64,000 nt of DNA from Leeuwenhoekiella palythoae (GTDB lineage Bacteria > Bacteroidota > Bacteroidia > Flavobacteriales > Flavobacteriaceae): contig NZ_FQXT01000001.1 in the NCBI RefSeq assembly GCF_900130045.1, forward strand, positions 310,001 to 374,000, given 5' to 3'. The notes below the pieces were generated by a model, which searched no databases, was not told the DNA's origin, and saw nothing but the letters and a program-made list of their open reading frames with translations. Every line of letters starts with the position of its first letter. Position 1 is the stretch's first letter. This document shows, in pieces, positions 1-64,000 of the stretch. Made by a program: the position numbers and the translations under genes.

Positions 1-1943
1 GCTTCCATAAAGTCGAGTTCTTTTGCTGCTGCTTCCATTTGCTTGCGTGTATCTCGTATGAGCTGCTCTAATTTAGGTTTACTCATATACGCAGTATCGG
101 GCTCGGCGGCCATATACGTCAGCTCTTCAGCCTCAAACTTAAACTTCTCTTTTTTGGCAAGAGCATTATCTAAGGACTTCTTAATTGCCATTGGTTTAAG
201 ACCGTGCTCTTCATTGTAGGCTATCTGTTTCTGACGACGATACTCTGAAGCATCTATGGTTTCTTGCATACTCTGCGTGATCTTATCTGCATACATTATC
301 GCCAGACCATTGATATTTCGAGCTGCACGACCAATGGTTTGCGTTAAGGATCTATTGCTACGCAGAAAGCCTTCCTTATCAGCATCCAGAATGGCTACCA
401 GAGAAACTTCTGGAAGGTCCAAGCCTTCTCTTAAAAGGTTCACTCCTACCAAAACATCAAAAATTCCCTTACGCAGGTCAGACATAATTTCTACACGTTC
501 TAATGTATCTACATCAGAGTGAATGTAGCGCGTTCTGATATCCACACGGGTCAGATATTTGGTCAATTCTTCGGCCATACGCTTGGTAAGCGTGGTGACT
601 AGAGTACGCTCATCTTTTTCTACGCGCTTCTGAATTTCTTCGATCAAATCATCGATCTGATTCAAACTTGGGCGCACTTCAACCACCGGATCTAGCAGGC
701 CTGTTGGTCTAATAATTTGCTCTACATAGGTTCCTTCAGACTTTTGTAGTTCATAATCAGCGGGAGTCGCACTCACATAAATCACTTGATTCTGCAACGC
801 CTCAAACTCTTCAAATTTCAACGGACGGTTGTCCATCGCAGCCGGAAGCCTGAATCCGTATTCTACCAGATTTTCCTTACGGCTTCGGTCGCCACCGTAC
901 ATTGCGCTAACTTGAGAAACCGTTACGTGACTTTCGTCAACGACCATCAGATAATCATCAGGAAAATAATCCAGTAGGCAGAAGGGTCGCGTACCCGGTT
1001 CTCTTCCATCTAAATAGCGAGAATAGTTCTCGATACCGCTACAATACCCCAATTCTCTGATCATTTCGAGGTCAAAATTGGTTCGTTCTTCCAAACGTTT
1101 GGCCTCTAGATGCTTTCCTATTTCCTTAAAATAATCTACCTGCTTGACCATATCAAAACCGATCTGATCTATGGCGTTTTGCAACACATCCGGACTCGTA
1201 ACGAACATATTTGCCGGATAAATATTCAAACGATCGTACTTCTCTAAAACCTCGTTGGTCGTCACATCAAAAGCTTCGATCTCTTCGATCTCATCACCAA
1301 AAAAATGCACTCTAAATGCGTGATCATCATATCCCGGGAAAATATCAACCGTATCTCCTTTTATGCGGAAATTTCCGCGGTTAAATTCTGCTGTGGTTCT
1401 ACTGTAGAGACTTTGAACCAATCGTTTTAAAAGCTGCGTTCGTGAGATCACCATATCACGCTCCAAAGCGATCACGTTCTTTTGAAATTCCACAGGGTTC
1501 CCGATACCGTACAAGCAAGAAACCGAAGCCACTACGATAATGTCCCGACGTCCGGAAAGTAAAGACGAAGTGGTGCTCAAACGCAGTTTTTCGATCTCTT
1601 CATTGATCGACAGATCTTTCTCAATATATGTTCCTGAAGTTGGGATATACGCTTCCGGTTGGTAATAATCGTAATAGGAAACAAAATACTCAACCGCATT
1701 ATTCGGAAAAAACGCTTTAAACTCACTATACAACTGTGCCGCCAAGGTTTTATTATGAGCCAAAACCAAGGTTGGTTTCTGTACTTCCTGCAACACATTA
1801 GCCACCGTAAAGGTTTTACCACTACCCGTTACCCCTAACAAGGTCTGATAGCGTTCGCCGGCATCAATGCCTCCCACCAATTGCTCGATCGCACTAGGTT
1901 GATCTCCCGTTGGTTTAAATTCTGATTGTATATTGAATTTCAA
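1..1943 (-). CDS. uvrB: UvrABC excision nuclease subunit B (3' end cut by window edge)
   Basis: UvrB is the damage-verifying helicase-like subunit of nucleotide excision repair; it is loaded by UvrA and recruits UvrC. The N-terminus reads [20 protein letters not shown], typical of the family. The Walker A motif [11 protein letters not shown] is near 1800-1840, the damage-probing beta-hairpin region ([18 protein letters not shown]) is near 1610-1680, and the C-terminal UVR motif that binds UvrC ([20 protein letters not shown]) lies at the left edge. About 20 C-terminal residues are missing. The start is TTG at 1943; no in-frame ATG lies near, and a GTG at 1973 would add ten atypical residues. 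Gene identity is certain; the start is likely. Confidence 0.97.
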
Positions 1944-2061
1944 AATATATCTGATTTGCGTGCTTGAATGCACGATTTTAGGAAAAAGTAATCCTGTAAA
2001 ATTAAACTATTTGAAAGTCAGAGTAAAGCTTGTAATTCTTAGAATCCCCCTAAAATTAGCT

Positions 2062-4782
2062 TTAGCGTTTAAGCGTAAAATGTGATTTGAACAGGCGCCC
2101 GTCTTCGAGTAGTACACTGAACCAGTAATCATCTGCAGGTAAGTTAGTACCACTAAATGTGCCATCCCAACCTTGTCCTAGCGGATTCAATTCTTTAAGC
2201 AATTTTCCGTATCTGTTAAAAATACGAATTACAGTACCGGGCTGAACCATTGCGCTAATTCCCTGCACTTGCCAGAAGTCGTGATATCCATCACCGTTGG
2301 GCGTAAAATATTTTGAAAAGCCAATGATGCTAAATTCCTGCGCTATTGCAGTACATCCATTTTTAGAGCGCACATACAGGATATGAAATCCCGGCGCAAG
2401 ACCGTCGAAATATAGATCGTCTTGATACGGGCCTATTTCGTCATCTAAAGCAACTTCATATGCGCCATTCCCCGAAAGGGTGATCGTAGCCGTGTTGTTT
2501 TCGGTTGCATCAGTCACCTCGATATTTTCTATGATCGGTATTTCTTCTTCAATAATGGTTATGGTTGCCTCTCTGTAGCAGCCGGTATTTACATCTGTCA
2601 CACGTATTGTATGACTTCCCGGTAAATTAGTTTCAAGATAAGGTGTGGTTTGTCCTTCCGGGAACCACTCGTAGCTATATGTTCGAGATGCATCGAGATT
2701 AGTATAATCGGGACTATAGGTTTGAATTTCCGGAAAAGAAGCGGCACAATAGATCGCTTCAGCAGCTAGTGAGAAATCAGGTCGAGGTATTAGGTTCAAC
2801 TCTACTGTGCTAATCGCAAAACACGCATTATTGTTCTCCACGCGAGCAAAAACAGTCTCATTATATGCTGTTTGATTGGTATATAACTGCGGAAGCTCTA
2901 AAGCTGAATCTTCAAGCAAAGCTGCTTCTTCTGTGGGATAATAATGAACATCATAACTGCCGGTTAGTCCGCCTAAAACTTGAGCATCTGCCTGAGAAAG
3001 ATCAAACTCGGCAAAGCCGGTATCATTTAAATCACAACCCTCAAGAAGTGCAGTGTTTGCGGTAGTACTACTAACTTGTAAGTCAATTGTATTGATGATT
3101 GAACAACCAGCCGGATTGGTGATCCGTGCATAGACGGTTTCAACGGGCGTGGTATTCTCATAACCTACGGGATCAATCGGATTGCTGCTAGTGTTCGCAT
3201 CTGCAATCGTCTGGTAGTAAGCTACTTCAAAAGTGGTATCGCCACCGGTAAGCGTGCTTTCAACTTCGGTAAGGTTAAATATACTTAAACCATCTGCGGT
3301 AGCAGCATCTTCGCATTGTATCAATGAAATCCTAGAAACTGTTGGCGGATACGCATAGTACGTAACTTCTGCCACCCCTACTTTTTCACAACTACCGTCA
3401 TTAGGGTCTAAACGAAATTCATAAGTTTCTGTATACGGTAAGCTTGCTGCGACCGGCTGTCGTATAGACAGCTGATTGCTTGTGGCCCCTGGAATCAGCA
3501 CGTCATCGCGATACCAAGAATACGATGCTCCTGAAACCGGATCATACCCCAAAACGTAATTATCACCATCGCAAAGCGATAATTCTGTTGAGCTTAGGTC
3601 ATTTTGAATGATGTCTAATTCATTAAACAATGATTGATTAAAAGGCGGCAATCCCTGATAACTGATACCACTACCTAAATTCACTGCTCGATCATTATAA
3701 CTTGCCGCAAGCCCCGCCGCATTGGGATTTTCAATAGCTCCTAAATAGTTCAGTCCTTCGGTGTAGGATGCGCTCAGCGCTCTATAAATTTTACCGTTAG
3801 GCGCAAGTTGCAAACTTCCTCTAAAATATCCGCTTTCATTTAAAGACACTTGACTGCCACTGATGTCAGCAGCTTCTAGATCATACTGAATTAAAGAGGA
3901 AAAATGATTTCCCGCTCCCAGTTCAGTATCAGCATTGTTTGAACTTGCTGAATATAAATATTGATTATTGGGTGAAAATTCAACGCCATAGGCTGCAAAA
4001 TTACTTCCGTTAATCGTTAGGCGTTGTGTATTGAATACTTGACCACTTTCTGAGTCAAATTCGGCTAAATACAAACCATCTGCAGCGTTAGCAATCGCAA
4101 GCTTGGTCCCATCTGGAGAAAACTTCAAATTTCCTCTGGGATCATTGGAGTTAAAACCGGCATTAGAACGCACCGCAGTTGTGTTTAACCCGGCCGAACT
4201 TAGCTGGTAAGCATAAAACGTATTAACTGTGGTTTGCGTACCCGATGCCGATGATAAGGTAACTAGCCACACACTATTATCATCACAGCTTTTAATCACG
4301 GCACTTAATTTTTCAGCAGCATAATTTAGAAGTCGGGTATTTTTATCTCTAACTATTCCATCAGGATTTGAAGTAAAATCGACTATAGAATAATTAACTC
4401 CTTGATGCACCTCTCCTACGCGTGTTACGGCATCTACGGTAAAAATGTAATAGATCCCAGGCGTATCGGGTTGCGGTATTATAAGTGCTGATTGTGTGCT
4501 TGAAGAATTGCCAAAAAGACCGGTCCCGTTTTGTAAAATACTGTGATCGCTACCATAAACGGTTGATCCATCGGTATAAAACAATAAGTTTCCGTCATCA
4601 TCAGAAATAGATGCACAGCCTTCTAAGGTATACAAGCTGCCATCGGTTAATGCTCTTGGTGTCCCGGAACTAAAATTTAAACCTGCACCGCCGCCAAAAT
4701 ACCAGTTATTCGCTTGTCCTTGAGATCGGGCAACACTCCCCAGTAGCAGTCCTATAAGTCCAAAAAGTATAAGTTGGCGCAT
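2062..4782 (-). CDS. Type IX-secreted surface protein with gliding-motility-associated C-terminal (CHU_C) domain
   Basis: The 906-residue protein has a signal peptide (residues 1-20, ending near SVARSQ). Residues about 25-390 form a repeated beta-rich region (LLFYTDGSTVYG, LKFSPDGTKLAIAN, FSPNNQYLYSAS), suggesting a beta-propeller. Ig/PKD-like segments follow at about 400-810. The last 85 residues are a type B T9SS sorting domain (FTPNGDGYHDFW, IRIFNRYGKLL, GWDGTFSGTNLPADDYWF, ending FTLKR). Proteins of this kind are exported by the type IX system and released or anchored at the surface, often for adhesion. It stands alone between uvrB and the ABC genes. Its ligand cannot be deduced. Confidence 0.9.
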   Translation of the reverse strand: MRQLILFGLIGLLLGSVARSQGQANNWYFGGGAGLNFSSGTPRALTDGSLYTLEGCASISDDDGNLLFYTDGSTVYGSDHSILQNGTGLFGNSSSTQSALIIPQPDTPGIYYIFTVDAVTRVGEVHQGVNYSIVDFTSNPDGIVRDKNTRLLNYAAEKLSAVIKSCDDNSVWLVTLSSASGTQTTVNTFYAYQLSSAGLNTTAVRSNAGFNSNDPRGNLKFSPDGTKLAIANAADGLYLAEFDSESGQVFNTQRLTINGSNFAAYGVEFSPNNQYLYSASSNNADTELGAGNHFSSLIQYDLEAADISGSQVSLNESGYFRGSLQLAPNGKIYRALSASYTEGLNYLGAIENPNAAGLAASYNDRAVNLGSGISYQGLPPFNQSLFNELDIIQNDLSSTELSLCDGDNYVLGYDPVSGASYSWYRDDVLIPGATSNQLSIRQPVAASLPYTETYEFRLDPNDGSCEKVGVAEVTYYAYPPTVSRISLIQCEDAATADGLSIFNLTEVESTLTGGDTTFEVAYYQTIADANTSSNPIDPVGYENTTPVETVYARITNPAGCSIINTIDLQVSSTTANTALLEGCDLNDTGFAEFDLSQADAQVLGGLTGSYDVHYYPTEEAALLEDSALELPQLYTNQTAYNETVFARVENNNACFAISTVELNLIPRPDFSLAAEAIYCAASFPEIQTYSPDYTNLDASRTYSYEWFPEGQTTPYLETNLPGSHTIRVTDVNTGCYREATITIIEEEIPIIENIEVTDATENNTATITLSGNGAYEVALDDEIGPYQDDLYFDGLAPGFHILYVRSKNGCTAIAQEFSIIGFSKYFTPNGDGYHDFWQVQGISAMVQPGTVIRIFNRYGKLLKELNPLGQGWDGTFSGTNLPADDYWFSVLLEDGRLFKSHFTLKR

Positions 4783-4911
4783 TAACTAAATTCCTGATTA
4801 ATTAAATAGGAGCACAATTTAATGTATTAAAAATGCTTACCGAAGAACTATCGATATATCTTATATTTTTTCGGTTTAAGCTGAAAATGCTCTTGAGGAA
4901 CGCTTCGATTT

Positions 4912-5742
4912 CTAAAGGTCACGTTTCATCAATAATCTATAGGCGCCGTAGATAAACAAGAAAATCCATACCGAAACTATACCAACTTCATACCAATGCA
5001 CCGCGTAATCTATTTGAATATCTGCCTGTAATTGATTTGCGGCAGTCTCAATAAAATTCAAACGCTGAAAAGGTAAATTGATCAGGTTTTTCATCGCTTC
5101 CAGCGGAAAGAATTGCACGATTGCATCTGCTGTTTCAGCATTTATTTGCCAACGCAAAATTCCGTAAGAGATATTTTCGAAGATCCACCACACAAATAAA
5201 AAACCTAACGCGAACGCCGAACGTTTCACTAAAACACCTAAAAAAAGACAGAAAGAGAAGAACCCTACCAGCTTGAAGAAGTATGCAAGAAGAAATTCCA
5301 TCTCTCGGGTAACGATGCTAAATTCAGTATAATCAGAAAACGAGTAGCCCAAGATCAATGTCATCACAAAAATGAACAGTGTAGATAAAGCAGCAAACGC
5401 GATCACCGTATAAAATTTAGACAGCATAAATTCTTTCTTGCTCAAGCCATCAATTAAATTTTGCTTGAGCGTTCTGTTGCTATATTCATTAGAAATCATC
5501 GAGACGATCACGATCGCCAGGAAAAACTTAAGCGTAGCCGCAACCCAAGTATTAAAATGCCAAATAAACGGGAAATTAAAAATTCCCTGATCTGCAATAC
5601 GAATCTGAAAATCGCCCAGATTAAATTCTATCGAAGCGATAAGCGCAATAAATGATAAGATCACAAAATAGGCGATGCTCAGTACTTTTGAAGAGCGACT
5701 GTGTTTTAATTTATAAAATTCTATAGTGAGTAATCGTAGCAT
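4912..5742 (-). CDS. ABC-2 type transporter permease
   Basis: A 276-residue membrane protein beginning MLRLLTIEFYKLKHSRSSKVL, the usual amphipathic start of ABC-2 permeases. About six hydrophobic segments are visible (near residues 20-40, 60-80, 105-130, 145-170, 178-195 and 245-265). It lies 6 bases downstream of the ATPase gene, so the two very likely form one exporter in the inner membrane. Permeases of this type often serve export of lipids, peptides or antibiotics, or act in motility (GldF-like), but nothing here fixes the substrate. Confidence 0.85.
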   Translation of the reverse strand: MLRLLTIEFYKLKHSRSSKVLSIAYFVILSFIALIASIEFNLGDFQIRIADQGIFNFPFIWHFNTWVAATLKFFLAIVIVSMISNEYSNRTLKQNLIDGLSKKEFMLSKFYTVIAFAALSTLFIFVMTLILGYSFSDYTEFSIVTREMEFLLAYFFKLVGFFSFCLFLGVLVKRSAFALGFLFVWWIFENISYGILRWQINAETADAIVQFFPLEAMKNLINLPFQRLNFIETAANQLQADIQIDYAVHWYEVGIVSVWIFLFIYGAYRLLMKRDL

Positions 5743-5748
5743 AAAATC

Positions 5749-6648
5749 TTAGTTAAGGTTGGCAGTAAGTTGTAAAAATTGTTCTTCAAGACTTTCTTTG
5801 CGCTTCACCAAATGGGAAAGCACAATGCCTTGAGTAAAAAGAAGCGTATTGAGTTCTTCGGCTGTAAGCGGATTTTTCAAAAATGCGGTTACGAGTCCGT
5901 TTTCTTCTTTTACTGAAGCAAAATCTTGGTGACGTTCTAGAACTTGAATAAGCTCAGTTTGCCGTTCACAACGTAATTCAAAAAAGCCGTGACTTGCGTT
6001 CAACTCATCTACCGGCCCTGCATACAGTTTCACTCCCTTTCTAATGATCACTACATGCGAACACACTTTCTCAACCTCATCCAGTAAATGTGAAGCGAGC
6101 AAAATCGTAGTACCACCACTAGCGATGTTCTTTATGATCTCTCGTATTTGGTGAATTCCCTGAGGATCTAAACCGTTTGTAGGTTCGTCTAAAATTAAAA
6201 TCTCAGGATCATTTAAAAGCGCTGAAGCAATGGCCAAACGCTGCTTCATCCCCAAAGAAAATGTACTGAATTTACTGTCCTTACGATCCAGAAGGTGAAC
6301 GATCTCTAGCTTTTCTTCAATCTTACTTGGGTCAACATCTTTAATGGTACAAACCAACTCCAAATTTTGAGCAGCGGTCATATACGGGTAAAAATTAGGA
6401 CGCTCGATGATCGCTCCTACTTTTTTAAGCGCATTGTGGGTGGTGTCAGTTCCGTCAAACCATTTAAAGTTTCCCGAAGTTGCATTAACCACATTGAGGA
6501 CCATTCCTAAGGTTGTAGATTTCCCACTTCCGTTAGGGCCTAAAATGCCGTAAACATTGCCTTTTTCAATAGTAAAACTCAGGTCGTTTACCGCTTTAAC
6601 CTTTCCGTAATGTTTGGTGAGATTATTTAGTGTAAGAATTGTTTCCAA
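5749..6648 (-). CDS. ABC transporter ATP-binding protein
   Basis: ATPase partner of the adjacent permease. It shows Walker A (GPNGSGKST), the signature region (FSLGMKQRLAIASAL), Walker B (ILILDEPTNGLD) and the switch His (LLASHLLDEVE), with an about 80-residue C-terminal extension common in CcmA/BcrA-type exporters. No ATG start exists. I chose TTG at 6648 (reading METILTLNNLTKHYG), because family members usually begin a few residues before LTKxYG. TTG at 6681 would add eleven residues (LGNVNSKNTL) with no counterpart that I know of. Domain identity is firm; start and substrate are not. Confidence 0.9.
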   Translation of the reverse strand: METILTLNNLTKHYGKVKAVNDLSFTIEKGNVYGILGPNGSGKSTTLGMVLNVVNATSGNFKWFDGTDTTHNALKKVGAIIERPNFYPYMTAAQNLELVCTIKDVDPSKIEEKLEIVHLLDRKDSKFSTFSLGMKQRLAIASALLNDPEILILDEPTNGLDPQGIHQIREIIKNIASGGTTILLASHLLDEVEKVCSHVVIIRKGVKLYAGPVDELNASHGFFELRCERQTELIQVLERHQDFASVKEENGLVTAFLKNPLTAEELNTLLFTQGIVLSHLVKRKESLEEQFLQLTANLN

Positions 6649-6739
6649 AAGCGTATTTTTAGAATTAACGTTCCCTAACAAGACGGTTTAGCTTATGTTT
6701 TGTTACATCGCATTAGTACCTTTACATCAGAATCACATT

Positions 6740-6759
6740 AGAAAATCAGTAGATTTTCT
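6740..6759. repeat. Perfect 8-bp inverted repeat in the divergent spacer
   Basis: AGAAAATC and GATTTTCT flank a 4-base loop (AGTA). It lies between the divergent ABC operon and the kinase-like gene, 27 bases before the latter's ATG. A terminator makes little sense at this place and there is no T-tract, so an operator or a 5'-leader hairpin of the kinase-like gene is more likely. There is no direct evidence of function. Confidence 0.35.
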
Positions 6760-6786
6760 TTATCAAATTCATCAAAATTACCTGCT

Positions 6787-7860
6787 ATGGAAGATAAATT
6801 AATGTCTCGTAAAAAGCCTACGTATCCCATTGGAGAACGCTTAGAAGAGTATTTGAACAAATACAATCGTTTGACGCAAATACCTGTTTTTTATGATGAT
6901 CTTTTGCGGTTTTCCGGCGGAATAAATATTTATGATAAAAATGACAAAGACACTTTATGGATCAGTGTCTACTACCCGGAACACGAACGTAAAGAAATTG
7001 AAGAAAGCTTAAAACGCGTGTATGCGATTTTACATTCTGACGGAAACGAGAATGTGCTTCCTTTTTTAAGTGTGACGGCTATTGACTATTGTACGTTTGG
7101 AAACTCGAAGCCTTTCCGTATAAAGGTCAATAATATTTTTAATGATAACTATACGTATTTCTACGTAAAAAAAGCTGATGCAAGTCGTATTTATGGCTTG
7201 GACCTCGAGCATATTTTATCGCCTAACCGTATTAACTTTTTGGTCTATAAAGACACCTTAATCGAAGAACATATCGTGGGTATTCCCGGAGATGTTTTTA
7301 TTTCTGATTATCTCGAAGAATGTGATGATGTGGGTAAAGCGCAGTTGGCTAAAGAATTTGTAAAGTTTAATGAACGTTGTATGATCTTGTTATTGGGAGA
7401 TATGCGCTCGTATAATTATGTCGTGATCCCAACCCACGACTTTGATCATATTAAATATAAAATACGCGCTATAGATTTTGACCAGCAAGCTTACGAAGGA
7501 AATTTTAAAGTCTACAAGCCGCACATTTTTAAGGAAAACTTCAGAATGGTTGAGTTAGTTTCTAACCGGCTACGCGATAAATCTATTGAGCAATATCGCG
7601 AGGAAGAACGTGCGGTTCTCGCTAAGAGAATTATCACTTCAAAAAACAGACTACGCCGACTTTTAAAATGTATGACGCACGATAACATTTCTACCGAAGA
7701 AAATCTGAAAGAGTTACGTAGTCAGTTGTACGACTACACAATGGATATGAAATTTAAACGAGCCAAGTCTATGGGACAAATCGTAAAAACGGCTTTAGCT
7801 TTTGTTAAACGAAACTACGAAGATGTAAGTATGAAGCGTATTATGGAGGCGAGACAGTAA
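6787..7860 (+). CDS. Unrecognised protein with kinase-fold-like motifs
   Basis: The 357-residue, soluble, lysine/arginine-rich protein has no signal peptide or membrane segment. I do not recognise a named family. Several short motifs resemble the catalytic core of atypical kinases (HipA/aminoglycoside-phosphotransferase type): a possible hinge-like EEHIVGIPGD (160-169), GDMRSYN with Asp205 and Asn210 spaced as in the DxxxxN catalytic loop, and IDFDQ (229-233) where a metal-binding DFG/DFD is expected. Two lysines in FYVKK (126-130) could serve nucleotide binding. The C-terminal 100 residues are helical and highly charged. It stands alone. The kinase reading is inference from spacing and order, not an established assignment. 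Confidence 0.6.
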   Translation: MEDKLMSRKKPTYPIGERLEEYLNKYNRLTQIPVFYDDLLRFSGGINIYDKNDKDTLWISVYYPEHERKEIEESLKRVYAILHSDGNENVLPFLSVTAIDYCTFGNSKPFRIKVNNIFNDNYTYFYVKKADASRIYGLDLEHILSPNRINFLVYKDTLIEEHIVGIPGDVFISDYLEECDDVGKAQLAKEFVKFNERCMILLLGDMRSYNYVVIPTHDFDHIKYKIRAIDFDQQAYEGNFKVYKPHIFKENFRMVELVSNRLRDKSIEQYREEERAVLAKRIITSKNRLRRLLKCMTHDNISTEENLKELRSQLYDYTMDMKFKRAKSMGQIVKTALAFVKRNYEDVSMKRIMEARQ

Positions 7861-7931
7861 ATCGACGTCAGTTACAATAGTCGCTTGGTTCTACGTTGAA
7901 GTATAAAAGTACTTTTTGCGTAATTTCTTTT

Positions 7932-8255
7932 TTAATCTACAAAGGTTTCTCTAAGTACTTCTTTACATTTTTTGATTTCAGCTTTTGTTAGATTTTCAAA
8001 AACTCTAATAATTCTAGCTTTATCAACAGTTCGGATTTGATCAATGGCAATCATTCCATTTTTACCATTATGTTTTACCGCAACTCTGGTGGGGTACCTT
8101 TTTAAATTTGTGGTCATAGGTGCAAGCACGATGGTATTCAAGTATTTATTCATTTCATTAGGTGAAACGATAACACAAGGTCTTGTCTTTTTTATTTCAC
8201 TCCCTATCGTTGGATCTAGGTTTACAAGAACAATTGAGTATTGATTTAACTCCAT
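7932..8255 (-). CDS. mazF: MazF/PemK-family endoribonuclease toxin
   Basis: The 107-residue protein matches the PemK/MazF fold: N-terminal SIVLVNLDPTIGSEIKKTRPCVIVSPN, a central VLAPMTT and IAIDQIRTVDKAR. MazF toxins cleave single-stranded mRNA at short sequences; the conserved Arg in KKTRPC and the Thr in APMTT are usual active-site positions. Its first 10 bases overlap the end of the antitoxin gene, as in known mazEF operons, and a short AGAGG precedes the ATG. The gene looks intact. The cleavage sequence cannot be predicted. Confidence 0.92.
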   Translation of the reverse strand: MELNQYSIVLVNLDPTIGSEIKKTRPCVIVSPNEMNKYLNTIVLAPMTTNLKRYPTRVAVKHNGKNGMIAIDQIRTVDKARIIRVFENLTKAEIKKCKEVLRETFVD

Positions 8256-8491
8256 TCCTCTAGGTTTTCGTCATCAAATACATCATTCATTAATAATTTG
8301 TCATCTCCGTTCTCACTCATTTTTTTAAATTCTTTTTCCCAATCCTTTCTCGGTGTTTTGATCGGTTTAAGAATTATCTGTCCTTTTTCAAGTATAAGTT
8401 CAACCTTATCCTTAATACCGTATTTTTCTAAAATGGTCTTACTTAAACGAAGTCCCTTTGAATTTCCAATTTTGATTATTGATGTTTCCAT
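8246..8491 (-). CDS. mazE: MazE/AbrB-type antitoxin
   Basis: The 81-residue protein has an N-terminal SpoVT/AbrB swapped-hairpin DNA-binding domain (SIIKIGNSKGLRLSKTILEKY, a near-consensus MazE sequence) and an acidic C-terminal tail (NDVFDDENLEEWS), which in this family binds and blocks MazF. It is the first gene of the operon and overlaps mazF by 10 bases, so it should be made first and in excess. An inverted repeat directly upstream is a candidate autoregulatory site. Confidence 0.9.
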   Translation of the reverse strand: METSIIKIGNSKGLRLSKTILEKYGIKDKVELILEKGQIILKPIKTPRKDWEKEFKKMSENGDDKLLMNDVFDDENLEEWS

Positions 8492-8500
8492 AATTTTAAA

Positions 8501-8518
8501 AGTTATTACAAAGTAACT
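8501..8518. promoter_or_regulatory. Possible MazEF autoregulatory operator
   Basis: AGTTA and TAACT arms are separated by 8 bases, starting 10 bases upstream of the mazE ATG. MazE/MazF complexes usually repress their own promoter at such short palindromes. The arms are short and A/T-rich, so chance is a real alternative. Confidence 0.3.
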
Positions 8519-8597
8519 ACATTCGATAAATACTTCAAAATTAATACCCTAATAGTTATCCACTTAGCATTTAACTTTTAGCAGATCTATTGATAAT

Positions 8598-8620
8598 AAA
8601 AGCGGCTTTGAAGCCGCTTT
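8598..8620 (-). terminator. Rho-independent terminator after the GH15 gene
   Basis: A perfect 10-bp stem (AAAGCGGCTT / AAGCCGCTTT) with a 3-base loop lies 25 bases past the GH15 stop. On the minus strand the stem ends in CTTTATTATC, a modest T-run. The position between GH15 and mazE suggests it keeps GH15 transcription out of mazEF. Confidence 0.75.
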
Positions 8621-8644
8621 TCTATTTTAAACGCTGAATCTTTT

Positions 8645-10456
8645 TTAATACAAAATAGGTTTAAACTGTGTTTCTTCTTCATCCTCCTGACCGTATTTTG
8701 CAAAATTGGTGGCTGTTTCTATCAAAGCCAAGTGTGAATACGCTTGAGGGAAATTCCCTAGTAAACGTTTCGTTTTAAAATCAATATCCTCACTGAACAA
8801 GCCCAAATGGTTGCTATACGACAACAACTGATCAAAGTACTTTATCGCTTTTTGCTTCTGCCCTACCTTATATAAACTATCAATAAACCAGAATGTGCAA
8901 ATGGTAAACGACGAGCTCGGTTCACCGAAGTCATCTTCATTTTTATAACGATACATCAAACCATCTTTACAAAGTTCGCGTTCGGTGGCTTCTACGGTAG
9001 ATACAAAACGAGGATCTTTAGCATCAATAAAGCCATATTGCTCCATTAGGAGTGTCGAAGCATCCATATCTTTTGAACCGTAATACTGCGTGTAGGCCTG
9101 CATATCTTCATTCCAGGCGTTGTCGTGAATTTCGTCGTGAATTTCCTTACGCAACACATCCCAATCTTCAAGATGGCGTCTTCGGTTTAAGACTTCAGCA
9201 ATTTTAATGGCGCGATCTACTGCCACCCAGCACAGTAATTTTGAGAACGTAAAGTGACGATCTTCGGTGCGCAATTCCCAAATTCCTTTATCGGGTTCTT
9301 GCCAATGGCGCTTAACGATTTTCACAATTCCGAGAACCACCGTCCACAGCTCTTCGCTATTTTCAAGTGTCGTTTCAAACTGAATAAATTGCTGATAGAT
9401 CACTTCCATCAGAATTCCGTAGATATCATTTTGCTTTTGAACGTAAGCTGCATTACCAATGCGTACCGGTGCCGAATTTTTATAGCCTGAAAGATGATCT
9501 AGCGTATGCTCTGTGAGTTCCTTTTCTCCATTGATACCATACATAATTTGCATTTTCTCATCTTTATCAGGAAGCGTATCTATGATAAACTGAAGAAAAT
9601 TCTGTGCATATTTAGTATGTCCTAAATTAGAGATCACCCGAATCACCATTGAAGCATCACGCACCCAACAAAAACGATAATCCCAGTTGCGGACTTCGCC
9701 TATAGTTTCGGGTAATGAAGTAGTTGCAGCAGCGAGAACGGCTCCAGATTTCTCAAACGTAAGCGCCTTTAAGGTAAGCGCGCTACGCATAATTTCGTTT
9801 TGATATAAAGGATATTTTGTGGTCGCTTCACTCCAGTTCATCCAGTATACTTTAGTACGCTGAAACTTCAAATATGCACGGTCTAGCGTTTGCTCCATCA
9901 GTTTTTCATGATAAGACATCAAGAGAAAAGCATTGCCGTCCAGGGTTATTTCTTTCTTAGTGAGGATAGCTTCCTTTTCTAGATTGGTATACAAATAAAG
10001 GGAATCGTATTTCCCTTCATTAGTATAACTTTCTATGTATTCCCCTTTATTTACAGTGATAGTTTCGGTACTGGCATATTCTAGTTTGGGATCGTAATTA
10101 CACACAAATTTAGGCGCACCCTTAACTAATCGTATAAATCGAATTATGTCAGGTGGGGCGTAAAAAGAGCCGCTTCGCTTTTCATACCTGGGCATAAAAT
10201 CAAACACCTCAAAAGCATCGGTACCATTATCGTACATCGTGCGTAAGATATTGGTTTGCCACATATATTGCTGGGTAATGGTGTAAGCGTCACTGACCTC
10301 AAAACTCTGTGAACCTCCTTTTTCTTCATCTAAAAGTTTAGCAAAAACCGAAGGTGAATCAAAAATGGGCAGACAACACCAATCTAAAGAGCCTTTGTCT
10401 GAGATAAGTGCTGCACTCTTGCAGTTGCCAATAATTCCATAATTCAAATTGTCCAT
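8645..10456 (-). CDS. Glycoside hydrolase family 15 protein (glucoamylase/trehalase-like)
   Basis: The 603-residue cytoplasmic-type protein has no signal peptide. It has the family N-terminal part (YGIIGNCKSAALISDKGSLDWCC) and the GH15 core (GEVRNWDYRFCWVRDAS near residues 245-265, then an alpha/alpha barrel region). GH15 enzymes release glucose from alpha-glucans; a related clade in actinobacteria hydrolyses trehalose. Because it is divergent from a trehalose-synthesis fusion gene 106 bases away, trehalose or a related glucoside is a sensible substrate guess. Substrate is inference; the family is clear. Confidence 0.9.
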   Translation of the reverse strand: MDNLNYGIIGNCKSAALISDKGSLDWCCLPIFDSPSVFAKLLDEEKGGSQSFEVSDAYTITQQYMWQTNILRTMYDNGTDAFEVFDFMPRYEKRSGSFYAPPDIIRFIRLVKGAPKFVCNYDPKLEYASTETITVNKGEYIESYTNEGKYDSLYLYTNLEKEAILTKKEITLDGNAFLLMSYHEKLMEQTLDRAYLKFQRTKVYWMNWSEATTKYPLYQNEIMRSALTLKALTFEKSGAVLAAATTSLPETIGEVRNWDYRFCWVRDASMVIRVISNLGHTKYAQNFLQFIIDTLPDKDEKMQIMYGINGEKELTEHTLDHLSGYKNSAPVRIGNAAYVQKQNDIYGILMEVIYQQFIQFETTLENSEELWTVVLGIVKIVKRHWQEPDKGIWELRTEDRHFTFSKLLCWVAVDRAIKIAEVLNRRRHLEDWDVLRKEIHDEIHDNAWNEDMQAYTQYYGSKDMDASTLLMEQYGFIDAKDPRFVSTVEATERELCKDGLMYRYKNEDDFGEPSSSFTICTFWFIDSLYKVGQKQKAIKYFDQLLSYSNHLGLFSEDIDFKTKRLLGNFPQAYSHLALIETATNFAKYGQEDEEETQFKPILY

Positions 10457-10562
10457 AAGAGAATAAAAATTCTAAAGTTCTATTAAACGTATAGCCTAAC
10501 CGCTACGATTTTCCGAAATTTAAGCAATCACAAAAAATCTAACCCTCCGATTACCTGTTTTT

Positions 10563-12767
10563 ATGAGTAAAACTATCATTATTTCAAATCGACTGCCTTT
10601 ACAATTACAAATTGACAATTATACCATCAAAGCGACGCCAAGCGTAGGTGGATTAGCAACCGGAATGAAATCTGTACATAGAGACAGTAACGGTGTCTGG
10701 ATCGGTTGGACCGGCCTGACCGAAGAAGAAACGCCAGAAGAACTGGTAGATGAGGTTGTCGCTGCCGCAAAAAAAGAGCAGTGTGTACCTGTCTCACTTA
10801 CCGAAAAAGACATTAATGGTTTCTACTATGGCTTTTCTAACCGTACAATTTGGCCGTTATTCCATTACTTTATGGAATATACCGAGTTTGAGAAGGAAAG
10901 CTATCAAACCTATGTTGAGGTTAATAAAAAATATGCAAATGTAGTTCTAGAGAACATCGAGGAAGGCGACACCGTATGGGTGCACGATTATCAATTGATG
11001 CTCTTGCCCGAGCTGATCAAAAAAGAGCGCCCCGATGTGCAGATTGGATTCTTTTTACACATTCCGTTTCCTTCTTATGAGGTTTTTAGAACGCTTCCGT
11101 GGAGAGTAGAAATTTTAAAAGGTCTGCTTGGTTCAGACCTTATTGGTTTTCATACTTATGATTATCAGCGTCACTTTTTAAGTTCGGTTTCGCGTATTCT
11201 GCGACAAGAAGTAAGTTTTAACGAGATTACCTTAAAAGATCGCATTGTCACGGTGAACTCCTACCCTATGGGAATTGACTATGAAAAATTTTCTGAAGCC
11301 GCTGCCAAGCACGATGCTGCTAAAAATCAGTCAGAGCTTCAGCGTCGCTTAGATTTACATATTGATTCGACTCCCGATGCAAAAATGATCCTATCTATAG
11401 ACCGTTTAGATTATAGTAAAGGGATCGCCAATCGTATTCGCGCTTATGAATACTTCTTAGAAAAGTATCCGGAGTTTAAAGAAAAGGTACGCTTGGTGAT
11501 GCTGGCTGTACCCTCGCGTTCTAATGTTCCGCAGTATCAGTTGTTGAAAAAAGAAGTAGACGAACTCGTAGGACGAATTAACGGAAAATTTGCAACCGTA
11601 AGCTGGACGCCCATCTGGTATTTCTACCGTTCAATGCCTTTTGAAAATCTAATCGATTTATATACTACTTGTGACGTCGCACTGCTGACACCGATTAGAG
11701 ATGGAATGAATCTCGTTGCCAAAGAATATGTCGCTACCAGAACAGATAAAACGGGAGTACTTATTCTTAGTGAAATGGCCGGTGCTGCGCAAGAAATGAG
11801 CGAAGCACTGATCATTAATCCGAATAACTTTGAAGAGATCGCCGATGCACTAAAACAGGCGATGGAAATGCCCGAAGCAGAACAGATCAAGCGCAACAAA
11901 TTTCTTCAAAAACGTTTAAAGCGCTATAATGTGGAGAAGTGGGCGCACGATTTTATGCATTCATTAGAAGACACCGCTCATAAATCTGATATTGTAAAAG
12001 CAATACGTATGCGTCAAGATCAAGAAGAAGAAATGTTCAACGCTTATAAAGCTTCACAAAAACGTATTTTGTTTTTAGACTATGACGGGACTTTAAGAGG
12101 TTTTGTAAACAACCCGGAAGATGCAAGCCCTGATGAAGAACTACTCGAGTTAACAAAAACAATTCACAGTCAAGAAAATACTGAGGTGGTGATCATTAGC
12201 GGTCGCGATCGCCATACACTAGGGACTTGGTGGCAAGATGTGCCTATCACGCTCATCGCAGAACACGGCGTTTGGAAACGTCCTGTGGGCGGAGAATGGG
12301 CAGTAACAGAAAATCTTAAAAATGATTGGATGGAAACGGTGCGTCCTATTCTTGAAAAATATGTTGACCGCACCGCAGGTACATTTATCGAGGAGAAAAA
12401 TTATTCATTGGCTTGGCATTACCGCAATGCCGATCCCGACTTAGGCGAAAAACGCGCCAGTGAACTTTCAACCGTATTGAAAGAACTTTCGGCGAATAAC
12501 GAACTTGGAGTTCTTGACGGAAATAAAGTATTGGAAATTAAAGACAGTACCATTCATAAAGGGAAAGCGGTGACCAAGCATATTTTCGGTAAAGACTACA
12601 CGTTTAAATTTGCGATAGGTGATGATTGGACTGATGAATACATGTTTCACGACCTTCCTGACGATGCATTTACGATCAAAGTGGGACTTCAAAAAACAGC
12701 AGCAAAATATTATGTAGACGATACCGACCGTGTACGAGACTTGCTTAAAAAGTTTGCTGCATCCTAG
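10563..12767 (+). CDS. otsAB: Bifunctional trehalose-6-phosphate synthase/phosphatase (OtsA-OtsB fusion)
   Basis: The 734-residue fusion makes trehalose from UDP-glucose and glucose-6-phosphate. Residues 1 to about 470 are a GT20 synthase: IIISNRLP at the start, VWVHDYQLMLLP, the sugar-nucleotide-binding segment SIDRLDYSKGIANR near 280, and RDGMNLVAKEYV. Residues from about 495 are a HAD-type phosphatase with the nucleophile motif LDYDGTL (Asp506, Asp508), IISGRDR, and the acidic motif GDDWTDE (686-692). Both halves keep their key residues, so both activities are expected. A strong terminator follows. Trehalose typically serves osmotic or desiccation protection. Confidence 0.96.
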   Translation: MSKTIIISNRLPLQLQIDNYTIKATPSVGGLATGMKSVHRDSNGVWIGWTGLTEEETPEELVDEVVAAAKKEQCVPVSLTEKDINGFYYGFSNRTIWPLFHYFMEYTEFEKESYQTYVEVNKKYANVVLENIEEGDTVWVHDYQLMLLPELIKKERPDVQIGFFLHIPFPSYEVFRTLPWRVEILKGLLGSDLIGFHTYDYQRHFLSSVSRILRQEVSFNEITLKDRIVTVNSYPMGIDYEKFSEAAAKHDAAKNQSELQRRLDLHIDSTPDAKMILSIDRLDYSKGIANRIRAYEYFLEKYPEFKEKVRLVMLAVPSRSNVPQYQLLKKEVDELVGRINGKFATVSWTPIWYFYRSMPFENLIDLYTTCDVALLTPIRDGMNLVAKEYVATRTDKTGVLILSEMAGAAQEMSEALIINPNNFEEIADALKQAMEMPEAEQIKRNKFLQKRLKRYNVEKWAHDFMHSLEDTAHKSDIVKAIRMRQDQEEEMFNAYKASQKRILFLDYDGTLRGFVNNPEDASPDEELLELTKTIHSQENTEVVIISGRDRHTLGTWWQDVPITLIAEHGVWKRPVGGEWAVTENLKNDWMETVRPILEKYVDRTAGTFIEEKNYSLAWHYRNADPDLGEKRASELSTVLKELSANNELGVLDGNKVLEIKDSTIHKGKAVTKHIFGKDYTFKFAIGDDWTDEYMFHDLPDDAFTIKVGLQKTAAKYYVDDTDRVRDLLKKFAAS

Positions 12768-12840
12768 TAAACTAACTCAAGGCAGGCATAGGTGGTATTT
12801 CAGCCTTTGGTGATGCCAATAAATTAGCATAAATTTATCA

Positions 12841-12878
12841 CGAGCAGTATTTTTTCTAATACTGCTCGTACTTTTTTT
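12841..12878 (+). terminator. Rho-independent terminator after otsAB
   Basis: A perfect 11-bp stem (CGAGCAGTATT / AATACTGCTCG) with a 6-base loop is followed after three bases by seven T. It lies 73 bases past the otsAB stop and 17 bases before the M28 peptidase gene, isolating the two. Confidence 0.9.
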
Positions 12879-12894
12879 AACCCTAAATAACAAT

Positions 12895-14244
12895 ATGAAG
12901 TATCCTTTTACCCTCGCTTTTCTTTGCTGTTTCACAGCTTTATTTGCCCAAAACAATGTGCCTTCAGAAACAGATTTACGTATTTACAGCATCATCGATG
13001 CGGTTTCTGCAGATCGAATTGAAAAAGATGTACGCACGCTCGCCGGCTTTGGAACTCGAAATACCTTTAGCGATACCCTTAGCGACACCCGTGGCATTGG
13101 CGCGGCACGCCGCTTTATAAAAGCTGATTTTGAAAAAACATCTGAAAATTGTGGTGACTGCCTTGAAGTTTTTTATCAGAAAGATCTGGTAACTCCAAGT
13201 ATGGGCAGCCGTATTCCAAAACAAACCTATGTGGTGAATGTTGTGGCAATTCAACGAGGAACAAAATATCCTAATCGGTTTATCATTATGAGTGGTGATA
13301 TAGATTCTCGCGGGAGCGATGCAACCGATTTTACAACTGATGCTCCGGGTGCAAACGACAATGCAAGCGGAATGGCGGGCACTATGGAAGCTGCGCGCGT
13401 TTTGTCTAAATACAAATTTGAAAACAGCATCATTTATGTTGGTCTGTCTGGTGAAGAGCAAGGCTTATTTGGTGGTAAAGGACTTGCAGATTATGCAACC
13501 GCACAAGGCTGGGACATCATCGGGATTCTAAACAATGATATGATAGGAAATATCAAAGGGGTAGACGGTGTGATCAGCAATCGCGATTTTAGAATTTTTT
13601 CTGAACCGGTTCCTGCAAATGAAACCGAAAATCAACGCAGGGCCCGAAGATTTTATGGTGGAGAAGTTGACGGAAATTCGCGCCAACTGGCCCGCTATGT
13701 ACATAAAAATGTAAAAGATTATATGCCGGAAATGAACCCGATGATGATCTATCGTTTAGATCGTTTTGGTCGCGGCGGACACCACAGACCTTTTAATGAT
13801 CTGGGCTTCGCCGGAATTCGCATAATGGAAGCACATGAAAATTACACCCAGCAGCATCAAGATATTCGCACGGAAGGTGGTATCGCTTACGGGGATGTAG
13901 TAGAACACGTTAATTTCCCGTATGCAGCAAAACTTACCGCTGTAAATGCGATCAACTTAGCTAGCTTAGCTTGGGCACCACCAGCTCCTGAAACTGTTGA
14001 GATTGGTGGTATTGTAGAAGCAGATGTAAAACTCAAATGGAGCAAAGTAGACGGAGCTTTTGGTTATAAAATCTATTGGCGTGACACTACCTCTCCTACT
14101 TGGGATCACAGCCGCTATGTGGGTGATGTTTCAGAAATCACTTTAGACGGAATTGTAATTGACAATTCATTCTTTGGTGTTGCTGCTGTAGGTGCTAACG
14201 GTCACGAAAGTGTCGTGGTTTTTCCTAATGCTATTATGCGCTAA
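12895..14244 (+). CDS. Exported M28-family metallopeptidase with C-terminal FnIII-like domain
   Basis: The 449-residue protein has a signal peptide (cut near ALFAQ, residue 19). The M28 zinc aminopeptidase core shows the bridging Asp in PGANDNASG (Asp155), the catalytic Glu pair in SGEEQGL (187-188), NNDMIGN (Asp215) and a late His (His321). The usual first zinc ligand His of HxD is Asp135 here (SGDIDSR); I recall the same exchange in some Bacteroidota relatives, so activity is still possible. Residues about 365-449 resemble a fibronectin type III domain. It probably trims peptides in the periplasm or outside the cell. Confidence 0.9.
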   Translation: MKYPFTLAFLCCFTALFAQNNVPSETDLRIYSIIDAVSADRIEKDVRTLAGFGTRNTFSDTLSDTRGIGAARRFIKADFEKTSENCGDCLEVFYQKDLVTPSMGSRIPKQTYVVNVVAIQRGTKYPNRFIIMSGDIDSRGSDATDFTTDAPGANDNASGMAGTMEAARVLSKYKFENSIIYVGLSGEEQGLFGGKGLADYATAQGWDIIGILNNDMIGNIKGVDGVISNRDFRIFSEPVPANETENQRRARRFYGGEVDGNSRQLARYVHKNVKDYMPEMNPMMIYRLDRFGRGGHHRPFNDLGFAGIRIMEAHENYTQQHQDIRTEGGIAYGDVVEHVNFPYAAKLTAVNAINLASLAWAPPAPETVEIGGIVEADVKLKWSKVDGAFGYKIYWRDTTSPTWDHSRYVGDVSEITLDGIVIDNSFFGVAAVGANGHESVVVFPNAIMR

Positions 14245-14294
14245 TTTTTCTTTTTTTGGAACAACATTTGAATTACAGTTTTTAAATACTCAAA

Positions 14295-15920
14295 ATGCAT
14301 AAACTATTTTCAATGCTTTTAGGCTTCTTTTGCCTGACTGCATTTGCTCAAGAGCACCAATTCACACATGAAGACACCCTAAAAGGAAGTATTACGCCAG
14401 AACGGGCGTGGTGGGATGTCAGCCATTATAGTTTAAAAGTGACTGTTGATCCTGACAATAAGTTCATTTCTGGTTCAAATACCATCACCTATAAAGTACT
14501 AGAGCCCTATCAAACCTTGCAAATTGACTTGCAAGAACCGATGAAAATTTTGAGCGCTACTCAAAATGACAAGAAATTAGCGATCAAAAAAGATGGCGCA
14601 GCCTATTTTATTTCACTACAGAAAAAACAGAAAAAAGAAGCTTCTAATAAAATTACCATAGCTTTTGAAGGCAAACCGGTAGAAGGAGCACGCCTTCCTT
14701 GGGACGGTGGCTGGACCTGGCAAAAAGACGCCAAGGGTAAAGCCTTTGCAGCTAATGCTAATCAGGGTATTGGCTCTTCCATCTGGTGGCCTAATAAAGA
14801 TATTCCTTATGATGAGGTTGAAAGTTTAGACTTATACATTACAGTTCCTAAGGGCTTGACTGCTGTAGGAAACGGTACATTGGTTGATTCTTCTTCAACT
14901 ACTGATAAGAATAGGTTTCATTGGAGTGTTGAAAATCCTATCAATAGTTATGGCATAAGTGCTGACATTGCTGATTATGCGCATTTTTCAGAGACTTATA
15001 AAGGTGAAAAAGGTCCGCTTGATCTAAACTTTTATGTACTTAAAGAAAATCTTGACAAAGCTCAAGAACAGTTTAAGCAGGTACCAATGATGCTCGAAGC
15101 TTTTGAGCATTGGTTTGGACCGTATCCGTTTTATGAAGATGGGTACAAATTGGTTGAAGTGCCTTATTTAGGAATGGAACATCAAAGTAATGTGACGTAC
15201 GGAAACAAATATGAAAACGGCTATTTAGGCCGTGATCTTTCGGGTACTGGATGGGGTTTAAAATTTGATTTTATTATCATTCATGAAAGTGGTCACGAGT
15301 GGTTCGCCAACAACATCACCAATAAAGATGTTGCAGATATGTGGGTACACGAAGGCTTTACGGCATATTCTGAAAATCTATATTTGGATTATTTCTTCGG
15401 AAAAGAAGCTTCAGCAGATTATGTTATAGGAACCCGAAGCGCTATCCGTAACGATCGCCCTATTATAGGCACCTATGGGGTAGATCACGAGGGAAGCGGT
15501 GATATGTATTATAAAGGGGCTAATGTTCTGCACACCCTGAGACAACTCGTTGAGGATGATGAAAAGTGGCGTACGATTCTACGCGGATTAAATAAAGAAT
15601 TTTATCATCAAACCGTTACCACCGCTCAGATTGAAAACTATATTAGCGAACAAAGCGGGATTGATCTAACGGAATTCTGGGAGCAATATTTACGTACAAC
15701 GATGATTCCGGAGTTAGAATATTCTATTGATGGGAATACGTTAAAATTCCGCTATGCGGATATTGTGGAAGGTTTTGATATGCCAATTCAAATTCACGTA
15801 AATGAACAGAAAGAATGGATTTATCCTTCAGCAGCATGGAAAACCAAGTCCTTTGATGCGCCGATCACCGATTTTAATATTGATCGTAATTTCTATATCG
15901 AATTTGAAGAGATCAACTAG
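14295..15920 (+). CDS. Exported M1-family aminopeptidase
   Basis: The 541-residue gluzincin has a signal peptide (cut near LTAFAQ). The zinc site HESGH with the third ligand Glu353 (Glu 18 residues after the last His, in WVHEGF) is intact: His330, Glu331, His334, Glu353. The substrate-recognition loop is GMEHQ (293-297) in place of the commoner GAMEN. It lacks the long C-terminal helical domain of PepN/ERAP1-type enzymes and resembles the short Bacteroidota form. It is 50 bases after the M28 peptidase gene, and the two probably act together on peptides in the periplasm. Confidence 0.93.
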   Translation: MHKLFSMLLGFFCLTAFAQEHQFTHEDTLKGSITPERAWWDVSHYSLKVTVDPDNKFISGSNTITYKVLEPYQTLQIDLQEPMKILSATQNDKKLAIKKDGAAYFISLQKKQKKEASNKITIAFEGKPVEGARLPWDGGWTWQKDAKGKAFAANANQGIGSSIWWPNKDIPYDEVESLDLYITVPKGLTAVGNGTLVDSSSTTDKNRFHWSVENPINSYGISADIADYAHFSETYKGEKGPLDLNFYVLKENLDKAQEQFKQVPMMLEAFEHWFGPYPFYEDGYKLVEVPYLGMEHQSNVTYGNKYENGYLGRDLSGTGWGLKFDFIIIHESGHEWFANNITNKDVADMWVHEGFTAYSENLYLDYFFGKEASADYVIGTRSAIRNDRPIIGTYGVDHEGSGDMYYKGANVLHTLRQLVEDDEKWRTILRGLNKEFYHQTVTTAQIENYISEQSGIDLTEFWEQYLRTTMIPELEYSIDGNTLKFRYADIVEGFDMPIQIHVNEQKEWIYPSAAWKTKSFDAPITDFNIDRNFYIEFEEIN

Positions 15921-15922
15921 TA

Positions 15923-16498
15923 ATGACCAAACCCAAGCGTCCACTACTCTATTTTAAAAATGCCGAAGAATGGCGCGCCTGGCTGCATGAAAATCATGAA
16001 AGTGATACCGGAGTCGATCTTGTGTTCTACAAGGTGACCTCTCAACAACCCAGTATGCGCTGGGAAGAAGCGGTTCAAGTCGCAATCTGTTACGGCTGGA
16101 TCGACAGCACCGTAAGAAAAATTGATGAAGACAGGCGTAAGCAGTACTTCTGTAAGCGAAATGCCAAAAGCGTTTGGAGCGCCGTAAACAAAGCCTATAT
16201 TGAACAATTAGTTCAAGATGGTCTAATGCACAAAAGTGGTCATAAATCTATTGAAATTGCAAAAGAAAACGGTTCGTGGACGGCTTTAGACGATGTAGAA
16301 AACGGAATCATCCCGGAAGATCTTCAAGAGGCATTTAATAACATTCCTAAAGCTTTTGAGAACTACGAAAATTTTGCCCGGGGCTATCGCAAAAGCTATT
16401 TGTATTGGCTCAATCAAGCTAAGAGAGAAGCGACACGGCAGAAACGTATTGAACAAATTATTACGCTCTGCGAACAAAATTTGAAGCAACGCTTGTAA
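15923..16498 (+). CDS. YdeI/OmpD-associated family protein
   Basis: The 191-residue soluble protein has the family's features: LYFKNAEEWRAWLHENH, WEEAVQVAICYGWIDS (about 50-65) and, near the end, GYRKSYLYWLNQAKREATRQKRI. The molecular role of this family is not established; it is often linked to bacteriocin or stress phenotypes by name only. It starts 2 bases after the M1 stop (TAG-TA-ATG), so it is co-transcribed and perhaps translationally coupled, but no functional link is obvious. A two-way terminator follows. Confidence 0.85.
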   Translation: MTKPKRPLLYFKNAEEWRAWLHENHESDTGVDLVFYKVTSQQPSMRWEEAVQVAICYGWIDSTVRKIDEDRRKQYFCKRNAKSVWSAVNKAYIEQLVQDGLMHKSGHKSIEIAKENGSWTALDDVENGIIPEDLQEAFNNIPKAFENYENFARGYRKSYLYWLNQAKREATRQKRIEQIITLCEQNLKQRL

Positions 16499-16503
16499 AC
16501 CAC

Positions 16504-16536
16504 AAAAAGCCCAATGTAAATAACATTGGGCTTTTT
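16504..16536. terminator. Bidirectional rho-independent terminator between convergent operons
   Basis: AAAAAGCCCAATGT and ACATTGGGCTTTTT form a 14-bp perfect inverted repeat with a 5-base loop. It has T-runs in both directions and sits between the ends of the YdeI gene (plus) and galM (minus), closing both the peptidase group and the 24-kb arabinan locus. Confidence 0.92.
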
Positions 16537-16564
16537 CATCTAAACACAAATGCTTAGCGCATTT

Positions 16565-17749
16565 TTATTTTACTGAAAACTTAAAGCTTGTAGTTGTGCT
16601 ATACGTTTCTCCCGGTTTTAAAACAGTAGATGGAAATTCAGACTGGTTAGGTGAATCTGGGTAATGCTGTGTTTCTAAACAGAAACCACTTCTTAAAGCA
16701 TAAGTACCTTCGCCTCCTTTTTGCGGTAAAGTCCCGTCTAAGAAATTTCCGGTATAAAACTGAATCGCAGGCTCTGTGGTCATCACTTCTAAGAATCTTC
16801 CACTTCGTGGATCATAAGCTGTAGCGGCTAAATGCATCGCTCCGCTTTCATCATTTAAAACCCAGCAATGATCATAACCCTGCCCTTTTTTAAGTTGATC
16901 GTTTTCAGCTTCAATTTCTGCACCAATCGCTTTCGCTTCACGGAAATCAAAAGGTGTACCTTCAACAGCACGCAACTCCCCTGTTGGAATCAAAGTTTCA
17001 TCAACCGGTAAATAATGATCTGCATTCAACATTACTTCGGTATCTAAAATGGTATTATCAAAATCCCCAGATAAGTTGAAATACGAGTGCTGAGTAAGAT
17101 TTACAACCGTTGCCTTATCTGTAGTTGCCTCATAATCTACTTTAAGCGTATTGTCCGCCTGAAGTGTATAAACAACAGTAGTTTCTAAATTCCCCGGATA
17201 GCCTTGATCCCCATCAGGACTGGTATAAGTCAACTTCAAGCCTACGTTATCGCCGTCTTCAATTTCCTCAGCGGTCCAGACTACTTTATCAAAACCTTTT
17301 CCACCGTGCAGACTGTTTGGTCCGTCGTTAGTTGGTAATTGATATTCTTCACCATCAATAGAAAATTTTCCTTTAGCAATACGGTTCCCATAGCGCCCGA
17401 TCAAAGCTCCAAAAAAAGTTGGATTTCCGGTCGTAGTATATTCCTCTAAAGTATCATAACCGAGTACTACATCTTGAAACGTGCTGTCTTGGCTAGGTGC
17501 CTTTAAGCTGGTAATAATACCACCGTACGTGATGATATCCACTTCCATTCCATTGGCGTTAACAAGGCTGTATTTTTCAACAGCAATGCTATCTGGCGTC
17601 ATACCAAAGTCTGACTTGGTAATGCTTGCTTCTGGCATTTCTGCCACCACGGCGGTTTCTTCTTTCTTCGGCTCATTTTTACAATTTACCATCGAAAGCG
17701 CCATTCCTAATACAACAGGAACAAGTAAAAGATTTCTATTTAATTTCAT
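16565..17749 (-). CDS. galM: Aldose 1-epimerase (mutarotase), probable lipoprotein
   Basis: The 394-residue enzyme interconverts alpha and beta anomers of aldoses. Family motifs are present: GRYGNRIAKGKF, NSLHGGKGFDKVVW (a catalytic His region), LTQHSYFNLSGD, GYDHCWVL and, near the C-terminus, FCLETQHYPDSPNQ with the catalytic Glu. An export signal is followed by Cys (SMVNCKNEPKK), a slightly unusual lipobox, so it likely works at the periplasmic face. It is the last gene of the arabinan locus, 18 bases after araA, and would provide the L-arabinose anomer taken up or isomerised. Confidence 0.95.
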   Translation of the reverse strand: MKLNRNLLLVPVVLGMALSMVNCKNEPKKEETAVVAEMPEASITKSDFGMTPDSIAVEKYSLVNANGMEVDIITYGGIITSLKAPSQDSTFQDVVLGYDTLEEYTTTGNPTFFGALIGRYGNRIAKGKFSIDGEEYQLPTNDGPNSLHGGKGFDKVVWTAEEIEDGDNVGLKLTYTSPDGDQGYPGNLETTVVYTLQADNTLKVDYEATTDKATVVNLTQHSYFNLSGDFDNTILDTEVMLNADHYLPVDETLIPTGELRAVEGTPFDFREAKAIGAEIEAENDQLKKGQGYDHCWVLNDESGAMHLAATAYDPRSGRFLEVMTTEPAIQFYTGNFLDGTLPQKGGEGTYALRSGFCLETQHYPDSPNQSEFPSTVLKPGETYSTTTSFKFSVK

Positions 17750-17767
17750 AATTCGATTATTTAAAAC

Positions 17768-19279
17768 TTACATACGATGCTGAAAGATATGATAATAAGC
17801 TTCGTTAGCATTTATCGTATCCTTAAAATCACGCACTCGGGTTTGATCGTCGATCACAAGTAATTCGATGCCTGCGATATCGGCAAAATCTTCCATAAAT
17901 TCAGTTGTTACCGCCTGGCTATACACGGTATGGTGGGCGCCTCCTGCGTGAATCCAGCTTGTTGCGGCGATGTCAAGATTTGGTTTACAATCCCAAAGTA
18001 CACGCGCTACCGGTAAATGCGGAAGATCTGCTTCCGGCTTAACGGCTTCAACTTCGTTTACGATTAGACGAAAACGGTTACCCATATCAACTAATGAAGC
18101 ATTAATCGCAGGTCCTGCCGGTGAATTGAACACCAAACGCGCCGGATCCTCTTTACCGCCAATTCCTAATGGATGTACTTCACATTTTGGTTTAGCATCT
18201 GCGATAGATGGACAAATCTCCAACATATGTGAACCTAGCACATAAGAACCTTGTGGTGTGAAGTGGTAGGTGTAATCTTCCATGAACGAAGTTCCGCCTT
18301 CAAGACCAATAGCCATCACTTTCATCGCACGCGTCAAGGCTGCTGTTTTCCAGTCTCCTTCTCCACCAAAACCGTAACCATCTGCCATAAGGCGCTGCGT
18401 AGCGATTCCCGGTAATTGTTTCAATTCACCAAGATTTTCAAACGTATCTGTAAACGCTCCAAAACCACCTTCTTCTAAAAAGGCTCTTAAGCCTAATTCA
18501 ATTTTTGCTGCATCAACTAAAGACTGGCGCTTCTCACCCCCTTCTTTAATAGAATCGTGCAGTTCATATTCGGTTTCATAGGTTTTTAATAACGCATCAA
18601 GATCTTCTTGCTTAATCTCATTGATCTTCGCCACAATGTCTGAAGAATCAAATCCGTTTACGGTAAACCCAAAACGCATTTGTGCTTCTACCTTATCTCC
18701 TTCAGTTACTGCAACCTCGCGCATATTATCGCCAATACGGGCTACTTTAAGGTTTTGGAATTCATTCCATCCTAAAGCTACGCGTGTAAATACGCCTAAT
18801 TTCTTTTGCACTCGAGCATCTTGCCAGTGGCCTACAACAACCTTGCGTTTTTTACGCATACGCGACATCATAAAACCAAATTCACGATCACCGTGGGCAG
18901 ATTGATTAAGATTCATAAAATCCATATCAATCTCGCCCCAAGGGATTTCTGCATTAAATTGTGTGTGTAAATGGCAGACAGGCTTTTGAAGAATATTCAA
19001 TCCTTTAATCCACATTTTCGCCGGTGAAAATGTATGCATCCATAAAATTAAACCGATGCAATTTTTGTTACTATTGGCCTCAAGACATAAATCAGTGATT
19101 TCGGTTGGTGTAGTAACCAGATCTTTATAAACGATCTTAACAGGTACAGCCGCAGCGTCGTTAAGTCCTTCTGAAATTTTCTTAGAGTGATCTGCTACTT
19201 GTTTTAAAGCTTCCGCTCCATATAAATGTTGACTTCCGGTTACAAACCAAACCTCAAGATGATCAATGTTATAATTCAT
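17768..19279 (-). CDS. araA: L-arabinose isomerase
   Basis: The 503-residue protein has the usual family length and converts L-arabinose to L-ribulose in the cytoplasm with a divalent metal. The start ([14 protein letters not shown]), the middle ([35 protein letters not shown]) and the C-terminal [14 protein letters not shown] with metal-binding His residues are all characteristic. Upstream by 35 bases is the sodium symporter. Together with araB and araD it completes the isomerase pathway to D-xylulose-5-phosphate. Confidence 0.99.
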
Positions 19280-19314
19280 AATTTCTAATATAATGTGCTT
19301 TATTTAAATATTGA

Positions 19315-20964
19315 TTAGGAGAAATAAACGTAAATACTTACCACTGCGATGCAAATCACAACGCCTGCCGGTTTTAAGTATTTCCAAGGGGTAATATCAA
19401 CCTGGCGGGTGTATTCTTCAAGATAATCTGTTTGACGTGGAAAGAATTTACTCACGGTAAACAAGATGATAAGAACCAACACAAAGATGATTCCCATAAT
19501 ATGTAAGAAACTTGGGAACGCGTCTTTAGCCACCATTGCTAGTTCTGACGCATCAGTTACCCCAGAGAGTTCTGCGGCCGCTACTGCATTGCCGGCGATA
19601 ATAGGTTTTACAACGTAAAGCGTGACCAGATACGTTACTACTGCAAAAACAATTGCGATATTGGCAGCTTTTCCTGAAACACGTTTGGAGAAATACCCAA
19701 CCAAAATGATCGCAAGAATAGGTACACTAAACGAACCATTTAATTCTTGAAGGTAGTTGAAAATACCACCTTCTACTCCGTAAAGTAAGGGTGCCAACGC
19801 CATAGAAAAAATGGCTAAAAAGATACCGAAGGTTTTTCCTGCGCGTACCACTTGTTTTTCTGAAGCATTATTGTTGAAATACTGTTTATACAAGTCCAGA
19901 CCGAATAAGGTTACAGAACTGTTTAGGGCGGAGTTAAACGAACTCAAGATCGCACCAAACAATACAGCTGCAAAGAATCCTACAAACGCGGTTGGTAGTA
20001 CTGCTTTTACAAGCATCGGGTACGCTTCATCTGCATTGTCAAGGTTTCCGTTGAAATATTCAAAAGCAATTACTCCAGGCAGTACAACAATAATAGGACC
20101 TAATATCTTTACAATAGCTGCAAGGCATAAACCTTTTTGCCCTTCGGCTAAATTTTTTGCTCCAAGTGCACGCTGAATGATCGCTTGATTGGTTCCCCAA
20201 TAGTAGAAGTTCACGATAAGCATACCTGTGAATAAAGTAGTCCACGGCACAGACGAATTAGGTCCGCCTAGGATTTCAAACTTTTCAGGAAGATTAGTAG
20301 TTACTACATTCAACCCTTCAAAAACGCTTCCGTTACCTACAGCCATCAAACCGAAAACAGGAATTAATAAACCTCCTACGATCAGACCAACAGCATTAAT
20401 CGAGTCAGAGACCGCAACAGCTTTTAATCCACCAAAAATGGCATAAATAGATCCTATAAGTCCAATTCCCCAAACGGTTACCCAAAGCGCAGCTTCGGGA
20501 TCAAGTCCCATACGCTCCGGAATATCAAACATCGTATTGATCGCCAAAGCTCCCGAATACAATACCGTGGGAAGCATCGAGATCGCATAGGCCATCAAAA
20601 ACAGGATGGACACAATCGTTTTCGTAAGTTTTCCGTAGCGTTTCTCTAAAAATTGAGGAATAGTAGAAATTCCGCCTTTTAAATATTTTGGGAGCAAAAC
20701 AAAAGCCGTAAATACCATAGCCACAGCGGCAACGATTTCATAAGCTGCAATGAGTATTCCTTCGCTAAAACCTACCCCGTTTGTACCTATGATTTGTTCG
20801 GTAGAAAGGTTGGTTAATAAAAGTGAACCTGCGATCACAGGTCCGGTAAGACTACGACCCCCCAGAAAGTATCCGTCAGAAGTTGTTTCATCAGTCTTAC
20901 GCGAAGCGAAATAAGAAATAACCGCAACCAGAAGGGTAAACGCGGCAAATGTGATTAATCCCAT
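19315..20964 (-). CDS. Sodium/solute symporter (SSS family), probable L-arabinose transporter
   Basis: A 549-residue, highly hydrophobic inner-membrane protein with about 13-14 helices. Family signatures include YFLGGRSLTGPVIAGSLLLTNLSTEQIIGTNG split over TM1-2 and the SGLT-like segment AAVLFGAILSSFNSALNSS in the middle. Its place between araA and araD makes L-arabinose the likely cargo, coupled to sodium. It would accept the monosaccharide made by the periplasmic glycosidases. The family is clear; the substrate is inferred from context. Confidence 0.93.
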   Translation of the reverse strand: MGLITFAAFTLLVAVISYFASRKTDETTSDGYFLGGRSLTGPVIAGSLLLTNLSTEQIIGTNGVGFSEGILIAAYEIVAAVAMVFTAFVLLPKYLKGGISTIPQFLEKRYGKLTKTIVSILFLMAYAISMLPTVLYSGALAINTMFDIPERMGLDPEAALWVTVWGIGLIGSIYAIFGGLKAVAVSDSINAVGLIVGGLLIPVFGLMAVGNGSVFEGLNVVTTNLPEKFEILGGPNSSVPWTTLFTGMLIVNFYYWGTNQAIIQRALGAKNLAEGQKGLCLAAIVKILGPIIVVLPGVIAFEYFNGNLDNADEAYPMLVKAVLPTAFVGFFAAVLFGAILSSFNSALNSSVTLFGLDLYKQYFNNNASEKQVVRAGKTFGIFLAIFSMALAPLLYGVEGGIFNYLQELNGSFSVPILAIILVGYFSKRVSGKAANIAIVFAVVTYLVTLYVVKPIIAGNAVAAAELSGVTDASELAMVAKDAFPSFLHIMGIIFVLVLIILFTVSKFFPRQTDYLEEYTRQVDITPWKYLKPAGVVICIAVVSIYVYFS

Positions 20965-20995
20965 AATTTGAAATTGTAATTGATTAGTTTAACGA

Positions 20996-21694
20996 TTAGC
21001 AGCCCTGCCCATAATAAGCATCCTTACCGTGCTTGCGCTCATAATGCTTTTTTATAAGCGAATCTTTAAGTCTTGGTGCATTAGGATTGATCTGAAGTGT
21101 CAATTGCGCCATACGGGCAACTTCTTCTAGAACCTTGCTGTTATAAACTGCTTTTGCAGCAGTTTCACCCCAAGCAAAAGGACCGTGGTTACCCAAAAGT
21201 ACCATATTAACCTCTTTATAATCCAAACCTTTGTCTTTAAAACAGTCTAGAATCTGAATCCCGGTGTTGTGTTCATAATTCCCGGAAATAAGGTCGTCGT
21301 GCATCGGCGGCGCACACGGGATATCTGCCGTCAGATGATCTGCGTGCGTGGTTCCAAAAATAGGAATGTCCATCTGTGCCTGAGCCCAAGCTACCGAATA
21401 GGTTGCGTGCGTGTGTGCAATACCGCCCACATCTTCCCAATGCTTGTATAAATAGGCGTGTGTTTTGGTATCTGAAGAAGGTCGTTTGACACCTTCTACA
21501 ATGTTGTTATCATAATCAACGATAACAATATCTTCCGGTTTTAAGGTTTCGTAGGGTACTCCACTAGGTTTAATGGCAAAGACACCATTTTTACGATCTA
21601 CCGCGCTTACGTTACCAAAAGTGTAAATAACCAGACCTAAAGCGTCTAGCTCCATATTAGCTTCGTAGCATTCTTCCTTTAAAGATTTATACAT
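20996..21694 (-). CDS. araD: L-ribulose-5-phosphate 4-epimerase
   Basis: The 232-residue class II aldolase-like enzyme converts L-ribulose-5-phosphate to D-xylulose-5-phosphate by retro-aldol chemistry with zinc. Motifs: GNVSAVDR (substrate phosphate), KPSGVPYE, the metal His pair in GGIAHTHATYSVAWAQ, GTTHADHL, and VLLGNHGPFAWG. Its first 8 bases overlap the end of araB, so the two are translationally coupled. Confidence 0.98.
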   Translation of the reverse strand: MYKSLKEECYEANMELDALGLVIYTFGNVSAVDRKNGVFAIKPSGVPYETLKPEDIVIVDYDNNIVEGVKRPSSDTKTHAYLYKHWEDVGGIAHTHATYSVAWAQAQMDIPIFGTTHADHLTADIPCAPPMHDDLISGNYEHNTGIQILDCFKDKGLDYKEVNMVLLGNHGPFAWGETAAKAVYNSKVLEEVARMAQLTLQINPNAPRLKDSLIKKHYERKHGKDAYYGQGC

Positions 21695-23384
21695 GTTCTT
21701 TGATGTTCTTTTTCGATTTGGTAATATTTTTCTCTACAAAATCACTTAAGACTTCGTAACGCTGCATCAGCTCAGCATATTCTGCCAAGTGTTCTTCCTG
21801 CGGAAGGTATTCTGCTTCATAATCACTTCCTAAAGTTTTACTGGCTTCAATGACATTAGGATAAATGCCTGCAGCAACAGCAGCGTAAACAGCCGCTCCT
21901 AAAGCCGGAGCTTGATCTGAAGCAGCAACTTTGATAGGTACATTGAGCGTATTTGCCAATGATTGCATAATAAATTTAGATTTACGGGCAACACCGCCAA
22001 TACCTACAACAGATTTGATCTCGATACCTTCCTCATCAAAACGGTCTAAGATCTTTTTAGAACCGAAGCAAATCGCATTTACTAAGGCTTTAAAGATATG
22101 CGGAGCACGCGTTCCCATATTCAGGTTGGTGATCGCAGCCTCAAGCTCTTGATTTGCATCTGGAGTTCTTCTTCCGTTGATCCAATCTAGAGCAACGGGA
22201 ATCGCTTCATTATGCGGAATCGCTTCTGCTGCATCAGATAATTTTCTGATAAAATCAGATTCTATTTCTTCTTTTAGTTGCTCCTTTTGTTCTGCGGAAA
22301 GGATATCTGAAGTAAGCACAAGATTATCAATTGGCCAACTCAATACATCTTTAAACCAAGCCAGCAAATCCCCAAAAGCAGATTGTCCTGCTTCTAGCCC
22401 TACAGCGCCCGGTATTACAGAGCCGTCAACCTGACCACAAATACCGCGAACGGTTTTATCGTGAACGACATCTGGTGACGAAATGCTTATATCACACGTT
22501 GATGTTCCCATTACGCGCACCAGTGTATGCTCTTCAACTTTAGCTCCAACAGCTCCAGCGTGTGCATCAAAAGTTCCTACTGCGATTTTAGTTGCGGTAG
22601 AAAGGCCTAATTTTTCAGCCCAAGCGGCGCTTAAGTGACCGGCAACCTCATCAGAAGTAAAAGTTTCAGTATAAAGTCTGCCTCTTAATTCTGCCAGATA
22701 AGGGTCTAGTTTTTCTAAAAATTCTTCAGGTGGTAAGCCACCCCAGCTCTCGTGCCACATAGCTTTGTGTCCGGCTGCACAGCGACTGCGTTTAAAATCT
22801 TCTAAGGCTACGTTTTCAAGCAGCGCAAAAGTGATCCAATCGCAATGCTCCATCCAGGAGTATGCCGCTTGCTTCACAGGTTCGTCTTCACGCACTACGT
22901 GTAAAATCTTAGCCCAAAACCATTCTGAAGAATAGATTCCTCCTTCATATTTTGTAAAATCTTCACCGCCCCAAGTACGTGCGAGATGATTGATCTCGTT
23001 CGCTTCAGCGATTGCGGTATGATCTTTCCAGAGTACCATCATCGCATTAGGATTTTCTTCAAAACCTTCGGTGAGCGACAAAGGAATTCCTTCTTTGGTA
23101 ACCGGAATAGGTGATGATCCGGTCGTATCAATACAAATTCCTTTTACAGCTTCAGCCGAAACACCACTTCTTGAAACTACCGCTTTTATGGTTGCTTCTA
23201 AACCTTCTAAAAGATCTAAAGGATGCTGGCGAAAACGATTTTCTGAAGCGTCACAGAATAAACGCTGTTTCCAGCGTTTATAATAGCTTACTTCTGCTTC
23301 TATCTCTGTTCCTGTAACGGCATCAATGAGAACTGCACGTACAGAATCTGATCCATAGTCAAGACCAATTACATATTCTTTCAT
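21687..23384 (-). CDS. araB: Ribulokinase
   Basis: The 565-residue FGGY-family sugar kinase phosphorylates L-ribulose with ATP. It starts IGLDYGSDSVRAVLID (the phosphate-1 motif of the actin-like ATPase fold), has GICIDTTGSSPIPV, GTFDAHAGAVGA, and the C-terminal adenosine region VGIGGVARKSKFIMQ. The 92-base gap upstream is the second-largest inside the locus and holds a promoter-like -7 box, so araB-araD-symporter-araA-galM may also be expressed from an internal promoter. Confidence 0.98.
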   Translation of the reverse strand: MKEYVIGLDYGSDSVRAVLIDAVTGTEIEAEVSYYKRWKQRLFCDASENRFRQHPLDLLEGLEATIKAVVSRSGVSAEAVKGICIDTTGSSPIPVTKEGIPLSLTEGFEENPNAMMVLWKDHTAIAEANEINHLARTWGGEDFTKYEGGIYSSEWFWAKILHVVREDEPVKQAAYSWMEHCDWITFALLENVALEDFKRSRCAAGHKAMWHESWGGLPPEEFLEKLDPYLAELRGRLYTETFTSDEVAGHLSAAWAEKLGLSTATKIAVGTFDAHAGAVGAKVEEHTLVRVMGTSTCDISISSPDVVHDKTVRGICGQVDGSVIPGAVGLEAGQSAFGDLLAWFKDVLSWPIDNLVLTSDILSAEQKEQLKEEIESDFIRKLSDAAEAIPHNEAIPVALDWINGRRTPDANQELEAAITNLNMGTRAPHIFKALVNAICFGSKKILDRFDEEGIEIKSVVGIGGVARKSKFIMQSLANTLNVPIKVAASDQAPALGAAVYAAVAAGIYPNVIEASKTLGSDYEAEYLPQEEHLAEYAELMQRYEVLSDFVEKNITKSKKNIKEHV

Positions 23385-23406
23385 AAACTAAAATCTTACT
23401 GCCTAA

Positions 23407-23414
23407 CAAATCTA
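23407..23414 (-). promoter_or_regulatory. Possible internal promoter (-7 box) before araB
   Basis: On the minus strand the box reads TAGATTTG, a full match to the Bacteroidota -7 consensus TAnnTTTG, 22 bases before the araB ATG. No clear -33 TTTG is seen. A TACATTT (23430-23436, minus strand), equal to part of the AraR operator candidate half-site, lies just upstream. Function is inferred. Confidence 0.4.
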
Positions 23415-23476
23415 CTATAATCTATTTAAAAATGTATATTTCACACTTAATATTTTTAGATTTTTTTTAAGACAAT

Positions 23477-25471
23477 TTATTTTACCGGTATTCTTATGAT
23501 ATTTAATGAGTAAGGAGCTACTTCATAACTTGCTGAATCACCTTTTACTTTAATCTCTTCGGTTGACGGACTGATTGCCTCTTGCGCATCAAATGAATTT
23601 TCCTGCGTAAGGTTCTCTTCTTTCAAGACGATCACTTTTCCCTTATTCTTGATTGATTTTCCTTTAAAATTCAATTTTACCTCCTGAGCATCGCTTGAAG
23701 TATTCACAACTTTCAACACAACTTCCTTAGCTTCTGAATCCAAAGTTGCTGAAGCGTATAGCTCGTCTTGCCCAACCAAGTCTTCGCCATTTTGAGTTAC
23801 TGAGATCAAATCGGTCCCTTTATTGGTTGAATACAATTTTTGAACGTAATAATTCGGTGTACCGTAGGATTCTAAGTTATTGAACCAGATCATATCTGGT
23901 GTCCACTGCCAACCTTCAGCGTGTGCCATCAACGGTGCATACGAAGTAAGTTGAACCACTTCAGCATTGCGCTCTAAACCAGTCATAAATGCAGCTTCAG
24001 ACAATGCAGTCTCCCAGTTGTTTTTGTTATCCGGACTTGCAATAGCAACACTTTGTGCTGCGTATTCTCCCGCGAAAATTTTTGGACCGTTACGGTCGTA
24101 GCTGTCGTAACGGGTTGCATTTTCTCTAAACCACTCCGGACTTCTGTAATAATGCTCATCAATGATCTCTGCTCCTATTTCCTTAAGCTCTTTCATTCCG
24201 TATTCAAAATAGTCTCCATCAGGAAATGGTCCGCTTCCTGAAACAATAATGATCTCAGGATACTTTTCTGAAATAGCTTCATTAAATACTTTGTAACGCT
24301 CGATGTATTCTGGTCCCCATTGCTCATTACCTACTCCAATATATTTCATATTGAAAGGCTCAGGATGCCCCATATCTGCACGAACTTTTCCCCAAGGAGT
24401 GTCTGTTGAACCGTTAGCAAACTCAATCAAATCCAGCGCGTCTTGCACGTAAGGTCCTAGTTCGTCCATTGGCACTAATTCTCCGGTATTGAATTGACAC
24501 GCGATCCCACAACTTAAGATAGGAAGCGGCTCTGCACCTAGATCTTCAGACAACTGAAAATACTCAAAGAAGCCCAACCCAAACGACTGATAATAATCTG
24601 GAGTTAAACGGTGGTCAAACTCGGTGTTCCAACGGTTAACTAAACTAGGGCGTTCGTCAACAGGACCTACAGTTTTTTTCCATTGGTAACGGCGTGCCAG
24701 CGTGCGGCCTTCTACAATACAACCTCCCGGAAATCTTAAAAATCCAGGATCTAGATCGTATAATAATTGCACTAGATCTTTACGTAAACCATTCTCGCGA
24801 CCATTCCACGTATCTGTTGGGAAGAGCGAAATCATATCAAGACCTAATTCGCCGGTACCTTCAAAGGTTAACTTTAAAGAACCTTTCATTACGGTCTTAC
24901 TCGGAACGATTTCAGCTTTATAATTTGCCCATTCTGAACCAGAAACAGGAATTGAAGCTTCAGCGATGGTATTTCCTTCCTCGTCCAAAAGTTCTGCCTT
25001 CACTGCGGAAACTGCACCTTCCATTTGTTTGGCATCAAAAGTAAAGCGATAGGTATCTCCTTCTTTGATTCCCATTCCTCGGAAGCCTTCATTGTGCAAT
25101 TCGTAACCTTCAGCATTCTTAACCTGAACGCGCAAGAAGTTCAAATTACCTTCTCCCTCAAAATATTTTACAGGTAATGCATAGCCAGATTCATTGTTAT
25201 ACGAATGTCTGTCGCTATTAGGCTGTGACCAGCCCATCATAGGGATCGTAAATTCAAACGAACGGTTCTTGATCATCTCTGCATACAAACCACCATCTGC
25301 AGCAAAGTTGATATCTTCAAAGAAAATTCCGTACATCGTAGGTTGAATGGGTGCGATGGTCTCGCTCATATCAACCGTTAATTCCTTTTGAGCAAAAAGA
25401 GTATTGCCTGCCAGAAAAGTTCCGGCTAGTACAGCGGCTAGTCCTGCTTTTTTAATTGTTTGTGTGATCAT
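23477..25471 (-). CDS. Alpha-L-arabinofuranosidase, GH51, exported (CBM-containing form)
   Basis: The 664-residue enzyme has a signal peptide (cut near LFAQK). Residues about 60-210 form a beta-sandwich carbohydrate-binding-like insert (NLNFLRVQVKNAEGYEL, DTYRFTFDAK). The catalytic barrel keeps the acid/base Glu383 (GVGNEQWG) and the nucleophile Glu469 (FAGEYAAQ); FLRFPGGCIVEG is also typical. GH51 enzymes release alpha-L-arabinofuranose from arabinan or arabinoxylan side chains. It differs clearly from the second GH51 of the locus, suggesting separate linkages or substrates. Confidence 0.95.
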   Translation of the reverse strand: MITQTIKKAGLAAVLAGTFLAGNTLFAQKELTVDMSETIAPIQPTMYGIFFEDINFAADGGLYAEMIKNRSFEFTIPMMGWSQPNSDRHSYNNESGYALPVKYFEGEGNLNFLRVQVKNAEGYELHNEGFRGMGIKEGDTYRFTFDAKQMEGAVSAVKAELLDEEGNTIAEASIPVSGSEWANYKAEIVPSKTVMKGSLKLTFEGTGELGLDMISLFPTDTWNGRENGLRKDLVQLLYDLDPGFLRFPGGCIVEGRTLARRYQWKKTVGPVDERPSLVNRWNTEFDHRLTPDYYQSFGLGFFEYFQLSEDLGAEPLPILSCGIACQFNTGELVPMDELGPYVQDALDLIEFANGSTDTPWGKVRADMGHPEPFNMKYIGVGNEQWGPEYIERYKVFNEAISEKYPEIIIVSGSGPFPDGDYFEYGMKELKEIGAEIIDEHYYRSPEWFRENATRYDSYDRNGPKIFAGEYAAQSVAIASPDNKNNWETALSEAAFMTGLERNAEVVQLTSYAPLMAHAEGWQWTPDMIWFNNLESYGTPNYYVQKLYSTNKGTDLISVTQNGEDLVGQDELYASATLDSEAKEVVLKVVNTSSDAQEVKLNFKGKSIKNKGKVIVLKEENLTQENSFDAQEAISPSTEEIKVKGDSASYEVAPYSLNIIRIPVK

Positions 25472-25494
25472 TATATAAGTGTGTTTATGCGTTT

Positions 25495-27861
25495 TTATTC
25501 TTTAGTTGCGGGTATGCTCAATAAGCGTACGCCGTAAATTCCGGCTGTGGTTGAACCTTTTTCAGCTTCAAAGCGCACGGTTAGAATTTCATTAGTTGCG
25601 GCAAGTTCTTGCGGAATCGTATAATCAACTTCAAAAAAGTCATTCCCACGAGTTCCTTTGAAATGTGGTTCGGCAATTGTTGTCTCGTTTACCATTATCT
25701 TAAACTTGCGACCAGCGTCTTTACCAAAATAGGTCACGCGCAAAGTTTTAGCCTTAGCTTCTTTATTTCTAAGATCGTAGCTAAACCAACCTGTAGCATC
25801 GCGCCAGTGCTTGTTTTGATTTAAGCCACTGTTTGAATTTTCTGATAAAATTCCGTGATCAGATTCCGGTTGTTGTTCTCCCGGAGCCACAAAATCTAAT
25901 GTAATCTCTCGTAAGTAAGCTTCGGCTTTCTGCTTCTCTTCAAGCTTGCGTTGCTCTTCAGCTAAACCTTCAGGAGTTTGTTTTTTAAAGTATATCGAAT
26001 AGCGCTTCTCGTGAATTTTATAAAACGGCTGAAGCACCAAATCTGAATACGTTTCAGGGTAAAATAAATCTGGCGCTTTAAAGTGTAACGGATCGCCTTC
26101 AACCGGTTTGATCTCATTTAAAAGACTTTCACCGTCTTTAGTAAGAAACATCGGTGCTTCGGTTAAAGGTAAAAATGGACCGTCTGCAATGTGACCACCA
26201 CGACTATCGTCTGCAAAAAGTCCATCTTGATTTGCATCACCTGTCACTGCGGCCAAAACAATTGGACCGTATTTCACAGAAACATAGCCTGAATCATCAG
26301 GCAATTCTTCTAAACTTAAATGCATTGGCAATTCCATCTTAATGCGATCGCCATTTTTCCATTTGCGTTCTAAGGAAACATAAGAACCCGGAGTCGCATC
26401 TATTTTCTCTAGTTTATCATTCACATAAACCTTCAGTTCACCGGCATTTACCCATTGTGGATAGCGCAACATCAAAGTTGCCTTAGTTTTCTTTTTGCTA
26501 TTCCAAATGAGTTCAGTAGTTGCTTCTTCAGGAAAGTTTGTTTTTTGAGTAAGTGTTGCTTTTTTCTCTTCCCAGTTCACTTCCGAAGGAATAAACAAAT
26601 TCACATAAAGTTTATCCTCTTTTTTGGCATAAATGAGTTCGTTGTACTTGGTGTGATTTTCCATCCCCGATCCCACACAACACCAAAAACTGGTTTCCGG
26701 CTGCGAATACACGCGATAATGACCAGGACGGATGGGCGTAAAATACACAAAACCGCCATCAGGGTTTTGAGAAGACAGAATGTGATTGTACAAACCGCGC
26801 TCGTAAAAATCTATGTAATGCTCTTCTGAAGTATCTTCAAATAAGAGTTTGCTCAACTTGAGCATATTGTAGGTATTGCAACTTTCTGGTCCCTGCTCGC
26901 TGCTCACCACCGATGAAAAATCATCAACGGGATTAAAATGCTCGCGCACGCTATTCCCACCAATGCTTATGGAACGCCGTGTTGTGACATTATCGAAGAA
27001 ATTAGATGCGGCATCGTGGTAATCTTTAGCCTCTTCCAACTGACTGATCCGCTCAAAACCAATAAACTTAGGAATTTGCGTATTAGCATGCATTCCGGTT
27101 AATATGTCTTCATTTGCCGCTAGTGGTTTCAACAAAGCGTGCTGCGAAAAATCTTCAGCGAGTTTTAGGTATTTTTTATCGCTTGTAATTGCGTAAACCT
27201 CAGCAAAAACTTCGTTGAGTCCGCCGTGTTCTGAACGCAGCATATCTTGAATTTGCGCCTCACTTAGATCGGCTGTAATGTCCAGAAACCAATCGGTTAA
27301 CTCAATGAGCATACGCTTTGCCTGCGGAAGTTCTGCGTGAATCCACGCGTCTTTTAAACCATTAAAGGTTTTATGGATGTTATACAGCGGCACCCATTTA
27401 TCATTTAGACTGAAGCTTCCCGCGTTGATCTTTCCTGCTTTAATTTCCGCCCAAAGCGCATCGCTTCCGGGTACGCCACCAATGTAACCGTTCCCATTTG
27501 CTTTTTGAACGCGATCTAATTCGGCTAACGCATATTCAAGCATCTCTTTGGCTTTTGGATCACTGGTAGAAGCATAATACATCGACAATGCCGAAATATA
27601 ATGCCCAGCAGTATGGCCGTCGAGTCCTGTATTTTCCCAATTGGTGTAGGAATCCGCTTTAGGCTCAAGACCAGCTTCGCGCAAAAACGGAGCGAGTAAG
27701 CGGTCTGCATCAAGCGCTTGTATATAGTTAAAATCGGTTAATGCTGCTTCTTTAAAAACTCCGGATTCTACCGAAACCGCATTCAATGGAAAAAGCGAAA
27801 CCTTCTCCTGCGCTTTGGCAAAAGCACTTAGTAGAAACAGACTAACAACAACGTATTTCAT
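25495..27861 (-). CDS. GH127/GH146 beta-L-arabinofuranosidase-like protein, exported
   Basis: About 788 residues. I prefer the ATG at 27861 (MKYVVVSLFLLSAFAKAQ), giving a clean signal peptide and leaving 1 base to the upstream GH43 stop; an ATG at 27876 would overlap that gene. The zinc-cysteine catalytic centre known from GH127 is recognisable: GPESCNTY (Glu326, Cys328) and SFWCCVGSG (Cys394-Cys395, nucleophile region). A beta-sandwich and an approximately 120-residue C-terminal domain (LRVTYFGKDAG, YGVRLL) follow. Family members cleave beta-L-arabinofuranosyl linkages. GH127 and GH146 cannot be separated by eye. Confidence 0.92.
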   Translation of the reverse strand: MKYVVVSLFLLSAFAKAQEKVSLFPLNAVSVESGVFKEAALTDFNYIQALDADRLLAPFLREAGLEPKADSYTNWENTGLDGHTAGHYISALSMYYASTSDPKAKEMLEYALAELDRVQKANGNGYIGGVPGSDALWAEIKAGKINAGSFSLNDKWVPLYNIHKTFNGLKDAWIHAELPQAKRMLIELTDWFLDITADLSEAQIQDMLRSEHGGLNEVFAEVYAITSDKKYLKLAEDFSQHALLKPLAANEDILTGMHANTQIPKFIGFERISQLEEAKDYHDAASNFFDNVTTRRSISIGGNSVREHFNPVDDFSSVVSSEQGPESCNTYNMLKLSKLLFEDTSEEHYIDFYERGLYNHILSSQNPDGGFVYFTPIRPGHYRVYSQPETSFWCCVGSGMENHTKYNELIYAKKEDKLYVNLFIPSEVNWEEKKATLTQKTNFPEEATTELIWNSKKKTKATLMLRYPQWVNAGELKVYVNDKLEKIDATPGSYVSLERKWKNGDRIKMELPMHLSLEELPDDSGYVSVKYGPIVLAAVTGDANQDGLFADDSRGGHIADGPFLPLTEAPMFLTKDGESLLNEIKPVEGDPLHFKAPDLFYPETYSDLVLQPFYKIHEKRYSIYFKKQTPEGLAEEQRKLEEKQKAEAYLREITLDFVAPGEQQPESDHGILSENSNSGLNQNKHWRDATGWFSYDLRNKEAKAKTLRVTYFGKDAGRKFKIMVNETTIAEPHFKGTRGNDFFEVDYTIPQELAATNEILTVRFEAEKGSTTAGIYGVRLLSIPATKE

Positions 27862-27862
27862 T

Positions 27863-28843
27863 TTAATCAAGGACATTATCTTTTAAAGTTGGCCAGCCTT
27901 CAGCATCCCACTGAAGTTCAGCAATTTTTAATTTTGGTGCGCTATTATCATTAGCATCATACGCGTGAAAGATGATGTAATCCTTTCCGTCGAACGTGTA
28001 GGTACTATTATGACCCGCGCCATACCAATTTTCATTTCCTTCGATGATCAAGGTTCCACCACCGTTATTTAGGGCTACCCCGTCTTTATCTATATAAGGA
28101 CCGCTCGCGCTTTTAGATCGCCCTACCACTACTTTGTAGGTGCTGTTTTCGCCGCGACAGCATAAATCCCAAGACAAAAACCCATAGTACCAATCTCCCT
28201 TTTTGAAGATGAAAGGCGCTTCTAAAGCTGCATCTCCGGGATTGGCATCTGCCAGATCAAAAGAACGTTCCCGGCGCGCGATTGTATGCCACTCTTGCGG
28301 CTGCGCGATAGCTTTCAAATCCTCTGAAAGCTTTACCATTTTTAATCCTTCCCAAAAGGAACCAAATGCCAGATACGGCGTATCATTCTCGTCAAAAATC
28401 AAATTAGGATCAATGGCATTCCATAAATCGCGATTAGGAACCGACTGGATCACGATCCCCTGATCTTCCCATTTATAATTGGGATCGTCTGCATCAAGGG
28501 TTGTATTGGTCGTCAAACCGATCGCCGAAGTATTCTTTGCAAAAGCGGAAACCGAATAATACAAATAGTATTTGCCGTTATGGAACGTAATATCCGGAGC
28601 CCAAATATGATTATTGAAATCTGCCGCAACATCATCTGCCCATACCGGTTCTTCAGTAAATACCTGAGGTTCTTTTTCCCAATTTTTTAAATCGGGCGAA
28701 CTAAACACTGAAATTCCTCTACCGGTACAAAAGAGATAATAGGTATCGCCCTGCTTGATCGCAACCGGATCGTGAACGCGGATATCTTGTGCAAAAAGGC
28801 TATTAAAAACTAAAAGACTAAAAAAGGTAAAAAGCGTTTTCAT
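27863..28843 (-). CDS. GH43 endo-arabinanase-like enzyme, exported
   Basis: The 326-residue protein has a signal peptide (ending SLFAQ). It is a five-bladed-propeller GH43 enzyme with the three acidic residues in place: base Asp in RVHDPVA, pKa-modulating Asp in NAIDPNLIFDE and acid Glu in ALEAPFIFKKG. SWDLCCRGENSTYKV is typical of arabinan endo-1,5-alpha-L-arabinanases. It likely cuts the arabinan backbone in the periplasm or at the surface. It is one of three GH43 genes in a row with 1-3-base spacing. Confidence 0.93.
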   Translation of the reverse strand: MKTLFTFFSLLVFNSLFAQDIRVHDPVAIKQGDTYYLFCTGRGISVFSSPDLKNWEKEPQVFTEEPVWADDVAADFNNHIWAPDITFHNGKYYLYYSVSAFAKNTSAIGLTTNTTLDADDPNYKWEDQGIVIQSVPNRDLWNAIDPNLIFDENDTPYLAFGSFWEGLKMVKLSEDLKAIAQPQEWHTIARRERSFDLADANPGDAALEAPFIFKKGDWYYGFLSWDLCCRGENSTYKVVVGRSKSASGPYIDKDGVALNNGGGTLIIEGNENWYGAGHNSTYTFDGKDYIIFHAYDANDNSAPKLKIAELQWDAEGWPTLKDNVLD

Positions 28844-28846
28844 AGT

Positions 28847-29860
28847 TTAGTTTTCTGGTTGAATTCCTTCTGAAGTCATCACAATGCGTTTGATCGTCCC
28901 GTCTTCGTTGTAGTATAAACGATCTACACAAACCGAACGGTGAAAACTGCTCCCGTGTGTTGGAATGCTTCCGTTATGATAAACGAAATACCACTTGTCT
29001 TTAAATTCAATAATCGATTGATGATTGGTATTACTGTTACCCGCAACTTCATTTAAAATCCCTTTATATTCCCACGGACCGGTAATTGATTTTGACATCG
29101 CATAGGCGGTTTTCTCCGGAAAGTCATAAGCATAAGACAGATAATACCAGTCGCCACGCTTATGAATGTATGGTGCTTCAGTAAATTTAGGAAGATCAAC
29201 GGTGTGAATAGGACCATCCATCTCGATCATATTATCTTTTAACTTTACGTATTTACACACCTGATTTCCCCAATATAAATAAGGCGTACCGTCATCATCA
29301 ATAAAAACTGTTGGATCAATATCATCCCAGCTAATGCCGGTTTGCGTAGTCATATCGTTAGTGATCAACGCTTTGCCTATAGCATCTTTCCAAGGACCTT
29401 CAGGGCTCTCTGCCACGGCTACACCAATGGCTTTACCGTGCTTTGACTCGTCGTGTTGAACGGTCACAAACCAATAAAATTCCCCATCCTTTTCCACTAC
29501 CTCAGCAGCCCAAGCCGAATGAATTGCCCAATCAAAATCGGTAGGTTTTAGCGGTACGGGATGTTCTTTCCAATTGATCATATCGTCTGAAGAATACAGC
29601 AACCACTCATCCATAATATAACGCTCTTCATTATCTGGCGCCATGTCGTGGCCTGCATAAATATAAACCCGACCGTCGTGTACCAAAGCTGCAGGATCTG
29701 CAGTGTATTTGTCTTTTATAATTGGATTATTATAAGACGTTTCAAGCTCTTCAAAAAGGGCTTGACCACGTTCAACACTTACCTCTTCAATCTGTGCTGT
29801 GGTTTTACAACTTGCTAAAAGCGCTGTTACTGCTAATACTGTATAAATCTGCTTTTTCAT
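28847..29860 (-). CDS. GH43 family lipoprotein (arabinofuranosidase/xylosidase-like)
   Basis: The 337-residue protein has a lipoprotein signal (LLASCKTTAQ). GH43 catalytic acids appear as YTADPAALV, DIDPTVFID and KFTEAPYIHKRGDWYYLSYA. The single-domain layout suits an exo-acting alpha-L-arabinofuranosidase that trims oligosaccharides, but the product is not certain. It lies 1 base from the next GH43 gene upstream and 3 bases from the one downstream, so it is tightly co-expressed. Confidence 0.92.
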   Translation of the reverse strand: MKKQIYTVLAVTALLASCKTTAQIEEVSVERGQALFEELETSYNNPIIKDKYTADPAALVHDGRVYIYAGHDMAPDNEERYIMDEWLLYSSDDMINWKEHPVPLKPTDFDWAIHSAWAAEVVEKDGEFYWFVTVQHDESKHGKAIGVAVAESPEGPWKDAIGKALITNDMTTQTGISWDDIDPTVFIDDDGTPYLYWGNQVCKYVKLKDNMIEMDGPIHTVDLPKFTEAPYIHKRGDWYYLSYAYDFPEKTAYAMSKSITGPWEYKGILNEVAGNSNTNHQSIIEFKDKWYFVYHNGSIPTHGSSFHRSVCVDRLYYNEDGTIKRIVMTSEGIQPEN

Positions 29861-29861
29861 T

Positions 29862-31397
29862 TTAATTTATTTTTTTGCCCCAAATGGCAGTTCCTTCATT
29901 ATTTAATCCTGAAAGTAAAATGGTAGATTCTACTTCATTTTCCCAATCACGACCACGCTCTACATAGAGTTTATCTACAAACGTTCCATCACCAAAATTC
30001 AACGTAAGCCACGGCGCGTCATAACTCCATACATCATTGGCGTTAGTGTTAATACTTCCATCAGCATTTAAAGTCAGATCAATTGAATTTTGAAAATCTG
30101 GATAGCGTTGTTCATCGGCATATCCCGGTGTGACGGTGTATCCAAAAATGATTTGCTCATAATTTCCAACCAAATCAGTATCGGTGATCGTAGTCTGCGC
30201 CACATCTGCAAATCGCTCAGGCGAAATAATAGGCCAACCGTCTTCCGTCCAGTGAATTTTACGCACGTGCAATACCATAAAGAAGCTGTTTTCACCAGGC
30301 CTTCCCTGATGTGCCATATAATACTGACCGCTATCGTCTTTAAATACTCCCGGATGCGAAACTCCTTGCCAACCCGAATGCTCATCAAAGCGATACGGAG
30401 CCAAAATCATGGGACCGTTATCTTCTTCCGTATTGATATCTAAACCATTATAGTCATAAAATGGTCCATCTGGAGTATCGCTTCGGCCTACGCGCACGTT
30501 GTATTTGGTTTGCAACCAATCGTAGGCAATGAACATATAATACTTGTTTTGATCTTCATTATAGATCACTTCGGGTCCTTCAATATTTCCGTTCACAATT
30601 CCATTTGTGAAACCACGTTGTGCAACTCTACTTCCTGTATCTCCCGGGCTTGCAGCAAGACCGGTTTGTGGATTTAGCTTGAGTTTATAAATTCCATCAT
30701 ACGCAGAACCATAGTAGAACCAATGTTCGCCTGCCGGAGTAACCACCACCGAGGGGTCGATCGCATTGGTTTGCACAGGACCTCCCGGTTCTGATGAAAC
30801 CACCAAATCCTTTTCGACCCAAGGTCCCTCGGGACTGTCAGAAGTGGCGAGCCCCATAGTGCTTAACCTTCCGGTAGAAGAAGATAGTGAATAGTACAAA
30901 CGATACTCGTCGCCAACCTTCATCACATATGGTGCCCAAAGCGCTTGAAAAGGTGTTCCGCCTTTGCTTCTGATATACGCGGCGCCTTTGGCAGGCAACC
31001 CGTTAAACGCCCAACCAATCCATTCCCAATTGATCAAATCCTCTGATTTACGAATCTGAATACCAGGTCGTACATCTGAGCCAAAAGATACATCTGTATT
31101 ATAACAATAATAGGTATTACCCACTTTGATCACCGAAGGATCGTGCACGTTATACGGTCCCCAATTGGCAACATTCTCAACACCGGCAACATCGTAATAG
31201 GTATCGGTAATGTTGTCAACCGTATATACTTTTGCTGCTACAGGTTCTTCCGGTTCTTCTTCTGGAGTTGTTGGCGTTTCAGGCTCACCACCTGTTTCTT
31301 CCACCGGTGAATCTGATGAACACGAAATTGCCAATGCACACCAAAAGACTAAAAGACCTTTACGTAGCAAACTTGTATTTTCGTCATTCCTTTTCAT
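29862..31397 (-). CDS. GH43 endo-arabinanase with C-terminal domain, surface lipoprotein
   Basis: The 511-residue lipoprotein (ALAISCSSDSP) has a proline/glutamate-rich linker (about residues 25-55) that could hold it away from the membrane. The GH43 core has NVHDPSVIK, NAIDPSVVV and NIEGPEVIYNE as the acidic triad. Residues about 405-511 form a beta-barrel-like extension (NYEQIIFGYTVTPG, SIDLTLNADGS) found in larger endo-alpha-1,5-arabinanases. A linker after the lipid anchor is common for outward-facing enzymes that start polymer breakdown. Confidence 0.92.
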   Translation of the reverse strand: MKRNDENTSLLRKGLLVFWCALAISCSSDSPVEETGGEPETPTTPEEEPEEPVAAKVYTVDNITDTYYDVAGVENVANWGPYNVHDPSVIKVGNTYYCYNTDVSFGSDVRPGIQIRKSEDLINWEWIGWAFNGLPAKGAAYIRSKGGTPFQALWAPYVMKVGDEYRLYYSLSSSTGRLSTMGLATSDSPEGPWVEKDLVVSSEPGGPVQTNAIDPSVVVTPAGEHWFYYGSAYDGIYKLKLNPQTGLAASPGDTGSRVAQRGFTNGIVNGNIEGPEVIYNEDQNKYYMFIAYDWLQTKYNVRVGRSDTPDGPFYDYNGLDINTEEDNGPMILAPYRFDEHSGWQGVSHPGVFKDDSGQYYMAHQGRPGENSFFMVLHVRKIHWTEDGWPIISPERFADVAQTTITDTDLVGNYEQIIFGYTVTPGYADEQRYPDFQNSIDLTLNADGSINTNANDVWSYDAPWLTLNFGDGTFVDKLYVERGRDWENEVESTILLSGLNNEGTAIWGKKIN

Positions 31398-31407
31398 AGC
31401 AATAGAT

Positions 31408-32958
31408 TTATTTTCCTTCTAAGACTACTACCGAAAATGCCGGCAATGTCACTTCTAGCACCCCTTTCTTGAATTTAAAATCTTTAAACACTTCAGGCAT
31501 GATATGTTTAGGGTCTTCAAAAGAATTATGGTCCTGAAGTTTTTCTGAAGCTAAAATTTCAGCAGAAAAATCTTTGATGTCTAATTCACTTAGATCAATA
31601 CTCACCGTGTTTTCTTTATGAGCATCGATATTTACTAAAGAAATATGTGTTTTGCCTTCAGCATCTTTTGAAGCTGAAGCTGAAATCGCAGGAAGTTTAT
31701 CACCGTTTAGTTCATAATCTGGCGTATCTAAATCCATAGGAATCAATTGCGCATCTTGGTGCACCATATACATTTTTAAAATGTGGTAGGTAGGCGTCAA
31801 GATCATTTGCTCTCCTTTTGTAAGTGCAACTGCTTGTAAAACATTAACCGTTTGCGCCAAGTTTGCCATTTTTACACGATCACTGTGGTTGTGAAAAATA
31901 TTTAAAGTAGTTCCCGCAATCATCGCATCACGCATCGTGTTTTGCTGATATAAAAAGCCAGGATTGGTACCTTCTTGTACTTCATACCAGCCACCCCACT
32001 CGTCAACAACAAGATCAACTTCTTTATTCTTATCATATTTATCCATAATCGCCACGTGCTTGGTGATGAGCTCATCCATAAATAGAGATGATTTCATTGT
32101 GGTAAAATATTGCTCTTCAGAAAAAGTTACATCAGGACCTTTTGCTCCCCAATCGATCACAGAATAATGGTGCAGCGCAACCCCATCGATTAAGTTTTTA
32201 GGAATATTTTTCATCAACACTTCGGTCCAGTTATAGTCTGCGCTATTAGCTCCCGAAGCAATTCGGTATAAACCGGCTTCGTTGTTCCAGCTGCCCATAA
32301 ACGTTGCATACTGGCGGTACAGGTTGGCATAGAACTCCGGCTCCATGTTTCCACCGCAGCCCCACATTTCGTTTCCAACGCCCCAATAGGTAACTCCCCA
32401 AGATTTCTCGCGACCGTTTTCTTTACGCAAATCGGCCATCGGGCTCGTACCGTCGTGGTTCACATATTGTACCCAATCTGCCAATTCCTTTACTGTACCG
32501 CTACCTACATTTCCGGCGAGATAAGGTTCTGTTTCTAATGCCTCACATAAGTTTAGAAAGTTGTGTGTACCAAAGCTGTTATCTTCAGTCACCCCACCCC
32601 ACCAAGTGTTTACAATAGTTGGGCGATCCTCTTGTGGACCAATACCATCTTTCCAATGATAGGTGTCTGCAAAACAACCTCCCGGCCAACGCAGGTTAGG
32701 AATCTTGATCGCTTTTAAAGCTTCAATCAAATCATTACGCACTCCATCTGTATTAGGGATGGGGCTATCTTCTCCCACATAAAAACCATCATAAATAGAA
32801 CGTCCTAAGTGTTCTGCAAAATGGCCATAAATATGTTTGCTGATCGTAGGCGCATCTTCCGAAGGTTTTACGGTAATGGTTGCATCTTGAGCATTAAGCA
32901 CCGTAACGCTGCAAAATGCAATTACAAATGCACCTACAAGCTGTAATTTGTTCATCAT
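31408..32958 (-). CDS. Alpha-L-arabinofuranosidase, GH51, exported (short form)
   Basis: The 516-residue protein has a signal peptide (ending VLNAQD; the start may be either of two adjacent ATG codons). It keeps the acid/base Glu197 (GVGNEMWGCGG) and the nucleophile Glu320 (VVDEWGGWYE), plus LRWPGGCFADTYHWKDGIGP. It lacks the inserted CBM-like domain of the other GH51 in the locus and resembles the compact AbfA type that acts on short arabino-oligosaccharides. It is 10 bases before the GH43 trio. Confidence 0.96.
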   Translation of the reverse strand: MMNKLQLVGAFVIAFCSVTVLNAQDATITVKPSEDAPTISKHIYGHFAEHLGRSIYDGFYVGEDSPIPNTDGVRNDLIEALKAIKIPNLRWPGGCFADTYHWKDGIGPQEDRPTIVNTWWGGVTEDNSFGTHNFLNLCEALETEPYLAGNVGSGTVKELADWVQYVNHDGTSPMADLRKENGREKSWGVTYWGVGNEMWGCGGNMEPEFYANLYRQYATFMGSWNNEAGLYRIASGANSADYNWTEVLMKNIPKNLIDGVALHHYSVIDWGAKGPDVTFSEEQYFTTMKSSLFMDELITKHVAIMDKYDKNKEVDLVVDEWGGWYEVQEGTNPGFLYQQNTMRDAMIAGTTLNIFHNHSDRVKMANLAQTVNVLQAVALTKGEQMILTPTYHILKMYMVHQDAQLIPMDLDTPDYELNGDKLPAISASASKDAEGKTHISLVNIDAHKENTVSIDLSELDIKDFSAEILASEKLQDHNSFEDPKHIMPEVFKDFKFKKGVLEVTLPAFSVVVLEGK

Positions 32959-32965
32959 AGTGTAA

Positions 32966-35900
32966 TTATTTGGTGTTTGAATTGTGTGTGTTTTTATTTG
33001 AGTATTTAAAGGTCGCTATCGTATCACCGTTGCGACCAACTAGAATTAAATCGTCATTACTGACAGGTACTTTTACAATGCTTTTTGAATCTCCTTTTAG
33101 CGTGAAACCAGAGCGTTTACGGGGAAATTCTTTAAAGCCGCCATCTTGAGTATTCAGCAAAGTAGTACCAAAAGACGCATCGTAACGCCCGCCGTTGACT
33201 TCTGCGCTGTAATCATTACCCACAAGTAACAGATCTAGATATCCATCCTGATCAATATCTTCACAAAGCATTGCATTTACCGGCGCCAGCTGCGCTGCAT
33301 TAGGTAAAGGTTTTATAATAAATCCTGTTTCTGTATTTTCAATGAGTATGCTTCTCAACTCTTCGGCTTTAAGCGTTTGATACGGAGTTTTTAAAAGCTG
33401 AAGCAACTCACTTGTGTTTGCTTTTGCAAACCTGTGATAATAGAGGAATTTCTTTTTAAGTTGTGGTAATTGCTGCGTTAACTGATCTAGTGTAGCTATC
33501 GGAAAATAAGCACCTTCCTCATATTTTGAAAAGATAGGATCTACGTAACCGTTGTTGTCAAAATCAGCAAAGTCCACTTTTAAAGCTTGATGTTGTCCCG
33601 AATTTAAAACCGTATTCAAGCCTATATTTCCTGCAACAAAATCTATATCGCCATCATTATCAAAGTCAGCTGCGGCCATCCTATTCCATAAACCTGTTGT
33701 TTTGCTGAGGCCGAGTGCTTCGGTTTTATTTTTAAACGTTCCGCCTTCATTTTCTAATATGGTGATAGGCATAAATTCGCCTGCAAGGATGAGATCGACT
33801 TTTCCGTCTTTGTTGTAATCTTTAAATGTTGCAGCAGTGACCATTCCCGCATTTTGCAGAAACGGACAAACCTCAGCCGTTACATCTACAAAATTTCCAC
33901 CGTTATTCTTCAGAATATAACTCTGCGGCGCCGTTGGAAATTTCCCCGGAACCACGCGACCTCCCACAAAAAGATCTACAAAACCATCATTATCATAATC
34001 TGCTGCCGTCACGGCTAAAGTACTCGTAAGCATTTCGGGCAATGGCTGTGCTACAAAACCTGAAGTAGTATTGAAATACAAGCGATCCTGATAGGCTTCA
34101 TGACCTGCATAACGCTCCGTACCTCCGCTGGTCACGTAGAGGTCTAACTTGCCATCATTATTGGCATCAAACATTACAGCCTGACCATCTTCAAAAAGTT
34201 CTGTTTCCGGGAGTTCTTGTTTTTTAAAGCTTTGATCTTTTTGCTGATATAAAATAGTAGAATTTTCACCGTAGCTTCCGCCGATGAATACATCTTCGAG
34301 ACCATCTCCATTTAAATCCCCCACTGCGAGACTTGGACCTTGCTCTGAGTATTTATGCATCAGCAAAGGTTGCGTAGCATAATCGTTATTAAAACGATCA
34401 ATATGCTCATAATTAATTGTTTCAACACTTGTTAAAATACCCGGTTTTTTAACTGGTACATCCTTAAGCTCTTGTGCATCCTCATAACTCAATGTCAACT
34501 GCTGATTAGCTTCTATATTTCGCATAATAGCCAGTTTGCCGTCTGGCCATTGCACAATCATGCTATCTATCGTTTTGCGATTCTTCAACCCAAAATGCAA
34601 TGTGGTACTCACCGTACTTTGAAACCCACGCACCGGATTGTTAACTCTAATTTTTTCAGTATTGTCTGAATAGACACGTACAGATGCGCCAATTCCTTTT
34701 AAATTATTTTTTAAACCTTTTAGATTTACTTTTAAATAGTTTGAATCTGGTCCTAAACTGTCAGTGAGGGTATTTTTATAAATAAAAGCCGGAGCATTAA
34801 TATTACTTGCGATAAGGTCAAGATCTCCGTCGTTATCAAAATCAGCATACACCGCGCCACTTGAAATAGACGCTTCGTCAAAACCCCAAGCTTCAGTACT
34901 TTTAGTGAAGGACTGCCCATCTACATTTTTAAAAGCATAATTAGCGACCTTAATTGCTGGCCGTGTAGCTAAACAGTCTTTAACTGCTTTTTGCAATTGG
35001 CCACCACTACCAAAAGACGAACTTCTACTTTCTCTAAACTTCACAAAATCTATATCGGTAATGTCTTTGCCAAAACCGTTTGTTATATACAGATCATTAA
35101 AGCCATCGTTGTCAAAATCTGCAAGAAGCGGAGCCCAACTCCAATCTGTTTTATCTATACCGGCAAACTGACCTATTTCGCTATAGGTTCCGTCACCGTT
35201 GTTGTGCTGAAGCATATTACGCATATACTGATGCCCGTAGCCATAGCGTAAGGCAATCTGAAATATGTCGTATGAATTAGCTCCAGACATTAATTTTCTT
35301 CGCTTTAAATCTTCGGGCAACATATCAACGGTAATCACATCTGTAAAACCGTCGTTATCAATATCTGCTACATCATTCCCCATTGAAAAGTGGCTCATAT
35401 GCCCAAAATAGTTCAAGCCCTCTTCGTTAAATCTTCCATTTTGTTGATTTACATACAGTAAATCTCTTGATAAGTAATCATTTGAAATATAAAGGTCTGG
35501 CCAGTTGTCGTTATTGGCATCTAATACCGAAACGCCTAATCCAAAACCTTCAAAGGTGATTCCGGCTTCTGCCGAAACATTAGTAAAAACCGGATGTCCC
35601 AGTTGCTCATTGTAATCGTTGCGATATAACCGATCTGTATTCCTGGCGCTTCCGTTAGTTTGCATGGGTCTAACACTGATTGCAGAATTCTCAAATCCGC
35701 CGCCGGTTAATAGATACATATCCAGATCTCCGTCTAGATCGTAATCAAAAAACACCGCTTGAATAGATTCTCCCTGATCTGCCAAACCGTATTCGGTTGC
35801 AGCTTCAGTAAAGGTTAAATCGCCGTTATTGATGTAAAGCAGATTGGGGAACTCACTTTTGTTCCCCATTCCACCCACACTTAAATAAATATCATCATAA

Positions 35901-36274
35901 CCATCTTGATTCACATCGATCACACTCACTCCGGTTGTCCACTTTCCGGAAGTATCAATACCAGAAGTTGTAGTGATATCTTCAAACTGCATAGCTCCTT
36001 TATTGAGATAGAGTTTACTAGAAGTAAGATTTCCACTGAAAAAAACATCAGGTAAGTGATCGTTGTTAAAATCCCCAACGCCTACTCCACCTCCATTATA
36101 GAGGTACTCATAATTGAGTATGTTGATCGAATCATTTGTGGTTATTGTATTTTCAAAATCAATACCCGTATAAGAAGCACTGAGACGCTCAAAGAGCGTC
36201 TCAGACTTTTTATTATCTGCGCAAGAACTTACCACAACGGCAAATACTAAAACAAATAGGTTTTTGATTTTCAA
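32966..36274 (-). CDS. FG-GAP/VCBS repeat lipoprotein with ASPIC/UnbV domain
   Basis: The 1102-residue lipoprotein (VVSSCADNK) starts at TTG 36274; no ATG lies nearby. Many Asp-rich calcium-binding blades (DFNNDHLPDVFF, DVNQDGYDDIYLS, DFDNDGDLDLIAS, DLNGDGLEDVFIG and more) point to two beta-propellers. An ASPIC/UnbV segment (GASVRVYSDN, FGLKNRKTIDSMIVQWPDG) lies at about 515-590. It takes the position after susD that SusE/SusF or other surface glycan-binding proteins hold elsewhere. I infer a role in glycan capture or display; no catalytic motif is seen. A strong hairpin lies inside its 5' end. Confidence 0.88.
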   Translation of the reverse strand: MKIKNLFVLVFAVVVSSCADNKKSETLFERLSASYTGIDFENTITTNDSINILNYEYLYNGGGVGVGDFNNDHLPDVFFSGNLTSSKLYLNKGAMQFEDITTTSGIDTSGKWTTGVSVIDVNQDGYDDIYLSVGGMGNKSEFPNLLYINNGDLTFTEAATEYGLADQGESIQAVFFDYDLDGDLDMYLLTGGGFENSAISVRPMQTNGSARNTDRLYRNDYNEQLGHPVFTNVSAEAGITFEGFGLGVSVLDANNDNWPDLYISNDYLSRDLLYVNQQNGRFNEEGLNYFGHMSHFSMGNDVADIDNDGFTDVITVDMLPEDLKRRKLMSGANSYDIFQIALRYGYGHQYMRNMLQHNNGDGTYSEIGQFAGIDKTDWSWAPLLADFDNDGFNDLYITNGFGKDITDIDFVKFRESRSSSFGSGGQLQKAVKDCLATRPAIKVANYAFKNVDGQSFTKSTEAWGFDEASISSGAVYADFDNDGDLDLIASNINAPAFIYKNTLTDSLGPDSNYLKVNLKGLKNNLKGIGASVRVYSDNTEKIRVNNPVRGFQSTVSTTLHFGLKNRKTIDSMIVQWPDGKLAIMRNIEANQQLTLSYEDAQELKDVPVKKPGILTSVETINYEHIDRFNNDYATQPLLMHKYSEQGPSLAVGDLNGDGLEDVFIGGSYGENSTILYQQKDQSFKKQELPETELFEDGQAVMFDANNDGKLDLYVTSGGTERYAGHEAYQDRLYFNTTSGFVAQPLPEMLTSTLAVTAADYDNDGFVDLFVGGRVVPGKFPTAPQSYILKNNGGNFVDVTAEVCPFLQNAGMVTAATFKDYNKDGKVDLILAGEFMPITILENEGGTFKNKTEALGLSKTTGLWNRMAAADFDNDGDIDFVAGNIGLNTVLNSGQHQALKVDFADFDNNGYVDPIFSKYEEGAYFPIATLDQLTQQLPQLKKKFLYYHRFAKANTSELLQLLKTPYQTLKAEELRSILIENTETGFIIKPLPNAAQLAPVNAMLCEDIDQDGYLDLLLVGNDYSAEVNGGRYDASFGTTLLNTQDGGFKEFPRKRSGFTLKGDSKSIVKVPVSNDDLILVGRNGDTIATFKYSNKNTHNSNTK
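36180..36204 (-). repeat. Strong GC-rich hairpin inside the 5' coding region of the FG-GAP gene
   Basis: CTGAGACGCTC and GAGCGTCTCAG form a perfect 11-bp stem with a 3-base loop. It encodes residues about 24-32, just after the lipobox Cys, in the third gene of the SusC-SusD transcript. No T-run follows, so it is not a standard terminator. It may stabilise upstream mRNA, slow ribosomes or attenuate downstream expression. Confidence 0.6.
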
Positions 36275-36303
36275 GGTTTACTCTTTAAAAATTTAAACTA
36301 CTC

Positions 36304-37851
36304 TTAGTTAGCAGAGTTAGGAACTAAATTAGGATTACGGTCTAACTCACCCTGTGGTAACGGCTGGTATTCTCTACCGTTGGCAAAGGTGTCAAACTCA
36401 TCATCATTAGCTTGTAACTGTGATAACCTTGAAGAATCTTCTAACCATCCCCAGCGCTTAATATCGTAGTAGCGTAACCCTTCAATAGCTAATTCGGTTA
36501 CACGCTCGTGCGCTAATTGGTTCATAAACTGAGTCAAGTTATACCCCGCAAATTCTGCTTCTCTATCCGGAAGATTTGCACGATCACGCACACGCTGTAC
36601 CTGCGCCGCTGCTGTAGGAATATCACCTGTATTCGCAAGACATTCAGCATACATTAACAATACATCTGCAAAGCGAATCACGTGGTAATTAATACCAGCG
36701 GTAAACGGATCACCTCCTGAATTTGCCAAGGTATATTTTGCGATATAATTCAAGTTTCGGTCTAAGAAATAATCACGACCGTAAGCTTGTGTAAGACCTT
36801 CTTCTTCGTTGTAGCTTAAGATAGTTGCCGCATAGCGCGGATCTAAATTTCCGTCTACGGTTCTTTCTGATGATAATTCATCAACTAAAAACTGCGTAGG
36901 GAAAAAGTCATAGAAATCAGCTCCTGAATAAGTAGGTGCCAAAGCGATAAACTGTCTCCAGTTCACACTAGGATCACCACCCCAGTTAAAAACCGAATTT
37001 AAACTCTGTGTGAATTCCGCCCAAAAAATGCGACCCGGATTTGCCGCTTCTACGCTAGGATCTTGAGAAAAAAGATCTTGGTAATTCGCAGCTAGATCAT
37101 AGCGCTGTGATTCAACTACTGTTCTAAAATAAGGTAACGCAGTATCATAATCGCCTTGATATAGCTTTAATTTACCCATTAAAGATTGTGCTGCACCTAA
37201 AGTCGCTCTACCTACGTGACCGCTATCTGCGCCACTAACTGAAGTATAATCAGCCGGTAAACTTGCAATAGCCTCAGTAAGGTCTGCCTCTACTTGTGCA
37301 TAAATAGTAGCTTGAGTCACCTCTTGATTTGAAGGAAAGAAATCATCTTCACTTTTAGGAACACTCAATACTAAAGGAACATTATCATAAATGTTAGTTA
37401 GATTAAAATATGCCAAGGCTCTTAAAAAATAAGCTTGACCTAATAATCTACCTCTCAGATCTTCATCCATCTCTTCAATTAACGGAATATTCTCTAAAGC
37501 CTGATTGGCACGGTTTACCGTGATATAATATCCCTCATAACACCAGCCTACAGCATCGTCTGTACCGGGAACTGTGAAATTACTGGTCTGTTGTAAGAAA
37601 GCCCACGGACTTCTAGATTTAGTTTCATCGCTTCGACCGTCGCCAATAACCGGCGTCATACGCTGGTACAAGCCGTCTATGATCAACGTATTGTATATCG
37701 CATCTACCGCAGCTATCGCCTGATCTTCATTGGTATAATACGCATCAGCCGCCAAGCGGTTTGGGTTTATGATTTCTAATTCATCACCACAGCTGTAGAA
37801 CAAGCTTGTGGTAAGCGCAATTAGAAAAACTTTTATCGTGTGTTTTTTCAT
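36304..37851 (-). CDS. susD: SusD/RagB family surface glycan-binding lipoprotein
   Basis: The 515-residue lipoprotein (LFYSCGDELEIINPN) forms the lid of the SusCD outer-membrane importer. It has the TPR-like helical N-terminal half (EDQAIAAVDAIYNTL, LRGRLLGQAYFLRALAYFNL) and the C-terminal region of the family (YHVIRFADVLLMYAECLANTG, AIEGLRYYDIKRWG, PLPQGELDRNPNL). It is 4 bases after susC. The likely ligand is arabinan oligosaccharide, from the neighbouring enzymes. Confidence 0.97.
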   Translation of the reverse strand: MKKHTIKVFLIALTTSLFYSCGDELEIINPNRLAADAYYTNEDQAIAAVDAIYNTLIIDGLYQRMTPVIGDGRSDETKSRSPWAFLQQTSNFTVPGTDDAVGWCYEGYYITVNRANQALENIPLIEEMDEDLRGRLLGQAYFLRALAYFNLTNIYDNVPLVLSVPKSEDDFFPSNQEVTQATIYAQVEADLTEAIASLPADYTSVSGADSGHVGRATLGAAQSLMGKLKLYQGDYDTALPYFRTVVESQRYDLAANYQDLFSQDPSVEAANPGRIFWAEFTQSLNSVFNWGGDPSVNWRQFIALAPTYSGADFYDFFPTQFLVDELSSERTVDGNLDPRYAATILSYNEEEGLTQAYGRDYFLDRNLNYIAKYTLANSGGDPFTAGINYHVIRFADVLLMYAECLANTGDIPTAAAQVQRVRDRANLPDREAEFAGYNLTQFMNQLAHERVTELAIEGLRYYDIKRWGWLEDSSRLSQLQANDDEFDTFANGREYQPLPQGELDRNPNLVPNSAN

Positions 37852-37855
37852 TTTC

Positions 37856-40800
37856 TTAAAATTTTAATTGAGCACCAAGCATTGTTGTTAATGGTCTAGG
37901 ATAGGTTCCGTAGTCAAAACCAGGGCTTAACACACCTGCTTGAAAATCTGGGTTATATCCTTTATAGCTTGAAAGAACAGCTACATTTTGAAGCGTCACA
38001 TAAAAACGTGCACTTGACATATGAATGTTTTCAACAAATGTATCTGGCAGTGTATATCCTAAAGAAATCGTATTAATTCTAAAGTAATCTCCTTTTTGCA
38101 ACCATCCCGGTCTGTTAGAATCTCTACCGTTGTTGTTAGGATCTAAGAATACCACTCTAGGAATTGTAGTATTTGTATTCTCTGGAGTCCAGCGATTTAA
38201 GATATCCTCGTGCCAGTTTGTATATCCCGTTGTTGGCATTAAGCCTTTATACAGGTTACTGTTGATGTAATTTCCGCCAGCTCCCTGACCAAAGATCGTG
38301 AAGTCAAAATCTTTGTAACGTGCTGAGATGTTGATACCGTAATTAAACGTTGGAAGTGCGCTACCTAAGAAGGTTCTATCTTCGTCTGTAATGCTTCCGT
38401 CGCCGTCAAGATCTCTAAATCGAATATCTCCAGCAGCTGTTCCGGGAGTTTGAAATGGTGCATTGTCAACCTCTTCCTGAGACTGAAAAATTCCATCATA
38501 AACCCATCCGTAATGCTCTCCTAACGATCTTCCTACCACAGTACGAGCTCCGGTAGATGAGATCAAATCAAGACCGCCAATATCCAGAACTTCGTTGTTT
38601 ACGGTATAAAAATTTGGCGCAACTTCAAGATAGAAATCTCCAAACTGCTTTCTGATCACTGCAGAAAGTTCAATTCCACTGTTTTTGATCGAACCTGCAT
38701 TAGTTAATAATTGTGAACCGATAGAACCATTAGAGATCGGGATTGGCACATAAGTAAGTACATCGTTTGAAGTGTTTGAATAATATTCTGCAGTAAAATC
38801 AACACCGCCATTAAACAATGTAGCATCAATACCTACACTACGCGTCACACGAGTTTCCCACTTGATGTCTTGGTCAACAAGAGCTGTAACTGCGGCTCCT
38901 ATTGCGCGACCGTAAGCAAAAGAATATGGAATACCACGGTTGATGGTGTTTTGATACGCGTAATTCAAAATTTCTTGGTTACCTACTTCACCAATACCTC
39001 CTCTAAGTTTTAAAGCAGTAATGAATTCAGGTAATTCAAATTCGTTGTGAATTTTCCAACCTAAACCTACAGAAGGGAAATAATCGTAGCGCAATTCTTC
39101 TCTAAATTTTGAAGAACCGTCACGTCTGATATTTGCAGTAAGCAAGTATTTATCATCAAAGGAATAATTCACACGACCTAGTAACGAACTGATCGCTGAG
39201 TTCTGAATGTCGTCATTTACACTGAAGTTTTCAGCATTTACCAGGTTCTTTACATAAGGCGCCGTTAAACCAACACCGGTTGCAGAAACATTGCGCGCAT
39301 TAAACTTCTGATAGGTTTGACCTGCTAAAACAGTAAGGTTATGTTTACCAAATTCTTTAGTCCAGTTGATCGTATTTTCGATCAAGAATGAGCTGCTCTT
39401 TCTTGAACCATACTGCAGTTGTGCGGTAGGGTTAGGAAAAAAGTATCCTAAATCGTACTGAGGAACAAACAATTGATCTTCAATATCTGTATTATCATAC
39501 TGAAGGTTTGTCTTTAATTTTAAACCTTCAATAGGCTCAAACTGTGCATAAAAATTCGCTAAAACACGATTTACTTTAGTTTGATTTTCAATAAGCGTAT
39601 TGATACCAGGAACGTTAAGTGTGATCGACTGATGAATTGTAGCATCTGCCCCGCCAAAACCTCCTAAGCGATTAGGATCGTAAACAGGAATGGTTGGCGC
39701 CGCTTGCAATAAGTCGTTTACCAAAGAAGGTCGACCACCAGGAAGTCCTATAGTAGTTGTATTGAATAATGGGTTTTCGTCAGAGTGTACGATATATACA
39801 TTCTCACCAAAATTGAATTTACCCACTTCAGTATCAGAATTCACACGGAATGAATATCTTTTATAGTCAGGTCCAGAACCCACAAGTGTTCCTTCATTGT
39901 CTAAATAGTCTAAAGACACAAAGTAGCTCGTCTTCTCAGATCCACCAGAAATATTAAAGTTGTGGTTCATGATATAACCATCCTTATATCCTTCATCCTG
40001 CCAGTCTGTATCTATATCATCTATATACAAATCTGAACTAGGATCATTACCAGGGGTCAAAGGCTGTCCTGCATTCGTTAAAAGTTCGCTGTTGATCATT
40101 TGGTATCCTTCACGATCCAACAAAGGAAGTTTTTGAGTAATGGTCTGAATACCATAATACGAGTTTACCTCAACGGCAAACTTCTTCCCTTTAGCACCGC
40201 TTTTAGTAGTGATGATCACAACACCGTTTGCAGCACGGTTACCATAAATAGCACCTGCGGTAGCATCTTTTAAAACCTGAATAGACTTAATATCATTAGG
40301 GTTGATATCACGTATTCCTCCAGAGATAGGAAAACCATCTACAACATAAAGTGGCTCTGCGCTCGCTCCTTGGCCAAAGGTTGACACCCCACGTATTCTA
40401 ACACTAGGCGAAGCACCCGGCTGACCGTCACTGGTAATAGTAACCCCGGCAACACGCCCCTGCATCATTTGTGTGACATCATTAGAAGCCTGCTTGGTCA
40501 TTTCTTCAGTATCCACAACACTAACGGCTCCCGTTAAATCAGATTTACGCTGCGTACCATAACCTACTACAACGACTTCGTCTAAAGAGGATAAAGCCTC
40601 TTCTAACGTTACAGTAAGCGAGGTCTGCTCACCCACAGTTATACGTTGCTCTTGAAATCCTAAATAGGTAAATACTAATACATCGTTTGCGCTAGCTTCA
40701 ATTGAAAAGTTACCGTCAAAGTCTGTTACCGCACCTGTAGTGGTTCCTTCAACCAGAACATTCACTCCGGGAATAGGCATATTACCGTTTGAAGACAGGA

Positions 40801-40936
40801 CGGTACCTGTAATGGTCTTGCTTTCTTGTGCTTGAGCACTCATAATGGGCGCCAAGACAATTGCGAGAAGAAATATCCCTTTCTTAAAGAGGTATTCAAA
40901 AACGCAAAGACAATCATAAAGTTTGTTTTGCTTCAT
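37856..40936 (-). CDS. susC: SusC/RagA family TonB-dependent outer-membrane transporter
   Basis: The 1026-residue protein has a signal sequence (MSAQAQ near residue 35), a carboxypeptidase-regulatory-like N-terminal domain (ITGTVLSSNGNMPIPGVNV), a TonB-box-like DEVVVVGYGTQRK, a plug (SIQVLKDATAGAIYGNRAANGVV split motif) and a 22-strand barrel ending MLGAQLKF. It imports oligosaccharides with TonB energy and pairs with the adjacent SusD. As first gene of the locus it has a promoter whose -7 box is covered by a palindrome. The N-terminal signal region is longer than usual; an internal start is possible. Confidence 0.97.
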   Translation of the reverse strand: MKQNKLYDCLCVFEYLFKKGIFLLAIVLAPIMSAQAQESKTITGTVLSSNGNMPIPGVNVLVEGTTTGAVTDFDGNFSIEASANDVLVFTYLGFQEQRITVGEQTSLTVTLEEALSSLDEVVVVGYGTQRKSDLTGAVSVVDTEEMTKQASNDVTQMMQGRVAGVTITSDGQPGASPSVRIRGVSTFGQGASAEPLYVVDGFPISGGIRDINPNDIKSIQVLKDATAGAIYGNRAANGVVIITTKSGAKGKKFAVEVNSYYGIQTITQKLPLLDREGYQMINSELLTNAGQPLTPGNDPSSDLYIDDIDTDWQDEGYKDGYIMNHNFNISGGSEKTSYFVSLDYLDNEGTLVGSGPDYKRYSFRVNSDTEVGKFNFGENVYIVHSDENPLFNTTTIGLPGGRPSLVNDLLQAAPTIPVYDPNRLGGFGGADATIHQSITLNVPGINTLIENQTKVNRVLANFYAQFEPIEGLKLKTNLQYDNTDIEDQLFVPQYDLGYFFPNPTAQLQYGSRKSSSFLIENTINWTKEFGKHNLTVLAGQTYQKFNARNVSATGVGLTAPYVKNLVNAENFSVNDDIQNSAISSLLGRVNYSFDDKYLLTANIRRDGSSKFREELRYDYFPSVGLGWKIHNEFELPEFITALKLRGGIGEVGNQEILNYAYQNTINRGIPYSFAYGRAIGAAVTALVDQDIKWETRVTRSVGIDATLFNGGVDFTAEYYSNTSNDVLTYVPIPISNGSIGSQLLTNAGSIKNSGIELSAVIRKQFGDFYLEVAPNFYTVNNEVLDIGGLDLISSTGARTVVGRSLGEHYGWVYDGIFQSQEEVDNAPFQTPGTAAGDIRFRDLDGDGSITDEDRTFLGSALPTFNYGINISARYKDFDFTIFGQGAGGNYINSNLYKGLMPTTGYTNWHEDILNRWTPENTNTTIPRVVFLDPNNNGRDSNRPGWLQKGDYFRINTISLGYTLPDTFVENIHMSSARFYVTLQNVAVLSSYKGYNPDFQAGVLSPGFDYGTYPRPLTTMLGAQLKF

Positions 40937-40974
40937 GTGAACAAAAGTTTAAAAGTTAATTATAAGTGTGTATT

Positions 40975-40992
40975 TTACATTTCCAAATGTAA
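40975..40992. promoter_or_regulatory. Candidate AraR operator (perfect palindrome)
   Basis: TTACATTT and AAATGTAA are separated by CC: an 18-bp perfect palindrome in the spacer between the divergent araR and susC genes. It covers the -7 box of the susC promoter, so a bound dimer would block RNA polymerase. An identical TTACATTT half-site lies on the araR -7 box (41128-41135). AraR as the binder is inference from position and from Bacteroides AraR biology. Confidence 0.65.
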
Positions 40993-41016
40993 GTAAAGAT
41001 ATCTCAATGAAACAAA
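40984..41016 (-). promoter_or_regulatory. susC promoter (Bacteroidota type)
   Basis: On the minus strand: TTTG at 41016-41013, a 21-base spacer, then TACATTTG at 40991-40984, matching TTTG-N19-21-TAnnTTTG. The start of transcription would fall near 40977, leaving a leader of about 40 bases before the susC ATG. Confidence 0.7.
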
Positions 41017-41103
41017 TTTATTTTAAGAAAAATTTAAACTTTAGCAGTTGAATATTTCAAAACAACATTGCGATAACGATTTTTTATTATTGTATTCTTA
41101 ACA

Positions 41104-41136
41104 TTTATTTTATTTTTACTCTTATTATTACATTTG
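41104..41136 (+). promoter_or_regulatory. araR promoter (Bacteroidota type)
   Basis: TACATTTG at 41129-41136 is a full -7 match, with TTTA (one mismatch to TTTG) 21 bases upstream. It includes a single TTACATTT half-site, so araR may be under weaker self-control. The leader would be about 40-45 bases. Confidence 0.6.
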
Positions 41137-41184
41137 CGACGGTTTAAATTCAATCTTTAATTAGCCCCGTTAATTCATTTTAAA

Positions 41185-41883
41185 ATGACAGATCAACTCA
41201 ATAATTACAACTCTGAAGATAAAGTGCTGCTTGCAGTAGATTGTATAATCTTTGGTTTTGATCAGGAAGACCTAAAAATTCTTCTAATTAAAAGGGACTT
41301 TGAACCAGAAAAAGGCAAGTGGTCGCTTATAGGTGGGTTTTTAAAAAACACAGAGACTCTAGACGACGCCGCAAACCGTATCCTGCACCACCTTACCGGA
41401 TTTGATAAAATCTATATGGAGCAGCTTTATAATTTTAGTAAGGTAGATCGTGATCCTGCTGAGCGTACCCTGTCTGTCGCCTATTACGCACTCATTAATA
41501 TTGAAGACCACGACGAGCATTTGATAGAGCAATATTCAGCGCAATGGTTTAGTATAGAAGAGGCGCCTTCACTCATTTTTGACCACGATGAGATGGTGCG
41601 CAAAGCTATTCTTCGCTTACGCAGACGCGCTATTTCTAAACCTATAGGTTTTGAATTACTTCCCGAAAAATTCACTATGCGCCAATTACAAAAGCTTTAT
41701 GAGTCTATCCTAAATGAAAAGCTCGATAAACGCAATTTTATCAATAAGGTAAATGGATTGGATGTATTGGTTAAACTAGAAGAGAAAGACATGTCTTCGT
41801 CACGCAAAGGTTCTTATCTCTATCAGTTTGATAAGGAAAAATACGATCGAAACGTTGAAGACGGAATCACGTTTAAGATCTAA
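41185..41883 (+). CDS. araR: Nudix-fold transcriptional regulator of arabinose genes (AraR, NrtR family)
   Basis: The 232-residue protein has an N-terminal Nudix-like domain and a C-terminal winged-helix region (about 150-232). The Nudix box is degenerate: GGFLKNTETLDDAANRILHHLTG (in two parts, residues 50-72) lacks the REUxEE catalytic glutamates, so it should sense a ligand and not hydrolyse nucleotides. Nudix-type AraR of Bacteroides thetaiotaomicron represses arabinose genes and is released by L-arabinose; divergence from the arabinan locus supports the same role here. Confidence 0.9.
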   Translation: MTDQLNNYNSEDKVLLAVDCIIFGFDQEDLKILLIKRDFEPEKGKWSLIGGFLKNTETLDDAANRILHHLTGFDKIYMEQLYNFSKVDRDPAERTLSVAYYALINIEDHDEHLIEQYSAQWFSIEEAPSLIFDHDEMVRKAILRLRRRAISKPIGFELLPEKFTMRQLQKLYESILNEKLDKRNFINKVNGLDVLVKLEEKDMSSSRKGSYLYQFDKEKYDRNVEDGITFKI

Positions 41884-41976
41884 GGTCATCCCATTTTATA
41901 CCATATAGCCTTTCTTAAAGCAATGCTAAAGTTTCTGTTTTGTTGAAGTTTTTACCAATTCTATTAAACAAAACTG

Positions 41977-41984
41977 TACATTTG
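41977..41984 (+). promoter_or_regulatory. Possible promoter -7 box of the carotenoid operon
   Basis: TACATTTG, a full TAnnTTTG match, lies 29 bases before the ATG of the MerR regulator. The -33 element is poor (TTTA at 41951-41954, 22-base spacing). It would drive merR-crtI-crtB-crtZ-DUF2071 as one transcript. Confidence 0.5.
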
Positions 41985-42012
41985 AGTAGATTAGAATACG
42001 CCAGATCTACTT

Positions 42013-42918
42013 ATGAATACGGTCAAGACAAATTTTAGCATTAAAGATTTAGAAAGCTTTGGCGGCATTAAAGCCCACACCATACGTATGTGGGAACGCC
42101 GATATAATCTTCTAGATCCAGATCGTACCCCCACAAACATTCGCACCTATAGTTTAGATGATTTGCAAAAACTACTCAATGTAACGTTTTTGCTAGATCA
42201 CAACTATAAAATTTCTAAGATCGCCAAAAGGTCAAGTGATGAGATTGCATCGCTAGTGGCTGAGATCGTTGAAGAGCAAGATCTGGGCGCCAACCATCAC
42301 GCGATCAATTCGTTTAAGATTGCGATGATGAATTTTGATCAACGTTTGTTTTCCCAGACGTATAATCACTTGCGACAGACGCTTGGCTTTAGTGAGCTCT
42401 TTTTTTCGGTTTTTATTCCGCTACTAGAAAAAATTGGTTTTTTATGGCAGGCAGGGGTAGTCAATCCGGCGCACGAGCATTTTATATCTAACCTAATTAA
42501 ACAGAAAATACTACTCAATCTTGATGCTTGTATCAACACCGTTGAACAAAAATCTGACAATCTTTTCGTTTTGTTTTTACCCGAAAATGAAATTCACGAT
42601 CTGGGCTTAATGTTCTTGAATTATGAATTAGAATCGCGCGGTCACAAGTGTGTTTATTTAGGGCAAAACATTCATATCGAAAATTTAAAATACATCGTAA
42701 AAACACATAACAATCCGCATTTTGTGTCCTATCTCACGGTTAATCCTTGCGATATGGGAGTAGCCAAATTTGCTGAGCATTTCAACAAAACTATAGAAGA
42801 AGAACACATTCCGCTTTATTTATTAGGTAGAATGGTTCAAAAAATTGAACAGCAAGAAATGCCTGAAAACGTCAAAATCATTAAATCTATCGAAGCCTTA
42901 TCCGATGTACTTAACTAA
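42013..42918 (+). CDS. MerR-family regulator with B12-binding domain (CarH/LitR-like)
   Basis: The 301-residue protein has an N-terminal MerR helix-turn-helix (residues 9-75, HTIRMWERRYNLL) and a C-terminal four-helix plus Rossmann cobalamin-binding module. It keeps W-x9-EH (Trp145, Glu155, His156) and the base-off motif ExHxxG (Glu193, His195, Gly198), hallmarks of CarH, which binds adenosyl-B12 and releases DNA in light. The residue after Trp145 is Gln, where CarH of Thermus has the His that becomes the light-state ligand. Position just before crtI, with a 5-base gap, suggests control of pigment genes. Light sensing itself is unproven. Confidence 0.9.
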   Translation: MNTVKTNFSIKDLESFGGIKAHTIRMWERRYNLLDPDRTPTNIRTYSLDDLQKLLNVTFLLDHNYKISKIAKRSSDEIASLVAEIVEEQDLGANHHAINSFKIAMMNFDQRLFSQTYNHLRQTLGFSELFFSVFIPLLEKIGFLWQAGVVNPAHEHFISNLIKQKILLNLDACINTVEQKSDNLFVLFLPENEIHDLGLMFLNYELESRGHKCVYLGQNIHIENLKYIVKTHNNPHFVSYLTVNPCDMGVAKFAEHFNKTIEEEHIPLYLLGRMVQKIEQQEMPENVKIIKSIEALSDVLN

Positions 42919-42923
42919 ACTGT

Positions 42924-44396
42924 ATGCCTAAAAAAATTACTATTCTTGGATCTGGATTTTCTTCACTTGCCGCTGCGAGTTACTTAGCTCAAGCCGGTCA
43001 CGAAGTTCATATCTATGAGAAAAATGCCACTTTGGGCGGTCGTGCACGACAATACAAACGCGACGGATTTACCTTTGATATGGGACCTTCCTGGTATTGG
43101 ATGCCGGATGTTTTTGACCGCTTTTTTGCTGACTTTGGTAAAAAAACCTCAGACTTTTACAACATAAGTAAACTTGACCCGGCGTATCGTGTGTATTTTG
43201 GCAAGCACGATTCTATTGCCATTGGCGATTCTTTAGGCAAAATCAAAGAAACTTTTGAAGCTATTGAACCCGGAAGTGCACAAAAATTGCAAGAATTTAT
43301 TGACGATGCCGGAAACAACTATGAAGTTGCTATTAAAGATTTGGTGTATAGACCGGGCGTTTCTCCGCTGGAATTAGTAACTCCACAAACGATAAAAAAG
43401 ATAGGAAGCTTTTTCAGTACCATCAGTCGCGATGTGCGCAAGGCATTCAAGAATCCTAAACTAATTCAGATTTTAGAATTTCCGGTTTTGTTCTTAGGAG
43501 CGAAACCTAGTGATACTCCCTCCTTTTATAGCTTTATGAATTATGCTGATTTTGGAATTGGCACTTTTCATCCAAAAAATGGAATGCACGCTGTTATTGA
43601 AGGTATGATTACTTTAGCGGAATCTCTAGGAGTACAAATGCACGCCAATAGCACTGTGGAGTCTATTGTCACCGAAAATAATATTGCAACGGGGATCACT
43701 GTTAATGGAAAAACCATTAAAGCCGATATTGTACTTAGCGGTGCTGATTATCACCATACCGAAACACTTTTACCAAAGAATTTAAGACAGTATTCTGAAA
43801 CATATTGGGGTAAAAAAACCTTTGCGCCCTCTTCTCTCCTATTTTATGTGGGATTTGATAAAAAGCTAGAGCACGTTAATCATCACACGTTATTTTTTGA
43901 TACTGATTTTGACAAGCACGCCGTAGAAATCTACGATAAACCAAAGTGGCCAGATGCTCCATTGTTCTATGCCAATTTTCCTTCAATCAGTGACATGGCT
44001 ATGGCGCCAGAAGGTAAAGAAGCTGGATTTTTCTTAATTCCACTCGCTCCGGGATTGCACGATACTCAAGATTTACGTGAGGAGTATTTTGATCGTATCA
44101 TCAATCGTTTAGAAGAACTTACGGGGCAATCGGTCAAAAAAAATATTATATTTAAAGAGTCCTTTTGCGTAAAAGACTTTGTGGAGCAGTATAATTCTTA
44201 TAAAGGCAATGCCTATGGTCTTGCAAATACCTTATTGCAAACTGCATTTTTAAGACCAAAACTAAAAAGTAAAAAAGTTGCTAATTTATATTTCACAGGT
44301 CAGTTGACAGTTCCCGGACCGGGAGTACCACCTGCCCTAATTTCCGGTAAACTAGTGGCCGGTCTAATAACTAAAAATGACAAGAAAAAGAAATGA
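42924..44396 (+). CDS. crtI: Phytoene desaturase
   Basis: The 490-residue FAD enzyme turns phytoene into lycopene (or a similar polyene). The dinucleotide-binding start (ITILGSGFSSLAAASYLA) is followed by LGGRARQYKRDGFTFDMGPSW, the flavin signature. The C-terminal TGQLTVPGPGVPPALISGK is the usual bacterial-type CrtI end. Its last 4 bases overlap crtB. Length and motifs match flavobacterial CrtI. Confidence 0.97.
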   Translation: MPKKITILGSGFSSLAAASYLAQAGHEVHIYEKNATLGGRARQYKRDGFTFDMGPSWYWMPDVFDRFFADFGKKTSDFYNISKLDPAYRVYFGKHDSIAIGDSLGKIKETFEAIEPGSAQKLQEFIDDAGNNYEVAIKDLVYRPGVSPLELVTPQTIKKIGSFFSTISRDVRKAFKNPKLIQILEFPVLFLGAKPSDTPSFYSFMNYADFGIGTFHPKNGMHAVIEGMITLAESLGVQMHANSTVESIVTENNIATGITVNGKTIKADIVLSGADYHHTETLLPKNLRQYSETYWGKKTFAPSSLLFYVGFDKKLEHVNHHTLFFDTDFDKHAVEIYDKPKWPDAPLFYANFPSISDMAMAPEGKEAGFFLIPLAPGLHDTQDLREEYFDRIINRLEELTGQSVKKNIIFKESFCVKDFVEQYNSYKGNAYGLANTLLQTAFLRPKLKSKKVANLYFTGQLTVPGPGVPPALISGKLVAGLITKNDKKKK

Positions 44397-45232
44397 AACA
44401 AATTTTTGACAACGTATCGCTAGCTTGTTCAGAGACGGTCACGCGCTCCTACAGCACGTCTTTCTCCACAGCTACAAGAATGCTCGCTCCCAGTATAAGG
44501 CAGGACATACATAACATTTATGGCTTTGTGCGCTTTGCCGATGAGATCGTAGACACCTTTCACGCCTATGATAAGGAAAGCCTTTTTAATCGATTTGAGG
44601 CTGATCTGGAAAACGCTTTAGAAGAAAAAATTAGTCTGAATCCAATTCTAAATTCTTTTCAGCACACCTTTCATACGTATAATATTGAGAAACATCTGGT
44701 AGATGCTTTTATGAATAGTATGCGTCTGGATCTTTCAAAAAGTAAATATTTAACCGAAGAAGAATACAAAAATTACATTTACGGTTCGGCTGATGTTGTT
44801 GGGCTGATGTGTCTAACGGTTTTTGTTAAGGGAGATCGAGAAAAATATGACGAACTCAAAGACTGTGCTATGAGTCTGGGTTCGGCATTTCAGAAAGTAA
44901 ATTTTTTAAGAGACTTAAAAGCTGACCACGAAGAATTGAGCAGAACGTATTTTCCAAATACGAATCTCAACGAACTCGACGAGGCTTCTAAGCAAAAAAT
45001 TATTGTAGAAATCGAAGCTGATTTTGCAAAAGGTCTTGCCGGTATTTGTAAATTGCCGGTAGAAGCAAAATTTGGCGTTTACACTGCTTATCGCTACTAT
45101 CGTAAGCTTTTAAGCAAGTTAAAAAGTACGCCATCACTTGAGATTAAAAATGCGCGCATACGCGTTCCTAATTATGTAAAGGCCTCTTTACTTGCCCGCA
45201 GTTATGTAAAGTACCGCCTAAATCTTATATAA
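44393..45232 (+). CDS. crtB: Phytoene synthase
   Basis: The 279-residue trans-prenyl synthase joins two geranylgeranyl diphosphates into phytoene. The two Asp-rich metal sites are visible: FADEIVD (Asp50, Asp54) and FLRDLKADHEELSRTYFP (Asp174, Asp178). It begins within the crtI stop (ATGA overlap) and ends 1 base before crtZ, so translation is coupled. Confidence 0.97.
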   Translation: MKQIFDNVSLACSETVTRSYSTSFSTATRMLAPSIRQDIHNIYGFVRFADEIVDTFHAYDKESLFNRFEADLENALEEKISLNPILNSFQHTFHTYNIEKHLVDAFMNSMRLDLSKSKYLTEEEYKNYIYGSADVVGLMCLTVFVKGDREKYDELKDCAMSLGSAFQKVNFLRDLKADHEELSRTYFPNTNLNELDEASKQKIIVEIEADFAKGLAGICKLPVEAKFGVYTAYRYYRKLLSKLKSTPSLEIKNARIRVPNYVKASLLARSYVKYRLNLI

Positions 45233-45233
45233 A

Positions 45234-45683
45234 ATGCAAATAGCACTCTGGATTCTCGTATTCTTACTCACCTTTGCCCTTATGGAGTTTATGGCGTGGT
45301 TTACCCATAAATATGTTATGCACGGGTTTTTATGGTCGTTACACAGAGATCATCATCATAAAGATCACGGCTCTTGGTGGGAACGCAATGATTTTTTCTT
45401 CATCTTCTACGCCTTAATCAGTATTGGCTGTTTCTTATTATGGCAATATGAAAATGTATGGATTGGTCTTCCTATAGGACTTGGTATTTTTGCTTATGGC
45501 GTGACGTACTTTATGGTACACGATATCTTTATTCATCAGCGCTTTAAACTTTTTAGAAATGCCAATAATTGGTATGCAAAAGGAATTAGACGCGCGCACA
45601 AAATACATCATAAACACTTAGGAAAAGAAGAAGGAGAATGCTTCGGGATGCTCCTTCCGCCAACGAAATATTTCAAAAAGTAA
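45234..45683 (+). CDS. crtZ: Beta-carotene hydroxylase
   Basis: The 149-residue membrane di-iron hydroxylase adds hydroxyl groups to the beta rings, giving zeaxanthin. The His clusters are present: HKYVMH (25-30), HRDHHHKDH (37-45), HDIFIH and HKIHHKH. Two to four membrane helices surround them. It needs a cyclised substrate, yet no lycopene cyclase lies in this window, so crtY must be elsewhere. It abuts the DUF2071 gene with no spacer. Confidence 0.96.
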   Translation: MQIALWILVFLLTFALMEFMAWFTHKYVMHGFLWSLHRDHHHKDHGSWWERNDFFFIFYALISIGCFLLWQYENVWIGLPIGLGIFAYGVTYFMVHDIFIHQRFKLFRNANNWYAKGIRRAHKIHHKHLGKEEGECFGMLLPPTKYFKK

Positions 45684-46394
45684 ATGAGTTTTCTTACCGC
45701 TTCGTGGAAAAAGCTATGTTTTGCGAATTACGCGATCGATCCTGAAATTCTTTTACCCTATGTTCCCGCGCATACTGAACTTGATTTTTTTGATGGGAAA
45801 TGCTACGTGAGTCTCGTAGGCTTTCTTTTTGACGATGTCAAACTCAAAGGCATTACAATTCCTTTTCATAAGCGCTTTGAAGAAATCAATCTTAGATTTT
45901 ACGTTAAGCATTTTGACGGAAAACAATGGAAACGCGGCACCGTGTTTATTTCAGAAATCGTACAGAAACCGGCAATAGCCTGGGTTGCAAACACGCTGTA
46001 TAACGAGCAATACAGTGTGTATAAAATGCACTACAAACATGATTTAAATCACGATGAGAATTTCTTCAGTTATGGCATTGAGCTCGAAGAGCAGTGGCAG
46101 CTCTTTCAGGTAGCGACTGCTCCTGAACCTACAACCTATGCTCCCGGAAGCATTACCGAATTTATCACCGAACATTTCTGGGGCTACAGTCGTAAATCAG
46201 CAACGGAAAGTTGGGAGTACGAAGTCAAACATCCGCTTTGGAAAGCTTATGACGTACTCGATTATGAGATCATTTTTGATTTTGAAAAGCTGTACGGAGA
46301 AGCCTTTGCTGAACTCGCAACCAGAGATCCTGACAGCATTCAATGTATGGATGGCTCTGCGATTAGTATAGAAGGTAAAAAACTGATCAAATAG
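45684..46394 (+). CDS. DUF2071 (YqjF-like) family protein
   Basis: The 236-residue soluble protein matches DUF2071: SFLTASWKKLCFANYAIDPEILLPYVPAHTELDFFDG (in parts), VSLVGFLFDD and INLRFYVKH. These proteins have no firmly known activity. It starts at the base after the crtZ stop, as the last gene of the pigment operon, which hints at a role tied to carotenoid handling, but co-location alone is weak support. It ends 2 bases from the convergent bshC. Confidence 0.85.
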   Translation: MSFLTASWKKLCFANYAIDPEILLPYVPAHTELDFFDGKCYVSLVGFLFDDVKLKGITIPFHKRFEEINLRFYVKHFDGKQWKRGTVFISEIVQKPAIAWVANTLYNEQYSVYKMHYKHDLNHDENFFSYGIELEEQWQLFQVATAPEPTTYAPGSITEFITEHFWGYSRKSATESWEYEVKHPLWKAYDVLDYEIIFDFEKLYGEAFAELATRDPDSIQCMDGSAISIEGKKLIK

Positions 46395-46396
46395 TA

Positions 46397-48001
46397 TTAT
46401 TGCGTTACAACTGTAAAGCGATAATCTAAAGGATCTAACGCTTCAAATAACTGCGGAATCAGATTTTTTCCGTAGTGCAGATAAAACTCTGAAAAGTTGG
46501 TCACACGCTCTTGCAAGTTTTCCTGCGGAAACAATTCGTTCTGAATACTCGTAAAGCGCTTTACGTGATCACTCAATTTTTTCTTTTGTGCTTTTAACAG
46601 ACGCTTTTCTAAATGCTCTAAGCCTTTAAGTTGCTTTACTTCCTGAGCTTTTACCGCTCCTAAAAAAGAAGCATCAGTTTCTTGTGCGATGCTGTACATT
46701 GCTTCAAACTGCTTGACTAAATGTTCTTTTTGCGGAGTAAAATCAACATTAATATTTGAGATCCGTCTGATTTTTCGATTTACAAGATCATTCTGACTTA
46801 AAAATAATTCTTCAATAGAAAGATCCAGTTTTTGTAGCTTTTCTTCTTGTTTCTCGGTGATCAAAACCGCCGAATTACGCAACATCAACATAGGAAATGG
46901 AACTTCAACCTTATCAAAAAAGCTTTTCAACTCTAACCAATAAGCGATCTCTCCTCCTCCACCTATATAGGCCAGATTGGGTAAGATCACCTCTTGATAA
47001 AGCGGTCGCATTATTACATTAGGACTAAATGCTTCGGGTCGCTCGGCTAATGCTTCTAAGAGTTCGTCTTTAGAAAATGCTATGTCCGTATCATTTACAA
47101 AATACCGTCCTTCTTTCTCAATAATACGCTCTCGAATTCCTTCCGCCAGATAGAACAAGTTGATCTCCCGCGGATTCACCTGAACGCCATACCCTGCTTC
47201 TTCCAGCTTTTCAGCTTGTGTTTGCACCGCATCAAAAGCAGTTTGCGTTACCAACTCGTTTTGCATATAAGGCGCAAAAATGCGCTTTAAATCGGCATCA
47301 TCCCCATCAACGATCACCAGACCATACGCCGCAAATAATTCGTTAGCAAGGTAACGTGTAGCTTCGGTAAGCGTGTTGTGTTTCAGATAGGCATCTTCAA
47401 ACAATTTGCAAAGGTCTCGAGCCGAGTTTGTGTTTCCAAATTCAGCACAAATAAGCTCATAGATTTGCTCTAGCCCTTCAGTGTTTAATTGCCCAACCGC
47501 ACCGCTATCATTGTCGGTAGTATCCGGTCTATTCCATTGAATTTTTTTCCCGTGAATTCTAAAATAGTTGATCTCTTCAAAATCGTGATCCTCAGTTGCC
47601 ATCCAATAAACAGGAACAAAATCTTGCTCAGGATATGTTTCCTTTAGCTTTTTAGCCAAATTGATCGTACTAATGATCTTGTATAAAAAATACAACGGGC
47701 CCGTAAATAGATTGAGTTGGTGCCCGGTAGTAACCGTAAAGGTTTGTGGTTCTGACAGCAAATTGATGGCCTTCGTTACCTCGTCACTAGAATTTAGATT
47801 CTGATATTGACGGTGTAAGGCTTTTACGAGAGTTGCTCTATTTTCAGTTGAAAACTTCTTATCTGCGATCTGCTTTTTAAAATTTTCCAGATTCGGAAAA
47901 TGCCCATAAAATGATTTTAACTCCTCTTTCTGTTCCAGATAATCACAAATCAACTTTGAGTAGTAACCGGTATTTTTATAAGGTATATGCTTTACAGACA
48001 T
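46397..48001 (-). CDS. bshC: Putative cysteine ligase BshC (bacillithiol synthesis)
   Basis: The protein has about 534 residues from the ATG at 48001 (SVKHIPYKNTGYYSKLICDY). A TTG at 48016 would add five residues and is less likely. Family motifs: TVTTGHQLNLFTGPLYFLYKI split over about 90-115, VYWMATEDHDFEEI, ISNINVDFTPQKE, and a C-terminal coiled coil. BshC adds cysteine to glucosaminyl-malate, the last step to the thiol bacillithiol. It is a single gene, convergent with the pigment operon. Confidence 0.95.
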   Translation of the reverse strand: MSVKHIPYKNTGYYSKLICDYLEQKEELKSFYGHFPNLENFKKQIADKKFSTENRATLVKALHRQYQNLNSSDEVTKAINLLSEPQTFTVTTGHQLNLFTGPLYFLYKIISTINLAKKLKETYPEQDFVPVYWMATEDHDFEEINYFRIHGKKIQWNRPDTTDNDSGAVGQLNTEGLEQIYELICAEFGNTNSARDLCKLFEDAYLKHNTLTEATRYLANELFAAYGLVIVDGDDADLKRIFAPYMQNELVTQTAFDAVQTQAEKLEEAGYGVQVNPREINLFYLAEGIRERIIEKEGRYFVNDTDIAFSKDELLEALAERPEAFSPNVIMRPLYQEVILPNLAYIGGGGEIAYWLELKSFFDKVEVPFPMLMLRNSAVLITEKQEEKLQKLDLSIEELFLSQNDLVNRKIRRISNINVDFTPQKEHLVKQFEAMYSIAQETDASFLGAVKAQEVKQLKGLEHLEKRLLKAQKKKLSDHVKRFTSIQNELFPQENLQERVTNFSEFYLHYGKNLIPQLFEALDPLDYRFTVVTQ

Positions 48002-48025
48002 TGATAAAGGTTTCAAAAAAAACTG

Positions 48026-48042
48026 ATTAGGAAATTCCTAAT
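48026..48042. repeat. Palindrome upstream of bshC
   Basis: ATTAGGAA and TTCCTAAT flank one base, a perfect 17-bp palindrome 24 bases upstream of the bshC ATG. A second palindrome with the same TAGGAA/TTCCTA arms sits upstream of the gene starting at 55593. It could be an operator or a leader hairpin. The spacers differ (1 and 6 bases), so a shared protein site is doubtful. Confidence 0.4.
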
Positions 48043-48215
48043 TTATCGCAGCAAATTTTACTTTTTAAGCTATTTAAACTGCTATAATTAACAATCACAA
48101 AATGATTGCAAAACTACTAGTCTTAACTGAGTTTATGCCACAAATTTACGTTAATTCGCAGACATCACTTAATCACAATTTTAGTAGATTTACCGCTTAC
48201 TAACCCTATAATTGT

Positions 48216-50687
48216 ATGCACAAGTTTACTTATCTTTTCGCTTTTCTTTTTTCTATTCTTTCCGTAGCTCAAGACTTAAAATCACCTGAAGAATTTTTAG
48301 GGTATCAAGTTGGGACCCAATTTTCAAGACACGCAGATGTTGTGGCTTATTTTAAATATGTCGCAGAACATTCTGATTGGGTTACGTTTTATGAATATGG
48401 AAAAACCAATGAACGCAGGCCATTAACCTATGCCGTGATCACCACGCCCGAAAATCAGGCGAATATTGAAACGATACGTACCAACCAACTTAAAAATGCC
48501 GGTTTAACTGATGGAAGCGCTTCGCCGGATAAAGCGATCGTTTGGCTCAGTTATAACGTGCACGGTAACGAAGCTAGTAGCACCGAAGCTTCTATGCTTA
48601 CGCTATACAAACTTATCACCACTAAAAAAGATTGGCTGCAAAATACTGTGGTAATCATTGATCCTTGTGTCAATCCTGACGGACGCGACCGTTATGCCAA
48701 CTGGTACAATAAAGTTAAAGCTACACCGTATGACACTAATCCTGATGCGGCTGAGCATAATGAACCTTGGCCAGGCGGGCGTGCCAATCATTACCTTTTT
48801 GATCTAAACCGCGACTGGGCTTGGGCGACTCAAGTAGAGACCCAGCAACGTTTAAAAGTTTATAATAAATGGATGCCGCATATTCACGTGGATTTTCACG
48901 AACAAGGGATCAACAGTCCGTATTATTTTGCTCCCGCTGCTGAACCTTATCACGAGATCATTACGCCTTTTCAGTTTGAATTTCAGCGTGAAATAGGTAC
49001 AAATAACGCAAAATACTTTGATGAAAACGGATGGTTATTTTTTACCCGAGAAGTTTTTGACCTTCTCTACCCTAGTTACGGGGACACTTACCCGACTTAC
49101 ACGGGAACCATTGGGATGACATATGAACAAGCTGGTGGAGGCCGCGCAGGCTTAGGAATTGAAAAAGCAGACGGTACCGTTCTTACGTTAGTCGATCGTG
49201 TTGCGCATCACTTTACCACCGGACTTTCTACAGTTGAAGTTGCTGCGAAAAACGTTGACCGTCTAAATACTGAATTTAACACGTATTACAGCAATCCTGA
49301 CGTTGAGTTTAAAACATTTACGCTTACCGGTGAACTCGATCATCTCAATGCCCTTGCAGCTTTGTTAGACATTCACCAAATTGAATATTCTTTCACAGGT
49401 GCAGGTAAAGCATCAGGTACCGCTTATGGCGATGCTGATAAAACTTCGCTGAGCTACCCAAAAGCAATAACGCTAAGTACTGATCAGCCTAAAGGGAAAC
49501 TAGTTCACGTTCTGTTTGAGCCCGAAGCAGTTTTGACAACACCCCTAACCTATGATATCACCGCTTGGAGTTTACCGTATGCTTATGGTTTAGATGCTGT
49601 TGCCAGTACTAAAGGTGCATCTTCAGCTTCAGAATATGTTGCTTCATCTACTCAAAATTCAGTCTCTAAAAGCGCAGCAGGATATATTGCAAAATGGAAT
49701 AGTATGCGAGACGCACGCTTTTTAAGCGCCTTGCTTCAGGCAGGCATTAAAGTGCGGTTTACAGAAGAAGCCTTTACTAACAGTGCAGTAAATTATCCTA
49801 GCGGAAGTTTGATCATCACACGTAGCGATAATCCTTCAGAAAATTTTGACACTGATCTAGTGGCGATCGCTAATGAGTTTGAGCGCTCAATTACCGCAGT
49901 ACCTACAAGTTTTGCGACTGCAGGTCCAGACTTTGGTTCTTCTGCTGTAAAGCTTATTAATAAAGCAAAAATTGGCGTGCTTACCGGCGAGCAAACTTCT
50001 TCATTAAGCTACGGTGCTACTTGGCATTTCTTTGAGCAGCAGTTACAGTACCCTGTGACTTCTATAGATGCTTCAGATTTAGGGCGCATCAATTGGAGTG
50101 ATTATGATGTTTTAGTCTTGCCTAGCGGAAGGTATAATTTTAATGATAATGTCCTACAAGACTTAAGAGCTTGGGTACGCAGCGGCGGAAATCTAATCGC
50201 TATTGATAACGCGCTACGTGTATTTGCTAATCAGGAAGGTTTCAATCTAAAAACTGCGATCACCGAAGCGCCAAAAGACACCATCACCGCCAAAACTATC
50301 GCTTATGCAGATCGTCAAAAAGAAAGCGCTAAAAACCTGATCAGTGGTAGTATTTTTAAAACCAATATAGATACGACACATCCGTTAGCTTTTGGATACT
50401 CAGACACGTATTACAGCTTAAAAATAGGTAGCGATGCTTATGCGCTTTTAGATCGTGGTTACAATGTAGGCTATTTAGATGCTGAACCTAAACGCGTATC
50501 TGGTTTTGCAGGCGAAGCAGCTTTAAAAGATCTAAGCAACAGTTTAGTATTTGGTGTAGAACCTATGGGCCGCGGAACGATCACGTATATGGTAGACGAT
50601 CCTCTTTTTAGAGCCTTTTGGGAAAATGGAAAACTATTCTTTGCAAACGCTTTATTCCTTAATAACCCCAATAATTACAGAAAATAA
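48216..50687 (+). CDS. Exported M14-family zinc carboxypeptidase
   Basis: The 823-residue protein has a signal peptide (ending LSVAQ). The M14 zinc site is NVHGNEASS (His116, Glu119) with His228 (VDFHEQG) and a likely general-base Glu304 (MTYEQAGGG). Residues from about 600 on form a Rossmann-like region (IGVLTGEQTSSLSYG, YDVLVLPSGRYN), as in large Bacteroidota M14 proteins. It probably trims peptides in the periplasm. It is first in a three-gene operon. Confidence 0.94.
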   Translation: MHKFTYLFAFLFSILSVAQDLKSPEEFLGYQVGTQFSRHADVVAYFKYVAEHSDWVTFYEYGKTNERRPLTYAVITTPENQANIETIRTNQLKNAGLTDGSASPDKAIVWLSYNVHGNEASSTEASMLTLYKLITTKKDWLQNTVVIIDPCVNPDGRDRYANWYNKVKATPYDTNPDAAEHNEPWPGGRANHYLFDLNRDWAWATQVETQQRLKVYNKWMPHIHVDFHEQGINSPYYFAPAAEPYHEIITPFQFEFQREIGTNNAKYFDENGWLFFTREVFDLLYPSYGDTYPTYTGTIGMTYEQAGGGRAGLGIEKADGTVLTLVDRVAHHFTTGLSTVEVAAKNVDRLNTEFNTYYSNPDVEFKTFTLTGELDHLNALAALLDIHQIEYSFTGAGKASGTAYGDADKTSLSYPKAITLSTDQPKGKLVHVLFEPEAVLTTPLTYDITAWSLPYAYGLDAVASTKGASSASEYVASSTQNSVSKSAAGYIAKWNSMRDARFLSALLQAGIKVRFTEEAFTNSAVNYPSGSLIITRSDNPSENFDTDLVAIANEFERSITAVPTSFATAGPDFGSSAVKLINKAKIGVLTGEQTSSLSYGATWHFFEQQLQYPVTSIDASDLGRINWSDYDVLVLPSGRYNFNDNVLQDLRAWVRSGGNLIAIDNALRVFANQEGFNLKTAITEAPKDTITAKTIAYADRQKESAKNLISGSIFKTNIDTTHPLAFGYSDTYYSLKIGSDAYALLDRGYNVGYLDAEPKRVSGFAGEAALKDLSNSLVFGVEPMGRGTITYMVDDPLFRAFWENGKLFFANALFLNNPNNYRK

Positions 50688-50692
50688 ATACC

Positions 50693-51259
50693 TTGACTCC
50701 ACTCGAATTTAAACTTATTGAAAGCCTGATTCTCCTATTTGTTTTAGGCATTATTCGCTACGTCGTTTCAAAACTTATCGTAAGCAGATACAGGCGTGCT
50801 AATTTTGATATCACCCGCAAACAACTCACCATAAAAGTCCTGAACATTCTATTCTTTATGGTACTAGGGTTTTGTCTGGCGGTGATCTGGGGACTTTCGG
50901 GACAAGATGTAATTGCCGGAATTGGATCTGTAATTACTATTTTAGGAGTTGCCTTTTTTGCACAGTGGTCTTTGCTGTGTAATATCACTTCCGGCTTGAT
51001 TTTGTTTTTTAATCATCCGCTAAAAATTGGTGATTATGTCGAGATCGTAGATAAAGATTTCCCAATGTCAGGGCGTGTTGAGAATATTACCTTATTTTTT
51101 CTGCACCTACGGAATAAAGACAACCACGTTTATACTTTATCCAATACTATTGTTGTTCAAAAAACGATGCGTATTATGAAGCCTGAAGAGTTTTTTGAAG
51201 AGATCGAAAAATTAGAAGAAGATAAAAATACACCGGGTGCCGAAAGCGCTCTAGATTAA
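50693..51259 (+). CDS. Small MscS-type mechanosensitive channel
   Basis: The 188-residue membrane protein has three helices (about 7-25, 45-65, 70-90). After TM3 comes the MscS beta domain (LILFFNHPLKIGDYVEIVDKD, GRVENITLFFLHLRNKDN). It lacks the C-terminal alpha/beta domain of E. coli MscS, so it is a minimal form. It starts at TTG (50693), 5 bases after the M14 stop. It likely relieves turgor; a direct link to the flanking peptidases is not evident. Confidence 0.9.
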   Translation: MTPLEFKLIESLILLFVLGIIRYVVSKLIVSRYRRANFDITRKQLTIKVLNILFFMVLGFCLAVIWGLSGQDVIAGIGSVITILGVAFFAQWSLLCNITSGLILFFNHPLKIGDYVEIVDKDFPMSGRVENITLFFLHLRNKDNHVYTLSNTIVVQKTMRIMKPEEFFEEIEKLEEDKNTPGAESALD

Positions 51260-51264
51260 CTACT

Positions 51265-54123
51265 ATGAAAAATACTTTTTTATACCTATTGCTCCTGAGC
51301 TTTAGTTTTATCGCTTGTGATCAAGAGAAAAAAACTAAGCCTGAATCTAACACAACTGAAACCGAATTTAAAGTTGATTATGAAGAATATACCCTAGACA
51401 ATGGTCTGACGGTAATTTTGCATAAGGATACTTCAGATCCAGTGGTTGGTGTTGCACTCACGGCACACGTAGGATCTGCACGGGAGAAGGAAGGCCGTAC
51501 AGGTTTTGCGCATCTTTTTGAGCACTTACTTTTTCTAGAATCTGAAAATTTAGGAAAAGGTGGTCTTGACCAATTGAGCGCACGTGTAGGTGGTAGCGGC
51601 GCTAATGGCTCAACCAATAGAGATCGTACCAATTACTTTCAGACTGTGCCCAGCGATGCCCTAGAAAAAATGATTTGGGCAGAAGCTGATAAATTAGGCT
51701 ACTTTATCAATACCGTGACTGATCCTGTTTTGGCTAAAGAAAAGCAGGTCGTAAAAAACGAAAAGCGTCAAAGCTATGACAACCGCCCTTATGGTCACGA
51801 GCGTTATGTGATTCATAAAAATCTATATCCTAAGGAGCATCCTTACAACTGGCAAGTGATCGGTTCTTTAGAAGATTTGCAAAATGCAACCCTTGCCGAT
51901 GTCAAAGAATTTTACAACCGCTGGTATGTTCCTAACAACGTGACCTTGACCATTGCCGGAGATTTTGATACAACACAAACTAAAGAATGGATCCAGAAGT
52001 ATTTTGGTGAGATTCCTCGCGGCGAAGCAATAGCACCTCTCGAGAAACAAATTCCGCAGCTTACTGAAAACAAGAACTTATATTACGAAGATAATTTTGC
52101 CCGTCTGCCTCAACTTACAATGACTTGGCCGGCAACTCCGGAATACACTGAAGATTCGTATGCGCTAGAAGTTTTAACCACATACTTATCTGACGGAAAA
52201 AAAGCTCCGCTTAACACGATACTTATTGACGAACTTCAGCTAGCTTCTAACCCTAGAATGTACTACAGCGGCTCAGAACTCGCCGGAGAAATTAGCTTGA
52301 GTGTTCGCGCCAATTCAGGTGTTGATCTTGATTCGGTTAAAGTAGGAATCGATCAGGCTTTGGCTCTTTTTGAAAGTAACGGAATGACCGCAGAAGATTT
52401 GGAACGTATCAAAGCAAAACAGGAAACCCGTTTTTACAACGGCCTGAGCAGCGTTTTGGGTAAAGGATTTCAGTTGGCACAATATCAAATTTTTGCCGGA
52501 AGTCCGGGCTATATCAATGAAGATATTAAGCAGATTCAAAAAGTTAGCCTTGAAGATGTTCAGCGTGTTTATGAAGCCTACATCAAAAATAAAAATTATG
52601 TTGTAACCAGTTTTGTACCAAAAGGTGAAGCAACACTTGCCCTTGCTGACGCTCAGGAAGCTGAAGTTGTAGAAGAAAAAATTGTAAACGGCGCCGAAGA
52701 AACTTTTGATCCTTCAATTGCTGCCGAGTATGAGCGCACCCCTTCTTCTTTTGACCGCACCGTTGAGCCACCTTATGGCGAAAGTCCGCAGCTTAAAGTT
52801 CCTGAAGTTTGGGAAAAAGAATTAGAAAACGGACTCAAAATTTATGGGATAGAAAATACTGAAGTTCCGCTTATAAATTTTTCAATAACCATCGCCGGAG
52901 GTCAGATCAGCGAGCCTGAGAATCAAAGCGGCGTGGCTAATCTTACTGCAGAACTACTTACTAAAGGAACTCAAAATAAAACCACAGCGCAGTTAGAAGA
53001 AGCGCTAGATATATTAGGTGCGTCGGTACGGGTCTATGCTGGTCAAGAAGCCACAACCCTAAGCGGAACAACACTCGCACGTAATTTTGACAAAACCATG
53101 CAACTGGTGTCTGAGATGCTTTTGACTCCCCGCTGGGATGCTGAAGAATTTCAGATAGCGAAAAAGAATGTGCTCACAAGCTTAGAGCAGCAAAAAGCAG
53201 ATCCCGGCAGTATCGCTGATCTTGCTTTTGCTAAAGCGATCTACGGCCCTGATCATACACTGTCTAAGAATATTCTTGGTACAACTGCTTCAGTCGAAGC
53301 GCTAAGCCTAGAAGATGTCAAACAATTTTATGAAACCTATGCTCCTAATCTTTCCACTATTGAAGTAGTAGGTGCGCTTGATGAAAGTAGCATTACTAAT
53401 GCCTTGGCTCCATTAACCCAAGAATGGAAATCAAAAGATATTAGCGTTAAAATGCCTATTGTGCAAGCCAATTTAGAGCGTGGAATGGTGTATTTTATTG
53501 ATGTTCCCGGAGCTAAACAATCACAGTTGAGATTTGGCTATGCAGCACTTTCGGCTAAAGATCCGGATTTTCTTCCGGCGCAAATGATGAATTATCGTCT
53601 AGGTGGTGGTGGCTTTGCAAGTGAACTTACACAGATGTTGCGCGAGACCAAAGGCTACACCTATGGTGTGCGATCTAGATTTGCAGGTTCTGCCCTCCCT
53701 GGTCCCTTCATCGTGAGCAGTGGAGTTCGTAGCAATGTAACTGCAGAAAGCACGCAGCTAGTTAGAGAGATTATGCGTAGTTATGCTGAAGATTTCGATG
53801 CAGATGACTTAGAGTTGACTAAAGGCTATTTTATTAAAAGTAATGCGCGAAGTTTTGAAACTCCGTATGCAAAACTGGGCTATCTTACCGAAATCGCGAC
53901 GCTTGATTTTGAGCCTGATTATATTTTAGATCAGCAGGAAACTGTAAAAGAGATTACTCTAGATCAGATCAAAGAACTGGCAAACACCTATGCTGATCCT
54001 GAAAAACTCATCTATGTGATTGTAGGTGATGCTAAAACCCAACTTAAAAAAGTGCAGGATTTAGGACTCGAGGTGAAGTTAGTAAACCAAAATCTTGAGG
54101 CTCAAGAAGCTTTGAAGAAATAA
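51265..54123 (+). CDS. M16-family peptidase (two-domain), lipoprotein
   Basis: The 952-residue lipoprotein (FSFIACDQEK) has two M16 halves. The first keeps the inverted zinc motif HLFEH (His83, Glu86, His87) and the downstream ligand region VVKNEKRQ. The second (from about residue 510) lacks the motif and holds the conserved RETKGYTYGVRS region, as usual for the inactive half. Such pitrilysin-like proteins degrade short peptides in a closed chamber. It is the last gene of the M14-MscS-M16 operon; a strong stem-loop follows. Confidence 0.95.
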   Translation: MKNTFLYLLLLSFSFIACDQEKKTKPESNTTETEFKVDYEEYTLDNGLTVILHKDTSDPVVGVALTAHVGSAREKEGRTGFAHLFEHLLFLESENLGKGGLDQLSARVGGSGANGSTNRDRTNYFQTVPSDALEKMIWAEADKLGYFINTVTDPVLAKEKQVVKNEKRQSYDNRPYGHERYVIHKNLYPKEHPYNWQVIGSLEDLQNATLADVKEFYNRWYVPNNVTLTIAGDFDTTQTKEWIQKYFGEIPRGEAIAPLEKQIPQLTENKNLYYEDNFARLPQLTMTWPATPEYTEDSYALEVLTTYLSDGKKAPLNTILIDELQLASNPRMYYSGSELAGEISLSVRANSGVDLDSVKVGIDQALALFESNGMTAEDLERIKAKQETRFYNGLSSVLGKGFQLAQYQIFAGSPGYINEDIKQIQKVSLEDVQRVYEAYIKNKNYVVTSFVPKGEATLALADAQEAEVVEEKIVNGAEETFDPSIAAEYERTPSSFDRTVEPPYGESPQLKVPEVWEKELENGLKIYGIENTEVPLINFSITIAGGQISEPENQSGVANLTAELLTKGTQNKTTAQLEEALDILGASVRVYAGQEATTLSGTTLARNFDKTMQLVSEMLLTPRWDAEEFQIAKKNVLTSLEQQKADPGSIADLAFAKAIYGPDHTLSKNILGTTASVEALSLEDVKQFYETYAPNLSTIEVVGALDESSITNALAPLTQEWKSKDISVKMPIVQANLERGMVYFIDVPGAKQSQLRFGYAALSAKDPDFLPAQMMNYRLGGGGFASELTQMLRETKGYTYGVRSRFAGSALPGPFIVSSGVRSNVTAESTQLVREIMRSYAEDFDADDLELTKGYFIKSNARSFETPYAKLGYLTEIATLDFEPDYILDQQETVKEITLDQIKELANTYADPEKLIYVIVGDAKTQLKKVQDLGLEVKLVNQNLEAQEALKK

Positions 54124-54144
54124 AACTTTAATTAGATAGATTTG

Positions 54145-54188
54145 AAAACTATTATTGTAGTTTTATAACTGCAGTAATAGTTTTTTTT
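54145..54188 (+). terminator. Long stem-loop terminator touching the next start codon
   Basis: The outer stem AAAACTATTA/TAATAGTTTT (10 bp) and inner stem TGTAGTT/AACTGCA (7 bp, one wobble) with loop TTAT are followed by eight T in all, the last at 54188. The ATG of the next gene is at 54189. It ends the M14-MscS-M16 transcript. Confidence 0.85.
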
Positions 54189-55190
54189 ATGCATTATCGT
54201 TTCCTCTTGCTAGTAATTCTTTCGGGCTCTTTATTTGGTCAACAACGCTTAGAGGGCTATGTGTACAGTGCAAAAGACTCTACTGTTTTAGAAGCTGCTA
54301 GTATCTATTTTGATGGTACTACCGTAGGCACCATTACCAATAAAAATGGACATTACAGTATTCCGGTTCAAGAAGGCATTACGAGCCCTTTAGTGATCAC
54401 GATGATGGGCTACGCTCCTGTCTACCTTAATAAATTTGCAAATGGCGCAATGCCGCCTGTTTACCTTTCTGAAAAAACCGAAACCTTAGATCAGGTCTTT
54501 TTAGAAACCGATCCGTGGTCGAGGCAACGTAAACTTGACGTTTTCAGAACGCAATTTCTGGGGAATTCATCCGAAGCACAAAAGTGTCGCATTTTAAATG
54601 AAGATGCCTTAGGGTTGCACTACAGTCCGTCAAAACTGAAGCTTTCCGCTTGGGCTAACGAGCCGCTTATTATAGAAAATAAGCACCTGGGATACACCAT
54701 AAGATACACCCTGACTGATTTTTATGTGGCTTACGATAAAGGAAGGTCAACAGAATACCCTATTATGAATATGGTATATTACGAGGGATTCAGCTTTTTT
54801 CAAGAACTGAAAGAAAAAACACGTAGAAAATTTCTAAAGAATCGGGAAGACTCTTACAATGGCTCTGTATTGCATTTTATGCGCGCTTTGGCTCAAAAGC
54901 AATTACACGAAAATAACTTTAGAATATTTTACAAGAAGTTTGAAACCCCGCCTTACCTGCATTTTGAGTTCAGAAAAATTTTAGACCGTACTTACGTCAA
55001 ACTCGATGTAGAGACTTTAAGCATTCTCTATGACAACGCGGAGCAATCTTCAATACAAGCTAACGAAACTTTTGTCATTGATGCTTTTGGCAATCATAGC
55101 CCGCCCAGTGCTGTTATAATGAGTGGAGCAATGTCATACCGAAGGTTTGCGTTTACGCTTCCGCTAGATTATAAGCTTCAGTCTCAGTAA
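54189..55190 (+). CDS. Carboxypeptidase-regulatory-like domain exported protein
   Basis: The 333-residue protein has a signal peptide (ending SLFGQ). Residues about 20-100 form a CarboxypepD_reg-like beta-sandwich (LEGYVYSAKDSTVLEAASIYF, GTITNKNGHYSIPV). The rest (about 110-333) is unrecognised but of a type common in Bacteroidota. Such proteins are usually periplasmic or outer-membrane linked. The ATG lies directly after the T-tract of the preceding terminator. The 3' end overlaps the convergent gene by 38 bases. Confidence 0.82.
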   Translation: MHYRFLLLVILSGSLFGQQRLEGYVYSAKDSTVLEAASIYFDGTTVGTITNKNGHYSIPVQEGITSPLVITMMGYAPVYLNKFANGAMPPVYLSEKTETLDQVFLETDPWSRQRKLDVFRTQFLGNSSEAQKCRILNEDALGLHYSPSKLKLSAWANEPLIIENKHLGYTIRYTLTDFYVAYDKGRSTEYPIMNMVYYEGFSFFQELKEKTRRKFLKNREDSYNGSVLHFMRALAQKQLHENNFRIFYKKFETPPYLHFEFRKILDRTYVKLDVETLSILYDNAEQSSIQANETFVIDAFGNHSPPSAVIMSGAMSYRRFAFTLPLDYKLQSQ

Positions 55191-55593
55191 GCCCGCCTTC
55201 TACGAAGTCCTTTTTAAAAAACTCTAGGTCTTCCGCTTTGAAATAATCAAGATCTAACATTTCGCCATCGCCCAGTCCGGCATTTATGGTAAGACTTTTA
55301 TCAGTTAATTTAACCGATTTAATCGCGCTACGTTTAAAATGAACGAATTTAGATTCAGGGCTTTTAAAAGCTAAAATGTTATCATTCCATTTTATGATGG
55401 AAAAGTAATTGCCTTTATACGCTTGATAGCCAATAGTGCCTAACATAACGACGCCAACGAAGATATAACTCCAAGAAACTAAAGAAGATTCTTCATTAAA
55501 TTGTGGGATGATACCCATAATCAAGTAAAAAAGCCCGTAAACTATCAGCGCATTGCGCTGCTTTTTATGAATTTTAGATGTGATCGCTTTCAT
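55153..55593 (-). CDS. Hypothetical two-helix membrane protein with PH-like tail
   Basis: The 146-residue protein has a basic N-terminus, two membrane helices (about 15-32 and 40-58) and a soluble tail (about 60-146) with beta-strand character (NILAFKSPESKFVHFKRSAIKSVKL) that could be a PH-like domain. I do not recognise a named family. It overlaps the convergent gene's last 38 bases. A palindrome directly precedes its ATG. Confidence 0.75.
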   Translation of the reverse strand: MKAITSKIHKKQRNALIVYGLFYLIMGIIPQFNEESSLVSWSYIFVGVVMLGTIGYQAYKGNYFSIIKWNDNILAFKSPESKFVHFKRSAIKSVKLTDKSLTINAGLGDGEMLDLDYFKAEDLEFFKKDFVEGGLTETEAYNLAEA

Positions 55594-55596
55594 TTC

Positions 55597-55614
55597 TAGG
55601 AATATATATTCCTA
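55597..55614. repeat. Palindrome directly upstream of the 146-residue gene
   Basis: TAGGAATAT and ATATTCCTA form a perfect 18-bp palindrome 3 bases before the ATG at 55593. A hairpin here could hide the ribosome binding region, or it may bind a regulator. The arms match those of the palindrome upstream of bshC. Confidence 0.4.
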
Positions 55615-55625
55615 AAGATAAACTT

Positions 55626-56933
55626 TTAATTACTTAACGGCGCAGCGTACAGATCAAAATCTTCTGCATCAGTGATAGTTACAGTAACATATTCGCCCGT
55701 TTTCAAGTAATGCTTAGTAGCGTCTATAAGTACCTCGTTATCTACGTCTGGTGAATCAAATTCGGTACGACCTACAAAGTAGTTTCCTTCTTTTCGGTCG
55801 ATGACGATGCGGTATTCCTTTCCTATTTTCTCCTGATTCAATTCCCAACTAATTTGCGATTGTATCGCCATAATCTCATTAGCACGTTCCATTTTTACCT
55901 CTTCGGGAACATCATCTTCAAGAGTATAGGCGTGAGTATTTTCTTCGTGTGAGTAAGTAAAACAACCTAAACGCTCAAAACGCATCTCTTTTACCCAATC
56001 GCGCAGCAACTCAAAATCTTCTTGAGTTTCGCCGGGATAACCCACGATCAGAGTAGTTCTGATCGCCATTTGCGGCACTTTTTCTCTAAAGGTTTTCAGC
56101 AGTGCATTAGTCTTTTCATAGGTGGTTCCACGGCGCATCGACTTTAATAATTTAGTCGAAATATGCTGCAACGGAATATCTAAGTAAAAACACACTTTTG
56201 GCTCCTCATTCATCACATCAAGCACATCCATCGGGAAACCGGTAGGAAATGCATAGTGTAAGCGAATCCACTCAATCCCTTCGACCTTTACTAATTCGCT
56301 TAATAATTTTGCCAACGCACGCTCCTTGTACAGATCTAGTCCGTAATAGGTTAAATCTTGTGCGATTAGAATCAATTCTTTAATCCCGTTTGCAGCAAGT
56401 TTTTCAGCTTCAGTTACTAAATGTTCAATTGGCGTACTCTTGTGTCCTCCGCGCATTAAGGGAATCGCACAGAACGAACACGGGCGGTCGCAACCTTCTG
56501 CAATTTTTAAATAAGCGTAGTTTTTAGGCGTGGTGGTAAGACGCTCGCCTATCAGTTCGTGCTTGTAATCTGCACCTAAAGCTTTTAGTAAACCCGGCAA
56601 TTCTGTAGTTCCAAAGTACTGATCTACATTAGGAATTTCCTTCTGCAAATCAGGCTTATAACGCTCAGAAAGACAGCCTGTAACAAAAACTTTATCTACA
56701 ACACCATCTTCTTTTTTCTGCACATAGTCAAGAATGGTATTTACAGATTCTTCTTTAGCATTAGCGATAAAACCACAGGTATTGATAACCACCACATTAC
56801 CTTCTTCCTCGTGCACCACCTCTTTGTTGTTTGCACGTAACTGGCCCATCAACACTTCACTATCATAAACGTTTTTAGAACAACCTAAAGTCACCACGTT
56901 TATTTTATTCTTCTTAAGGGTTTTAGTACGCAT
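55626..56933 (-). CDS. rimO: Ribosomal protein S12 methylthiotransferase RimO
   Basis: The protein has about 435 residues from the ATG at 56933 (RTKTLKKNKINVVTLGCSKN); a TTG at 56957 would add eight residues and is less likely. It is a radical-SAM enzyme that methylthiolates an Asp of ribosomal protein S12. The N-terminal cluster cysteines are Cys18, Cys53 and Cys87; the radical-SAM motif is CDRPCSFC (Cys148, 152, 155). A C-terminal TRAM domain (about 370-435) follows. LGCSKNVYDSE and RGGHKSTP separate RimO from MiaB. Confidence 0.97.
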   Translation of the reverse strand: MRTKTLKKNKINVVTLGCSKNVYDSEVLMGQLRANNKEVVHEEEGNVVVINTCGFIANAKEESVNTILDYVQKKEDGVVDKVFVTGCLSERYKPDLQKEIPNVDQYFGTTELPGLLKALGADYKHELIGERLTTTPKNYAYLKIAEGCDRPCSFCAIPLMRGGHKSTPIEHLVTEAEKLAANGIKELILIAQDLTYYGLDLYKERALAKLLSELVKVEGIEWIRLHYAFPTGFPMDVLDVMNEEPKVCFYLDIPLQHISTKLLKSMRRGTTYEKTNALLKTFREKVPQMAIRTTLIVGYPGETQEDFELLRDWVKEMRFERLGCFTYSHEENTHAYTLEDDVPEEVKMERANEIMAIQSQISWELNQEKIGKEYRIVIDRKEGNYFVGRTEFDSPDVDNEVLIDATKHYLKTGEYVTVTITDAEDFDLYAAPLSN

Positions 56934-57016
56934 AATGCTCTTTATTTTGGGGCGCAAAGATACGGTATTTTAAGGCTTTTATATCTTAAATTAGTGGATT
57001 CTTAAACCTACTGACT

Positions 57017-58090
57017 ATGAGAGCTTTATTTTTTATGCTGATGGTATTGGGGTTAATCGCTTGTTCTTCTGATGAAACCAATGCTCCTGAAAATCCTACA
57101 GATGAATCGCTTTATTTCCCACCGCTAAGCGGAACGGAGTGGGCCACGAGCGATCCGGCCGACCTAGGTTGGAATACCGCTAAAATTGCTGAATTAGAAA
57201 GCTTTTTGACTGCAACGCATACCGAAGCATTCTTGATACTACAAAATGGAAAGATCACTTATGAAGCCTATTTTAATGAAAAAACAGCAACAGATCTATT
57301 TCCGTGGAATTCCGCCGGAAAAACCCTGACGGCTTTTACAGTCGGCATTGCTGCTCAGCAAAATTTACTGGATCTCAACGATAAAACCACCGCGTATTTA
57401 GGTCGTGGATGGACCTCCATGACTGCCGAACAAGAAGATGCTATTCTGATCAAAAATCAACTCACGATGACTTCGGGAGGTGATTTTACCGCTGAAAATA
57501 CCGTGTGCTATGATCCTGAATGCTTATACTTTAAAACTGCTCCCGATTCCGAATGGTATTATTATAACGCATATTACACCTTGCTTCAACCGGTGTTAGA
57601 TGCTGCAACATCCAACGGTTTTGAAGCTTTTTTTGAAAATGAATTAAAGACTAAAATAGGTCTTGATGGGCGCTGGGTAAGTTTAGGTTATAACAACGTT
57701 TATTTTAGTACGGCGCACAGTATGGCACGCTTTGGTTTGCTTAATTTAAATCAAGGAAGCTGGGATGGGATCCAATTACTAAATAGCGCATATTATGAAG
57801 CCATGACCACCACCTCGCAAGAGCTCAATCCGGCTTATGGATATCTCTGGTGGCTTAATGGAAAAACTCATTATCAACTTCCGGGTTCTACACAAACCTT
57901 TACCGGAAAACTAATTCCTAACGCGCCTGATGATCTTATTGCCGGTTTAGGCGCCAACGATAAAAAGCTTTACGTGATTCCCAGTAAAAAAATGGTTATT
58001 GTAAGATTAGGGCCGGCGGCCTATTCTGAGGATTTAGGCCCTACTTCTTATGATAATGATTTATGGGGTGTATTGAATGAGGTTTTTTAA
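57017..58090 (+). CDS. Serine hydrolase, beta-lactamase/class C-like, lipoprotein
   Basis: The 357-residue lipoprotein (LGLIACSSDE) has the penicillin-binding fold: SxxK is SAGK (in PWNSAGKTLTA), the YxN motif is YYN (in WYYYNAYYTLL), and a late strand region contains DLIAGLGANDKKL in place of a clear KTG. This points to a carboxypeptidase/esterase-type member and not a true drug-inactivating beta-lactamase. The substrate is unknown. It is a single gene, convergent with the amidase. Confidence 0.9.
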   Translation: MRALFFMLMVLGLIACSSDETNAPENPTDESLYFPPLSGTEWATSDPADLGWNTAKIAELESFLTATHTEAFLILQNGKITYEAYFNEKTATDLFPWNSAGKTLTAFTVGIAAQQNLLDLNDKTTAYLGRGWTSMTAEQEDAILIKNQLTMTSGGDFTAENTVCYDPECLYFKTAPDSEWYYYNAYYTLLQPVLDAATSNGFEAFFENELKTKIGLDGRWVSLGYNNVYFSTAHSMARFGLLNLNQGSWDGIQLLNSAYYEAMTTTSQELNPAYGYLWWLNGKTHYQLPGSTQTFTGKLIPNAPDDLIAGLGANDKKLYVIPSKKMVIVRLGPAAYSEDLGPTSYDNDLWGVLNEVF

Positions 58091-58093
58091 TAC

Positions 58094-59740
58094 TTACTCC
58101 TCAAAATTCGTCGGTGTTTTACGCATTTTTGAAATTTGCTCGTACGCATACGCTAGTTCTAAAAGCTGCGCTTCAGATAAGGTGGGAGCAATAAAGGTCA
58201 ATCCCATAGGACGGTTATCTTCTTGGTAGCCCATAGGCACAGTAATTGCCGGATATTTTGCCACAGCCGCATAGCCCGACATATAGTTATTGATAGATAA
58301 TACTGCATCAAGGTCATTGGCTTTCATAGGCTCGTCAAAAAAGCGTCTCCCATTACGTTCTAGTGTATCTTTTATGGCTGTAAATTCTTCCGCTGAAGCA
58401 GAATCTGCAAGCACTCCGTATAACAGCTTCTGACCATAAGGCATTCTGATCAAAGAATCTTTTTTATTGAATCCTGTGATATCCTTAAGATCCTTCACAG
58501 CCAAATTCTTCGACCCATAATTAGCAATATATGCCGGTAAATCCTTCTGCATATCCAGATTGAGAACACGCGTAAACTGCGGCAAATCAACTTCCGGGCG
58601 CTCAATAGGTATTAATGTTGCCCCGGCTTCTCGCAACGCTTCAACAGCTTGCAGATAAAGCGTATCATCATAATTGGTATAATAACCTAGACGCTTTTCG
58701 CTTAAATAGGCAGAAGCCTCTAAATCTTTTAATCCGTTTACATAATCAGTGGATGCTGCTTTTAAATTAACAGCGGCCGCATCGTCTTCGTCAAGACCGG
58801 TCATCGCCTGTAACAAGATCGCATTGTCAATTACACTGCGGGTCATAGGTCCAGGTGTGTCTAGCGTGCTAGATATAGGAATGATCCCGCCGCGAGATAA
58901 CAAACCAATTGTTGGCTTCAGACCTACAACCGAGTTTGCACTGGATGGTGATAAAATAGAACCACTGGTTTCTGAACCTACCGCTGCCACCGCAAAATTA
59001 GCAGCCATTGCAACGCCACTACCCGAACTAGAGCCACCGGTATCGTGTATTTTTCTTCCGTAGGGATTTAAGGTTTGGCCGCCCACTGCTGAATAACCGC
59101 TTGGGCAGTCGCCACAAAAGAAATACGCCCACTCGCTCAAATTGGCTTTTCCTAAAATAACCGCACCGTGCTCTTTAAGCTTTTGGGTGATAAACGCATC
59201 GCCGGTGTCATTATCCTCAAAAACCACTGCTCCCGCAGTAGTAGGCATATCTGCTGCATTGATGTTATCCTTCAGCAGAATCGGCATTCCATAAATTGAA
59301 TATGGATCTAAGTCATTTGCACGATTCTTATCTAATTCGCGGGCCTGATCCAAAACTTTAGGATTTAAAGCTATAACCGAATTTAATGACAAATCATTGT
59401 TACGGTCGTATTTTTTAATTCGGCTTAGATAAAAAAGAACCAACTCTTCATAAGTAAGTTGACCTTGAGCCACAGCCTGTTGAATTTCAGGAATGGTTTT
59501 CTCGAAAATAAAAGGCTTGAGTTTATCGTATTTTGTTTCGGTAAACATCTTCACTTCAAAATCGAACGACTTCCAAAGCGTTTCATCAGTTAAGACTTTA
59601 GAGTCTAAAACGGCATATTCGCGTTCTTGAACGGTAGAGTCATTTAAGGTCTGAGTTGCTTCTTTAGTAGAAGCATTTGAAGAGGTTTCTTTACACGAAA
59701 ATAAAAAGGCAAAGCTTAATAAAAGTAGTATTTGTTTCAT
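58094..59740 (-). CDS. Amidase-signature enzyme, lipoprotein
   Basis: The protein has about 548 residues from the ATG at 59740 (KQILLLLSFAFLFSC, a clean lipoprotein signal); a TTG at 59770 would add ten residues before the signal and is rejected. The Ser-Ser-Lys amidase core is present: Lys in ILLKDNINAADMPTTAG, GGSSSGSGVAMAA and GSETSGSILSP. It hydrolyses an amide bond in the periplasm or at a membrane; the substrate cannot be told. It ends 3 bases from the convergent hydrolase gene. Confidence 0.93.
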   Translation of the reverse strand: MKQILLLLSFAFLFSCKETSSNASTKEATQTLNDSTVQEREYAVLDSKVLTDETLWKSFDFEVKMFTETKYDKLKPFIFEKTIPEIQQAVAQGQLTYEELVLFYLSRIKKYDRNNDLSLNSVIALNPKVLDQARELDKNRANDLDPYSIYGMPILLKDNINAADMPTTAGAVVFEDNDTGDAFITQKLKEHGAVILGKANLSEWAYFFCGDCPSGYSAVGGQTLNPYGRKIHDTGGSSSGSGVAMAANFAVAAVGSETSGSILSPSSANSVVGLKPTIGLLSRGGIIPISSTLDTPGPMTRSVIDNAILLQAMTGLDEDDAAAVNLKAASTDYVNGLKDLEASAYLSEKRLGYYTNYDDTLYLQAVEALREAGATLIPIERPEVDLPQFTRVLNLDMQKDLPAYIANYGSKNLAVKDLKDITGFNKKDSLIRMPYGQKLLYGVLADSASAEEFTAIKDTLERNGRRFFDEPMKANDLDAVLSINNYMSGYAAVAKYPAITVPMGYQEDNRPMGLTFIAPTLSEAQLLELAYAYEQISKMRKTPTNFEE

Positions 59741-59768
59741 GAGGTGCTTAAATTTCACCCTAAAATAC

Positions 59769-59798
59769 AAAAAGGCATCTCACAATTGTGGATGCCTT
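59769..59798 (-). terminator. Rho-independent terminator after ftsY
   Basis: AAGGCATC and GATGCCTT (8 bp) enclose a self-complementary CACAATTGTG, and the minus-strand stem ends in a run of T. It lies 23 bases past the ftsY stop and just before the amidase start. Confidence 0.85.
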
Positions 59799-59820
59799 CT
59801 TATTTAATAGTGTTTAGCTG

Positions 59821-60774
59821 CTAATTTCTAAAAAATGAATCAACAAATTCAATTTTATTGAAAACCTGTAAATCCTCAATTCCTTCTCCTACACCAATGT
59901 ATTTCACCGGAATTTGAAACTGGTCGCTAATACCAATGACAACACCGCCTTTTGCGGTTCCGTCTAGCTTGGTAACAGCAAGCGAAGTCACCTCTGTAGC
60001 CGCTGTAAACTGCTTAGCCTGCTCAAATGCATTTTGACCTGTAGAACCATCCAAAACCAATAAAACCTCGTCTGGAGCATCATCGATCACCTTTTGCATC
60101 ACGCGTTTTACTTTGGTCAATTCTTTCATCAAATTGATCTTATTATGTAAACGCCCGGCAGTATCAATGATCACCACATCAGCATCCATCTTTACAGCGC
60201 TCTGTACAGTATCAAAAGCCACCGATGCCGGATCGCTTCCCATCTGCTGTTTTACGATAGGAACATCTACCCGGTCAGCCCAAATTTGCAATTGATTTAT
60301 CGCTGCTGCTCTAAACGTATCTGCCGCACCAAGAACCACCTTTAGTCCCTTCTGCTTGAATTGATGTGCCAGTTTGCCGATGGTTGTAGTTTTCCCTACA
60401 CCGTTTACACCAACAACCATAATCACATAAGGCTTTTTAGCAGGAACGGTAAAATCTGTAGCGTCACCGGTATTGGTCTCGCTCATCAAACCTGCGATCT
60501 CTTCTCTTAAAATAGTATTGAGTTCTTCGGTCCCTAAATATTTATCGCGTGCCACACGCGCCTCGATCCTGTCAATGACCTTTATGGTAGTCGCAACGCC
60601 TACATCGCTTGACACTAATACTTCTTCAAGATCGTCAAGCACCTCATCATCAACCTTGCTTTTACCGGCTACAGCTTTACCTAACTTGTTTAAAAAGTTA
60701 GCATTGGTTTTCTCTAGACCTTTGTCTAAAGTTTCCTTTTTTTCCTTTGAAAATATTTTTTTGAAAAAACTCAT
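59821..60774 (-). CDS. ftsY: Signal recognition particle receptor FtsY
   Basis: The 317-residue SRP-receptor GTPase docks the ribosome-SRP complex at the inner membrane. The short N-terminal acidic region and helical N domain (1-110) precede the G domain: GVNGVGKTT (122-130), DTFRAAA, DTAGR (204-208) and TKLDGTAKGG (about 260). It lacks the long acidic A domain of E. coli FtsY, like most Bacteroidota. Terminators on both sides make it a single transcription unit. Confidence 0.98.
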   Translation of the reverse strand: MSFFKKIFSKEKKETLDKGLEKTNANFLNKLGKAVAGKSKVDDEVLDDLEEVLVSSDVGVATTIKVIDRIEARVARDKYLGTEELNTILREEIAGLMSETNTGDATDFTVPAKKPYVIMVVGVNGVGKTTTIGKLAHQFKQKGLKVVLGAADTFRAAAINQLQIWADRVDVPIVKQQMGSDPASVAFDTVQSAVKMDADVVIIDTAGRLHNKINLMKELTKVKRVMQKVIDDAPDEVLLVLDGSTGQNAFEQAKQFTAATEVTSLAVTKLDGTAKGGVVIGISDQFQIPVKYIGVGEGIEDLQVFNKIEFVDSFFRN

Positions 60775-60853
60775 CGTATTTAAGATGCATAGTTAACAAT
60801 GCAAAGGTATCTCTTTAACCTTGTTTAAAATTGAGACAAAAATAAAAAAATAC

Positions 60854-60883
60854 AAAAAGCCGTTACACCAAAGTGTAACGGCT
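60854..60883 (-). terminator. Rho-independent terminator of the rpmB-rpmG-DUF4295 operon
   Basis: AGCCGTTACAC and GTGTAACGGCT form a perfect 11-bp stem with a 4-base loop. On the minus strand it is followed by a T-run. It lies 22 bases past the DUF4295 stop and separates the ribosomal genes from ftsY. Confidence 0.92.
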
Positions 60884-60905
60884 ACGTATAAACATTTAGA
60901 ATGTC

Positions 60906-61058
60906 TTATTTTTTGTCTAAAAACTCTCCAACCATTTCTGGTGCCATAACAGCTTCCACAAAAGTGTAAGCTCCTGTCTTAGGAGATTTTACCATTTTAA
61001 TGGCTTTGGTCAAACGTTTTGAACCGGTCTGTAATGTTGCTACTGATTTCTTTGCCAT
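60906..61058 (-). CDS. DUF4295 small basic protein (probable Bacteroidota ribosomal protein)
   Basis: The 50-residue basic protein reads MAKKSVATLQTGSKRLTKAI, then VKSPKTGAYTFVEAVMAPE and GEFLDKK. It lies 3 bases after rpmG and is conserved next to it in Bacteroidota. From memory, a protein of this family was seen in the Flavobacterium johnsoniae large subunit and named bL38; I could not check this. Size, charge and operon place all agree with a ribosomal protein. Confidence 0.88.
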   Translation of the reverse strand: MAKKSVATLQTGSKRLTKAIKMVKSPKTGAYTFVEAVMAPEMVGEFLDKK

Positions 61059-61061
61059 GTC

Positions 61062-61244
61062 TTATTTTATTTCTTTGTGAACAGTCATTTTATTCAAGAT
61101 AGGGTTGAATTTTTTCAACTCCATTCTATCTGGTGTGTTCTTCTTGTTCTTAGTGGTAATATAACGAGAAGTTCCTGGTTTCCCAGAAGCTTTATGCTCT
61201 GTGCACTCTAAAATTACCTGTACTCTATTGCCTTTCTTTGCCAT
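61062..61244 (-). CDS. rpmG: 50S ribosomal protein L33
   Basis: The 60-residue protein begins [20 protein letters not shown] and contains [20 protein letters not shown], the L33 core. The paired CxxC zinc motifs of zinc-type L33 are absent (one Cys only), so this is the zinc-free form. It is second in the rpmB-rpmG-DUF4295 operon, with AGGA five bases before the ATG. Confidence 0.97.
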
Positions 61245-61267
61245 AATTCCTAATCGTTATACCGTTA

Positions 61268-61507
61268 TTATTTAGTAAGAAAGCCTTTAGCGCGTGCTTC
61301 TTTAAGCACAGCAGTAATACCTTTCTTATTTATATTTTTAAGAGCGGCTGTAGAAATTTTTAATGTAATCCACTTATCTTCTTCAGGAATATAGAAACGC
61401 TTTTTGATTAAATTGGCATCAAATTTACGCTTGGTCTTATTCATCGCGTGAGAAACATTGTTTCCTACCATTGCTTTTTTGCCCGTAAGCTCACAAACTC
61501 TTGACAT
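61268..61507 (-). CDS. rpmB: 50S ribosomal protein L28
   Basis: The 79-residue protein starts SRVCELTGKKAMVGNNVSHA and has KTKRKFDANL, both typical of L28. The C-terminal tail ALKNINKKGITAVLKEARAKG is normal for Bacteroidota. It is the first gene of the operon and has a recognisable promoter 40 bases upstream. Confidence 0.98.
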   Translation of the reverse strand: MSRVCELTGKKAMVGNNVSHAMNKTKRKFDANLIKKRFYIPEEDKWITLKISTAALKNINKKGITAVLKEARAKGFLTK

Positions 61508-61546
61508 GATTCTAAACTTTATAATGTGTTACTGAAAAACAGGGTG

Positions 61547-61578
61547 CAAATTTACACAACTAAAACAAGTTGACCAAC
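61547..61578 (-). promoter_or_regulatory. rpmB operon promoter
   Basis: On the minus strand: GTTG (3 of 4 to TTTG) at 61578-61575, a 20-base spacer, and TAAATTTG at 61554-61547, a full -7 match. The leader would be about 33 bases. A short palindrome (AAGTTG-AC-CAACTT, 61567-61580) overlaps the -33 box. Confidence 0.65.
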
Positions 61579-61583
61579 TTAAA

Positions 61584-62834
61584 TTACGAGTTTTTTAAAA
61601 TTTCTTTCTGAAGCAGTTCAAAAGCTTTATTGACGCTTTTTGAAACTACCCGTTCGCGCTGACTACCCATCATAAATTTATGAGCAACTACGCCACTTGG
61701 CGAAGCAATCCCTATGTAAATTGTGCCAACATCTGCATCAGAATCTCCCTTTGTGGGTCCGGCGTTTCCTGTAGTGGCAATTGCATAATCTGCTCCATAC
61801 CATTGTTGTACCGATCGTGCCATCGCTTCTGCGACTTCTGCACTCACCACCGAATGTTCATCAATGAGCTTCTGCTCTATTTTTAGCAATTCAACTTTTG
61901 AATGTGTGGCATAGGTGACCATTCCGCCTTTATAATAAGCTGACGCCCCCGGAATACTTGTAATTGCTGCCGAAATCTGCCCGCCGGTACAACTTTCTGC
62001 AACGGCCAAGGTGCGGTGTCTTTCGGTTAATAGTCTCGCAACAACAGCCTCAATAGATTCCCCGTCATCATAACCTACTATAATTTCTCCTATAAGTGCG
62101 TGCAAACCTTTGATCTGCTCGTCTAGACGTTGCTCTAGTAAAGCTTTATCCGGTCCTTTAGTTGAAAGTCGAAGACGTACTTTTCCCAGTGCAGGCAAAT
62201 AAGCGAGCTTAATATCTGCAGGAAGCGCATTTTCCCAACCAGCTATTCGATCAGCAATCTCGCTTTCCCCCATCCCGTAGGTTTGTAGCGTTCTGTGCAA
62301 AATAAAAGGCCTGCTGAATTCCTTCTGAAGCCGCGGAATAACCTCAGAAGTCATCAAACCTTTCATTTCAAAAGGCACACCGGGCATCGATACAAACACC
62401 GTTTTACCTGATTTCATCCACATTCCGGGTGCAGTGCCGTTATGATTCATCAAAACCGTAGCCTGACTAGGCACAAGTGCTTGCGACCGATTTGCCGGAA
62501 GCATGGGCCTATTGACATGATGCTTAAAAATGCGTTCAATGTTGTGTAGTACCGCTTGATTTTCTACTAAAACATCATCAAAAAATTCGCAAAAGGTATG
62601 TTTAGTGACGTCGTCTTTTGTTGGGCCCAAACCGCCTGTGATCAATACGATTTCGGCGGTTTTCTGAGCTTCTTCAAGACAGTGTACGATATGTTCTTTA
62701 GAGTCTGAGATCGAAGAGATCTGATACACCTCAACCCCTATTTTATCGAGTTCTTTCGCAATAAAAGCCGAATTAGTATCTACGATCTGACCTATAAGAA
62801 TTTCATCACCAATGGTAATAATATGAGCTCGCAT
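61584..62834 (-). CDS. cinA: CinA family protein (competence/damage-inducible, NMN deamidase-like)
   Basis: The 416-residue protein has two domains. The N-terminal MoCF-binding-like domain starts AHIITIGDEILIGQIVDTNSA and has ITGGLGPTKDD. The C-terminal CinA domain has LAVAESCTGGQISAAITSIPGAS and ATTGNAGPTKGD. In other bacteria the C-terminal domain deamidates NMN and the N-terminal domain acts as an ADP-ribose pyrophosphatase. It overlaps the Hpt gene by 1 base. Confidence 0.97.
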   Translation of the reverse strand: MRAHIITIGDEILIGQIVDTNSAFIAKELDKIGVEVYQISSISDSKEHIVHCLEEAQKTAEIVLITGGLGPTKDDVTKHTFCEFFDDVLVENQAVLHNIERIFKHHVNRPMLPANRSQALVPSQATVLMNHNGTAPGMWMKSGKTVFVSMPGVPFEMKGLMTSEVIPRLQKEFSRPFILHRTLQTYGMGESEIADRIAGWENALPADIKLAYLPALGKVRLRLSTKGPDKALLEQRLDEQIKGLHALIGEIIVGYDDGESIEAVVARLLTERHRTLAVAESCTGGQISAAITSIPGASAYYKGGMVTYATHSKVELLKIEQKLIDEHSVVSAEVAEAMARSVQQWYGADYAIATTGNAGPTKGDSDADVGTIYIGIASPSGVVAHKFMMGSQRERVVSKSVNKAFELLQKEILKNS

Positions 62835-63175
62835 TACATCTTCCAGTCTTTGCGCATTTCTTCTATTGCATTATTGATATATGTCACGATGGTATTGAGC
62901 TGTGGTCTGATCGCAGAAGTAGGTTTGTTGCTATCAGCCCAGCGTTCCATCGCCGAAATTTCACGTATTAGATCTATCCCAAACATTTCTAGGTTAGGCT
63001 TCATTTTATGAGCAAATTGATACGCCATCTTATGGTTGTCATTGTCAATTGCCATTTGCATACTCTCAAGATCAGGCGGAATTTCGGTAAGAAATGCTTC
63101 GACAACAGTTTTCATAAATTCTTTGTCGCCGCCAGACATATCTTCTAACTGATATAAATCGTAGTGGGTGGGCAT
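62834..63175 (-). CDS. Histidine phosphotransfer (Hpt) domain protein
   Basis: The 113-residue four-helix protein carries the phospho-accepting His56 in AYQFAHKMKPNLEMFG, the Hpt motif. It stands without an attached kinase, so it likely relays phosphate between a hybrid histidine kinase and a response regulator coded elsewhere. Its stop and the cinA start share one base, so the two are co-translated, though no functional link is known to me. Confidence 0.9.
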   Translation of the reverse strand: MPTHYDLYQLEDMSGGDKEFMKTVVEAFLTEIPPDLESMQMAIDNDNHKMAYQFAHKMKPNLEMFGIDLIREISAMERWADSNKPTSAIRPQLNTIVTYINNAIEEMRKDWKM

Positions 63176-63193
63176 AAGTTTTTTGATTTAAGG

Positions 63194-63808
63194 TTATTTT
63201 ATATTCACAGTAAATATGGGTTCATTCTCTAAATAGCCGGTCAATCTATCATCTATTGCTACAGGTCCTACCCCGGCAGGTGTTCCTGTAAATAATATGT
63301 CTCCAATTTTGAGGGTCATAAATTGAGACACGTGCGCGATCAGGGTATCAATATCATAAATCATATTAGCTGTATTCCCTGATTGCACAATTTTATCATT
63401 TTTTTCTAAATGAAAGTTAATATCATTCAATTCTTTGAACTTTTCTTTAGGTACCCAGAAGTCTCCTAAAACCGCCGAACCATCAAAGCCTTTGGCCTTT
63501 TCCCAGGGATGCCCTTTTTCTTTACATTCCCGCTGTAAATCACGTGCAGTAAAATCAATACCTAAACCTATTTCATCATAATATTTATGCGCAAACTTAG
63601 GCTGAATGTATTTCCCTAACCGATTGATACGCACCAGAAGCTCTACCTCATAATGCACCTCATTAGTAAATTCAGGAATTACAAATGGGTGCTTCTTAAG
63701 CAATACCGCTGAATCTGGCTTTAAAAAAAACATAGGCTCTGATGACGCCTTGCTGTTCAATTCTTTTATGTGGTCGCTGTAATTCTGACCTATGCAAATA
63801 ATTTTCAT
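63194..63808 (-). CDS. Fumarylacetoacetate hydrolase family protein
   Basis: The 204-residue enzyme has the FAH fold: IICIGQNYSDHIKEL, metal-binding VHYEVELLVRI, GIDFTARDLQ, KGFDGSAVLGDFW and DILFTGTPAGVGPV. The family includes acylpyruvate hydrolases and oxaloacetate decarboxylases; the small size fits the acylpyruvase/FAHD1 type. Acidic metal ligands appear intact. It starts the run FAH-Hpt-cinA on the minus strand and is 3 bases from the truncated gene upstream. Confidence 0.93.
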   Translation of the reverse strand: MKIICIGQNYSDHIKELNSKASSEPMFFLKPDSAVLLKKHPFVIPEFTNEVHYEVELLVRINRLGKYIQPKFAHKYYDEIGLGIDFTARDLQRECKEKGHPWEKAKGFDGSAVLGDFWVPKEKFKELNDINFHLEKNDKIVQSGNTANMIYDIDTLIAHVSQFMTLKIGDILFTGTPAGVGPVAIDDRLTGYLENEPIFTVNIK

Positions 63809-63811
63809 CGT

Positions 63812-64000
63812 CTAATCTGTAAATAAAACTTTAAAAGCAGGTGCCGGCGCGTTACCCGCCAAAGCACTGCCTGCTGTATCCAGTTGCGTAACCGGTTTCC
63901 AGCCGGTTAAACTTTTATAAAAGCAAAGCGGGTTGCTCTGGTTTCTCGCAATTTCAACACCTTTAAAAATAGGCGCATAGCGCTCTACTTCATAATTGAT
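63812..64000 (-). CDS. C-terminal fragment of an unrecognised protein (cut by window edge)
   Basis: The last 62 codons of a gene on the minus strand: it reads INYEVERYAPIFKGVEIARN, then QSNPLCFYKSLTGWKPVTQL and ends APAFKVLFTD before TAG. It lies 3 bases upstream of the FAH gene, so it is probably co-transcribed. I do not recognise the family from this part. Confidence 0.65.
   Translation of the reverse strand: MNYEVERYAPIFKGVEIARNQSNPLCFYKSLTGWKPVTQLDTAGSALAGNAPAPAFKVLFTD

Follow-up and report, generated by a model that had tools for sequence, protein, structure and literature searches.

Among the systems described so far, the closest to the one considered here is that of Bacteroides thetaiotaomicron AraR (BtAraR; BT0354; PDB 5bs6, 5dd4, 5ddg, 5deq), which is reported to bind DNA and to be released by L-arabinose (PMC4666351). 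In the crystal complex with DNA and in the oligonucleotides used for EMSA, as described in that paper, the half-sites AGTGT and ACACY point towards each other across a 7-base spacer, and GTGT carries the contacts. Sites of this kind are described before ara genes and susC/D-type genes, with a tandem pair at Bacteroides araMPRDAB, and araR lies inside the ara operon (PMC4666351). The same paper reports K184, K204 and R205 as fully conserved in Bacteroides and Prevotella AraR; we treated this as a property of the 2015 set and not as a defining feature of the AraR branch. Two further points of reference are the Bacteroides XylR (BT0791) type of NrtR regulator (PMC4666351, PMC3878776) and the flavobacterial sigma-A promoter, in which the -7 box TAnnTTTG is placed at -12 to -5 (PMC9723704).

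The window, i.e., the whole 64-kb stretch of Leeuwenhoekiella palythoae DNA analysed here, contains an araR gene divergent from a 24-kb cluster of arabinose genes (Table 1). We consider it very likely that an AraR dimer represses this cluster from two operators of the Bacteroides type, A[A/G]TGT-N7-ACA[C/T]T, where binding, repression, start sites and the arabinose response are predicted from sequence. AraR bound at 40964-40982, downstream of the susC -7 box and over the predicted start, would block initiation; bound at 23430-23448, over the -33 zone of an internal araB promoter, it would block the binding of RNA polymerase. With two operators, the uptake and hydrolysis genes and the catabolic genes would therefore be switchable from two points, and AraR would leave the DNA in response to L-arabinose, as BtAraR is reported to do. 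The locus shares with the BT0354 system the domains of the regulator, its arabinose-pocket residues, the order of the half-sites, their 7-base spacing and the placement of sites before ara genes and susC/D-type genes (PMC4666351). It differs from it in that one half-site reads ACATT instead of ACACY, each promoter has a single site rather than a tandem pair, and araR is divergent rather than internal to the ara operon (PMC4666351).

Table 1 Features of the arabinose locus (positions in the 64-kb window)
Feature	Position	Strand	Basis or remarks
araD, solute:sodium symporter, araA, aldose-1-epimerase	16565..21694	-	NCBIfam
araB, ribulokinase	21687..23384	-	NCBIfam NF003154 above cut-off
araB -7 box TAGATTTG	23407..23414	-	TAnnTTTG box after the operator in each of 10 close genomes
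Putative AraR operator 2, AAGTGT-GAAATAT-ACATTT	23430..23448	-	Upstream of araB; A[A/G]TGT-N7-ACATT 63-65 bases before araB in 10/11 close genomes
susD, FG-GAP/ASPIC protein, two arabinofuranosidase-type genes, three GH43, one GH127	23477..37851	-	
susC-like TonB-dependent receptor, first cluster gene	37856..40936	-	
Putative AraR operator 1, AAGTGT-GTATTTT-ACATTT	40964..40982	+	BtAraR operator layout; AAGTGT-N7-ACATTT in 11/11 close loci
Palindrome	40975..40992	.	Right half-site of operator 1 plus susC -7 box; spacer-2 form in 3/11 close and 2/80 wider loci
susC -7 box TACATTTG (TAnnTTTG type)	40984..40991	-	Sequence; flavobacterial -7 consensus (PMC9723704)
TTTG, possible -33 element of the susC promoter	41013..41016	-	N21 to the -7 box; same spacing in 32/64 comparable sites elsewhere
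Degenerate AraR-like site ATTGT-N7-ACATT	41089..41105	+	9/10 letters; A[T/C]TGT-N7-ACATT in the five closest loci
Candidate araR -7 box TATTTTTA	41111..41118	+	Aligned with TATTTTT[A/G] in the five closest loci
araR half-site TTACATTT of the first-pass annotation	41128..41135	+	Not conserved
araR	41185..41883	+	NUDIX, NrtR_WHD and AraR_C domains (PF00293, PF21906, PF19368); divergent from susC

The divergent gene had been named araR in the first-pass annotation, and the domains and the PDB match bear this out: the product is an NrtR-family regulator like Bacteroides AraR, with both a Nudix-like domain and an NrtR/AraR winged-helix domain. Its best PDB match is AraR 5bs6 (E 1.2e-70), and the alignment to Bacteroides AraR is gap-free, with 105 of 217 residues identical to BtAraR. 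The arabinose-pocket residues R34, F36, F49, R86, F129 and H131 are kept. For a wider comparison we used named AraR loci, namely the best 80 among 577 confirmed ones, a set that is rich in Flavobacterium and whose counts are not independent; gene names in these loci are the best blastp matches of our own ORF calls to the window proteins. The closest among them is Leeuwenhoekiella blandensis MED217, with an AraR 95% identical to that of the window. The residues that form hydrogen bonds with L-arabinose (R34, R86 and H131) and those that contact DNA and read the operator (D178, K179, R180 and N181) are present in the window AraR and in 80/80 wider loci. Unlike in the 2015 set, residues 184, 204 and 205 of the window AraR are N, R and K (K184, K204 and R205 in BT0354, where R183 also corresponds to I here), which counts against regulation by AraR from two operators; across the wider loci, K is found at 184 in 5/80 and at 204 in 17/80, and K replaces R at 205 in 80/80. 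The comparison of residues 186/187 with the choice of C or T in the half-site gave no clear pattern.

The gene clusters with arabinose functions, namely susC/D, arabinofuranosidases, araB, araD and araA. On the minus strand, from 40936 to 16565, the order is susC, susD, FG-GAP/ASPIC, arabinofuranosidase-type, three GH43, GH127, a second arabinofuranosidase-type gene, araB, araD, symporter, araA and epimerase, and according to the ORF list the intergenic gaps are at most 35 bases, except for 92 bases before araB. The product encoded between susD and the first arabinofuranosidase-type gene (32966-36274) is an FG-GAP/UnbV_ASPIC repeat protein of 1102 residues.

The inward layout A[A/G]TGT-N7-ACA[C/T]T occurs exactly twice in the window, both times in front of ara-cluster genes, and the reversed control pattern occurs once. 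The strict core of operator 1 is AGTGT-GTATTTT-ACATT (40965-40981), with each half-site facing inward and 7 bases between them; that of operator 2 is AGTGT-GAAATAT-ACATT on the minus strand (23447-23431). Compared with AGTGT-N7-ACACY, both have T instead of C at one position of the right half-site, and the resulting ACATT in place of ACACT speaks against AraR operators at these positions, as one K179-G contact would be lost. If the susC -7 box is placed at -12 to -5, operator 1 would span about -3 to +16 of the predicted susC start, a position just after the box that fits repression. Operator 2, which was absent from the first-pass annotation, lies in the 92-base stretch before araB, which is the one long gap of the 24-kb cluster, and would cover about -46 to -28 of the predicted internal araB promoter, which likewise fits repression. 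The -7 boxes at susC and araB are of the same TAnnTTTG kind as in the flavobacterial sigma-A promoter (PMC9723704); no clean TTTG -33 element was seen at the araB promoter, which is a point against the arrangement with two operators.

The operator at susC had previously been placed on a perfect palindrome, TTACATTT-CC-AAATGTAA at 40975-40992 (full string TTACATTTCCAAATGTAA), whose perfect 8-base arms and CC spacer are as described, as are the minus-strand -7 box TACATTTG inside it (40991-40984) and the TTTG 21 bases upstream of that box (minus strand, 41016-41013). The right half of operator 1 is shared with the left arm of the palindrome, and the right arm is the -7 box. By its letters, the palindrome is a junction of two elements, the putative right half-site of operator 1 and the abutting susC -7 box TACATTTG; the sigma-A box that overlaps its letters is a promoter element, not an operator. 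The idea of an AraR-type operator on the susC promoter is thus retained on sequence grounds, while the palindrome as its unit is replaced by the conserved 40964-40982. In other words, the first-pass annotation identified promoter and regulator correctly but erred in the bases, and the site at 40964-40982, about 10 bases from the palindrome, is the likely switch that shuts off the arabinose genes.

An important question is how widely this layout is conserved. A close set was formed by the 11 of 13 genus genomes that have an AraR of at least 78% identity. AAGTGT-N7-ACATTT is found 150-221 bases upstream of the araR match in 11/11 of these loci; the other two genus genomes (G007 and G009) have only AraR matches of 49-51% identity, with no strict site upstream. 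In the eleventh close genome (G012), the only strict site within 600 bases of araB lies 347 bases upstream of it, in the araB-araR interval. Among the 20 araR-like loci examined, a strict site is located at most 500 bases upstream in 15, including two genomes from another family of the order (G040 and G053), and none was found in the other 5. The wider loci contain 171 sites of the N7 layout, distributed over 71/80 loci, versus 7 for the reversed pattern; the other spacers, 0-6 and 8-15, yield 0-16 sites each, and the everted N7 order none. By our own ORF calls, 167 of the 171 N7 sites are intergenic or upstream of an ORF. A site lies within 450 bases of araR in 69/80 wider loci and upstream of araB in 21 of the 28 that hold araB, and the best site at most 450 bases from araR scores 10/10 letters in 68/80 loci (reversed motif, 0/80). 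The strict site was not found in 9/80 wider loci, three of which (L117, L121 and L153) have a 9-of-10 site, and in another such locus (L131), the upstream sequence comprises only 124 bases; together with the 5/20 araR-like loci that have no strict upstream site, these cases count against AraR operators of this kind. Overall, the comparison indicates that the operator layout of Bacteroides AraR extends to Flavobacteriia and to some loci of Saprospiria and Cytophagia, for which no description was found in the open-access literature searched.

In the L. palythoae genome, the 17-base AraR pattern is not over-represented (18 occurrences versus 18 of the reversed control), which again weighs against the two-operator reading; for the 19-base pattern, four close genomes together give 51 versus 21 for the control. 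Outside the ara locus, a GH43 gene has a 19-base site 15-29 bases upstream in 5/5 close genomes (L211, L203, L198, L205 and L209), and a GH97/two-component-propeller gene pair has the 19-base form in 3/5. These genes are candidate further targets of AraR, a distribution that would also allow other regulators. Genes for KduI/DUF4861, FBPase and GH88 proteins elsewhere in the genome also have sites nearby, which we did not attribute to AraR.

As for the control of araR itself, the half-site TTACATTT proposed in its promoter is present at its position, but none of the other 10 close loci has it on the araR side, so that it occurs in 1/11 only. In the five closest loci, the sequence before araR includes a conserved block with both the degenerate site and the -7-like TATTTTT[A/G]. 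In L015, a 9-of-10 site lies at a different distance from araR, and the remaining five close loci score 7 or 8. Since the reversed motif also reaches a 9-of-10 score within 450 bases of araR in 8/80 wider loci, the site at 41089-41105 is only suggestive; weak self-control of araR through it is possible, and it is a weak candidate.

The relation of operators to promoters also follows a pattern. TAnnTTTG boxes accumulate at three positions relative to the operator centre: starting 18 bases before it, with the operator right after the box, as at susC (22 cases); starting 3 bases after it, with the box inside a half-site (24 cases); and 24-26 bases after it, with the operator over the -33 zone, as at araB (17 cases). 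The geometry TTTG-N21-TAnnTTT[G/A]-N2-operator is shared by 32/64 comparable sites, with smaller TTTG peaks at 15 (16 sites) and 34 (14 sites). In G-ending -7 boxes two bases before an operator, the free bases are CA in 12/20 versus 3/65 elsewhere (Fisher p 3e-7, relatedness not corrected); when A-ending boxes are included, CA is found in 18/59 and AA in 21/59. Palindromes like 40975-40992 recur because of this CA preference in -7 boxes beside operators, and the preference may reflect shared descent, promoter strength or a third half-site. The last of these would make the susC -7 box TACATTTG a third AraR half-site, so that promoter and operator share letters and AraR reads a sigma-factor element, which we regard as unlikely. 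One locus (L164) holds a complete second operator in the palindrome register. A second dimer bound through the right arm of the palindrome was considered and rejected: the partner half-site scores a mean of 2.61 of 5 at gap 7 and 2.74 at gap 5.

Another question is whether 40964-40982 and 23430-23448 could be bound mainly by a regulator other than AraR, either a Crp-like factor or an NrtR-type paralog. The genome encodes three AraR-like paralogs of 42-54% identity, and the ara, xyl and fuc operons of Bacteroides are reported to be preceded by a Crp-like motif (PMC3878776); however, the consensus given there, wwwTATGTTnTAnAACATAwww, fits neither site, and the operator motif tracks araR and araB. 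Two of the paralogs (C9 and C11, 42-43% identical to AraR) are comparable to the XylR type (PMC4666351, PMC3878776), a label that we take from their context. They differ from AraR in pocket residues (H34, D36 and W49) and in their intergenic sequence, where both share a different word. Divergent to C9 lie genes for an FGGY kinase and a xylose-isomerase-like protein, so that xylose-type neighbours are shown for this paralog, and the neighbours of C11 are known by ORF layout only. The third paralog (C7) has P at K179 and altered pocket residues. Taken as the main occupant of the two sites, another regulator is thus very improbable, and AraR remains our preferred candidate. The word shared by the XylR-like paralogs, GACTACAAGTATAC (L082:10035-10158 and L084:9578-9692), is a candidate operator of their own. 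C7 (L083:9669-10394, G000; 54% identical to AraR) represents a third kind of NrtR/AraR-like protein, which is found in most genus genomes compared; its gene lies between those of a TPR histidine kinase and a LuxR-type response regulator, and its DNA-contact residues are altered as well.

That the palindrome 40975-40992 itself is the AraR operator appears highly improbable, even though its symmetry on the -7 box is perfect and its loose form, ACA[C/T]T-N4-A[A/G]TGT, is over-represented, with 30 cases in 28/80 wider AraR loci. Its half-sites point outward (ACATT-N4-AATGT), the wrong way for the known dimer. The first-pass annotation had itself suggested a search upstream of orthologous loci, and there the palindrome is not conserved: the spacer-2 form is present in 3/11 close Leeuwenhoekiella loci (L005, L006 and L008) and 2/80 wider AraR loci, a spacer-1 form in 1/11 (L013) and neither in 7/11. 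Moreover, by our own count, 23 of the 30 loose palindromes adjoin a full N7 operator, and such cases therefore follow from the operator. The palindrome was also rejected as a statistical anomaly, as the 64-kb window has 36 perfect palindromes with 8-base arms and spacers of 0-10, some of them nested, three with spacer 2. In the L. palythoae genome, TTACATTTNNAAATGTAA with at most two mismatches occurs at 12 places versus 7 for the reversed pattern, and 40975-40992 is the only perfect match; the pattern count of 2 versus 0.13 expected represents one site read on two strands, with a pattern picked after it was sighted. A separate perfect palindrome of the 8+4+8 form, CGTTACAC-CAAA-GTGTAACG, was found by the palindrome scan at 60861-60880.

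Finally, in this AT-rich region the conserved block adjoins or overlaps the -7 box, as it would if it were core promoter sequence only, with no operator, but this is extremely improbable given that the AAGTGT half, located downstream of the promoter, is conserved in 11/11 close loci, that at araB the block is instead found upstream of the -7 box, and that spacing 7 is strongly preferred over 0-6 and 8-15.

For the arabinose locus, repression by AraR from two operators of the Bacteroides type would have direct consequences. The operator to be tested shifts by about ten bases from the palindrome, and an experiment built on the palindrome would have altered the promoter together with just one half of the operator. 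The locus also gains a putative second operator, at araB. The altered recognition residues of this AraR, combined with the unchanged spacing of the half-sites, offer a simple test of protein-DNA specificity.
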